Shown here one piece after another: positions 1-39,523 of a DNA stretch of 39,523 nt. The position numbers and the translations under genes are program-made. Each line of letters starts with the position of its first letter. Within the stretch, counting starts at the first letter, position 1. The notes under the pieces were generated by a model. That model saw only the letters and a list, made by a program, of their open reading frames with translations. It had not been told where the DNA came from and searched no databases. Source of the stretch: Candidatus Zixiibacteriota bacterium (GTDB taxonomy: Bacteria > Zixibacteria > MSB-5A5 > JAABVY01 > JAHJOQ01). The DNA lies in NCBI GenBank assembly GCA_018820315.1, contig JAHJOQ010000001.1, forward strand, positions 1 to 39,523. The letters are read 5' to 3'.

Positions 1-20
1 ACGCTTCGCTCGCAATGACA
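1..20. repeat. possible edge of a dispersed palindromic repeat
   Basis: The first 20 bases read on the minus strand as TGTCATTGCGAGCGAAGCGT. This resembles the end of a dispersed intergenic repeat seen in many bacterial genomes, with a CATTGCGAG core followed by GCGAAGCG. Only the edge lies in the window, so the call is by resemblance. From here to position 215 I see no gene; the open frame across 46-276 runs through a terminator and has no ribosome binding site. Confidence 0.3.
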
Positions 21-215
21 TCATTTAGGGTTTTTCAACAAGTCCTTGCATCGGTATGACAGCGCTACGTACAGTCTTTATCATAACATGAACATGTGGG
101 CGGCAGATCCTTCGGGAGTCATGAGGCCTGTCCACATCTGCCCGATCACACAGCGCTGGGGCACATTTGAACATGTGCCGCCCGCGGGCGTGCATGCATT
201 GACATACGCAATAAT

Positions 216-248
216 AAAGCCCGCCTGCTCCCCGCAGACGGGCTTTTT
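216..248 (-). terminator. intrinsic terminator, probably bidirectional
   Basis: AAAGCCCG (216-223) pairs with CGGGCTTT (239-246). An inner CTGC/GCAG stem (225-228 with 234-237) extends it across one C/A mismatch to give a tall hairpin. On the plus strand a run of five T closes it. On the minus strand it is followed by TTTATTATT, so it can end the minus-strand PEP-CTERM gene whose stop codon lies about 40 bases away. Confidence 0.8.
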
Positions 249-283
249 GCTACCCTTCGTCTCGCTCTTCTCTTAAGGGTTCT

Positions 284-1051
284 CTATGCTCTTTTCCTGC
301 GAATCAAACCGGCTCCGACAAGGCCTGCGCCGAGCAGAATCAGCGTGGTCGGCTCAGGTATCGGATCCATCGGGAAAGTCTTCTCGATAAGGTCATTGCC
401 GCATTCGAGTGTGTTGTGCAACGTTACCGATTCATACATGCCGGTGTCGTAGTTCAGCAGTGCTTTGGCGATTCTGAACTCCCAGATGTACGTGTCGCCG
501 CTCGCCCCGTCCGGCGGTGTGAGAGGATTCGGCTCAAGATCAGCTTCAAACGAAAGCATCATATCGATGCGGCCGAGGTTTTCACCCGTGCCTATTGAAT
601 ATGCGCCCACCTGCTGGACTATGGTACTCCTGCTGCCGTAACCGCCCGGTCGTTCAGGGATGTAATTCCAGGTCTCGACATCGATAAGATTGCCGGTTGA
701 AACATCAACAGCATATGAGTGTTTCTCGCCGTTGAACCCGAAGAACAAATCTCCGGAATTGAATGCTCCAAAATCATTCGACATGGCGACTTCGCCAAAT
801 GAGGATGTCAGTCCGACATAGAGGTACATCTCGTCTTCTGCGCAGAAGGCTCCTTCAAGATCGAACTTCTCTCCACCCTCGTTATTTGTTCCGGGAGAGG
901 GGAGGTAACCGATGTTCGGGTAATCGATTGGGCTGGTGTTATTGTTCTCGTCAAATACAGAGCTGCCAAAATCGAAGTAAGTCCAGCTAAAGCCAAAAGC
1001 AGGCGCTGAAATTACCAGAGTCAGGCACATTACTAAGAGCAAATTTTTCAT
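284..1051 (-). CDS. PEP-CTERM-anchored exported protein
   Basis: This exported protein of 255 residues has a signal peptide at the N-terminus (MKNLLLVMCLTLVISAPAFG). At the C-terminus it has a textbook PEP-CTERM tail: IPEPTTLILLGAG, a hydrophobic stretch, then RRKRA. In known systems this tail is recognised by exosortase, which cleaves it during export to the surface or matrix. The middle (residues about 20-225) is rich in aromatic and acidic residues with beta-type patterning, and I recognise no domain. The start is set by GGAGG nine bases upstream of the ATG; a longer open frame extends 36 codons further but lacks a ribosome site and does not begin with a signal peptide. No exosortase is visible here. 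It is a single-gene unit ending at the nearby terminator. Confidence 0.85.
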   Translation of the reverse strand: MKNLLLVMCLTLVISAPAFGFSWTYFDFGSSVFDENNNTSPIDYPNIGYLPSPGTNNEGGEKFDLEGAFCAEDEMYLYVGLTSSFGEVAMSNDFGAFNSGDLFFGFNGEKHSYAVDVSTGNLIDVETWNYIPERPGGYGSRSTIVQQVGAYSIGTGENLGRIDMMLSFEADLEPNPLTPPDGASGDTYIWEFRIAKALLNYDTGMYESVTLHNTLECGNDLIEKTFPMDPIPEPTTLILLGAGLVGAGLIRRKRA

Positions 1052-1283
1052 AGGATTTTGCCTCCGTTCAGCCAGAAGGTTTTCGTATCTTTGCTGATAA
1101 TAAGAGCAATTATCGTACCAATCCGACGATGTATATGCATTGCTAATATGATGTATCACAAGACAATAGATGGCATAAGATAATGCGATCGTTTAATTCA
1201 CTCTTGAGGATGCACTTGTATGCAACATATGTGAAGCAGCAGAATCGTGTGTGGTTACTCGATCTGAAATCGAGGGCAGTGAA

Positions 1284-1308
1284 AAGCCCTCTCAAAGCGA
1301 GAGGGCTT
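1284..1308 (-). terminator. intrinsic terminator of the minus-strand lipoprotein operon
   Basis: A perfect 10-bp stem AAGCCCTCTC/GAGAGGGCTT encloses a 5-base loop. Read on the minus strand it is followed by TTTTC, and it sits 28 bases after the stop codon of the secreted protein upstream. The rest of 1052-1335 holds no gene that I can support. Confidence 0.8.
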
Positions 1309-1335
1309 ATAAAAGCTCACTATCATGGTCTCGTA

Positions 1336-1890
1336 TTAATCGTCATCAGCACTGGCTCGCTCAAACGAGAAGGCTGGTTTCACACTCCTTTTGGCGTCAA
1401 TCATAGTGCCCATGATGTGATTTGCTGGCTGGATAAATGTGCTGTCGACAGTTATGCTGGCAGTTGTGACACCTTTGTCACCGGAAATAAAATGCCTGGC
1501 AATTACGCCGGAACCCTTCTGAAGTTCGTAGGCTTCAGGTCCGACAGAGCCGATTAGGCCGATATTCAGCTTAAGTCCCTTACCGGTGTTGGTGAAAGCG
1601 GTGTCTTCGTGCGGAATCTTGACTGCGAAATTCTCGACGCGAGAACCAGCGAACGAGGTCGAATCATAGGTCAGTTTGCCTTTGTCAGATACGATCAACA
1701 GAGGGAAGACCATTCCGAACAGCGGCTCGTCGTTGGTATAATTGACTACTACTTCCCAGTGATTCGGCTTCGCTGTTTCTTTGAGGACGATCTTGCACTC
1801 GTCCACCTTGCCGACAGGGTCACTTTGCGCAACGCTGAAGCCGACAAAAAGAAATACGGCAAGCAGTGCTAACAGGATGTTTCTTTTCAC
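1336..1890 (-). CDS. secreted protein of unknown function
   Basis: This 184-residue protein has a clear signal peptide (MKRNILLALLAVFLFVGFSVAQ, initiated by GTG). I chose the GTG at 1890 because AAAGGAG lies six bases upstream; the earlier in-frame ATG overlaps that ribosome site. The mature part alternates short hydrophobic strands and glycine turns and contains a conserved-looking region around FGMVFPLLIVSDKG. This would fit a beta-sandwich of the cohesin-like or adhesion type, but I cannot name a family. It lies 33 bases downstream of the TPR lipoprotein gene on the same strand and is followed by a terminator, so the two probably form an operon. The C-terminus ends in an acidic SADDD tail. 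Confidence 0.75.
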   Translation of the reverse strand: MKRNILLALLAVFLFVGFSVAQSDPVGKVDECKIVLKETAKPNHWEVVVNYTNDEPLFGMVFPLLIVSDKGKLTYDSTSFAGSRVENFAVKIPHEDTAFTNTGKGLKLNIGLIGSVGPEAYELQKGSGVIARHFISGDKGVTTASITVDSTFIQPANHIMGTMIDAKRSVKPAFSFERASADDD

Positions 1891-1923
1891 GTGCAACTCC
1901 TTTAACATTTATGTCTTGAAACT

Positions 1924-3432
1924 CTAATTACTTAGATGTTTCCTCGCTTCTTCTGTGATCGGCAAATCTGGATACAACTTCAACTGAAGCTCGTAACTCT
2001 GGCGGGCTTTTGGAGGGTCAAACAGCTTTTCACGATAAATATCACCCGCTTTAACCAGCGCATCCGCCGAAACCTCCGAGTTCGGATAATCAGTCTGCAT
2101 CCGCTGAAGCTCCGTGGCTACTTCATTCCAGCGCTCGAGGTCATAATAAATATTGACCAGATTCCCCTGTGCTGTCAGGCCGAAGTAAGTTCCTGTGCTC
2201 TTGTCTCTCATTGCAGTGAGATAGTCGATAGCCTTATCATACCATTCCCTTGCGAGATCATCCTGGCCGTTCTGTTTCAGATAGGGGGGAAGGTACCGAT
2301 ACGCCTCAATGGACTCTTTGCTATCAGGGTGGTTTGTAATAAGCCATTGGTACTCACTGTAGGCGCGATTGAAATCGCCCGCCCGGTCGAATGTCCGCGC
2401 CAGAATCTGTTGTGCCTCAGACTGCAGAGCTGAGTATTTCACAAACCTGTCCTTTATGACTGCGATGTGCTTCCTGCACTCGATGAAGTTGCCTTCATCG
2501 AACTGCAATTTTGCCAACTGGATAAAGGCCTTCGGATGCAGAAGAGTATCCGCCTGATCATTCGCGACAGTCTCAAACCTTCGTCGAGCTTCCGCGGTAT
2601 CGCTCAGATACGAGGCATACAGATCGCCAATCAGCAACTGCGCGCTGCCGAAGATTTCTCCAGTCGTGTCTGTCACGCTCTCCAGCAGCGTGATAGCTTC
2701 ATTCGGCTTATTTCGCAAAACGTAAGTGTCAGCGAGGTAACGTACGGTTGTGAACCCGAGAGGTGATATCTTATACTGGTCGATGATTCGCTTGTAATAC
2801 TCCTCGGCATAATCAAGGAAATACTCGGTCCGTTCGAGATTCTCCATGCTTTTGTGCAGGCCGGCCAATCTCACGGGCAACTCAAGAATGTCTGTATTTG
2901 GCTGCAGATTCATATCTGATGGTGGGTAGAATTCATCCAGAAGCCTGAGATAAGCTTCCTCGGCAGCCTTCAAATTTCCTGCATCCTCTTCAAGTCTGCC
3001 GAGCCTCAGTAGTGCGACGGCCTTGAATTCGCGGTTCTGAGGGAAACGATTCGCGTACCCAGCCAGTACCTCCCTGGTCTTCTCGATATTGTCGCTCATT
3101 TGGTACAGTTTGGCTGTCTGGAGGAGGCTCTTGCCTGCAAGGAAAGCAACCTTACTCTCGTTTTCAGTGAGACTATCTTTCTCATTCAGCCCGGAAAAGC
3201 TATCCTCATAGGTATCTACGACCGTCTGGTATGCCTTGATTATCTCGGAGTAGTCAGCCTCTGTGGCTAGTTCCGGTTTTATGCCGAGTTTCTTCTTCTC
3301 CAGCTTCTCGGCATCGTAATAGAGACGTTCTACTTTGAACATATCCTGGTCGCCGATGTCATCGCAGGAGGTTATCAGAACTATGATGGCCAGCGAGGCA
3401 AGAATAATGGATTGTCGGCATAACTGCTTCAT
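1924..3432 (-). CDS. TPR-repeat outer-membrane-type lipoprotein
   Basis: This 502-residue lipoprotein has the signal peptide MKQLCRQSIILASLAIIVLITSC, with a lipobox ending at Cys23. The rest is almost entirely helical TPR-type repeats (for example NEAITLLESV, RRRFETVANDQAD, AYSEYQWLITNHPDSKE, ARQSYELQLKLYPDLP). This is the arrangement of BamD/YbgF-like scaffolds that sit at the inner face of the outer membrane and gather protein partners. No catalytic motif is visible, so the partner is unknown. GGAG lies nine bases upstream of the ATG. It is the first gene of a two-gene minus-strand unit with the secreted protein at 1336-1890. Confidence 0.85.
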   Translation of the reverse strand: MKQLCRQSIILASLAIIVLITSCDDIGDQDMFKVERLYYDAEKLEKKKLGIKPELATEADYSEIIKAYQTVVDTYEDSFSGLNEKDSLTENESKVAFLAGKSLLQTAKLYQMSDNIEKTREVLAGYANRFPQNREFKAVALLRLGRLEEDAGNLKAAEEAYLRLLDEFYPPSDMNLQPNTDILELPVRLAGLHKSMENLERTEYFLDYAEEYYKRIIDQYKISPLGFTTVRYLADTYVLRNKPNEAITLLESVTDTTGEIFGSAQLLIGDLYASYLSDTAEARRRFETVANDQADTLLHPKAFIQLAKLQFDEGNFIECRKHIAVIKDRFVKYSALQSEAQQILARTFDRAGDFNRAYSEYQWLITNHPDSKESIEAYRYLPPYLKQNGQDDLAREWYDKAIDYLTAMRDKSTGTYFGLTAQGNLVNIYYDLERWNEVATELQRMQTDYPNSEVSADALVKAGDIYREKLFDPPKARQSYELQLKLYPDLPITEEARKHLSN

Positions 3433-3484
3433 GTATCAGAACTCCGTAAATTAGTTAGACCGAAAATATATAAATAACAGATAC

Positions 3485-3516
3485 ATTATACAATTCTTTT
3501 CTTCAACTACTCTCAA
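3485..3516 (-). promoter_or_regulatory. candidate promoter for the TPR lipoprotein operon
   Basis: On the minus strand a perfect TATAAT (-10, at 3485-3490) is preceded by TTGAGA (3511-3516). The spacing is 20 bases, longer than ideal, so the -10 element carries most of the support. It lies about 55 bases upstream of the start codon in an AT-rich stretch. Confidence 0.4.
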
Positions 3517-3634
3517 ATTTTGAATGCACTGTCCACCCACTACTTACCATCGGCGATTCGAGTAGTTCCCAGGTCGCGGTGCGTGTGAGGAAGCAATCAA
3601 AGGGCAGTTAGGGGGAAGTCGCAGAAAAAAACAC

Positions 3635-3661
3635 TTGTGCAAAAGGGCTAATCGTTATAGA
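3635..3661 (+). promoter_or_regulatory. candidate promoter of tRNA-Ala
   Basis: TTGTGC and TATAGA are separated by 15 bases, with the -10 about 19 bases before the tRNA. The spacing is short, so this is tentative. The rest of 3433-3680 contains no gene I can support. Confidence 0.35.
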
Positions 3662-3680
3662 TTTAGCGCGCTCTAATTGT

Positions 3681-3753
3681 GGGGATGTAGCTCAGTTGGG
3701 AGAGCGGCGGCTTTGCAAGCCGTAGGCCGAGGGTTCGAATCCCTTCATCTCCA
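3681..3753 (+). tRNA. tRNA-Ala (anticodon TGC)
   Basis: A full cloverleaf is visible. The acceptor stem is GGGGATG/CATCTCC, the D arm GCTC/GAGC, and the anticodon stem GCGGC/GCCGT with loop TTTGCAA (anticodon TGC). The T arm is GAGGG TTCGAAT CCCTT and the discriminator base is A73. CCA is not encoded (the next bases are CTTTTT), so it must be added after transcription. The five T just after the gene may help end transcription. Confidence 0.97.
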
Positions 3754-3878
3754 CTTTTTATGTTAGCACTGACACTATCCGGGGGCACACGTACCGCTTG
3801 CATCTAAAGCCATCCCCCGTAGTCTTATAGGGGCTCTATACCAGTTGTGATTCTTTTCGCAATCACCCCTCATAAGAC

Positions 3879-3907
3879 TTGACAGCGAGGCAAGCAGCGA
3901 TTATCTT
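3879..3907 (+). promoter_or_regulatory. sigma70-type promoter of energy module A
   Basis: TTGACA (3879-3884) and TATCTT (3902-3907) are separated by exactly 17 bases. It lies about 350 bases upstream of the first module A gene, giving a long leader. The second module has a similarly placed promoter. Confidence 0.6.
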
Positions 3908-4254
3908 TCCTGCTGAGAATAGAGTAGGAGGATATTTACGGGGCCGTCTGATCCGCATTGTTATAGTGCGGATTGCATTATTCGGTCCGATTCAGTCATG
4001 GCTGCCTGTTCAATCCAGGGGTGGTTGTGTGCTGAAAATGCCACATGGCAAAATCGCTAGGACGTATTTCGATGTCTGGGGCTGAGTGTCTGAATTACTC
4101 ACAGGGTGTGCTATCTTGTGATGTTCGAATCCGATGCAGGTGCATAGTGTCTCGACATGTATTGCAGTATGAGACGCTTCGTAGTCGTCTTCTGATATCG
4201 AGTCCGCGGATACGTCCAGGCATAGCCTATTGACAGTGGAATTGGAGGAAGTGA
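3908..4254 (+). other. long untranslated leader of module A
   Basis: There is no credible gene in this stretch. Short open frames on both strands lack ribosome sites and recognisable sequence. It contains a small hairpin, ATCCGCA (3951-3957) with TGCGGAT (3967-3973). Just before the channel gene it ends in GGAGGAAGTGA. A leader this long could carry regulation, but no known riboswitch was recognised. Confidence 0.4.
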
Positions 4255-5352
4255 ATGGTTGTGCATCCTAACAACAATGCTGAAAACAGCAACAATGGTA
4301 ATCATGCAGAGAAGAGCGAATTGGGGAGACCGTACCGATTCATAATTGTCATCGTGCTGCCAGTAATATTGGCGTATTTCTTCATTGTCTTCTTCCCCAT
4401 TCCCAAGATAGCTATCGATTCTGAAACGCCGACTGACAGTCTGAACCTGAAGAGCTTGCCGCTTAATGCTGACGAACAGGCACAACTCAATGGTTCTTCC
4501 CCTATGTCGGGATCTTCTGAGTCCACACAGCCGGCCGGAGAAAGCCAGACGTTCATCCAAGGCGGCAATGAGAAGGCCCAGAAGACCGAAAGCGTTGGGG
4601 AGCGCCTTGCAATGGAACAGGATCCGCGTGGTTTGCAGATTTCCTACTGGGCAGCGGACTATTATGCGAAGGTTGTCTTCTGGGTTTACTATGGACTGAT
4701 GATGATGAGCCTGATGCTTTTGGCCAGAATCGTCCTGTTTATCCTCGATATCCGCAGATTCCGGTTCTTCTTCCCCAAAAAGGAGGATATGAAAACACTG
4801 GAGGCAGACCTTGCGGCTCTCCCCAAAGACAAACGCTGGGATAAGTTGGAGGAGAAAGCAGGTGAAGCTGTTCCAGTCGGAATATGTTCAAGAATATTGC
4901 AGAAGCTCGGAATGAGGTCGAGGAACCTCACTCTCGAATCGACATCACATTTCTGGAGTATACTTAAGGGTCTTGTTACAAGTGATGTTCTCAAAAAGAA
5001 CAAGAACAACGATTATTATTCTGCCTACGTGGTGAGTGCTGTGAACACAGTCTGGAGAGAAATCCAACCGGCCAAGATTCTGGAATCGATAATGCAGGCA
5101 TCTCCGGCAGTCGGCTTCTTTGGAACGCTGATCGGGCTTCTCTTCATATTTACCAGAAGCGAAGGTGCAGGCGCCAATCTGGCCGGAACCCCCGAGTTTG
5201 CAGTCGGCTTGAGAGTTGCAATCATCACGAGTCTCTGGGGATTGTTCAATCTCGGGCTGGCCGTACTGATCCGGTTTGGATCAGGCTACCTTGGCAACTG
5301 GTATTCATCTAAGATGGTCGCAAAGGCGAAGCGTCTGTGGTTGATGCTGTGA
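4255..5352 (+). CDS. MotA/TolQ/ExbB-family proton-channel protein, module A
   Basis: This 365-residue inner-membrane protein matches the MotA/TolQ/ExbB channel family in its last two TM helices: ASPAVGFFGTLIGLLFIF (about 282-299) and GLRVAIITSLWGLFNLGLAV (about 318-337). In TolQ/ExbB these form the ion-conducting pentamer with ExbD/TolR. Two more helices are predicted at about 29-50 and 139-164. An 85-residue Ser/Gln/Glu-rich periplasmic loop separates them, and a cytoplasmic domain of about 115 residues follows. The extra N-terminal helix and the loop are unlike standard three-TM TolQ/ExbB. GGAGG lies seven bases before the ATG. It is followed by ExbD-like and TonB-like genes and has a close paralog at 9872. 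The driving ion and the output are unknown. Confidence 0.85.
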   Translation: MVVHPNNNAENSNNGNHAEKSELGRPYRFIIVIVLPVILAYFFIVFFPIPKIAIDSETPTDSLNLKSLPLNADEQAQLNGSSPMSGSSESTQPAGESQTFIQGGNEKAQKTESVGERLAMEQDPRGLQISYWAADYYAKVVFWVYYGLMMMSLMLLARIVLFILDIRRFRFFFPKKEDMKTLEADLAALPKDKRWDKLEEKAGEAVPVGICSRILQKLGMRSRNLTLESTSHFWSILKGLVTSDVLKKNKNNDYYSAYVVSAVNTVWREIQPAKILESIMQASPAVGFFGTLIGLLFIFTRSEGAGANLAGTPEFAVGLRVAIITSLWGLFNLGLAVLIRFGSGYLGNWYSSKMVAKAKRLWLML

Positions 5353-5378
5353 TGTAAATGCAGATGAGGATATGACCA

Positions 5379-5867
5379 ATGCGTGTTGAAGATGATGATT
5401 TCTCGCTCGGTAATTTCGCTATGGGTGCAGCGGATGTTGCATTCATATTGCTCTTTGTTTTCCTGTTTCTCGCGGGGGCAAATGAGACCTACGATCTTGT
5501 CCGAGTTCCATACAAGACTGAAGACGCGAATGTTGATAAGCTTGACACTATCCTATTCCATATTTCCGTGCAGATCGACTCCGGGGAAATCGAGAGAAGT
5601 AGAATGCAAATCAACTTTAGGGGAGATCCTCAGGATTCAACAACTTGGTTTTTTCCGAATAAGAATCTTGGGTCTCCGACCTTTCACTCAGCGTTAGCAG
5701 ATACAATAGAGTCATTCGTAGAGCTAAATCCGACACCTCCGGAGGACACACTTCGAATCGCTATCTTTAGCGATGTGACGTCGCGATATGGCTTCGTTGC
5801 TGCCGTTCTTGCTGCGTGCAAGATGAAATCATACGACTGTTACTTGGTTTTCAAGACGGAAGATTGA
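5379..5867 (+). CDS. ExbD/TolR-like protein, module A
   Basis: This 162-residue protein has the ExbD/TolR layout: a short acidic cytoplasmic N-terminus, one TM helix (about 17-35, AADVAFILLFVFLFLAG) with a conserved Asp at residue 19, and a periplasmic domain. The Asp is at the place of the essential TM aspartate of ExbD/TolR/MotB. The C-terminal block RYGFVAAVLAACKMKSYDCY corresponds in pattern to the YGxVVxVMDAAKxAG region of ExbD. Overall similarity to classic ExbD is low; the call rests on topology, the Asp and the neighbours. It starts 26 bases after the channel gene and has a paralog at 10848 with the Asp at the same residue number. Confidence 0.8.
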   Translation: MRVEDDDFSLGNFAMGAADVAFILLFVFLFLAGANETYDLVRVPYKTEDANVDKLDTILFHISVQIDSGEIERSRMQINFRGDPQDSTTWFFPNKNLGSPTFHSALADTIESFVELNPTPPEDTLRIAIFSDVTSRYGFVAAVLAACKMKSYDCYLVFKTED

Positions 5868-5912
5868 CCCGCTCATTTGCAATTGCAGCGGACTCATTCA
5901 TGAGGTTCTGAC

Positions 5913-6965
5913 ATGAGGACTTTACCGGGCCCCACAACAGATCTGAAGCTTGAAGCCGTACTGGAAAGCGTGTCTTCAAGCACGGTTGTTGCACCTGATG
6001 CAAGAACCGATTCAGTACCATCGGTTGTGGCTGCGCTTCTAAGTCTGTTACTTGTGTTTGTGTTCTTACTTCTAATGCCCGACCATGAGCCCGACCGCGC
6101 GCAGCAGCAGGTGCATCGCCTAACTGACGCATATGTGTACGAGGTGACTCCCGTGGAGCCACCAGAAGTGCACGTAAATAAGGTAAAGGTTCCAAAAGTG
6201 AAGCCGCAAATTGCGGATCCCATGGAGGATCCAAAGATGATCGTCCCCAATGATCCGCTTGTCCTTAATCGACCGAAGGAGTTGGAACCAGTAGTAGTAG
6301 TTGATGATCCAGATGTCGAGAAGATATACAAGGATGTGCCGGTATTTGCCAGAAGTGATGACCTCCCATACCAGAGACCCCCAAAGGATGAAGTGATTCT
6401 GCCTCCTGTGGACTCTCTGATTCACCCGCCTAGTGGGAATGGGGATATTGATGATATCGGACCTCCCCGAGGTCCTAAGCACGACACCGACCCTGTCCTC
6501 GTCGTGGAAGAAGATGATATTATATATATTCTGGAAGAAAATTCACTACCATCGATACCTCCTGTTGACGACACCGTACCGACTAGAGGTGGACTTGACG
6601 AGCTTGTCGAGCCGCCATATGACCCTGCCTGTTTTGCTATTGTCAACATATATTTGAGGAACTGCGTGATTGATCTCTTCACGAACAGGATAGATTCGTA
6701 TGAGCGCTCGATATTCGGCAATGGGAGAATCACTGTTTCAGCTGTCAATTCTGACAGTATGCGAATTGTAGTAAGGATTGGAAGCGATCAAGTCACAGTG
6801 AATACCTCTAAGTCGGGGGCAGAAGACCTGAGCGATCCGAATTTCATTGTGCCAGAGCCAGTCCCCAGTACAAGGGAGGCGTACACCGAAGCGCTCATGT
6901 TGTCCGCAAAAGGGCTATGTGAGATGTTGGGAGATGAGAACTGTTTGAATGAATTGGAATTGTAA
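5913..6965 (+). CDS. TonB-like periplasm-spanning protein, module A
   Basis: This 350-residue protein has the TonB/TolA plan: a cytoplasmic N-terminus, a single TM helix (about 36-55), then a long Pro/Val/Asp-rich periplasmic stretch (about 60-235, with PEVHVNKVKVPKVKP-type repeats). A compact C-terminal domain (about 238-350) follows. That domain is not recognisable as the TonB or TolA fold. Its marks are YLRNCVIDLF (Cys251) and LCEMLGDENCLN (Cys336, Cys344), which are shared with the module B paralog at 11412. The three shared cysteines in an oxidising compartment could form disulfides or bind a cofactor. GAGG lies seven bases before the ATG. It probably couples the channel to an outer-membrane or cell-wall partner (inference). 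Confidence 0.7.
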   Translation: MRTLPGPTTDLKLEAVLESVSSSTVVAPDARTDSVPSVVAALLSLLLVFVFLLLMPDHEPDRAQQQVHRLTDAYVYEVTPVEPPEVHVNKVKVPKVKPQIADPMEDPKMIVPNDPLVLNRPKELEPVVVVDDPDVEKIYKDVPVFARSDDLPYQRPPKDEVILPPVDSLIHPPSGNGDIDDIGPPRGPKHDTDPVLVVEEDDIIYILEENSLPSIPPVDDTVPTRGGLDELVEPPYDPACFAIVNIYLRNCVIDLFTNRIDSYERSIFGNGRITVSAVNSDSMRIVVRIGSDQVTVNTSKSGAEDLSDPNFIVPEPVPSTREAYTEALMLSAKGLCEMLGDENCLNELEL

Positions 6966-6980
6966 AGGAAGGTGAGAAAG

Positions 6981-8162
6981 ATGCAATTGAGAAAGCAGCA
7001 GAGACCGAAAGCGACGATTCTCGTCATCGCGTTGTTACTCAGTACTCTTGTCACTGCACATTTGCAGGCGAAAACGGATGGTGCGGACGATGATATCAGC
7101 ATGGGGCTCTTCTTCGCCCACTGGGGGGTCCCCGATATGCAGCAGTTGGTAGAAATGAGGCAGCAATGGCGTATGGAGCAGGACACAAGCACGGTCAAGA
7201 ACCTAAGCGTCCTGGCGACATTTAATCTGAATGAGGCTGACTTTCTGATTTCATTGAACAAACAGATGGTGTTGCCGAGCAGCGACAGGAACTTAGATGG
7301 ATTGCATGCCGTAATGCTCCAACTCTATGGGCGACTAGTTGATGAAATGTATCAGCATGAAGCTGATGAAGTCGCAACCTCGAATGTGCCATATTATGTG
7401 CGACAGTCAGTGCGTGATTTGATCCTAGCTTCCGCATTGCTGGGGAATTTCAACGCTCCCGCGCCCCTTCTCGATTGCTTGATGAGGCGGGCTATTGATT
7501 TCTCGGTATTTGACACGACGAGCGGCTTTCTTGCTACGGTCAGAGATGTTCTTGGTCCCGAATTCCCGAATGTTCATGGTGCATCGAATCTCATTGCCGC
7601 GATATACACGAATGCCGAGATTGGGAAACTCCAAGACGGCTCCCCAGAAAGGCAACTGTGCCTCGAGGCGTGCAAGCAATCTGCAGAAGCTGCGGTGGCG
7701 TACCTCAGCAGTGATTATTGTTCTTCAATAGCTCATTTTCTATTAGCTAAGAGACTAGCTAATGATCAAAAGGACTTGGCATGGGGGCACTTTCTCGAAA
7801 GCATTGATCTCAGCAGTGATTCGAGCGATGTGAAAGCATTGTCGCTCGCGCCGTTCTTCCACAAAGACGTATATGTACAGGAAGCGGTTGCTTTTACATC
7901 AACCTATTTCAAGTATCTCTTTGAAGATCGTCGTTATTTGGAGATCGCAACATGTGCTAAGAGGTTGCTCGGCTGCAAGTCTGGAGATAACAAGTTTCAG
8001 CAGCGCATCAGCCAAAGGTCGATTGACTGGCTGAAGAAGTCGATGCGAGTTCTCTATGACGAGGAGAGATTTCAGTTGTATAATCAGCTCGACGAGGAGC
8101 TGCAGCATTTCCATGAACTCTATAACCCGGCAACTAATGTCATCGTCGACGAACAGCAATGA
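6981..8162 (+). CDS. exported helical (TPR-like) protein, module A
   Basis: This protein has about 393 residues and a signal peptide (a basic start, then ATILVIALLLSTLVTAHLQA). The mature part is nearly all helical with repeat-like helix pairs (for example AVAYLSSDYCSSIAHFLLAK and YFKYLFEDRRYLEIATCAKR), suggesting a TPR-like solenoid. No enzyme motif is visible. I start at the ATG at 6981, which has AAGGAAGG eight bases upstream; a GTG nine bases earlier falls inside the ribosome site. It begins 15 bases after the TonB-like gene and ends 13 bases before the next exported protein, so all five module A genes look co-transcribed. Module B has no counterpart. Confidence 0.65.
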   Translation: MQLRKQQRPKATILVIALLLSTLVTAHLQAKTDGADDDISMGLFFAHWGVPDMQQLVEMRQQWRMEQDTSTVKNLSVLATFNLNEADFLISLNKQMVLPSSDRNLDGLHAVMLQLYGRLVDEMYQHEADEVATSNVPYYVRQSVRDLILASALLGNFNAPAPLLDCLMRRAIDFSVFDTTSGFLATVRDVLGPEFPNVHGASNLIAAIYTNAEIGKLQDGSPERQLCLEACKQSAEAAVAYLSSDYCSSIAHFLLAKRLANDQKDLAWGHFLESIDLSSDSSDVKALSLAPFFHKDVYVQEAVAFTSTYFKYLFEDRRYLEIATCAKRLLGCKSGDNKFQQRISQRSIDWLKKSMRVLYDEERFQLYNQLDEELQHFHELYNPATNVIVDEQQ

Positions 8163-8175
8163 TTTGGAGGGTAAC

Positions 8176-9291
8176 ATGAATCGAATCAAACTAAGAGACA
8201 GATTCGCAATAGCGGTTGCGATCGGCTTGCTGTTGTCTGCCGGAGGCGCGACAGCGAAGGTGGGAGAGATGGAAGACATGAGTCTTGACATCCGAGAATA
8301 TCGAGCAGTTGCAGGCGACATGGATAATACCAACGACAAGATATTTCTGTCGGATCTGGCGATTCAGAGCATAATGAAGCAGGAATCCCTGTGGGATAAG
8401 GCGCCTCAAAAGGATCAGAAACTCAATGATCTATTGGCGGTCTCGTATGCCAATTTCATTTTCCTTCAGTACAAGCTGGACAATCCATCCTGGGCACGGT
8501 GGGGTCTATCAGCGCTGGAAACGCATTCGTCAGATTTCCTGTCGACAGTTGATGAGGTTACAGGTATCACATTCCAGGAGCAGCTGGACCCAATCAAGAA
8601 TAGCTGGCTGAACGGATTTGCGGAGTGCACGTTCTATAATGAACTCGTGCCGGCAAAGGGGCTGACCAATCTTCAGGTTCGTCTTGTCAAGCAGGACCAA
8701 CTGATGATATCTGAGAAGGAAAAGTACATCATCACGGTAGCCGAACACTATCTCAACAGGGAACTTAGAATGGGATGTCAGATGATTCCTTTCGTCATAT
8801 GTCTCCCGCCCGGTGAATATAGAGTCGTCGACGACACTGAGAAGTTCTATCCCAAGGAGTTCACTGCCGTCGCAAAGGTAGAAGACAGGGAGGGGCAGTA
8901 TCTCTATATGACTCCACCGTACGGGTTCAATTTTGTTCCCATCGCAAAGGTTTATAACGCGAGCGACAGCAGCTACTATCTTGATACTCTCTCTTGTCAG
9001 GAATTCGAGCTTGTGCGCTATCAGGAAGGGCCTGTCAACGATTTTGATAATGTAGAATTCGGGCGGTATCTGTTCCGCGTCAATCCACCGTTCAAGATTG
9101 TTGACGACCGGAAGAAGCTGATCATACCGAGGGATGAATTTGGACTTGACTATCTCGAAAAGCACAGCGAGCTGATTCCTCCCGAGGAGTATGATGTAAT
9201 TGTCGTGCAGAAAAACGAAGCTCTCATCTACACTCTGATTTCCGGGACGATCACATCGAAGCCGAAGACCGGAGGTTCGGATCGCTATTAG
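8176..9291 (+). CDS. exported protein of unknown function, module A
   Basis: This 371-residue protein has a signal peptide (MNRIKLRDRFAIAVAIGLLLSAGGATA). GGAGG five bases before the ATG fixes the start, although the open frame runs 40 codons further upstream inside the preceding gene. The first half of the mature protein is helical. The second half (about 170-371) has aromatic-rich strands with LPPGEYRVVDD and YLFRVNPPFKIVDD, possibly two related beta units. I do not recognise the family. Its place as the last gene of the module suggests a periplasmic or outer-membrane partner of the TonB-like protein (inference). Confidence 0.6.
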   Translation: MNRIKLRDRFAIAVAIGLLLSAGGATAKVGEMEDMSLDIREYRAVAGDMDNTNDKIFLSDLAIQSIMKQESLWDKAPQKDQKLNDLLAVSYANFIFLQYKLDNPSWARWGLSALETHSSDFLSTVDEVTGITFQEQLDPIKNSWLNGFAECTFYNELVPAKGLTNLQVRLVKQDQLMISEKEKYIITVAEHYLNRELRMGCQMIPFVICLPPGEYRVVDDTEKFYPKEFTAVAKVEDREGQYLYMTPPYGFNFVPIAKVYNASDSSYYLDTLSCQEFELVRYQEGPVNDFDNVEFGRYLFRVNPPFKIVDDRKKLIIPRDEFGLDYLEKHSELIPPEEYDVIVVQKNEALIYTLISGTITSKPKTGGSDRY

Positions 9292-9478
9292 GTAATTAGG
9301 TCGAACGGATCGTCTGATTATATGCTGGCAGATTGAGGGATTGCATCAGATGTGTCGCTGACGCGAATGATCATTGTGCCGAGCGGTCCTGGATAAACCA
9401 GTGCAGCCATTCTGCATTATCGAGTTTGATCCGGCGATGAAAGAAAGCCCTGCGCCATTTTGTCATTGCACAAATGAC

Positions 9479-9507
9479 TTGACATTGTGAACGGATGCTG
9501 ATATAAT
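9479..9507 (+). promoter_or_regulatory. consensus sigma70 promoter of energy module B
   Basis: TTGACA (9479-9484) and TATAAT (9502-9507) are separated by 17 bases, a perfect consensus in both boxes. The predicted transcript starts near 9514, about 360 bases before the first module B gene. The bases from 9292 to 9478, after the last module A gene, show no gene. Confidence 0.8.
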
Positions 9508-9871
9508 ATTGCAAAGAAAAAAGTAATATACGAAGAGTTTCGGAATAAGGGTACGGTCAGTTTATCTGACGAAGGGGTAGTTGTCAGAGACCACTTGAGG
9601 GTCTTTGGTTCGAATTTCGTTTGTGATTCCGGTCGCTGATTGCCCAGCGGGGAAGCATCTTTGCCGACGATGCGGGTTGTGAATCGCACGCACGTCCGAA
9701 CGATAAGTACAAACCAGAAGCTTCTCCTGTGGCATACTCAGCGCGCAGATGTTGCATGCGCCGTCGACCCAAATCACACGACCATAAAGGAGGAAGGCTG
9801 CAAAGAGTCCTACAGTTTTCATATGCATGAATAATCGATCAGGGGGCTTGAGAGAGTGTGGGAGGAGAAGG
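9508..9871 (+). other. long untranslated leader of module B
   Basis: No gene is supported in this leader. A plus frame of 64 codons (9640-9834) lacks a ribosome site. A minus frame that looks a little like a signal peptide has no Shine-Dalgarno and would run against the strong promoter. The 3' end carries GGAGGAG six bases before the channel gene ATG at 9872. Small inverted pieces (TCTGAC/GTCAGA, and AGACC/GGTCT just after) occur early in the leader. Confidence 0.4.
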
Positions 9872-10828
9872 ATGGCGGAGGATACCCGTCCAAAAAGAAT
9901 AAGAGGGAAAATCATGCGGTTTATTAGGGCGTATCTTTTCAATTCAAAAGGAACCAAGTTCCCGAGAGTTGCGGCTCTCTGGGTGCTCTCCGCAATATTG
10001 TCTTATTCCTTGGTAAGTGTCCTCCACGATGAAGGGAGAGAGCGTTTCGAGGAACTCAAAAGGATACACGAAACTTTCCCGACGCCGGTATCCGCGATCG
10101 ATTACGCCGAAATGAAGGCCGATCTTGAGGCAAATGAAGAAGCTGTCCATATCGATCCGAGCAGTTTCTTTTTGTCTTCGACTGTCCAAAGCAGCTACAA
10201 GTTGCTTATTTCGATCGGCTATTTCCTGCTGGCGCTCATGACTATCATGATGTTTCTGCGGTTTGGGTTATTCGTCGGGCGATATACACTTGGAAGGCCA
10301 AAGTTCTATCCGAAGGATGTCGAACTGTCGCGTCTTCTTGAAGGGAAAGACAACGGGCTGACATGGTTAGATCTTCAGCAGCTAGTGTTCGAACAGGCTA
10401 AAGATCCGCAACCTCTTCATATATGGAGAATAATGGGTGAAAGCATCTCATCTAGCACCGTATCGGCGGGCGAACGCACTGATGTACTCTTATCCTACAC
10501 CAAAAGGGCGATAGATCGATTGATGATGGATATTGGACCACAGAGGCTTTATGATGCGGTTGCAGCCGCGTCCCCAGCTGTTGGCTTCACGGGTACGCTC
10601 TTGGGGTTATTGTACATCTTCTCGAGTTCTAGCCAGTTGCAATATGGGAGCATGGGTGGAGATGCTGCGTTCAATGTCGGCCTCAGGATCGCGATTGTCA
10701 CTAGTCTATGGGGACTGGCGAATCTCACGTTAGCAGTGCTCTTGGACTATTTCACCGGCTTTCTAACTGACAAAAAAGCTGCTGAAATGGAGAACTTGGC
10801 CAAGTCCTTGGTGGAGAAATTAAGGTAA
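9872..10828 (+). CDS. MotA/TolQ/ExbB-family proton-channel protein, module B
   Basis: This 318-residue paralog of the gene at 4255 has TM helices at about 33-51, 111-138, 233-250 and 270-292. The last two carry the family core (ASPAVGFTGTLLGLLYIF and GLRIAIVTSLWGLANLTLAV), nearly identical to module A. As there, an additional N-terminal helix and a charged periplasmic loop (about 52-108) precede the channel core, and the cytoplasmic domain is about 95 residues. The start at the ATG preceded by GGAGGAG replaces a longer frame beginning 15 codons upstream without a ribosome site. It is followed by ExbD-like and TonB-like genes, so the pair-plus-arm arrangement is repeated. Confidence 0.85.
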   Translation: MAEDTRPKRIRGKIMRFIRAYLFNSKGTKFPRVAALWVLSAILSYSLVSVLHDEGRERFEELKRIHETFPTPVSAIDYAEMKADLEANEEAVHIDPSSFFLSSTVQSSYKLLISIGYFLLALMTIMMFLRFGLFVGRYTLGRPKFYPKDVELSRLLEGKDNGLTWLDLQQLVFEQAKDPQPLHIWRIMGESISSSTVSAGERTDVLLSYTKRAIDRLMMDIGPQRLYDAVAAASPAVGFTGTLLGLLYIFSSSSQLQYGSMGGDAAFNVGLRIAIVTSLWGLANLTLAVLLDYFTGFLTDKKAAEMENLAKSLVEKLR

Positions 10829-10847
10829 AGCAGGAGCGGTAGCCGGT

Positions 10848-11348
10848 ATGAGCAGACGAGGAAGTAAGTCAACATTGAAGTACTTCATAATGGGAGCATC
10901 TGATATTATGTTTGTCCTCCTGTTCTATTTTATGATGGTCGGAGGTGGTAAACCCAATGAGGAATCCGCGCTAAGGCTTCCGACCATATCATGGAATTCA
11001 CGATCTGATTTTATGGAAAACACTCCATGCAAAATTGATGTCTACATTCCCGCTGCTGGCTCAGCAGAGAGAAATCACGTGAGTATGACCTTGAACAGGT
11101 GGGACTCAGACGAGACGAAAAACGAAGTGGTTTTTGATGTGCAGGAAGCAGGGACTGACAGCCTGCGATTGAAGATGGCTGATGCCCTGAGCAAGTCGGT
11201 TGGAGTTTCATCTGGGCTAGCGGCGGATTCCGTGTGCGTCCTAATCCGCAGTGAACCAGGCGCAATCTATGGCTTTGTTGCTGCCGTGATTGCCGCGTGC
11301 AAAGACAGTGGCTATCGTTGTTTCCTGATGTTCGAGAAGAGTCAATGA
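10848..11348 (+). CDS. ExbD/TolR-like protein, module B
   Basis: This 166-residue protein has a single N-terminal TM helix containing MGASDIMFVLLFYF, with the Asp at residue 19 exactly as in the module A paralog. The periplasmic domain ends in IYGFVAAVIAACKDSGYRCF, matching the YGFVAAVxAACK block of module A. In ExbD/TolR the TM aspartate carries the proton. The N-terminus is basic here (MSRRGSKS) but acidic in module A, so the two modules may differ in cytoplasmic contacts. It lies 19 bases after the channel gene and has AGGAG upstream. Confidence 0.8.
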   Translation: MSRRGSKSTLKYFIMGASDIMFVLLFYFMMVGGGKPNEESALRLPTISWNSRSDFMENTPCKIDVYIPAAGSAERNHVSMTLNRWDSDETKNEVVFDVQEAGTDSLRLKMADALSKSVGVSSGLAADSVCVLIRSEPGAIYGFVAAVIAACKDSGYRCFLMFEKSQ

Positions 11349-11411
11349 AAGAACCACTGGACTATTTGCACCATTCACTATTGCATTCAATTCCAAGGAA
11401 GATACTACGAA

Positions 11412-12314
11412 GTGACATTCGACAGTCAAGAGGAGTGGAGTCCCCTTACTGACCTCGCAGTCGTCGAGGTATTAGACAAGGCAGACTATTACAGTGGCGA
11501 CACTGCTTTGGTGAGCGGTCTAGACTGGGTCGCCAAAATCGTGTCGCTAATGCTGCCAGTGCTGCTGGGCACAATTCCCGCTGCCCTCCTAATAACCAGT
11601 AGCGCGCAAGAACCTCGGGAACCAATCAGAATTAATATTCCCGAGTATCTTCCCGAGCACACGGCAATAGAAGTATCGGTTGCTGAGTTGGTAGGGGATC
11701 AAGGGGACCTGCATCCGCAAGGGGGAGGAGCAGGCGGAGCAGGAGATCAATCATCGTCGGGCCAAGGCAACGAACTTCCCAAAGCAAGTAAAACAGATCA
11801 GGAAATCCTTGATTCCCAATACGAAACTTATCACGCTCCGGCTGAGGACAGTCTTCGCAGCAGTAACCGTGCATATGATGATACTCTGTTGCGTCGGAAT
11901 TCAGCCGATGTAGTTCAAGAGGTTGCTTCTGATTCATCAGATATCTACAAGGCTCTGGCCAGAACTGGCAATCTGACTGTGGTTGGCACATACCTAAGAA
12001 TTTGCATCCTGGACATCTTCAGGGATCCTACGCGGTTGAAGAAGGTGGCAGAAGTAAGTATCATGAGCGAAGGTAAGATGCCGAGTCATAGAGGGCAAAT
12101 GAGAATCTCGATTTCGACGCCCGAGAGATCAGCCACCATTTGGGTCGACGAAGAAGAGGCGAAAGACAAGAACAATTACTGGTTTGCAAAGCCGGATCCG
12201 AAACCTAAGTCCGTGGATGAATACATTGATGTATTGCTGTTTGTTACGCGACGATTGTGCGAAATGCTAAATGATGAAAACTGTCTAAATCATCTAGGTG
12301 AGAAAGGGCGATAA
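11412..12314 (+). CDS. TonB-like periplasm-spanning protein, module B
   Basis: This 300-residue protein starts at GTG, with AAGGAAG about ten bases upstream. It has a cytoplasmic N-terminus of 40 residues and a TM helix at about 41-62. A low-complexity linker (Gly/Ala/Ser/Gln-rich, about 95-130) and a C-terminal domain (about 188-300) follow. The domain shares YLRICILDIF (Cys198) and LCEMLNDENCLN (Cys283, Cys291) with the module A protein, while the linkers are unrelated. This is the pattern expected if the end domain is the functional contact. It is not a recognisable TonB C-terminal domain. No exported proteins follow; the next operon is metabolic. Confidence 0.7.
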   Translation: MTFDSQEEWSPLTDLAVVEVLDKADYYSGDTALVSGLDWVAKIVSLMLPVLLGTIPAALLITSSAQEPREPIRINIPEYLPEHTAIEVSVAELVGDQGDLHPQGGGAGGAGDQSSSGQGNELPKASKTDQEILDSQYETYHAPAEDSLRSSNRAYDDTLLRRNSADVVQEVASDSSDIYKALARTGNLTVVGTYLRICILDIFRDPTRLKKVAEVSIMSEGKMPSHRGQMRISISTPERSATIWVDEEEAKDKNNYWFAKPDPKPKSVDEYIDVLLFVTRRLCEMLNDENCLNHLGEKGR

Positions 12315-12425
12315 CCAGCGTTTCTTTGTATACACTCCCCATTTCCTTTCTTGACAAATCATTTCCTGATGATGACATTGGTGTGTTTGTGTGATGGCGT
12401 GTCTGCTAATCGAAAGGAGATCGAT

Positions 12426-13883
12426 GTGAGGCCAACTGTCCGGTTTCTCTCCGATAGACTAATCGAAAAAATCATCGATGAGGCTCGACACCTGATCTGT
12501 CACCTCGGCGTCGAAGTACATAACGATAGCGTGGTCTCTCTGCTCGCAGATCATGGTGCAAGAATCGACAAGAACAAAGGTCGCGTGTATTACACTCAGG
12601 AGATCATCGACAGGTCTCTTGCGACTGCTCCTGATTCGATCAAGCTCTACGATTCAATCGGCGACGAGGCGGTTGATTTATCCGGTTTCAATGTGAACTT
12701 CACTCCCGGTTCGGCAGCCATTAACATTCTTGACAATGACTCAATCGCGGCTCGCAAACCGACTGCGGCGGACTATGTTAGATTTACTAAGTTAATGTGT
12801 CAGATGAAGCATATTGCGTCCCAGGCGACAGCTATGATTCCGTGCGATGTACATGAAATGATCTCAGACAGCTATCGTCTCTTTCTGAGCCTAATGTTCT
12901 GCGAGAAGCCTGTTGTGACTGGTGCATTCACAATCGAGGCATTCGAGATAATGAAAAACCTGCAGCTCGCTGTGCGGGGATCTGAGGAGGCGCTTGCGGC
13001 TAAACCTCTGACGCTGTTCTCATGCTGTCCGACTTCTCCGCTAAAATGGAGCAATGTCACATCGCAGAATGTTGTCGACTGCGCAAAGTATTCGATTCCG
13101 GTCGAGTTTATTTCCATGCCGCTTTCGGGTTTCATGGCGCCGGTGACGCTTGTCGGATCGCTTGTTCAGCATACGGCCGAGACGTTGAGCGGGATTGCAA
13201 TCAGCCAATTAACCCGACCGGGGACTCCGATTCTATATGGTGGGTCGCCGGCGATTTTTGATGTACGGTACGAGACTACTCCCATGGGAGCTGTCGGCAC
13301 GATGATGATGGATTGTGCCTACAATGAGGTAGGCAAGCATCTCGGTCTGCCGACCCAGGCATACATCGGGCTGAGCGACGCGAAACTTCTGGATGCGCAG
13401 GCAGGCCTCGAGACTTCGATGGGTGCGACTCTTGCGGCGCTGGCCGGAATCAACAATGTCTCCGGTCCCGGTATGCTCGATTTCGAAAGCTGTTTCAGTC
13501 TGGAGAAGCTCGTTCTGGACAACGAAATCTGTGGGATGACTCTGCGGATGGCTAAAGGCATCGAACCGAAGGAGGACTTCCCGGCGATGCCGAGGTTCGA
13601 GGAGATGATCAAGGAGGGGCATTTGCTGATTTCCGATCACACTCGCCGCTATCTCAGAGATGAAGTCTATTTTCCGGGACCATCGATAGACCGCGCTAAC
13701 AGGTCGAGATGGCAAGAGGAGGGGAGTCTTACTCTCGGCGATCGAGCCCATCAAGAAGTCGAGCGCGCCATCACTTCGTGGGCAGGTATCCGACTCCCCG
13801 ATGACATCAAGAACGAGATGACGAAACTGATGGAAGCCGAAGCCCGCCGCTATGGGATGGAAAGGCTGCCTGCAGTAGAATGA
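12426..13883 (+). CDS. MttB-family corrinoid methyltransferase (non-pyrrolysine)
   Basis: This 485-residue member of the trimethylamine methyltransferase (MttB) family is a TIM-barrel enzyme that moves a methyl group from a quaternary or tertiary amine to a corrinoid protein. Family marks include TPGSAAINILDND, RKPTAADYVRFTKLM, VSGPGMLDFESCFSLEKLV and the length. No in-frame TAG is present, so it belongs with the non-pyrrolysine members such as glycine-betaine or proline-betaine methyltransferases; the substrate cannot be read from sequence. The GTG at 12426 has AAAGGAG six bases upstream; the frame opens earlier but without a ribosome site. Its stop overlaps the next start by four bases (ATGA), so it is translationally coupled to the activation-like gene. 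Confidence 0.85.
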   Translation: MRPTVRFLSDRLIEKIIDEARHLICHLGVEVHNDSVVSLLADHGARIDKNKGRVYYTQEIIDRSLATAPDSIKLYDSIGDEAVDLSGFNVNFTPGSAAINILDNDSIAARKPTAADYVRFTKLMCQMKHIASQATAMIPCDVHEMISDSYRLFLSLMFCEKPVVTGAFTIEAFEIMKNLQLAVRGSEEALAAKPLTLFSCCPTSPLKWSNVTSQNVVDCAKYSIPVEFISMPLSGFMAPVTLVGSLVQHTAETLSGIAISQLTRPGTPILYGGSPAIFDVRYETTPMGAVGTMMMDCAYNEVGKHLGLPTQAYIGLSDAKLLDAQAGLETSMGATLAALAGINNVSGPGMLDFESCFSLEKLVLDNEICGMTLRMAKGIEPKEDFPAMPRFEEMIKEGHLLISDHTRRYLRDEVYFPGPSIDRANRSRWQEEGSLTLGDRAHQEVERAITSWAGIRLPDDIKNEMTKLMEAEARRYGMERLPAVE

Positions 13884-14596
13884 AGAGACGTGTTGTCAGT
13901 ATAGGCATCAATGAGACCGTTCCATCGGCTGAATCTGTGCTTACAGCTCAAGGTGTGCCGGAAGGTGCATCGACGGATAAGAGGGTCCAGCGGCTGGCAG
14001 ACGATGCTGTGTCAATCTATCGTCAACTTGCTGAACCTGCCGGAATTCTGGCGGGGATCAGCATGTCGGATTGTGAAAATATTTATGTCGGTGAAAGTCT
14101 GAACGAAGATGTGACACCGCTGGAGAGCATTTTCAAATCTGCCGACACATTATGTCTGTTTGCTGTAACTATTGGATCGAAGATAACGAATAGGATATCT
14201 GATCTGTTCAATCAGCGCGAATTCGCACTCGGTTCGATGCTCGATTCTGCGGCGTCGGAAGGCACTGAGAACGCTGCTCAATGGATTGAGAACTACTACG
14301 TTGACTATCTGACATCTGTCGACAAGTGTGATGAATCAATCGGTGTGCTGCGTTTCAGCCCTGGCTATTGCGGATGGCACGTCAGCGCCCAGAAAAAGCT
14401 CTTTCGATATCTCGACCCGGCAGCGATCGGCATTAGCTTGACAGAGAGCTGTCTCATGCAGCCGTTGAAGTCAATCTCGGGCGTGATAATATCCGGTAAG
14501 AAAGAGATATTCGATTTCGAAGATACATTTCCATTCTGTTCGGAGTGCAGCGATCATTCCTGTACCGAGCGGATAAGAGCTGTAATGGAACATTAG
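13880..14596 (+). CDS. MetH-activation-domain-like protein
   Basis: This 238-residue protein resembles the S-adenosylmethionine-binding activation domain found at the C-terminus of cobalamin-dependent methionine synthase. The block RFSPGYCGWH, then LFRYLD, GISLTESCLMQPLKSISG, follows the family pattern (R...PGY... and LTES..M.P..SVSG). In MetH this domain reduces and remethylates cob(II)alamin. Free-standing versions occur beside corrinoid methyltransferases. A C-terminal cluster FPFCSECSDHSC (Cys220, 223, 228) is additional and could bind a metal or Fe-S centre (inference). It overlaps the MttB-family gene by four bases and lies 22 bases before the corrinoid protein gene. Confidence 0.75.
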   Translation: MKRRVVSIGINETVPSAESVLTAQGVPEGASTDKRVQRLADDAVSIYRQLAEPAGILAGISMSDCENIYVGESLNEDVTPLESIFKSADTLCLFAVTIGSKITNRISDLFNQREFALGSMLDSAASEGTENAAQWIENYYVDYLTSVDKCDESIGVLRFSPGYCGWHVSAQKKLFRYLDPAAIGISLTESCLMQPLKSISGVIISGKKEIFDFEDTFPFCSECSDHSCTERIRAVMEH

Positions 14597-14618
14597 AGAG
14601 TTTGTTGGAGATATCAAG

Positions 14619-15266
14619 ATGGAAACTTTGACTCAACTTTCCGAGAGTTTGCAGCGTGGTGAAACCGAAAATGTCGCTGAGTTGACGGATCGCGCAATCG
14701 CCGAGGGGCTTGCTCCTCAGACGATACTCGACGATGGTCTGATAGCGGCCATGGCGGTAATAGGGGAGAAGTTCAGGGTTCATGAAATATTCCTTCCCGA
14801 TGTGCTTCTCGCTGCACGGGCGATGTACGCCGGAATGGACAAGTTGAAGCCGTTGCTTATCAAGGAGGGCGTGCCAACGATCGGGAAGGTAGTCATGGGT
14901 TCGGTGCAGGGGGATCTTCACGATATCGGCAAGAATATAGTCAGCATAATGCTCAAGGGCGCTGGGTTTGAGGTGGTCGATCTCGGCAACGATGTTTCGC
15001 CGGAGAAGTTCATTGAATCGGCCGATAGAGAAGGCGCGAGGATCATCGGTTTGTCCGCGCTGCTGACGACTACGATGCCTGTTATGAAGAAAGTGGTCGA
15101 CCTCGTGAAAGAGAGCGGAATGTCCGACAGGCTAAAAGTCATCATCGGCGGAGCTCCGGTCTCTGCCGATTACGCCAGAGAGATCGGAGCCGATGCCTAC
15201 TGTTTTGATGGCATGAGTGCGGTCGATTGTGTGAAAAAGCATTTGGGTGTTGGTCGACATGACTGA
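14619..15266 (+). CDS. methyltransferase corrinoid protein
   Basis: This 215-residue cobalamin-binding protein is of the MtbC/MttC/MetH-cap type. An N-terminal helical cap domain (about 1-85) is followed by a B12-binding Rossmann-like domain. The DLHDIGKN motif (residues 99-106, DxHxxG) provides the lower-ligand His101, and GLSALLTTTM and IIGGAPVS are the matching later signatures. It carries the methyl group between the MttB-family enzyme and the homocysteine enzyme encoded next to it. GGAG lies upstream of the ATG. Its 3' end overlaps the next gene by eight bases. Confidence 0.93.
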   Translation: METLTQLSESLQRGETENVAELTDRAIAEGLAPQTILDDGLIAAMAVIGEKFRVHEIFLPDVLLAARAMYAGMDKLKPLLIKEGVPTIGKVVMGSVQGDLHDIGKNIVSIMLKGAGFEVVDLGNDVSPEKFIESADREGARIIGLSALLTTTMPVMKKVVDLVKESGMSDRLKVIIGGAPVSADYAREIGADAYCFDGMSAVDCVKKHLGVGRHD

Positions 15267-16149
15267 TTTGCTACAGCGGATAGACAGCGGTGAAATCCTC
15301 ATCACTGACGGCGCCATGGGAACGATGCTCTTCGAGCGAGGTCTCGAGAGCGGACAGTGCCCGGAAAGACTGAATTTGGATCGGATCGATATTCTCGAAG
15401 ACATCGCGAAATCATATCTGAAGGCGGGCGCAGACATCGTCCAGACTAATACGTTTGGCGGTTCGCCATTGAAGCTTGCGCTCTATTCTCTGGATGCCCG
15501 AACAGAAGAGATTAACCGAAATGCGGTGCGCGCAGTGCGCAATGCGGTTGGCCATGCGGCATATGTTTCTGCCTCCTGTGGTCCCTGTGGAATGTTGTTG
15601 CTGCCGTACGGCGATGCTGCGCCTGACGATGTACTGCTGGGATTCGAGAGGCAACTCGAAGCAATCACTGCCGAGGGCGTCGATATGATATGTATCGAGA
15701 CTATGATTGATCTTGGTGAGGCTACTCTCGCTATCAAAGCGGCAAAGAGGATCGCACCTTCGATTCCGATAGCAGCTACCATGACGTTCGATTCGACGCC
15801 AAAGGGATTCTTTACAATCATGGGCGTATCGATCCAACAAGCGGTGGATGGATTGACCGAGGCCGGCGCAGACATCCTCGGATCGAATTGTGGCAACGGC
15901 ATAGAGAACATGGTGAAGATCGCTGTGGAGTACCGCAGGCGTACAGAACTTCCATTAATAATCCAATCGAACGCCGGACTGCCTGAGATGCAGGATGGAA
16001 AGCTCATTTATCGCGAATCCCCCGAATTCATGGCAGAGAATTGCAGGCTTCTGATAGATGCCGGGGTGTCGATAATCGGCGGTTGCTGCGGAACGACTCC
16101 AGCGCACATTTCGGCATTCAGGCGTGTTGTCGATAGCCTGCGAAGTTAG
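15259..16149 (+). CDS. homocysteine S-methyltransferase domain protein
   Basis: This 296-residue single-domain homocysteine methyltransferase is equivalent to the N-terminal module of MetH and to BHMT/MmuM. It has the TDGAMGTMLFERG start, QTNTFGGSP, GSNCGNG (first zinc cysteine) and GGCCGTTPAHI (the two final zinc cysteines), so the zinc site that activates homocysteine is complete. It overlaps the corrinoid gene by eight bases. I use the ATG at 15259, although a GTG four codons earlier is possible. With its neighbours it could take methyl groups from the corrinoid protein to make methionine. No pterin-binding domain is present in it or in the operon. Confidence 0.9.
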   Translation: MTDLLQRIDSGEILITDGAMGTMLFERGLESGQCPERLNLDRIDILEDIAKSYLKAGADIVQTNTFGGSPLKLALYSLDARTEEINRNAVRAVRNAVGHAAYVSASCGPCGMLLLPYGDAAPDDVLLGFERQLEAITAEGVDMICIETMIDLGEATLAIKAAKRIAPSIPIAATMTFDSTPKGFFTIMGVSIQQAVDGLTEAGADILGSNCGNGIENMVKIAVEYRRRTELPLIIQSNAGLPEMQDGKLIYRESPEFMAENCRLLIDAGVSIIGGCCGTTPAHISAFRRVVDSLRS

Positions 16150-16187
16150 TGTGTCTGTCTGCCTGATACCGGAGCCTCTGTCTGGTC

Positions 16188-16206
16188 CGGAGAACTTCAG
16201 TCTCCG
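16188..16206 (+). terminator. weak hairpin after the corrinoid operon
   Basis: CGGAGA/TCTCCG forms a 6-bp stem with a 7-base loop, about 40 bases after the homocysteine methyltransferase stop. There is no T run, so a terminator role is uncertain. Confidence 0.25.
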
Positions 16207-16246
16207 TGGAACATGATCAGACTCTGAGTCGTTTGATAATACTACT

Positions 16247-16576
16247 ATGAACTCGCAGATTGACAGAATAGTTGACTTGTCGCGGATTAGATTCGGCACG
16301 TCCTCATTCTCATCCAAAGACTGGGTTGGACCTTTCTATAAACCGGGGACGTCGGCGTCGGACTTTCTGAGGCAATATTCGAATGAACTTGATACGGTCG
16401 AAATCGATTCGACATACTATTCGATACCATCTGAGGATGCTGTGAAAGGCTGGATCGAAAAGATACCGGAGAAATTTGTTTTGTCCGCGAAGTTGCAGAG
16501 CAGGTCTTCTGAACAATGCCATCAAGTAATTGTTGCAGAACAGAAGGAATCGGAGAAAGGACTCCATGTGGCTTGA
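16247..16576 (+). pseudogene. truncated DUF72 protein
   Basis: The first 85 residues match the start of DUF72 TIM-barrel proteins well: FGTSSFSSKDWVGPFYKPGT, DFLRQYSNELDTVEIDSTYY, then SIPSEDAVKGWIEKIPEKFVLSAK. The family is normally about 240 residues or more, but here the match ends near residue 86. The frame runs on through unrelated sequence to a stop at 109. I found no continuation in the other frames before sucB, so the remainder looks deleted rather than frameshifted. It is most likely a non-functional remnant between two operons. Confidence 0.7.
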
Positions 16577-16670
16577 CTGGGACATGAAAGGATGTTATGT
16601 TATCGCCGATCCAAGTATGGGATGGGCTGTGAAAACAAAGAGAGACAAATTCTAATACGAACCGAATACA

Positions 16671-17777
16671 ATGATAATTGAGTTGAAGGTACCGTCGCCG
16701 GGTGAATCGATCACGGAAGTCGAAGTCGTCAAATGGATGAAGGCGGATGGCGAGTATGTCTACAAGGACGAGCTGCTGTGCGAGATCGAATCCGAGAAAG
16801 TGACTCTCGCGTTGCATGCGGAGGAATCCGGCAAACTGAAAATCCTGGTCGGAGCAAACTCGACTGTTGCTGTCGGTACGGTTGCGTGTACGATAGACAC
16901 CGATGCGAAGCCTGACCCATCAAGCGCGCCAGTGTCGAAAGAGCCAGTGGTCGAGAGTCAGGTGGTGTCTCAGCCCGAAGTGAAGGCGGACGATGAGGAG
17001 AAGCCAGTCCGGATGGCCAGACCTGTCGCGACTACTCCCACAGAAGCTACACCGGCGGATATCAGGCCTATCAGACGCGAGAAGATGACGCAGCTCCGTC
17101 AGAAGGTCTCTCAGAGGCTGGTTGCCGTCAAGAACCGGACGGCGATGTTGACGACTTTTAATGAAGTAGATATGACCCGGGTCAAAAGAATCAGGGCGGA
17201 GTATCGTGAGCGATTCGAGCAGCAGCACGGTGTGAGGCTTGGGTTCATGTCATTCTTTGCGAAGGCCGTCTGTGAAGCGATCAGAGATTTCCCGGCGGTC
17301 AATGCGATGATCGATGGTGGCGAGATAATCTTTCATGATTATGTCGACATCGGAATTGCTGTGAGTGCCAAAAAGGGACTGATGGTACCGATCATAAGAG
17401 ACGCTCATCGGATGACGTTCGCGGAGATCGAGAAGGCGATCATTGATCTTTCCACCAAAGCTCGTGAGAGTAAATTGACCATGGACGAATTGACCGGGGG
17501 CACATTCACAATAACCAACGGTGGTGTGTTTGGATCGATGCTGTCGACGCCCATATTGAACCCGCCGCAGAGCGCGATTCTCGGTATGCATACGATACAG
17601 GATCGACCCGTGGCCATTGATGGTCAGGTTGTAATCCGTCCTATGATGTATCTGGCGCTTTCGTATGATCATCGGATCATAGACGGCATGGAGTCGGTCA
17701 GTTTCCTGAAACGAATCAAAGAGATGCTCGAAGATCCGGTTAGGATGCTGCTGAATGTCACCCCAGACAATCGATGA
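16671..17777 (+). CDS. sucB: 2-oxo acid dehydrogenase E2 (dihydrolipoyl succinyltransferase)
   Basis: This 368-residue E2 component transfers the succinyl group from E1 to CoA through a lipoyl arm. The lipoyl domain is at residues 1-76 with [12 protein letters not shown] (lipoyl Lys43). The catalytic acyltransferase domain covers about 135-368 and ends in [12 protein letters not shown] (active-site His334, Asp338). Between them (about 80-130) is only a Pro/Val/Glu/Thr-rich linker; the usual E3-binding peripheral domain (about 35 residues) is not recognisable. The assignment to the succinyl form rests on the sucA gene 38 bases downstream. Its order relative to sucA is the reverse of the usual sucA-sucB. 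Confidence 0.88.
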
Positions 17778-17814
17778 AACAAACTGCTATGCCTGTTAGA
17801 TCGTAGTACACAGT

Positions 17815-20535
17815 ATGGACAAGTTTTCCTACATGAGCAATGCCGATGTGACGTCTCTCGATGAGATGTACAAGCTGTATCGAGAAGACCCAGATTCGCT
17901 TGATCCGTCGTGGCAGAGATTCTTCGAGGGCTACGAATTCGCCCGCGCATCATTCGGCAACACGGCGAGTGTGCCGGAGGCGGTAAGGAAAGAGTTCGCT
18001 GTCATCAATCTGATAAACAGTTACAGAAGCAGAGGCCATCTTTTTACGAAGACCAACCCGGTGCGTCGCCGCCGTCAATATTCGCCTACGCTGGATATCG
18101 AGAATTTCGGGCTGGATCAGTCTGATCTGGGAACGGTGTTCCAGGCAGGTTCTGAGATTGGGATTGGCCCGGCGAGTCTCGGCGAGATAGTCGACCATCT
18201 TCAGGCGACATACTGCGAATCTGTGGGAGCTGAGTTTCGGTATATCAGAGCGCCAAAGAAGTTGCAGTGGTTACAGGAGCGAATGGAGAGTTGCAGAAAT
18301 CGCAAGGAGTTCTCGCCGGAAGAGAAGAAACATTTGCTGTTTCATCTCAATCAGGCGGTAGTCTTCGAACAATTCATGCACAGAAAGTTCGTCGGACAGA
18401 AGCGCTTCTCTATCGAAGGAGTTGAGACTCTGATTCCGGCGATGGATGCTATTATCGAGCGAGGCGCAGAGCTGGGTATCGAAGAGTTCGTCATCGGCAT
18501 GTCGCACAGGGGGCGTCTGAATGTCCTCGCAAGTGTGCTTAAGAAAAGCTCTGCAAAAGTATTCAGCGAGTTTAAGGGCCAGTCAGCAGGAGATCTGTTT
18601 CATCATGGAGATGTGAAATATCATCGCGGATATTCGGCTGAGAAGTTCTCACACGTCGGCAAGAAAGTCAAAATACGACTTGAAGCTAATCCATCTCATC
18701 TCGAGGCTATCGATCCTGTAGTCGAGGGAATCGTCAGAGCGAAAGCCGATCATGATTACAACGGAGACTATAAGAAGATTGCTCCGATTCTTATCCACGG
18801 GGACGCAGCAATAGCAGCGCAGGGAGTAGTCTACGAGGTAATCCAGATGTCGGCTCTTGACGCTTACAAGACCGGCGGCACGGTTCATGTCGTGCTGAAT
18901 AACCAGGTCGGATTCACAACGGGTTACCTGGATGGCAGATCGAGCACGTATTGCACAGATGTCGCAAAAGTGACTTTGTCTCCGGTATTTCACGTGAATG
19001 CTGATGATGTCGAGGCGGTGGCATACGCCATAATGCTGGCTATCGAGTTTCGACAGGAATTTCAGAAAGATGTTTTCATCGACCTGCTCGGTTATCGGAG
19101 GTATGGTCACAACGAAGGTGACGAGCCGAGATTCACTCAGCCGCTGCTTTACAAGGCGATTGAGCAGCATCCTGATCCGAGAGATATCTATAATCGCAAG
19201 TTGCTTGAGCAGGGAGTCGTCGAACCGGCAACTCTGAAAGAAATGGAATTGAAGACAGTCGAAAAACTCGAGAGCGAGCTACAAAGTGCGAAGACTGGGA
19301 AAGAGCAAATCGAATCTGAGGCAACAGGTAAGTTCAGCCGAATTCACATTCCAACATACGCCGATTTTCACCAGTCGCCGGAGACCGGTGTCGATGAGAA
19401 CACTCTTGTTTCCATTGCGGACAGGATCGTTGAAATTCCGCCTGCTAAGAAATTCTACAGAAAGATCGAGAAACTACTCGCAGAGCGGAAGAAAATGGTT
19501 CACGAGAGGCGGAAGCTCGATTGGGCGATGGGGGAGCTGCTGGCATATGGGACTCTTCTCAGAGAGGGAACTCCGGTCCGAATCGCGGGACAAGATACAC
19601 GCAGAGGGACGTTTTCGCACAGGCATGCAGTGATCACTCTTGAGGATTCTGCGGAGACTTACATTCCGCTTGATCATGCGAGCGATGACCAGGCTGACTT
19701 CAGGATATACAACTCTCTTCTGTCCGAATATGCAGCACTCGGCTTCGAATTTGGCTACTCGCTTGTCATGCCGGATGGTTTGACTATTTGGGAGGCACAG
19801 TTCGGAGACTTTGCAAACGGTGCACAGATTGTGATTGATGAATTGATATCGAGCGCAGAGGCAAAATGGCGCAGGTTTAGCGGTCTGGTCCTTTATTTGC
19901 CGCATGGATTCGAAGGTCAGGGCCCCAATCATTCCTCGGCGCGACTTGAACGATTCCTTGAGCTTTCTGCGGAAAACAATTGGCAGATAGCGAATTGCAC
20001 GACACCAGCGAACCTGTTTCACATACTGAGACGACAAGTCATCAGGAGCTTCAGAAGGCCACTTGTTATATTGACACCAAAGAGCCTACTGAGGCATCCG
20101 TTGTGTCAGAGTCCTATCGAGGATTTCCTGACAGGCGCGAGGTTTGAGCCTGTCATCGACGATCCGAATGCTGATGCTGATCGTATCCGAAGAGTACTTT
20201 TCTGTTCAGGCAAAATATACTATGACCTAGTCGCAGAGAAGATTGAGAAGAAGCGTGACGACGTTGCTATCGTGCGAATCGAGGAACTGTATCCTATCCC
20301 GATTGAACGTGTTACTGATTTGTCCCGCAAGTATACAAATGCTAAAGATCTTTGCTGGGTTCAGGAAGAGCCTGCGAATATGGGAGCATGGCCTTTCATC
20401 AGCCGCAAGTTCTCGAGATTCCGCCTTCGGTTGATTGCGCGGCGCGAAAGCTGCAGCCCCGCGACAGGGTATCTGAGCCTCCATGAATCAGAGCAACAGG
20501 ATCTGATCGAACGAGCTTTTGACGTCCCTTCATAA
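17815..20535 (+). CDS. sucA: 2-oxoglutarate dehydrogenase E1 (thiamine-dependent)
   Basis: This 906-residue E1 is close to the usual family length of about 930. The N-terminal region begins like E1o (YKLYREDPDSLDPSWQRFFEG). Thiamine diphosphate and active-site blocks are all present: GMSHRGRLNVLASVL, EANPSHLEAIDPVVEG, HGDAAIAAQGVVYE, LNNQVGFTT, YRRYGHNEGDEPRFTQP. The transketolase-like C-terminal half carries GQDTRRGTFSHRHAV, EAQFGDFANGAQIVIDE, PHGFEGQGPNHSSARLERFL and QEEPANMGAW. It decarboxylates 2-oxoglutarate and loads succinyl onto SucB. No E3 (lpd) gene is in the window. The ATG used has no strong ribosome site; an ATG six codons in is an alternative. Confidence 0.97.
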   Translation: MDKFSYMSNADVTSLDEMYKLYREDPDSLDPSWQRFFEGYEFARASFGNTASVPEAVRKEFAVINLINSYRSRGHLFTKTNPVRRRRQYSPTLDIENFGLDQSDLGTVFQAGSEIGIGPASLGEIVDHLQATYCESVGAEFRYIRAPKKLQWLQERMESCRNRKEFSPEEKKHLLFHLNQAVVFEQFMHRKFVGQKRFSIEGVETLIPAMDAIIERGAELGIEEFVIGMSHRGRLNVLASVLKKSSAKVFSEFKGQSAGDLFHHGDVKYHRGYSAEKFSHVGKKVKIRLEANPSHLEAIDPVVEGIVRAKADHDYNGDYKKIAPILIHGDAAIAAQGVVYEVIQMSALDAYKTGGTVHVVLNNQVGFTTGYLDGRSSTYCTDVAKVTLSPVFHVNADDVEAVAYAIMLAIEFRQEFQKDVFIDLLGYRRYGHNEGDEPRFTQPLLYKAIEQHPDPRDIYNRKLLEQGVVEPATLKEMELKTVEKLESELQSAKTGKEQIESEATGKFSRIHIPTYADFHQSPETGVDENTLVSIADRIVEIPPAKKFYRKIEKLLAERKKMVHERRKLDWAMGELLAYGTLLREGTPVRIAGQDTRRGTFSHRHAVITLEDSAETYIPLDHASDDQADFRIYNSLLSEYAALGFEFGYSLVMPDGLTIWEAQFGDFANGAQIVIDELISSAEAKWRRFSGLVLYLPHGFEGQGPNHSSARLERFLELSAENNWQIANCTTPANLFHILRRQVIRSFRRPLVILTPKSLLRHPLCQSPIEDFLTGARFEPVIDDPNADADRIRRVLFCSGKIYYDLVAEKIEKKRDDVAIVRIEELYPIPIERVTDLSRKYTNAKDLCWVQEEPANMGAWPFISRKFSRFRLRLIARRESCSPATGYLSLHESEQQDLIERAFDVPS

Positions 20536-20540
20536 TAAGA

Positions 20541-20568
20541 AGGGCAGAATAAATGATCAGTCTGCCCT
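20541..20568 (+). terminator. hairpin at the end of the suc operon
   Basis: AGGGCAGA and TCTGCCCT form a perfect 8-bp stem with a 12-base loop, five bases after the sucA stop. There is no T run, so it may be a stabilising 3' hairpin rather than an intrinsic terminator. From 20569 to 20674 I see no gene. Confidence 0.5.
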
Positions 20569-20674
20569 CCGACACTGCTTGCCTGCATTAGATTCTTGTA
20601 GTCAAATCAGACTTATCTCCTACCACAATTCCGGACAGAATTCTGGCGGTGGTCCGCCTGCAAAGATGTAGTTG

Positions 20675-20886
20675 TGTCGGTTCAGCTAAAGTCGGACATG
20701 GACGGGCTTTTGGTTAAGACATAGGTTTTGCTATGTTGATCTTAACGAAAGGAGTGCCCGATGAGTGGGAAACAGAGTCAGAATCCAGAAGCTGTGGTGA
20801 AGGAGATTCGGCAGCAGACTCGGAGGAAGTTTACAGCTGAGGAGAAGATCCGGATCGTTCTGGTCTATAGAATCAATATAGAATAG
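20675..20886 (+). mobile_element. left-end remnant of an IS3-type insertion sequence
   Basis: The segment starts with an IS-like terminal sequence (TGTCGGTTCAGCTAAAGTCG) and leads through GAAAGGAG into the start of a transposase OrfA. It then breaks off abruptly. No OrfB and no right end are visible. It sits between the suc operon and the aldolase gene, and only about 210 bases survive. Confidence 0.6.
20761..20886 (+). pseudogene. truncated IS3-family transposase OrfA
   Basis: This is a 41-codon fragment. After a short N-terminal stretch it reads RRKFTAEEKIRIVL, the opening of the helix-turn-helix domain typical of IS3-family OrfA proteins (normally about 90-110 residues). It is followed by YRINIE and a stop that do not belong to the family. 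A good ribosome site (AAAGGAG) precedes the ATG. The break marks a deletion or recombination point. Confidence 0.75.
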
Positions 20887-20959
20887 TGTGGACTGATGTG
20901 TCAAGTATTATTCTCGCCAATCGATCATCCCTGTGGGTTCCGGGACCACACGTTTGTTA

Positions 20960-20988
20960 TTGACTCTCATTTTGACTATGATTAAACT
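20960..20988 (+). promoter_or_regulatory. sigma70-type promoter of the aldolase gene
   Basis: TTGACT and TAAACT are spaced by 17 bases, about 95 bases before the aldolase start. It lies directly downstream of the IS remnant. A second overlapping pair (TTGACT at 20973 with TAATTA) has the same spacing. Confidence 0.55.
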
Positions 20989-21083
20989 GTGAATTAATTA
21001 TGTTAATCGGCGTGGGGACGCATAGGAGACCGTCATCTTGATGGCGAACGGATTCGAGATATTCAGTATAAGGAGATAGAACC

Positions 21084-22157
21084 ATGATAGACCTGAATGG
21101 AATCAAGAAACTGCTTGCAGCTGAGGCCGACGAGCTTCTGAACTACACCTGTACAGGCATCTCTAAGGACCAACTGCACCTTCCCGGACCGAATTGGCTT
21201 GATGATATTCATCTCAATTCAGATCGCCCGATTCCGGTGATGAGGAGTCTGAATGCGCTTTTCGGTCACGGTAACCTCGCCGGAACCGGTTTCCTGTCGA
21301 TTCTGCCGGTGGATCAGGGAATAGAGCATTCGGGTGGAGCATCGTTTGCGCCGAACCCGATCTATTTCGATCCGGAGAATATTGTCAAGCTGGCGATTGA
21401 AGGTGGCTGCAACGGTGTTGCTTCAACGCTCGGTGTTCTCGGTAGTATCGCACGCAAGTATGCTCACAAGATACCGTTCATTCTGAAGATCAATCATAAT
21501 GAGCTGCTGACCTATCCGAACAAGTACGACCAGGTGCTGTTTGCGTCTGTCGATCAGGCGAAGGAGATGGGTTGCGTCGCTATTGGCGCGACGATCTACT
21601 ACGGTTCCGAAGGTTGCAGCCGTCAGATTCAGGAGATCACACAGTCGTTCGAGTATGCGCATGAACTGGGACTAGCGACTATTCTGTGGTGCTATCTCCG
21701 CAACAATGCTTTCAAGGTCGATGGTAAAGACTATCACGGCAGCGCGGATCTCACTGGGCAGGCGAATCACCTCGGAGTGACTATAGAGGCTGATATTATC
21801 AAGCAGAAGCAGCCGACAATCAACCGTGGCTATGCGGCTATGAATTCCGGCGGAGAGTCGTTCGGGAAGTATAACAAGAAGATGTACGACGGTATCTGCA
21901 AGGATCACCCGATCGAAATGACTCGTTATCAGGTTGTCAACAATTACATGGGACGTGCCGGACTGATCAACTCTGGCGGATCGTCCGGTGAGAATGATCT
22001 TGCTCAGGCGGTGCGGACTGCAGTAATTAACAAGCGCGCCGGCGGTATGGGTCTGATCAGCGGAAGAAAGTCATTCCAGAAGCCGATGAAGGATGGGGTA
22101 GAACTTCTGAACGCAATTCAGTCGGTCTATCTCAGTAGGGAGATTACGGTCGCTTAG
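21084..22157 (+). CDS. fbaB: class I fructose-bisphosphate aldolase (FbaB/DhnA type)
   Basis: This 357-residue aldolase is of the bacterial/archaeal class I type, which splits fructose 1,6-bisphosphate through a Schiff base and needs no metal. Marks are [12 protein letters not shown] (residues 73-84), the substrate loops around FILKINHNE, and [13 protein letters not shown], which holds the likely Schiff-base lysine (Lys240 or Lys242). [13 protein letters not shown] lies near the C-terminal phosphate-binding region. Length fits E. coli FbaB (about 350). AAGGAG lies eight bases before the ATG and the gene has its own promoter, so it appears to be monocistronic. Confidence 0.95.
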
Positions 22158-22304
22158 CGCTGCACTCGTCAGTCACACCCAGCCCAATGTGGCTCTCGGT
22201 ATGATTCGGAGTGGCTCTGGATGAGAACAATCGGGAGTATAAGGTGGTTGTAGCGGTAAATAGCTGCGAGCCATGCTTGGTATTTTTCAGGAGGATTAAG
22301 TTCG

Positions 22305-22787
22305 ATGGACATTTATGAATTCGCTATGCAGATGGAGAAAGATGGGGAGAAGTATTATCGTGATCTCGCTGAGACGGTCACGGATGAGGGAGTCGCGAAA
22401 ATACTACTCATGATGGCAGACGATGAGGTGAAGCACTACAACATACTCTCACACATAAAGTCCGGCACACCCGACATGCAGGGGACGGAAGTGCTCAAGA
22501 ATGCCAAAAACATATTCCAGGAAATGCAGGTCGGTCAGAGTGATTTCGATTTCGATATCGCTCAGAAAGATGCGTTGCAGAAGGCGCTGGAGATCGAAGA
22601 GCGCAGTGAGAAATTCTACGTAGAGAAGTCGAAAGAGGTGGACTCGGAAGATCAGAAGGCACTGCTTCTGCGGATAGCTGATGAAGAGAAGCGTCATGTG
22701 CACCTTCTCGATCACATGATTGAGTTCATGAGCCGCCCGTCGACATGGCTTGAGGATGCGGAGTTTTCTAATATCGAGGACTATTGA
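22305..22787 (+). CDS. rubrerythrin-like ferritin-fold diiron protein
   Basis: This 160-residue four-helix protein has two diiron half-sites: Glu in MEKDGEKYYRDL with DDEVKHY, and Glu in ALEIEERSEKFY with ADEEKRHVHLLDH. This is the ferritin-like domain of rubrerythrins, which reduce hydrogen peroxide. The C-terminal rubredoxin domain of classic rubrerythrin is absent, so electrons must come from another protein, or the role is different. AGGAGG lies ten bases before the ATG. Neighbouring AhpD-like and GAF genes suggest a stress or redox theme. Confidence 0.88.
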   Translation: MDIYEFAMQMEKDGEKYYRDLAETVTDEGVAKILLMMADDEVKHYNILSHIKSGTPDMQGTEVLKNAKNIFQEMQVGQSDFDFDIAQKDALQKALEIEERSEKFYVEKSKEVDSEDQKALLLRIADEEKRHVHLLDHMIEFMSRPSTWLEDAEFSNIEDY

Positions 22788-22878
22788 GTGGGTTGGTCCG
22801 AAATGCGGGATTACAGACGGCGCTTCGTGACGGGGTGCTGTCTCTGTATGCGATCTGAACTAGGGTTCGGGGTTTGTT

Positions 22879-23268
22879 ATGAATGATAGGGAGTCTGAAG
22901 CCGATCCGGAGGCGGCGTCCGAGAGAGCAAGGGAATTCAGAGAGCAGCGAGAGCTCCTGAACAAGATTGTGCTCGACAACAGCGGCCTCACGATGAAGCG
23001 GTTCTTCAATCTCGACACTCAGGCGTATACGGACGGAGCGTTATCGACAAAGACCAAAGAGCTGCTCGGACTGGTCTCCTCACTTGTGCTCAGGTGCGAT
23101 GATTGCACAATGTATCATCTTCTCAGATGTTTCGAGAAGGGAGTGAGCGATCAGGAGTTCGAAGAGACCATGAGCATAGGACTCGTGGTTGGTGGCTCGA
23201 TAACGATTCCTCACATCAGGCGGGCATTCAAAGCATGGGTTGAATTGAGACGTGGCAAAGGTGAATAG
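22879..23268 (+). CDS. carboxymuconolactone decarboxylase/AhpD-like protein
   Basis: This 129-residue member of the CMD/AhpD fold has the catalytic pattern CDDCTMYH (CxxCxxxH), as in alkylhydroperoxidase AhpD and related thiol-active proteins. A following helix has EFEETMSIGLVVGGS. The presence of both cysteines and the histidine points to a redox role rather than a lactone decarboxylase. It is short and has a weak ribosome site. It follows the rubrerythrin-like gene by 91 bases. Confidence 0.85.
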   Translation: MNDRESEADPEAASERAREFREQRELLNKIVLDNSGLTMKRFFNLDTQAYTDGALSTKTKELLGLVSSLVLRCDDCTMYHLLRCFEKGVSDQEFEETMSIGLVVGGSITIPHIRRAFKAWVELRRGKGE

Positions 23269-23295
23269 CGATCTAATTTCGGACTTGTGGTTTAT

Positions 23296-23766
23296 ATGGT
23301 GAACAAGACTCAACTTCTGGATACATTATTTGCTCGGATCGAGGCGCTGGTGGAGTCACCGATTCCCGTCTCGGAGAAACTTCTCGGTATCTGCGATATG
23401 CTCAGGGAAGTGGTGCCCCACTATGATTGGGTAGGATTCTACTTAGTGGATGGGGAGAACAAGAGAGAACTTGTGCTCGGACCTTTCGCCGGGGAGCCTA
23501 CAGATCATGTCAGAATACCATTCGGCAAAGGCATTTGTGGGCAGGCTGCAGAAAGAGGTGAGACATTTGTTGTTCAGGATATCTCCGAGCAGACCAATTA
23601 TCTCTCCTGCAGCATAGATGTCAAATCGGAAATTGTCCTTCCAATGTTCAAGGGCGGCGAACTAATCGGCGAGCTTGACATAGACTCCCATCAGACCGCG
23701 CCATTCACGGATGAAGACGAGGGATTTCTTGAGAAAGTTGCCGCTAAGGCTGCGTGTCTGCTTTGA
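23296..23766 (+). CDS. GAF-domain protein, free methionine-(R)-sulfoxide reductase-like
   Basis: This protein of about 156 residues follows the fRMsr (YebR/MsrC) family along its length: HYDWVGFYLVDG, LVLGPFAG, VRIPFGKGICGQAA, SEIVLPM and GELDIDS. fRMsr reduces free methionine-(R)-sulfoxide. The GICG cysteine and the YLSC cysteine 24 residues later are kept. The first family cysteine, just before VRIP, is replaced by His. That cysteine is the usual resolving residue, so activity may be altered or use another thiol. The ATG at 23296 is chosen; a GTG three codons earlier is possible, and neither has a strong ribosome site. Confidence 0.8.
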   Translation: MVNKTQLLDTLFARIEALVESPIPVSEKLLGICDMLREVVPHYDWVGFYLVDGENKRELVLGPFAGEPTDHVRIPFGKGICGQAAERGETFVVQDISEQTNYLSCSIDVKSEIVLPMFKGGELIGELDIDSHQTAPFTDEDEGFLEKVAAKAACLL

Positions 23767-23849
23767 ACTTCAGGACAACGTCAGGCGCGCACAAGCGGAG
23801 TGTTCATATAGTTGCATCAATTGGCACACTCTATTGGAGGAGGTGTTTC

Positions 23850-24734
23850 GTGAGCAGATGTTTGCTGATGGCGTTAGTTGTGGCGCTTATCATGGTCGGA
23901 GGATGTATTGACTACCAGGAAACGTTGAAATTCAACGAGGATGGTTCCGGTACATTGAAGATTCGATACGCGCTCGATAAGCAGTATCTCAATGAGATGG
24001 AACAGATGGGTGAAAAGATGGGCGGCGAGGAGAGTGAAGAGCCGGAGAATGCTGATGAGGATATGTGGACTCGTGAGGAGATCGAGGAAGCATTGAAGGT
24101 GGAAGATACCGGCGTCGAGTTGATTGGATATGAAGCAAGTGAGGACGAAGAATGGAAAATTTGGGTGATTGAGTTTTCATTCGATAACTTGGCTGATTTT
24201 GAGATGCTCTCACGCTCTCTTAATGCAGAAGCTGACGAAGATGGCGAGCAGGCTGATATTGACAGGTCATACACGCGGCAGGATGACGGCACCTGGCTCT
24301 ATCAACATGACTTTGGCGGTGGAATGGGCGAAGAAGGTGGATCTTCTCAGTTCGACACGTCCGACATGGACTCCGATGACAGTGATGCTGAGGACATGCC
24401 AACGGCTGAGGAGCTGGCGGAAGCGATGAAGCAGATGCAGGAGGCCATGCAGGAGTACTCCGATGAGGAGGATGCCGAGGGGGGCGATGCGAACCCGGAA
24501 GCCGGGGAGCAGGAGGAGCAAATGGAGGAAGCTATGCAGAATCTGAACTCTGGTCTCGAATCGATGTTTGCCGGCATGGAAAATGCCAGAGTGAAGGTCA
24601 CGGCGGAGTTTCCCGGAAAGATCATAGAATCGAATGCCACCAGTGTCGACGGCAATACCGCCACCTGGGAATTTCGCGGAAAAGCTGTGATACACGATGA
24701 TATTCCGATGATGACGGCAAAGGTTCAGCCGTAG
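23850..24734 (+). CDS. acidic lipoprotein, LppM/DUF3153-like, copy 1
   Basis: This 294-residue lipoprotein starts at GTG, with GGAGGAGG six bases upstream. Its signal peptide ends in MVGGC, followed by IDYQETLKFNEDGSGTLKIR. The 'dose of N-DGSGT-' strand pattern recalls LppM/DUF3153-type lipoproteins. A long Glu/Asp/Met/Gln-rich low-complexity region (about 155-255) separates an N-terminal from a C-terminal beta region (VKVTAEFPGKIIESNATSVDG). A paralog lies 48 bases downstream with the same start and end blocks. The function is unknown, and it is probably anchored in the outer or inner membrane facing the periplasm. Confidence 0.75.
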   Translation: MSRCLLMALVVALIMVGGCIDYQETLKFNEDGSGTLKIRYALDKQYLNEMEQMGEKMGGEESEEPENADEDMWTREEIEEALKVEDTGVELIGYEASEDEEWKIWVIEFSFDNLADFEMLSRSLNAEADEDGEQADIDRSYTRQDDGTWLYQHDFGGGMGEEGGSSQFDTSDMDSDDSDAEDMPTAEELAEAMKQMQEAMQEYSDEEDAEGGDANPEAGEQEEQMEEAMQNLNSGLESMFAGMENARVKVTAEFPGKIIESNATSVDGNTATWEFRGKAVIHDDIPMMTAKVQP

Positions 24735-24782
24735 GGGAGATAGATCGAGTCCAATGAACAATGTCAGGAGGAGGTGCAGTTT

Positions 24783-25670
24783 ATGCATAGACTCGCATTG
24801 GTTGCTCTCGCAGCAGCGCTAGCGGTTTTTGGCGGCTGCATCGATTATCAAGAGACAATATCTCTGAACGCTGACGGTTCCGGGACGCTCAAGATTCGCC
24901 ATGCGCTCGACAGCCAGTATATGGATTTGATGCGGCAGGCGCTCGCAAGCTGGGAAGCTGAGGATGACAATGTGCCTGAAAAATCGGAGGTCAAGAGCGA
25001 TGAGATCTGGACTCGACAACAGATACAAAAGGCACTGAAATGCAATCATTGCGTTGAGTTGATGGACTACGACATAAACGATGAGGGGCGATGGAGAGTC
25101 TGGAGCATGGAGTTCTCATTCAAGGACATTTCAGGTGTCGAAGGCTTGCTGCGGAGTCTCAATGAGGAGTCGGTCTCTGAAAGGGGACTTGCTGACATGA
25201 AGAGGTCATTCACCAAGCAGACCGATGGCTCATGGCTCTTTCAGCACAGCTTAGGTACTCATCGCGAAGGAGGTTTGGAGAGCTCTGACATCTCTGGGAT
25301 AGAGATGCACCAAGAGGATTCTATGGGGATTCCTGCTGATGAGGAAATGGCCGGGTTGATAGATCGCTTTGAGGAAGCGACCGAAGATGATTCTCACGAT
25401 GTCTACGACCAGCAGGGAGAAGACGCGAAGAAAGAGCAGAATAGACTTCCGGAAGATAAAGACTCGGCTGCTCAAGCTTGGGACTCACTGCTCAATTCAC
25501 TTCCGGCCGAGATAGACAAAACGCATATTAAAATCACAGCGACATTCTCAGGTGAGATAGTCAAGTCGAATGCGACAAGCATCGAGGGCAACACCGCGGT
25601 CTGGGAATTTAGCGGACAGCGAGAGAGGGATAACGGCGGTCCATCGCTAGCTGCCACAATACAGCCATAA
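24783..25670 (+). CDS. acidic lipoprotein, LppM/DUF3153-like, copy 2
   Basis: This 295-residue paralog of the upstream gene has a signal peptide ending in VFGGC and then IDYQETISLNADGSGTLKIR. It also shares IWTRQQIQKALK, WSMEFSF, SLNEES, DGSWLFQHSLG and a C-terminal IVKSNATSIEGNTAVWEF block with copy 1. Differences are concentrated in the linker, where this copy lacks the strong Glu/Met run. ATG is chosen because GGAGGAGG lies eight bases upstream; a GTG three codons earlier is inside that site. Together the two look like a recent tandem duplication in one operon. Confidence 0.75.
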   Translation: MHRLALVALAAALAVFGGCIDYQETISLNADGSGTLKIRHALDSQYMDLMRQALASWEAEDDNVPEKSEVKSDEIWTRQQIQKALKCNHCVELMDYDINDEGRWRVWSMEFSFKDISGVEGLLRSLNEESVSERGLADMKRSFTKQTDGSWLFQHSLGTHREGGLESSDISGIEMHQEDSMGIPADEEMAGLIDRFEEATEDDSHDVYDQQGEDAKKEQNRLPEDKDSAAQAWDSLLNSLPAEIDKTHIKITATFSGEIVKSNATSIEGNTAVWEFSGQRERDNGGPSLAATIQP

Positions 25671-25697
25671 GTTGAAGGACACGAGTGCATAAGAAAA

Positions 25698-25727
25698 GGC
25701 GAAGCGGCCTGCGACCTTCGCTTCGCC
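25698..25727 (+). repeat. hairpin after the lipoprotein operon
   Basis: GGCGAAGC (25698-25705) and GCTTCGCC (25720-25727) form a perfect 8-bp stem with a 14-base loop, 28 bases after the copy 2 stop. On the minus strand it is followed by TTTTC, so it can act as a terminator for either direction. Confidence 0.55.
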
Positions 25728-25782
25728 CTGTTGGACTTATATGTAGGCTGGCGTACCAGACATATAGAGATTTCGGTCAGAA

Positions 25783-25807
25783 AGAGCCCGTCCTTAAGAC
25801 GGGCTCT
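25783..25807. terminator. strong hairpin between lipoproteins and the phage cluster
   Basis: AGAGCCCGTC (25783-25792) and GACGGGCTCT (25798-25807) form a perfect 10-bp GC-rich stem with a CTTAA loop. The plus side lacks a T run, while the minus side is followed by TTTC. Confidence 0.55.
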
Positions 25808-25845
25808 GATAGCTTCACTGACTATCCGCCCAAGGAAGCTAATCG

Positions 25846-25907
25846 AAGCAGGCTACTGTTCTTTAACCAACGAGGGTATGAGTGCAAATCAGAACAGTAG
25901 CCTGCTT
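25846..25907. repeat. 17-bp perfect inverted repeat with a 28-base loop
   Basis: AAGCAGGCTACTGTTCT (25846-25862) is repeated as its exact reverse complement at 25891-25907. The loop between them is 28 bases. It is the third strong hairpin in about 210 bases and does not overlap any supported gene. It could be a long-loop terminator, a structured RNA, or the trace of a mobile element end. Confidence 0.7.
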
Positions 25908-26248
25908 ATCTATGAAAAAGGCAACCATCCGCAAACAGATATAGTATCAAGACTCATGCCAACTTTCGACACGTCAGCATGTCGCAGTAACGTATTGTGA
26001 GTCAATGAGATGCAATATTGACGGATTGTGGCGCTCACGCCGGGGGCGCATTTCCTGCGCTACTGCAGAGCGTGTAATACTCCCGATTCGCACGAATGTG
26101 TTGTGATCCATTGTGTTAGGCTGCCGCACATGTTGCGATGCCAAATCACGCTTTCTGCTCTTTTAACATCTACGGAAAAACCACAGATATAGTGGTGTGT
26201 CTGATGAGTTTCTGATTGTCAGAAGAACCTATTCAGTAAGGAGAACGG
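25908..26248. other. intergenic gap before the phage cluster
   Basis: I see no gene here. An open frame across 25731-26000 runs through the hairpins and lacks a ribosome site. A short CCAC/GTGG inverted pair with TATAGT between (near 26190) and TTAACA upstream of it could be promoter or operator parts, but the spacing of 19 is poor. AAGGAG at the end belongs to the portal gene. Confidence 0.35.
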
Positions 26249-27538
26249 ATGCTAAGTCGAGCAAAGCGGTTCCTCGAGAGGATTAGCGTGGCAGCAATTT
26301 CCAATGGCAATAGCGGCAATCTTGCGAGCGCTGGAGGGTTCTACGCAAAGCCTCGGTCGAAACGTCTCCAGAGACAAAATGAGTTCCAGTTGACTTATCC
26401 ATGCGGGGCGGATTCTCACGAAGTCAGGATTGGTCTTTATCGGTTTCTGCGCGACCATGTACCATTGCTGAACGCGGCTATTTGGACATGGGTCAGAATG
26501 GCTGCGGGTCGTCCCGAATTTATGCTTTTCGACAGCAACGGCGAGCAAACTGAATCTGCCGAAGTGCGAGCGGTTGTTGACAGCCTTGCGCGGCGATTAT
26601 ATGATAACCGATATCAGAAGTTTGGGGGAATCGATGCTCTGCTCGTTGAGTTCTTCAACACCTTATTCACGACCGGTTCAGTATGTGGTGAACTTCTGGT
26701 AGATGCATCCGCCACCGGAGTGCAGAACTTCTATTTCATTGATCCGGCTACGATTCGATTCAAGCTTGAACGAACAGGCGAATGGCAGATGTTTCAGCAG
26801 ATTGATGATAGAAGAATTAGTCTCCATGCGCCGTCGACATACTTCTACGGACTCGATGCAAACTCGATTGAACCGTGGGGGCGCTCTCTGCTGTCAGCGG
26901 TGCCGTTTGCATCGCGAGTCGAGCAGGCACTTGTCAGGGATATGCACAGTAGCATGCATAACGCTGGCTATCATCGGCTGCACGTGAAGATCAAACCGCC
27001 AGATCGATTGGCAGGGGAGGATCAGAACGCGTATGTTGCGCGCGCCAACCAGTATTTCGATGAGACCCTCGGAATGATGAAGGATATTGAACCTGATGAT
27101 AATCCGGTCACTTGGGATGATGTTGACATCGACTATATAGGACCGGCATCGAAAATATCATCCTCATCCTCCTGGTACATCAATCACAAAGCCATGATAG
27201 AGGATATATGCGCGGGAACGCACCTTGCACCGTTCATGCTCGGATACTCATATGGATCATCGCGCACTTGGGCGGAGTTCAATTTTGAGTTGCTGCAGAG
27301 GCAGCTGCGCACCATTCAGGCCGCAGCTGTCAGGTTTCTGCGATGGATAACTTCGGTCGAATTTGCGCTGAAGGGGATCAGTGTCGAATGCAGATGGTCA
27401 TTCGATGACTCGATAAGCGTGGGTGTGCTCGAAAAAAGGCAGGCAGAGGCCATTCATATCGACAATGTCATCAAGAAGGCAGACGCAGGGCTTATCACTA
27501 CTGAAATAGCGAAAAAGGAACTCGGATGTCAGAGCTGA
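26249..27538 (+). CDS. phage portal protein
   Basis: This 429-residue protein has the layout of dsDNA phage portals. A basic N-terminus is followed by a wing region with ELLVDASATGVQNFYFIDP and STYFYGLDANSIEPWGRSLL. The stem and clip region contains VRDMHSSMHNAGYHR, and helices follow where LAPFMLGYSYGSSRTWAEF is typical of the portal core. The C-terminal helices (AIHIDNVIKKADAGLITTEIAKKELG) match the usual end of portals. It forms the dodecameric DNA entry ring at one capsid vertex. AAGGAG lies upstream of the ATG. It is encoded before the terminase, the reverse of the usual order. Confidence 0.85.
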   Translation: MLSRAKRFLERISVAAISNGNSGNLASAGGFYAKPRSKRLQRQNEFQLTYPCGADSHEVRIGLYRFLRDHVPLLNAAIWTWVRMAAGRPEFMLFDSNGEQTESAEVRAVVDSLARRLYDNRYQKFGGIDALLVEFFNTLFTTGSVCGELLVDASATGVQNFYFIDPATIRFKLERTGEWQMFQQIDDRRISLHAPSTYFYGLDANSIEPWGRSLLSAVPFASRVEQALVRDMHSSMHNAGYHRLHVKIKPPDRLAGEDQNAYVARANQYFDETLGMMKDIEPDDNPVTWDDVDIDYIGPASKISSSSSWYINHKAMIEDICAGTHLAPFMLGYSYGSSRTWAEFNFELLQRQLRTIQAAAVRFLRWITSVEFALKGISVECRWSFDDSISVGVLEKRQAEAIHIDNVIKKADAGLITTEIAKKELGCQS

Positions 27539-27606
27539 TCATATTCTAACTAAGTGGGAGCGTCCACATCACTCGATTCGCAAAACAGAACAGGTGGCGC
27601 AGAGCC

Positions 27607-28914
27607 GTGACCGATCCGGTTCTGTTTGCCAGAGAGTTTATTGAGATTGAACCGCACGAAGGGCAGATCAAATGGCTGACTAATTCCGTGAAGCCTGAGA
27701 ATCTGCTCTGCACCGGAAACAGATGGGGCAAATCTCTGGTGCAATCCGTGAAAATACTACATCGCTGCATATTTAGAATCAGAAACATGAAATATGATGC
27801 TTCCGGGCGATACACTGCCGTTAATGCGTCGATTACCATGGATCAGGCAAAGATCATTTTTCAGAATGTACTTCGTCTGGTAAAGGGGAAGCCACTGCTC
27901 GAGCTGATGGTCAATTGCGTGCGGTGGACGCCGTATCCGCAGCTCTATTTCGCAAACGGTGCTGTGTTTACGGCCCGTTCGACTCAGAACAGAGGCGAGC
28001 ATCTCCTCGGTTACGACTACGACTTCTTCAATTTCGATGAGGTTGCCTTCGAACTTCACCCGGAGTATGTCGTCGACGAAGTGATCGCAATGCGACTTGC
28101 CGATCGTGAAGGGATGCTCGATCTGACTTCGACGCCGAAAGGCAAAAACTGGTTCTACCGACGCTATCTGGAGCTTGCGAAGAGACCTGATCGATGTTAC
28201 GTGCAACAGGGAGCGAGTACTGAGAATGGCTTCATCAGCGGCAGATATCTGAAGAAAAAGATGCAGACATTGTCAGAAGCCAGAGTTCGTCAGAACATCA
28301 TGGGGGAGTTCGTTGACGCCGGTGATGAAATCGTGTCTGAGGATCTCATCCAGGCCGCGCTCGCCAATTCTACGGGCTTGTCCGGGCCGATTGAAGGACA
28401 TCGTTATTGTCATGGTTGGGATCTTGCGAGAAAAGTGACACATACTGTTGGAGTCACTCTCGATATCACGACGAAGCCGCACCAGGTAGTCGCTATTGAG
28501 AGGTTTCAGGGTCGGGACTGGGACGATGTCTTCGGAGCGATCAGGAAGAAGCATCGGCTCTATGGTGGCCCGGTGCTGGTCGACTCTACCGGTCTGGGCG
28601 ACGTTGTTCTGAGCCAGGTCGCTGACATCGGGGCAGAGGGATACAATTTCGGACTCGGCGGCGGGAAAGCTAAAGCAGAACTGCTGACAAATCTGCAAAT
28701 AATGCACGAGCGTAATGAAATCGCTTATCCGTATTTCGAGCAACTTGGAGCGGAAGAGTACTGGTCCAATCTCCAGGAACTTCGAGAAGCTACCTGGACA
28801 GAGAACGGCAAATGCGACTTTCTGATGGCTCTTGCCTTGTCATGCTGGATTGTCGGGTGTGCGAACCGCGATTTCTCCAAGAGATCGGTGGATCCACGGA
28901 CCGGATCGGTATAG
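27607..28914 (+). CDS. phage terminase large subunit
   Basis: This 435-residue DNA-packaging motor protein has an ATPase with Walker A at residues 35-43 (CTGNRWGKS), Walker B at 140-145 (FFNFDEVAF), and LDLTSTPKG as the coupling motif. The nuclease domain follows, with Asp272 in GWDLARK, Asp326 in LVDSTGLGD and an acidic residue in NGKCDFLMALALSCW near the end. It cuts and pumps DNA into proheads through the portal. The start is GTG and the upstream ribosome site is only moderate (AGGTGG). No small terminase subunit is recognisable nearby. A hairpin follows the stop at once. Confidence 0.93.
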   Translation: MTDPVLFAREFIEIEPHEGQIKWLTNSVKPENLLCTGNRWGKSLVQSVKILHRCIFRIRNMKYDASGRYTAVNASITMDQAKIIFQNVLRLVKGKPLLELMVNCVRWTPYPQLYFANGAVFTARSTQNRGEHLLGYDYDFFNFDEVAFELHPEYVVDEVIAMRLADREGMLDLTSTPKGKNWFYRRYLELAKRPDRCYVQQGASTENGFISGRYLKKKMQTLSEARVRQNIMGEFVDAGDEIVSEDLIQAALANSTGLSGPIEGHRYCHGWDLARKVTHTVGVTLDITTKPHQVVAIERFQGRDWDDVFGAIRKKHRLYGGPVLVDSTGLGDVVLSQVADIGAEGYNFGLGGGKAKAELLTNLQIMHERNEIAYPYFEQLGAEEYWSNLQELREATWTENGKCDFLMALALSCWIVGCANRDFSKRSVDPRTGSV

Positions 28915-28917
28915 AGA

Positions 28918-28940
28918 AACCCGGGCATAGTACCCGGGTT
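28918..28940. terminator. bidirectional hairpin after the terminase gene
   Basis: AACCCGGG (28918-28925) and CCCGGGTT (28933-28940) form an 8-bp stem with a 7-base loop, beginning three bases after the terminase stop. It would separate the portal/terminase pair from the convergent PEP-CTERM gene, and the minus side ends in TTTC. Confidence 0.65.
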
Positions 28941-28988
28941 CTATATCCAAGCTTTCATGTCTATCTCAGTAGCAGCGAAGACTCTTGC

Positions 28989-29372
28989 TCAGCTTCTAAT
29001 CTTCCTGTACAGACTGCCGCCGGCAAGTCCGAGACCGATCAGTATCAGAGTAGTCGGTTCCGGAATGGGAGGACATGCAGGAGCTGCATTGTCATAAGCT
29101 GCCTCGTTGCCCCAGAGAAACGAATTGCCGGTTCCAGGCGAAGGACCTGTGGCTGGCTGATTGATACCTGTGCCGGTTGTCAGCACCAGATCACTGCCCT
29201 TTGTGCCGGTCCCGTTACCGTTGTCGCTCCCTCCAGTGCCTCCAGCAACGTTGTCAATCCTCGAGAAGTTGAAGCCGTAAACCGGCGTCCAAGTAAGGCA
29301 GAGGAGTAGAACGATTACTAGAGCTGACACTGTCAGCGGCCCGAGATTGCTTGTAGAAAGTTTGTCCTTCAT
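28989..29372 (-). CDS. small PEP-CTERM protein inside the phage cluster
   Basis: This 127-residue exported protein has an N-terminal hydrophobic segment (VSALVIVLLLCLTW). A short Gly/Asn/Thr-rich low-complexity middle follows, then a PEP-CTERM tail, IPEPTTLILIGLG with hydrophobic helix and RKIRS. The tail is very like that of the gene at 284-1051. The ATG at 29372 has GAGG five bases upstream; a GTG two codons earlier is less likely. It is on the opposite strand to all head genes and ends against the terminase terminator. It is probably a cargo or host-derived gene rather than a structural phage protein. Exosortase sorting is assumed from the family. Confidence 0.75.
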   Translation of the reverse strand: MKDKLSTSNLGPLTVSALVIVLLLCLTWTPVYGFNFSRIDNVAGGTGGSDNGNGTGTKGSDLVLTTGTGINQPATGPSPGTGNSFLWGNEAAYDNAAPACPPIPEPTTLILIGLGLAGGSLYRKIRS

Positions 29373-29642
29373 ATACACCTCACTGTCGATTTAAGCATCA
29401 TTGGCCACTGTATCAGCAATTCAGGTGCCAAAATTCATGCTGTTTGATGGCAGGCATAACCTCATGTGAAACGGATGTTTAACTACTGAAGTACCGGAGT
29501 TCATCCGACCGGATTATTGTAATATGTGCAGAAAATTGCATGATTGTGCCGGAACGAAGCTCTGAATAGAGCAGTGTGAATCCATTATTAACAACAGCTG
29601 AATGGTGATTGCCGACAGTCAGCTTTATCTGAAGGAGGAACT

Positions 29643-31448
29643 ATGGATGCATTGCTGAAAGACTGCCATATTGAATCGGGAGCCGTCCGAAATGAGGTGT
29701 CGCGGGAGTTTGTCGAAATTATCAACCAAACGATGTCTCCGGTAAGGCCGTTGGATCCCGATGAGGTTTGCGTGAGGACGATGCTTGTCACGTCTGATGC
29801 TGTAAACTCGCAGGGGGGGCGATTTCCCACCAGCGAATTGCCGCGTCTCTGCGAAATGATTCCCGGTACTCCGGTCATGATCGGTCATGACAAATCGAAA
29901 CTTCCAATTGCGAGATGCTTCAGATCGGAGCTTGTTGAGCACGATGGAAAGGCATGGGTCAAGGCGTGGTTCTATTGGATAAAGACAACATCGGGCTCAG
30001 AAGATCTGCGCAGGAATATCGACGGCGGCATTTACACAGAGTGCTCTCTCGGATTCAGTTTCGGTCTGCCTGAATGCTCTGTTTGTTCCGGTGACATCAG
30101 AAAGTGCAGCCACATTGCAGGGCGGGAATACAGAGGGCAGTCCGGCAATAGTGTGAACTGTCATTTTCGGTATCGAAATGTCTCAAGAGTAAATGAGATA
30201 TCACTTGTCTACCGGGGTGCCGTACCTGGAACTGCGATTTCGGATCATGTGCTGAATGCGAATGCTGGGGAGGAGATCGAACTGATTGGTGATTCAGAGT
30301 CATGCCAGGCACGAAGTAGGCTACTGCTCAATGCCAGACTTGCAGACTTGCCGGATGAAGGAGTGACTGCCTATCCCGTGTACCACGGCATTCCATTCAA
30401 TGCGACACAAATCGGAGAAGTATTCAAGACATCTTTGTCGGTCGATTGGGCTGAGTTTCCCCCTGTGAAGAGAGCGATTGAGATGCTGGATGGCGTTTTT
30501 CCACCGGGATCATCGGTGCGTGGGGTAGTCGCAATCTACCGCGGGAAGACCCGGCTGCCAGTGTACCTCATGGAGCGTATCAAGAGAGGAGAGATGACTC
30601 TCTCCGGCAGATGCCGAATCAAGCTATTCGTACCGCAGACGTTGCGAGACCAGGTTTCCGAAGCGGAAATGGATCGGCTTGCCAGGGGGCATGTCGATGC
30701 GATTTCAGAGCGCAAATTGGTCGGGAGAAACCAACTCGATTCGGCGGTGGAATCCTCGCCGCACGAAGGATTGCGGATCGAAAAAGATGTGGACAACTGC
30801 ATGGTGGTCAGGAATGGTAATCGCTTCCTGTTGGAGGTGGTCAGAGTGTCCTGCACCGCGGCTGGGAAGCACTGCTACGATCTCCAGTTCGGTGATTCGA
30901 AGCTTGGATGCTTCCGGACCTATGAGACGCGCGTACCGGCATCCGTGGGTGACACTCTCTATGTCGAGGCTGATGTTGCCAAGCTGAGCGGCGGGATATC
31001 ACTGAGGCGCATCAGGGTGCTCGATAATTTGGGAAGCTACTTTGAGCCGGACCGACCTTGGTCGTCTCACACGGATAATCTGTCACCGTCGGCTCACTAT
31101 TCTATCAGACTTGTCGGTACTGCCTCAGCCATGCTTCGACTCGAATCAGAGTCTGAATCAAGGCAGATCGAGTTTCCGGTATTCTCCATCAGGCAGCTCA
31201 ACAGCGGGAAGATTCTCGTTGGATACGATATGGAGGAGACCGAAGCGAGCGGCGCTGTCGAGCTGCTCGATTCTGGAAGTGCCGTGATGTTGGAAAAGGT
31301 GGCAAGTGGTTTGAAGCTTCGCCTCAATGGGCAGCAACTAAGCGGCGATTACATTCTGAGGTATGCGATCCATAAGGATGAGAGAGTAACTTTGATCTAT
31401 CGGGCAGGCGCCGCCTCAGTGGCTTCTCGCGAGATCATGAAAACATGA
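29643..31448 (+). CDS. phage capsid maturation protease with long C-terminal extension
   Basis: This protein has 601 residues. The first 200 follow the prohead protease pattern: VRTMLVTSDAVNSQGGRF, GTPVMIGHDKSKLPIA (likely catalytic His82), YTECSLGFSF (likely catalytic Ser135), and EISLVYRGAVPGTAI. A cysteine cluster, CSVCSGDIRKCSH (Cys145, 148, 155, His157) with NCHF, interrupts the domain and could bind zinc; similar inserts occur in some phage proteases. The C-terminal 400 residues are additional, include strand-rich stretches such as SVGDTLYVEADVAK, and I do not recognise them. AAGGAGG precedes the ATG. The gene end overlaps the minus-strand lipoprotein gene by 52 bases. Confidence 0.65.
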   Translation: MDALLKDCHIESGAVRNEVSREFVEIINQTMSPVRPLDPDEVCVRTMLVTSDAVNSQGGRFPTSELPRLCEMIPGTPVMIGHDKSKLPIARCFRSELVEHDGKAWVKAWFYWIKTTSGSEDLRRNIDGGIYTECSLGFSFGLPECSVCSGDIRKCSHIAGREYRGQSGNSVNCHFRYRNVSRVNEISLVYRGAVPGTAISDHVLNANAGEEIELIGDSESCQARSRLLLNARLADLPDEGVTAYPVYHGIPFNATQIGEVFKTSLSVDWAEFPPVKRAIEMLDGVFPPGSSVRGVVAIYRGKTRLPVYLMERIKRGEMTLSGRCRIKLFVPQTLRDQVSEAEMDRLARGHVDAISERKLVGRNQLDSAVESSPHEGLRIEKDVDNCMVVRNGNRFLLEVVRVSCTAAGKHCYDLQFGDSKLGCFRTYETRVPASVGDTLYVEADVAKLSGGISLRRIRVLDNLGSYFEPDRPWSSHTDNLSPSAHYSIRLVGTASAMLRLESESESRQIEFPVFSIRQLNSGKILVGYDMEETEASGAVELLDSGSAVMLEKVASGLKLRLNGQQLSGDYILRYAIHKDERVTLIYRAGAASVASREIMKT

Positions 31449-32125
31449 CTCGAACCAAACGTGCCGGTGGAGTACATCTTCACGAGTCCGAAATCGAGTG
31501 AGTAATATTCGTACGATGTTCTGAACGGCGTAACGGTGCCTGGCATTCTGTACTCATTCTTGAAAACGAAGCAAATGAAATTGTCGAGCGGCAGCAGAAG
31601 CGATTCGCTCCGTTCAAAGCTGCGTCGATTTTCCATTCCATATGAGAAATAGAGCTTCGAACCAATCCACGGATAACCATCAGGACTGATGGGCGGGGAG
31701 TATGAGTCCCAAATATCAGTGGTCTGGACAGTGAGTGGGAATATCTGAGGAGGTTCTGAGAATTTGAAGAGAGAGTCTGCGTCATTGACCGTTCTGAAAT
31801 ACCCCAGATTTACCACAGAGTTTGAGGTGATCTTCAGTGCCGAAGTTTTCTTAGAATCGAACCAGAGATTGATCTGTGACCGAGTCGAGTCGGATGCCTG
31901 AGCGGCGAACTCGACGAGTGAAGTGTCAATGGTTACGAAGTAGGATGGATAGTAGGAGATAATCGTGTCATATTTGATGTACTCGCATTCGACATCTTCC
32001 TGCAGGCCGAGAAGTCGAACGGCATTATTCGTGATAAGATTCTCGTCATCGTTCGTGCTCTTATCGCTGCAGCCGGAAATAGCCACAACCACAAGCAGCA
32101 TGATAATTGCCGAAAAACGATTCAT
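31397..32125 (-). CDS. lipoprotein of unknown function inside the phage cluster
   Basis: This 242-residue lipoprotein has signal MNRFSAIIMLLVVVAISGC and a lipobox cysteine at residue 19. The mature part begins SDKSTNDDEN and continues with aromatic-rich strands (for example IISYYPSYFVTIDTS). GGAGG lies six bases before the ATG, and a frame six codons longer has no ribosome site. No domain is recognised. It reads against the head genes, its 3' end overlaps the protease gene, and its 5' end lies 72 bases from the next plus-strand gene. It is a second host-like exported protein in this cluster. Confidence 0.7.
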   Translation of the reverse strand: MNRFSAIIMLLVVVAISGCSDKSTNDDENLITNNAVRLLGLQEDVECEYIKYDTIISYYPSYFVTIDTSLVEFAAQASDSTRSQINLWFDSKKTSALKITSNSVVNLGYFRTVNDADSLFKFSEPPQIFPLTVQTTDIWDSYSPPISPDGYPWIGSKLYFSYGMENRRSFERSESLLLPLDNFICFVFKNEYRMPGTVTPFRTSYEYYSLDFGLVKMYSTGTFGSSHVFMISREATEAAPAR

Positions 32126-32197
32126 CGATAACCTCCTCAACATAATCTACACTAATTGCAATAGGAATCAGAGTCAACAAAAACCGGAGGATTGCAC

Positions 32198-32620
32198 ATG
32201 GAATCAGCAAAATTGTGCGACGAAATAAGCGCGTTCCGCGAGGTTCTGCAAAAGGGCAGTCTTACGGAAATCGATCTTGATGCACTTGGCGACTGTCTGG
32301 GGGAGACTCTTCGCACGCTCGAAGAGATGAAGCGCGACGAGTGTGGCGAGAAGCTTTTCAGAAGTGACGTAATATCTGAAATCGTGAACCTAAGCAGAGC
32401 TGCTCAAGCTCTTGAGAGTGGAGAGCCTGGAATCGACTCCGATAGTTGGGCAGCCAAGCTCGCATCGCTCGATGCAGAGAAGCTGCTCGCTATTCGAAAG
32501 AGAGTGCGTCTCAGTTTCAGTCATCTTCAGAGATCGGAAGATGCACCGCGGCGGAGGTATGGGCATACTGCCTCGCCGAAGTCATTCGCTGATTACAAAC
32601 TTGAAAACGAGCGGGTGTGA
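32198..32620 (+). CDS. small helical phage-cluster protein
   Basis: This 140-residue protein starts at the ATG, with CCGGAGG seven bases upstream (a TTG two codons earlier is not needed). It is largely helical and charged (CDEISAFREVLQKGSLTEID, LGETLRTLEEMKRDECG) and has a basic C-terminus. It lies between the protease and the decoration-like gene, the position of a scaffold or assembly protein in many phages. That role is inference from position only. Confidence 0.65.
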   Translation: MESAKLCDEISAFREVLQKGSLTEIDLDALGDCLGETLRTLEEMKRDECGEKLFRSDVISEIVNLSRAAQALESGEPGIDSDSWAAKLASLDAEKLLAIRKRVRLSFSHLQRSEDAPRRRYGHTASPKSFADYKLENERV

Positions 32621-32676
32621 TCACCCAGAGAGCGGGAGATTGAAGCTCCCATAAGTATAGATGAAAGGAGAAACAG

Positions 32677-33099
32677 ATGAGTGTAAGAAATCAGAATCTT
32701 GAGACAATTGCCGCTGTGTACGCGACTTTCGGTATCCATCAGACCGGTGGACTGGATGATCTTGCTGACGCGGACATTGGCTCAGCCGTGAAGTTGACTG
32801 GCAATTTCGAGGTGGGTCCGGCAGATGATAACTCGACCGTTCTGGGCAAGATCGTAGCCTTGACGCTAACTGATGCGGACGTCGGGAAGAGGAACGCAAC
32901 GGTGCAGATCGGTGGAGTGGTGTCGTTGCCAATCACAACCACATATCCGGCCGTAGGGGATCGTGTTGTCGGTGGAACCGGCGGCACTGTCAAGAAGGCT
33001 CCTGCGTTGGGTGGCAGCGACCCAGCGGGCGGCAACATTGCACGCGGAACTGTGCTGGCTGTCAGCGGGACTGCAAGTTGCACAATCTTCCTACCGTAA
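32677..33099 (+). CDS. capsid decoration-like protein
   Basis: This 140-residue beta-rich, Gly/Thr/Val-rich protein lacks cysteine until the very end. It contains two similar runs, VGKRNATVQIGGVVSL and VGDRVVGGTGGTVKKA. Small beta proteins of this size directly before the major capsid gene are usually decoration or stabilising proteins of the capsid. AAAGGAG lies six bases before the ATG and the major capsid gene begins 16 bases after its stop. The call is by position and composition. Confidence 0.6.
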   Translation: MSVRNQNLETIAAVYATFGIHQTGGLDDLADADIGSAVKLTGNFEVGPADDNSTVLGKIVALTLTDADVGKRNATVQIGGVVSLPITTTYPAVGDRVVGGTGGTVKKAPALGGSDPAGGNIARGTVLAVSGTASCTIFLP

Positions 33100-33114
33100 C
33101 GAAAGGAACTGACT

Positions 33115-34221
33115 GTGAATTTCAACGACATAATCAATGGCGATATCCCGGATAATCTGATCTCTTTGGCGGAGAGCGAACCGACAGGGGGCACGGTAGA
33201 TCTCTCTCGTGCGAGGCAGCTTGAAGTCGAGCGTGATCACTACCTTGAAGCTCAGGCGCAGGGGATCTCTCTGACTGAACTTCTCGAATCGGACCCGTTC
33301 GATCCGTCACCGACCGATTCACCCCTTGATGCATTCGAGCGGCAGCTTCTGCTGAAAGGGATCAGGAGCAGCGGTCGAAATCCTGCCACCGTCGAGCTGT
33401 TCTACAGAAACGCTCCGATGCTGATGCCGGAATTCATGATGCGCGAAATCAAACGCGGCATGTCAATGCGGAGTGATTATCGCAGGCTGCCGGCCTCATC
33501 GAGCAGTATCGCAACAAACAGGTACACGCCGCTCTACATAGACGCATCAGCTACCGATGACAATCTGTCGCTGAGGCCGGTGGGCGAGGGGGCGGAGGTT
33601 CCGCAGATCGTTGTTACGGAGCAGAAGAATACTGTGACTGTTCCCGACTACGGTATCGCCCTGAAGGCCTCGTATAAGGCGCTTCGTCATCGAACTACTA
33701 CTCAATTCAAAGTGCTTCTGTGGTACATTGGATTCAAGTTGCAGGCTGATAAAGTGTCGCTGGTGGTGGATGTCATTCAGAACGGAGATGGCAACGGTAA
33801 TGCGGCGACTGTTATCAACACGGACTCATCCGGATCAGTCGATTATGATGACCTGGTGAAGTTCTATCTCGAATTCTTTCCGTATGAACTGAACACGATT
33901 ATCTGCAACAAGACGATGGTGCGTACGCTGCTCAACCTGACAGAGTACAAGGATCCGACGATCGGATTCAAGTTCCAGACCAACGGCGAGTTGCTATCGC
34001 CCCTGGGCGCCGCAATAGTCCGATGCGATGATTGCCCCTCTGACATCATCATCGGTCTCGACAACAGATTCGGAATTGAGGAGGTTCGCAGCCAGCCGCT
34101 GATGGTTGAGTTCGACAAGATCATCGAACAGAAATTTGAGGAAGCGGTTATCTCAGAATCGGTCGCGTATGCCAAGATCATTCCGGAGGCATCGCTCATT
34201 CTCGATTCAGTGTTCGCATAG
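33115..34221 (+). CDS. phage major capsid protein (HK97-like)
   Basis: This 368-residue protein starts at GTG after AAAGGA. Features that fit an HK97-fold capsid protein are an N-terminal helical region (about 1-110), a central part with RRLPASSSSIATNRYTPLYI and GEGAEVPQIV, the helix ALKASYKALRHRTTTQFKVL, and a C-terminal AAIVRCDDCPSDIIIGLD strand pair. Its place after the decoration-like gene and before the connector region is as expected. A maturation cleavage site is not recognised. It is probably the most abundant product of the cluster. A hairpin follows the stop. Confidence 0.75.
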   Translation: MNFNDIINGDIPDNLISLAESEPTGGTVDLSRARQLEVERDHYLEAQAQGISLTELLESDPFDPSPTDSPLDAFERQLLLKGIRSSGRNPATVELFYRNAPMLMPEFMMREIKRGMSMRSDYRRLPASSSSIATNRYTPLYIDASATDDNLSLRPVGEGAEVPQIVVTEQKNTVTVPDYGIALKASYKALRHRTTTQFKVLLWYIGFKLQADKVSLVVDVIQNGDGNGNAATVINTDSSGSVDYDDLVKFYLEFFPYELNTIICNKTMVRTLLNLTEYKDPTIGFKFQTNGELLSPLGAAIVRCDDCPSDIIIGLDNRFGIEEVRSQPLMVEFDKIIEQKFEEAVISESVAYAKIIPEASLILDSVFA

Positions 34222-34243
34222 CAGATTGAAAAGCAACCTTATG

Positions 34244-34267
34244 AGCCCGCCTCTGTGGGGGCGGGCT
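34244..34267 (+). terminator. hairpin after the major capsid gene
   Basis: AGCCCGCC (34244-34251) and GGCGGGCT (34260-34267) form a perfect 8-bp GC stem with an 8-base loop. It is followed by TTAG rather than a T run and may thin out transcription of downstream genes. Confidence 0.55.
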
Positions 34268-34280
34268 TAGGGGATATGGT

Positions 34281-35696
34281 ATGATTAAGAATATAGCAAT
34301 CTCAAGCGCCTACTATGGCGGCGGGCTGTCGATTCAGAAGAAACTGTTCGTTGTGAAGTCCGGTTCGTATCAGGGAAGAACTGTCGTCGTATATCCGAAG
34401 ACGCAGAGCCAGCTTGTGTTTGTCTGGAGCGATCCCCCATACACATCGTGGTCCGAGGAAACCGTGATAGTCTCAGATTCCGCGAATTATCCAGCCTGTG
34501 CGTACATGGATGACGACGGCAGCATCTATGTCGCTTACACCGTGCAGACGTCATTCGATCTGGCAGAGAAGAAGCTGGTATACTCGGATGGAAACTGGAG
34601 CGCTGGGTCGAAAAATGTGATTTACAGCGGCGACGCAAGTTTCTACCCGTCTCTATACAAAGATCTGTGGAACAGGCTCTGGGTTAGCTTCACGAGAGAA
34701 TCGAGCGGCAGCTACTACATCAATGTCAAGCGTTCGACTGATGATGGCACGACCTGGGGCACGGGTCCGTCCGATGAAGGTACAACGCTGACCTCCGGCG
34801 CGACTTCATGCTATAGTCAGCTTGTGTACCGCCCGAACCATGTCTACTGCATCTATACAGAGGGCGGTACGAAGCTTGCATACAGCAGGATGGAAATAAC
34901 TGCAGCTCTGTTTGATGATGAGGTGGGTCTCTACACCGGCACGGGACTCTCTGCTAATTTCAGCGGTGCATGCTCGGCTGATCTGCGATTGGGTATTGCG
35001 TTTTGCGATGATTCTGATTTGCTCTACAAGGAGTTCGATGGTGCTCAGTGGTCCGGTATCGAGACCATCGACTCGGCATTCTCAGTCAATCCGAATCTGT
35101 ACTTCAGGCAGAGTGTGCCATACGTCGTGTTTGCGAAGGAAGTCGGAGCGGATCAGCATCAGCCACATTACTCGTATCGCGAGGGGCAGGCTTTTTCGGA
35201 GGCGGCTCCGATCTCTCCCGAAATGAGCACCCTCGACAGAGTGTTCTGCTACAATCCATCGGGAGCAGTCAAATTCAATGACAAAACCGCCGCTGCGGCT
35301 GACAGCACTGCGGCTGATGTCTTTCATGACGCCACGGGCAAGATGCTGCTATCTGTCGGGGACGCGCTGTATCTTGGCCAGCAAGAGCGGTTCTCTATGA
35401 TCACAGCGACGCTTTCAACGAATGGTGAAGGAGGCGGTATCTCCTGGTACTACTGGGATGGTTCTGACTGGAAGATTTTCACGCCATTCTCTGGCTCATA
35501 TAACTTCGACAGCTCACCCGCGACAATCACATTCTGGAATGACACATCAGAGATACCGTCCGATTGGCAGACCTGCATCGTCAATGGTAAAGCCGGCTAC
35601 TGGGTGAAGGCATCGGTGTCATCAGCATTCACAGTTGCTCCCATAGGTTCACAGATAACCGGCGTTCCGAATGTGTCATACATAATCTCTGAGTAG
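34281..35696 (+). CDS. beta-propeller/Asp-box virion-associated protein
   Basis: This 471-residue protein has repeated blocks of the sialidase/BNR type: IYVAYTVQT, RLWVSFTRE and an Asp-box STDDGTTW (residues 152-159). These suggest a beta-propeller for about the first 320 residues. The C-terminal part (about 350-471) contains WYYWDGSDWKIF and NGKAGYWVKASVSS, a domain type seen in phage tail fibres and baseplate-linked proteins. It may be the receptor- or surface-contacting protein of the particle. There is no signal peptide. AGGGG lies seven bases before the ATG. Confidence 0.6.
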   Translation: MIKNIAISSAYYGGGLSIQKKLFVVKSGSYQGRTVVVYPKTQSQLVFVWSDPPYTSWSEETVIVSDSANYPACAYMDDDGSIYVAYTVQTSFDLAEKKLVYSDGNWSAGSKNVIYSGDASFYPSLYKDLWNRLWVSFTRESSGSYYINVKRSTDDGTTWGTGPSDEGTTLTSGATSCYSQLVYRPNHVYCIYTEGGTKLAYSRMEITAALFDDEVGLYTGTGLSANFSGACSADLRLGIAFCDDSDLLYKEFDGAQWSGIETIDSAFSVNPNLYFRQSVPYVVFAKEVGADQHQPHYSYREGQAFSEAAPISPEMSTLDRVFCYNPSGAVKFNDKTAAAADSTAADVFHDATGKMLLSVGDALYLGQQERFSMITATLSTNGEGGGISWYYWDGSDWKIFTPFSGSYNFDSSPATITFWNDTSEIPSDWQTCIVNGKAGYWVKASVSSAFTVAPIGSQITGVPNVSYIISE

Positions 35697-35704
35697 GATA
35701 GACC

Positions 35705-36535
35705 ATGCCTTATACAAACATAGAACTCGTGCGAAAGCACCTGCAGGAGTCGGAGCAGTCTACCGGTCAGATCGAGAATCACTTGATTAGACCGGATGGA
35801 TTGACTGCAGTGCAGCTTCCACATGCCGGGATAGTCGATGGCTCGGAGAAGGTCAAAGGTAAAGAGCAGATCGCTCCAGCACGCGAGACAATCTCTCTGG
35901 CAGGCGAGGCTTCATCGTTGAGTCGCGGTGATCTGATCGCTGAAAGTGTTGTGATAGCATCGGACAGTTCATTGACTCAGATTTTCACCGAGAACATTGA
36001 CTACACCGGAAATTACACGTCCGGTGAAATTACGAGAATCCCAACCGGGCTGATTCAGAGCGGCCAGGATGTGTCGGTCTGGTATTATCACTACAAGATA
36101 TTCGAAAAAGGGATTGACTATCTGATTTCATATCAGAATGGCACAATAACGCGTGTCGATGGAGGAAGCATCGAAGATGGTCAGATGCTATGGATCGATT
36201 ACGAGATAGAGAGCGGGCTTTTCTCCGACGATGTGATCACCAACGCAGTCGTCGAGGCTTCGGCTCAGCTTGATTCGCGCATCGATGAGACGCTCGCAGA
36301 GAGTGTTATCTCGGTGCTCACGATTGCTGAGACATATCTGGCGGTGTCGATACTGACTCAGATTCGCGCTCTTGATGTGCTGCAGTCATCCTCGCTCTCT
36401 TCTGCTAACAAAGGCAATGTCTCGACTCGATTTCTTGAAGTGTCGTCACGATACAGAAACGACTTTGAAGATATGATCAGACCATACTTGAGACCGGCTA
36501 CGAGACTGAGCGGACCGGTTCGTTCATCGCGATAG
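35705..36535 (+). CDS. head-connector-like protein with internal repeat
   Basis: This 276-residue protein has a C-terminal helical region (NAVVEASAQLDSRIDETLAE, then LTIAETYLAVSILTQIRAL) like head-tail connector/adaptor proteins of phages. The central part holds two copies of a unit of about 38 residues: one at about 94-131 (ENIDYTGNYTSGEITRIPTG) and one at about 132-169 (EKGIDYLISYQNGTITRVDG). The end of each copy reads VSVWYYHY or MLWIDYE. The repeat resembles small beta units found in virion proteins. The connector role is inferred. Confidence 0.55.
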   Translation: MPYTNIELVRKHLQESEQSTGQIENHLIRPDGLTAVQLPHAGIVDGSEKVKGKEQIAPARETISLAGEASSLSRGDLIAESVVIASDSSLTQIFTENIDYTGNYTSGEITRIPTGLIQSGQDVSVWYYHYKIFEKGIDYLISYQNGTITRVDGGSIEDGQMLWIDYEIESGLFSDDVITNAVVEASAQLDSRIDETLAESVISVLTIAETYLAVSILTQIRALDVLQSSSLSSANKGNVSTRFLEVSSRYRNDFEDMIRPYLRPATRLSGPVRSSR

Positions 36536-36546
36536 GAGGTAAGACT

Positions 36547-36921
36547 ATGAACTCAACTCTCGCATACCTGAGAGGCAGAAGACTCTGGGTGGTCGAAAAC
36601 CTCGTCGTGTGGGGAAGCCTGTCCGCTTACTCGGGACATTTCCTTGTGACAGATGAGCTCGGCGGCGATAAGAGGCTTCTGTTCTGGCAGGTGAGTCTCG
36701 GTGGAGATCTGCAGCAGACGAGCTTCGCCGATTTGACCGACATTAACGGCAACGTGCTCCCGGCAATCATATCCCGGCCGAAGATCGTCGTCCTGTCGAA
36801 GAATGGTGTGAATGTTGCGGTTGTCGGCAGGGAATCGAATACGACATTCACAATCGCGAAGACAGTTGAAACATCGACGAGTGGACTTGTGGATCTGCTC
36901 ATATTCGAGGTGGGATCATGA
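36547..36921 (+). CDS. small phage-cluster protein of unknown function
   Basis: This 124-residue, mainly beta protein with no signal peptide has Trp and Gly dispersed (RLWVVENLVVWGSL, LLFWQVSLGG). It could be a completion or tail-type protein, but no family is recognised. AGGAGG lies seven bases before the ATG. Its stop overlaps the next start by four bases. Confidence 0.55.
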   Translation: MNSTLAYLRGRRLWVVENLVVWGSLSAYSGHFLVTDELGGDKRLLFWQVSLGGDLQQTSFADLTDINGNVLPAIISRPKIVVLSKNGVNVAVVGRESNTTFTIAKTVETSTSGLVDLLIFEVGS

Positions 36922-37061
36922 AGAAAGAAGTATCGGTAATCGTCTGCCCGGAATGCGGACAGATCAATGTTGAACTCCCCGGTGGCGTCAGATGTGTCTG
37001 TCCTGTGTGTCACGTCGGCATCGACACCTCTGATGACATCACAATCGAGCTGATTGATTAG
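36918..37061 (+). CDS. 47-residue zinc-ribbon protein
   Basis: The start overlaps the previous stop (ATGA) and a clean frame follows: MKKEVSVIVCPECGQINVE, then CVCPVCHVGIDTSDD, and a hydrophobic end. CPEC at residues 10-13 and CPVC at 28-31 form a four-cysteine zinc ribbon. Zinc ribbons of this size occur in phages as small regulators or structural adaptors; the role here is unknown. It is short, but the coupling and motif make it credible. Confidence 0.65.
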   Translation: MKKEVSVIVCPECGQINVELPGGVRCVCPVCHVGIDTSDDITIELID

Positions 37062-37063
37062 GC

Positions 37064-37336
37064 ATGCCGAATGAGTCCGGGACAAAATCCAGAAGCAGGA
37101 AGAAGAAGCGGCCGAGCGATTCCGAAATGCTCGAAGAGATACTCGAGAAAATCCACGAGCGCCTTCGAGAAAAGGATTTCGAACCGAAAGTCGCAGACTT
37201 CCTCAAGGTACTCGAGATGAAATACAAATTGAAACTCTCGGGCGACAGTAAGCAGAAGCTGCTCGATCTAATCGAGGATGTCAGGAGGGAAGAGCTTGAA
37301 ATGCTGGAGGATGCAGATGGCTCGGAAGAAACTTAG
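37064..37336 (+). CDS. small coiled-coil/helical protein
   Basis: This 90-residue, highly charged protein has a basic N-terminal stretch (SGTKSRSRKKKRPSDS) followed by helices rich in Glu/Lys/Leu (MLEEILEKIHERLREKD). The basic start suggests nucleic acid binding. A small terminase or regulator role is possible but not shown. It begins two bases after the zinc-ribbon stop, and its end overlaps the next gene by 20 bases. Confidence 0.5.
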   Translation: MPNESGTKSRSRKKKRPSDSEMLEEILEKIHERLREKDFEPKVADFLKVLEMKYKLKLSGDSKQKLLDLIEDVRREELEMLEDADGSEET

Positions 37337-38111
37337 GACTCAAATCGTATTGATGATTCTCTTTGCGCTCAGTTCGACCTCGCTGTTCGCCGATTCGCTT
37401 GTGCTTGATGACACCGCGACAGTATTTGACGGCGCGATCTATGGATCGGTCGGCTGCAATTCGGAATTCCCCGATCTGAATTGCGCATTCTACAACATGG
37501 GTGGCCAGATCACGTTTTCTGTTGGGAAGTCTGCCGCTCATATTTCGACAGTCTGGCGATCGCTGATGGGCTTCGATCTTGCCGAGCTGTATGATGGCGG
37601 CATCAGCGACATCGATTCCGCGATACTGACTCTGAAAGCGCTGTTTGCCACTAGTGCGGATTCGGTTCTGTATCTGGGGTTTCAGTCGCTCAATTACGAC
37701 GTTATCGAAGGGAACTGCGCAGTTTCTATGCCCCCCAACGATTCGTCATTCACCTGGTCAGCGCGGATATTCAAAGATGAAGTGGACACAGTGCTATGGC
37801 AGATCGCTGGCGCAAAGGGGAGCGATGACAGAGAGGATTCAGTCTATGCTATATCACCACCTATCACTGATGCGGGCTCATACCGCATCGACTTGACGGG
37901 GTTGGTGCGGCACTGGTTGGACAGCACCGCAACAAGAAGATGGTGTGTGCTCGGAGATACAGTCTCGCTTGCAGGTGGCAGAGCTTTCGCAAAGAAGGTG
38001 TTCTCCTCATCCGAGTCGAGTACTGCGTCAAACAGGCCGAAGCTCGAGATCTTCTATCCAACAGTGGGTTTGCAAAGAAGTGACATTTTGTCGGGAGGAT
38101 TACTAAAATGA
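37317..38111 (+). CDS. secreted DNRLRE-like protein in the phage cluster
   Basis: This 264-residue protein has a signal peptide (MARKKLRTQIVLMILFALSSTSLFA). The mature part has the layout of DNRLRE domains: SVGCNSEFPDLNCAFYNMGG, a GFDLAELYDG...IDSAILTL strand set, FTWSAR, DLTGLVRHWLDST, and SNRPKLEIFYP at the end. Such domains are found on secreted surface proteins and structural adhesins. GGAGG lies six bases before the ATG at 37317; a frame 13 codons longer overlaps the previous gene without a ribosome site. It overlaps the previous gene by 20 bases and the next by four, so it is cotranslated with them. A signal peptide is odd for a capsid cluster. Confidence 0.65.
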   Translation: MARKKLRTQIVLMILFALSSTSLFADSLVLDDTATVFDGAIYGSVGCNSEFPDLNCAFYNMGGQITFSVGKSAAHISTVWRSLMGFDLAELYDGGISDIDSAILTLKALFATSADSVLYLGFQSLNYDVIEGNCAVSMPPNDSSFTWSARIFKDEVDTVLWQIAGAKGSDDREDSVYAISPPITDAGSYRIDLTGLVRHWLDSTATRRWCVLGDTVSLAGGRAFAKKVFSSSESSTASNRPKLEIFYPTVGLQRSDILSGGLLK

Positions 38112-39307
38112 AGCGTACTAATGCTATTTTGATAGCTGCTGTTTGTTTTCTTGTGATGGCTTGCAAAACGTTCGGAGGGCTCGGCATTTCTCCGTCGGTT
38201 GTTGGCAACGGCGCAGGGGATTCGATTTACATCACCATCTCCTCGATTGATACAACATATTATCCAGAAGTCTCCGATCTTGATAGTCTTGACATTCTGC
38301 GATACACGCCGAGCGGCGCGCTGCTCGATTCTACTTCTGAGAATGCATCGAATGTGCTCAATCCGTCGAAGGGATTCTACCGCGCTGCGTTTCGGGCGTC
38401 GGGTGGTTCCGGCACAAAAGGCGTCTACACCGTACTTGTTCGTGGATGGCGCGGCGACAAGGAGAGAGGCGTTGCATCGGGGGCATACGAAGTTGTCAGC
38501 AAGCAGCATGATGCGTTCCAGGCGCTGGTCGATTCGTTGAGGGATTCCGTCTATGCGATTCTCGATACGTTGCAGGATGGGTTTCAGTCGCACACATCGT
38601 CCGCCGATACGGGCGCGATTGCGAGATCGGTTTGGGATGATGATGTGGTTGCGCTCGCTGATCGTCGAATCAGATACGCCGACAGTGTCGGTACTGTGCT
38701 GAGTGTGCCGTCGTCGGGATTGGGCGCCTATGCGTGCAGCCTCTACTATTTCAATGCCGCCGACAGCAGCGCGATTCAGGGAGTCTATGCGCGCGTGATG
38801 AACAGCTCACAGACGGCGACATCTGCAATCGGGATCACCGATTCCGACGGGCTGGTTGTGATGTCGCTCGATGATGCGCTGTATCATGTCTGGTCGTATC
38901 GGGTGGGGTGTATCTTCTCGCCGTTGCCCGATTCGGTTATTGTCAGTGCGCCATCTGCTGTCGATTCGATTTGGGCGACATATTTCGATCCGGGAAGTCC
39001 GTCGTCACCGTCGCTCTGCAGAGTCTACGGTTGGGTGCGCGATTTGTCGGGCGATGGCATCAGTGGCGCGACTGTTGCGGCAAATGTGCGGCAGAGTCCG
39101 TTGCGGTACGGTTCGATGATAATCTCGCCATATTTCGAATCGACCGTGACGGACACAGCGGGCTACTGGTATCTCGATCTGATCCCGTCGGGCGATCTCG
39201 ATCCTTCGACGACGTCATACACATTTTCGATCTACTACAAGAATGGCGCAATCGCCGTCAAATCAGCCACCGTCCCCGATTCAAGTAGTTGGGTGTTGGA
39301 TTGGTAG
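38108..39307 (+). CDS. putative lipoprotein with Ig-like and regulatory-like beta domains
   Basis: This 399-residue protein overlaps the DNRLRE-like gene by four bases, with GGGAGG upstream. The signal MKRTNAILIAAVCFLVMAC could be a lipobox (VMAC, Cys19), though the middle residue is unusual. The mature part has beta repeats, a helical link (DSLRDSVYAILDTLQDGFQSH), and a GAIARSVWDDDV segment that recalls a motif of phage tail-associated proteins. The C-terminal beta domain (GWVRDLSGDGISGATVAANV and VTDTAGYWYLDL) resembles the carboxypeptidase regulatory-like fold. It may be a surface-exposed partner of the particle or of the previous protein. The call is by motifs only. Confidence 0.55.
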   Translation: MKRTNAILIAAVCFLVMACKTFGGLGISPSVVGNGAGDSIYITISSIDTTYYPEVSDLDSLDILRYTPSGALLDSTSENASNVLNPSKGFYRAAFRASGGSGTKGVYTVLVRGWRGDKERGVASGAYEVVSKQHDAFQALVDSLRDSVYAILDTLQDGFQSHTSSADTGAIARSVWDDDVVALADRRIRYADSVGTVLSVPSSGLGAYACSLYYFNAADSSAIQGVYARVMNSSQTATSAIGITDSDGLVVMSLDDALYHVWSYRVGCIFSPLPDSVIVSAPSAVDSIWATYFDPGSPSSPSLCRVYGWVRDLSGDGISGATVAANVRQSPLRYGSMIISPYFESTVTDTAGYWYLDLIPSGDLDPSTTSYTFSIYYKNGAIAVKSATVPDSSSWVLDW

Positions 39308-39350
39308 GAGAGTGGGGCGGCGAGCCGGAGCGAAGCGAAGAGCTCCTACC
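39303..39350. repeat. inverted repeat at the end of the phage cluster
   Basis: GGTAGGAG (39303-39310) and CTCCTACC (39343-39350) form an 8-bp stem spanning the last stop codon, with a 32-base loop containing GAGCGAAGCGAAGAG. There is no T run. The loop resembles the dispersed repeat motif seen at the window start. Confidence 0.45.
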
Positions 39351-39387
39351 TATGTTCGGGAAGACGCCATTTCTAGTGGTTGCGTAT

Positions 39388-39523
39388 CTATGAGTCGTCC
39401 AAGCCTAGTTCGCCTTTGCATCCACTACTCAAGTGTCTGATCGCCCAATCGTGACCGCAGTAGTAATCGAGCAAGTAGAGCAGATCCCTTACTGCAACGA
39501 GTGTATCATCGACGGTTTCATGC
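39388..39523 (-). CDS. possible 3' end of a gene running into the window
   Basis: On the minus strand a frame is open from the window edge for 44 codons to a TAG at 39388-39390. It reads VDDTLVAVRDLLYLLDYYCG and ends LGLDDS. The composition looks protein-like, but a run this short can occur by chance. The product is not recognised. Confidence 0.4.
   Translation of the reverse strand, partial: HETVDDTLVAVRDLLYLLDYYCGHDWAIRHLSSGCKGELGLDDS

Follow-up and report, generated by a model that had tools for sequence, protein, structure and literature searches.

In the Agl-Glt/Nfs core complex (aglRQS and gltCDEG), the gliding and spore-coat machine of Myxococcus, a PMF-driven motor (AglR-AglQ-AglS), a Pro-rich TonB-like arm (GltG) and helical periplasmic partners (GltC/D/E) are encoded together (PMC3169522); the complex is not confined to this genus. 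The Ton (ExbB-ExbD-TonB) and Tol-Pal (TolQ-TolR-TolA) systems combine a channel, an Asp-bearing axle and an arm made of a TM helix, a motor box and a linker. MotAB, GldLM and ZorAB also belong to the 5:2 motor family, and vWA-type force transducers are encoded beside a TPR gene and motors of the TolQR type (PMC12204202). According to recent surveys, many 5:2 motor systems are still undiscovered, and non-flagellar channels are highly varied, some being of unknown function (PMC12204202, PMC12505986).

We analysed a 39,523-nucleotide stretch of a Candidatus Zixiibacteriota genome (the window), in which the original prediction had recognised two consecutive three-gene modules encoding a channel, an ExbD-like protein and a TonB-like arm. 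The open reading frames lie at the predicted positions and the observation holds, although its limits were misplaced: two genes, D and E, had been missed. Both lie after C in its operon and are inherited together with A-B-C. Module 1 (4255-9291) is a five-gene operon, A-B-C-D-E, whereas module 2 (9872-12314), a diverged copy of the first three genes (A'B'C'), has no D or E; all these genes are on the forward strand. As predicted, the window showed no Tol, Ton or flagellar gene. A prophage is located about 14 kb downstream of the locus. Judging from homology and gene order, these genes probably specify a trans-envelope machine that is powered by protons (or sodium) and built like a 5:2 rotary motor. 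Our best reading is that it is an undescribed PMF-driven force transducer that works across the envelope in the manner of Ton, Tol and Agl-Glt and is a member of none of them.

Both channels are of the MotA/TolQ type. A (4255..5352) is a four-TM MotA/TolQ/ExbB-type ion channel subunit, identified by Pfam, family alignment, hydrophobic segments and tree position. It matched PF01618 (MotA_ExbB) with 31.7 bits (E 1.5e-7), above the cut-off of 22.9, while its paralogue A' (9872..10828), which was also recognised by BLAST and alignment, scored 22.3 bits in hmmscan, just under the cut-off, and 24.5 bits in the genome search, over it. The start of A' at 9872 is more likely than that at 9827 because a good ribosome-binding site is found at 9872. 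Members of the A family scored 374-524 bits, the next best score being 41 bits. Profile-profile comparison links A to TolQ and MotA, and the best match of the A profile among PDB sequences was MotA 8gqy (E 6e-4). No match was found when PHROGs were searched with A and A'. The core motifs quoted in the original prediction are present and largely invariant in the family; in the A alignment the GT and SLWGL motifs are invariant, and so are a Thr and a Ser that occupy, in the two final TM helices, the places of the threonine ring of TolQ/ExbB. The extra N-terminal TM helix that had been presented as non-standard turned out to be ordinary. A has four hydrophobic segments, as MotA does, and ordinary ExbB proteins of this genome and its relatives, like MotA, have two such segments before the cytoplasmic domain. 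A is set apart by the length of the periplasmic loop that follows TM1.

B (5379..5867) and its paralogue B' (10848..11348) are ExbD-like proteins carrying Asp19 in a single TM helix, as had been predicted for both modules. B' passes the PF02472 cut-off (E 8.5e-6) and B is below it (E 0.0016); the assignment of B is further based on alignment and a profile match, and that of B' on alignment. Asp19 is invariant in every B aligned and falls, in profile-profile comparison, on the DIAFLLLIF helix of ExbD. B proteins are 162-166 residues long, and their periplasmic part is ExbD-like with an invariant Cys pair. Pfam gave no match to an OmpA-like or PG-binding domain on B. A reading of A and B as a MotAB flagellar stator was set aside, B being devoid of the OmpA-like domain and A of the large cytoplasmic domain, with true motAB genes located elsewhere. 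Compared with MotAB, GldLM and ZorAB, the present locus differs in these two respects and also in having a separate TonB-like arm.

A Zorya-type anti-phage defence with a ZorAB-like motor was also considered. PADLOC returned a weak ZorA match (E 0.004-0.005) and the prophage mentioned above is in the vicinity, but A does not have the long cytoplasmic tail of ZorA, the PG-binding domain of ZorB is missing from B, ZorC/D/E gave no match, and D and E look periplasmic. We give this reading scarcely any credence and rejected it.

The arms C (5913..6965) and C' (11412..12314) each possess a single TM helix and, after it, a linker in the periplasm, in agreement with their description as TonB-like. 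Sequence inspection of C proteins revealed, after a cytoplasmic N-tail and the TM helix, a strand-like motor-box segment of the FIIEIP type, a Pro-rich linker and a C-terminal domain of unfamiliar fold. C' has a similar motor-box segment and a shorter, Pro-poor linker, and its C-terminal domain is homologous to that of C. In a single-chain model, the C head comprises about 110 ordered residues arranged as helix/four-strand/helix, with a core pLDDT of about 90. Foldseek found no fold match for this model among solved structures in the PDB, and neither Foldseek nor Pfam detected a vWA fold. The vWA transducers (PMC12204202) share with this locus a motor, an arm of TonB topology with a non-TonB head and an accessory helical gene. 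The new system has a head that is not a vWA fold, has no SHLS motif and has two accessory proteins.

These features bear on the possibility of a diverged but otherwise ordinary Ton or Tol system. A, B and C share the Ton/Tol architecture, including a motor-box-like strand after the C TM helix, as found in TolA and TonB (PMC12204202). However, of 12 TolA/TonB-like proteins from Zixibacteria, 11 have an SHLS-type TM histidine, which all eight C proteins lack at that position, and the confidently modelled C head matched the TolA/TonB C-terminal domain at about 0% in profile comparison, against 97% inside the C family. The new system also differs from Ton and Tol-Pal by D and E and by the long loop of A. 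The locus has no gene for a TonB-dependent receptor, TolB or Pal beside it, and the same genome contains ordinary tolQRA-tolB-pal, exbB-exbD-exbD-tonB and two motAB loci elsewhere. An ordinary Ton or Tol system is thus quite improbable. Together, the separate Tol, Ton and MotAB loci, the channel lineage of its own and a head unlike that of TolA or TonB support the dedicated force-transducing machine, of unspecified target, that had been proposed.

D (6972..8162) and E (8176..9291) are the partners that were overlooked. D is a periplasmic protein of about 390 residues with an N-terminal signal-like hydrophobic stretch and, from its sequence, is probably a helical repeat protein; it had no match in Pfam, NCBIfam or the PDB. 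E, also periplasmic, is the best-conserved part (41% identity to its relatives). Its N-terminal half is helical and its C-terminal half is beta-rich with an LPPGEY motif. An AF2 model of E, of moderate confidence (62.6), matched no PDB fold. It is these partners and the head of the arm that make the layout non-standard; the additional TM helix does not.

The three genes of module 2 form an old paralogous set (A'B'C'). The core blocks of the two modules had been described as nearly identical, which is true of the short motifs only: BLAST identity is 29% for A/A', 31% for B/B' and about 30% for the C/C' C-terminal domain. Similarly, the term "duplicated" applies to the old paralogy, but module 2 has no D or E and a third, complete five-gene operon is present elsewhere in the same Zixibacteria MAG. 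A tree built from A, B and C suggested that the two modules may be sisters; with an outgroup, A' fell basal to A plus the rest, so that more than one order of duplication may fit. Upstream of module 1 is a sigma-70-like promoter (TTGACA-17-TATCTT, 3879..3907, forward strand, 10/12 matches), and upstream of module 2 an extended sigma-70 promoter with TG (TTGACA-17-TATAAT, 9479..9507, forward strand, 12/12, a perfect consensus), both assigned by consensus match. The leaders of the two modules showed no similarity on comparison, and module 2 is probably transcribed from its own promoter.

D and E were found in 7 of 132 Zixibacteria genomes, the identical seven for both, and wherever contigs allow they adjoin A-B-C in the order A-B-C-D-E. 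Two of the genomes with the system are MAGs, and contig ends truncate several of the loci. The consistent two-module co-occurrence that had been proposed as a test did not emerge: that arrangement was seen in this genome only, the remaining six carrying one operon each, and it is the five-gene set that co-occurs consistently. The scan of genome contigs retrieved only two relatives, both Zixibacteria, and none was found in the viral contigs and plasmids searched. Such a rare and patchy operon, together with an A tree that does not track family membership, could be an indication of a neutral cluster, that is, a motor operon to which two unrelated periplasmic genes have become attached through chance or transfer. 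We regard this as highly improbable: wherever the contigs extend far enough for a judgement, D and E are accompanied by the motor genes, and another phylum has a set of the same make-up with its genes reordered. Moreover, the genes flanking the operon vary between genomes, and the five genes therefore behave as a unit.

The other phylum is a small one, in which four of seven genomes have a distantly related channel. Its cassette reads lipoprotein-C-D-E-A-B, and no lipoprotein of this type was found in the window or in the Zixibacteria loci. All five parts have counterparts there, strongly for A, more weakly for B, C and E, and by position only for D, which shows no sequence relation to its counterpart. 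In local-mode profile-profile comparison between the phyla, the values were 97.8% for A-A (E 8e-13), 91% for B-B, 92% for C-C, a match that covers the TM and Pro-rich linker only and may therefore be inflated by composition, and 45% for E-E, over 47 columns; every off-diagonal pair was below 1%.

The locus could also be a remote branch of the Agl-Glt/Nfs complex. The kinds of parts are shared, namely the channel, the ExbD-like protein, the Pro-rich TonB-like arm, helical periplasmic proteins and, in the second phylum, a lipoprotein. The helical N-terminal part of second-phylum E weakly matches GltC (45%, 58 columns), and a tree with A joined to AglR was not rejected (p-AU 0.107). Still, when real Glt core complexes were compared profile to profile, B matched AglQ/AglS at less than 1%, the C-terminal domain of C matched that of GltG at 0.1%, and D and Zixibacteria E matched GltC/D/E at 7% at most. 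A matched AglR (83.5%, E 8e-6) less well than the second-phylum channel. In the tree, A and that channel group together (93/93) and AglR groups with ExbB (88/88), A and its distant kin forming a lineage separate from ExbB, TolQ, AglR and MotA (93/93). Furthermore, Zixibacteria have one ExbD-like protein in place of AglQ and AglS, the N-terminus of C is shorter than that of GltG, and GltG loci also exist in the second phylum, alongside genomes with the new cassette (G165, G310, G387, G390). We therefore consider a branch of Agl-Glt/Nfs unlikely. The most far-reaching reading compatible with the data is an undescribed PMF-driven class present in two phyla, with a separate motor lineage, a head fold not represented in the PDB, two obligate periplasmic adaptors and a job unlike that of Ton, Tol, Glt or flagellar motors. 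We tentatively assign it a probability of about 45%. Of the original interpretation, the dedicated machine is retained, and the duplication and the layout in part.

In the machine that we propose, A would form an inner-membrane pentamer around a B dimer, and this dimer would act as a central ion-binding axle through Asp19 and the invariant Thr/Ser of A, ion flow being expected at this site. The TM helix of C would anchor the arm beside the motor, and its periplasmic strand and linker would reach out to the C-terminal head, which would be pulled or turned. The head may then engage D (helical) and E (helical with a beta domain) as periplasmic adaptors that would pass force to a target in the outer membrane, at the surface or in the cell wall. 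Module 2 may drive the same D and E or a different load.

The five-gene set looks like a new relative of motors such as Ton, Tol and the gliding motor. Its arm carries an unfamiliarly shaped head, and the locus suggests that the head of TonB/TolA can be swapped for another. Since its parts are shared by two unrelated phyla in shuffled order, the evidence for a functional unit is stronger than conserved order alone would provide. With a motor, an axle, an arm and two adaptors, plus a lipoprotein in one of the phyla, the locus offers a candidate inventory of parts and supplies a defined set of proteins for expression and study.

Modules 1 and 2 carry all the open reading frames of the original prediction at the positions proposed, and the motifs quoted from them are correct. 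Matches to the MotA/TolQ/ExbB channel family were obtained for both A (4255-5352) and A' (9872-10828); the first ATG of A' is at 9827, but the ribosome-binding site belongs to 9872. B (5379-5867) matches ExbD weakly and B' (10848-11348) above the cut-off. C (5913-6965) and C' (11412-12314) each encode a single transmembrane (TM) helix around residue 45-50, then a linker in the periplasm and a C-terminal domain that is conserved (the C head), and searches of Pfam and NCBIfam gave zero matches to either. The gene set initially described was incomplete, as two genes directly 3' of C had been missed: D (6972-8162), directly after C, and E (8176-9291), directly after D, both with a signal-peptide-like hydrophobic N-terminus. 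The view that the two modules are nearly identical was overstated (29-31% identity between them), and the extra N-terminal TM helix of A is no oddity, since ordinary ExbB in these genomes also has one. Module 2, found in this genome only, is without D and E. Some 365 bp before its start stands a perfect extended sigma-70 consensus, which makes independent expression of the module probable. In the trees, modules 1 and 2 are possible rather than certain direct sisters.

A tRNA gene (Rfam RF00005, 3681-3753) lies just upstream of module 1. Module 2 is followed by a corrinoid methyl-transfer cassette (12351-16149) encoding an MttB-family methyltransferase, a B12-dependent activation-type domain, a B12-binding corrinoid protein and a homocysteine S-methyltransferase; the MttB gene contains an Rfam PYLIS_3 match (13372-13470), and in-frame TAG is absent from its reading frame. 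A tandem pair of similar lipoprotein-like genes (23754-25670, motif CIDYQET..NxDGSGTLKIR) is a second local duplication of the window. PEP-CTERM-type C-terminal sorting signals were observed in two short secreted proteins (284-1159, Pfam-confirmed; 28989-29378, by eye), and a prophage-like block (26249-36921) includes portal (phrog_3753), terminase large subunit (phrog_2) and major head protein (phrog_3922) genes and their neighbours.

Profile searches detected D in 7 of 132 Zixibacteria genomes and E in the same seven; C was found in six of these and A in five, the absentees lying beyond contig ends. These are MAG data, with families of three to ten sequences each. The order A-B-C-D-E is kept wherever the contig permits, and the flanking genes vary from genome to genome. 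Between distant members, E is conserved best (41% identity). A second operon in full order, truncated only at the end of E, is present on contig C40 of the same Zixibacteria MAG as modules 1 and 2 and is the nearest to the operons of other genomes (A identity 44-55%).

The same genome also encodes, with gene names assigned from sequence, tolQ-tolR-tolA-tolB-pal (contig C86), exbB-exbD-exbD-tonB-tonB (C12) and motAB (C73 and C74), and in the tree ExbB, TolQ and MotA all lie outside the single clade formed by the A family (99/99). The five-gene operon is distinct from the housekeeping Ton and Tol systems. On C12, downstream of the two tonB genes of this ordinary Ton operon, a TonB-type domain is followed by TPR-like sequence (locus L055, 3138-4517). 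TolA and TonB grip the motor via a TM histidine in an SHLS motif (PMC12204202). This histidine occurs in 11 of 12 Zixibacteria TolA/TonB-like proteins, whereas all eight C proteins lack it at the corresponding position; C nevertheless retains, behind its TM helix, a strand resembling the motor box (FIIEIP), as well as a Pro-rich linker in all C proteins except C'.

The profile match of the C head to TolA/TonB is about 0%, against 97% inside the C family. AlphaFold2 predicts the C head with confidence (82.7 on average, about 90 in the core), in the order helix, four strands, short strand, two helices. Foldseek comparison with the PDB returned nothing convincing (best E 0.12, query TM-scores < 0.3), although such a search might also miss a TonB/TolA head in a model of this kind. 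E was modelled as one helical and one beta half, and D appears helical as read from its sequence; structure models were built on shallow alignments. Invariant cysteines, two in B and three in the C head, suggest periplasmic disulphides in both.

Among known systems, the Agl-Glt/Nfs core complex, present in Myxococcus and elsewhere, comes closest in composition; it consists of the AglR-AglQ-AglS motor, the GltG arm and GltC/D/E (PMC3169522). Ten GltG-homologue loci found with NCBIfam NF033760 were compared, five of them from another small phylum (the second phylum). Complete second-phylum loci read gltD-gltE-aglR-aglQ-aglS-gltG-gltC, names other than GltG being given by position and similarity, and adjoin polysaccharide-export genes. 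In L160, L161, L162 and L163, beta-barrel-like, Wza-like and Wzc-like polysaccharide-export genes come immediately after the Agl-Glt-type core, which suggests that in these four loci a Glt-type motor serves surface polysaccharide specifically. Neither AglQ nor AglS matches B, the GltG head does not match the C head, and GltC/D/E do not match Zixibacteria D or E. The match of A to AglR is similar in strength to its matches to TolQ and MotA, and far weaker than that to a second-phylum channel. In the tree including AglR, A and this channel form a clade (93/93) and AglR groups with ExbB; a constrained A + AglR grouping was not rejected (p 0.107). On these comparisons the five-gene machine would resemble Agl-Glt in its way of working, but its membership of that system is not supported; a weak resemblance of the helical part of second-phylum E to GltC (45%) points the opposite way.

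When 386 genomes were searched with the A profile, family members scored 374-524 bits and the next best matches 41 bits, the latter from two second-phylum genomes in which an ExbD-like protein and a long helical-looking periplasmic protein neighbour the channel. A Pro-rich TM protein is encoded near the channel in genome G165, and an E-like protein with a YLPPGxY-type motif as in E near the second-phylum channels. The related channel is present in 4 of 7 second-phylum genomes, in the order C-D-E-A-B where readable; in three loci a lipoprotein gene precedes C, giving a six-gene cassette (L111, 5257-11043; L130, 6721-12483; and L129, in which B is present twice and A, D and E seem to carry frameshifts). 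The five families of each phylum were compared profile to profile. A matched A (97.8%, E 8e-13), B matched B (91%), C matched C over the TM and linker region (92%, which composition may inflate) and E matched E (45%, E 2e-4, 47 columns), while D gave zero match to D and all 20 off-diagonal pairs stayed under 1%. Homology between the two E families would be remote at best, since the E profile did not recover second-phylum E at E 0.001 in the same genomes. In this independent second case, the same composition despite the shuffled order argues that the five genes form a working unit.

In such a machine, ions would pass the A pentamer at Asp19 of the B dimer and the motor would turn or shift. Thr220 and Ser255 of A (C40 numbering) are invariant and sit at the ring-threonine positions of TolQ/ExbB. 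C, anchored by its TM helix, would relay the movement via the linker to its head, and D and E, which are conserved together with the C head, would be the likely receivers of the force.
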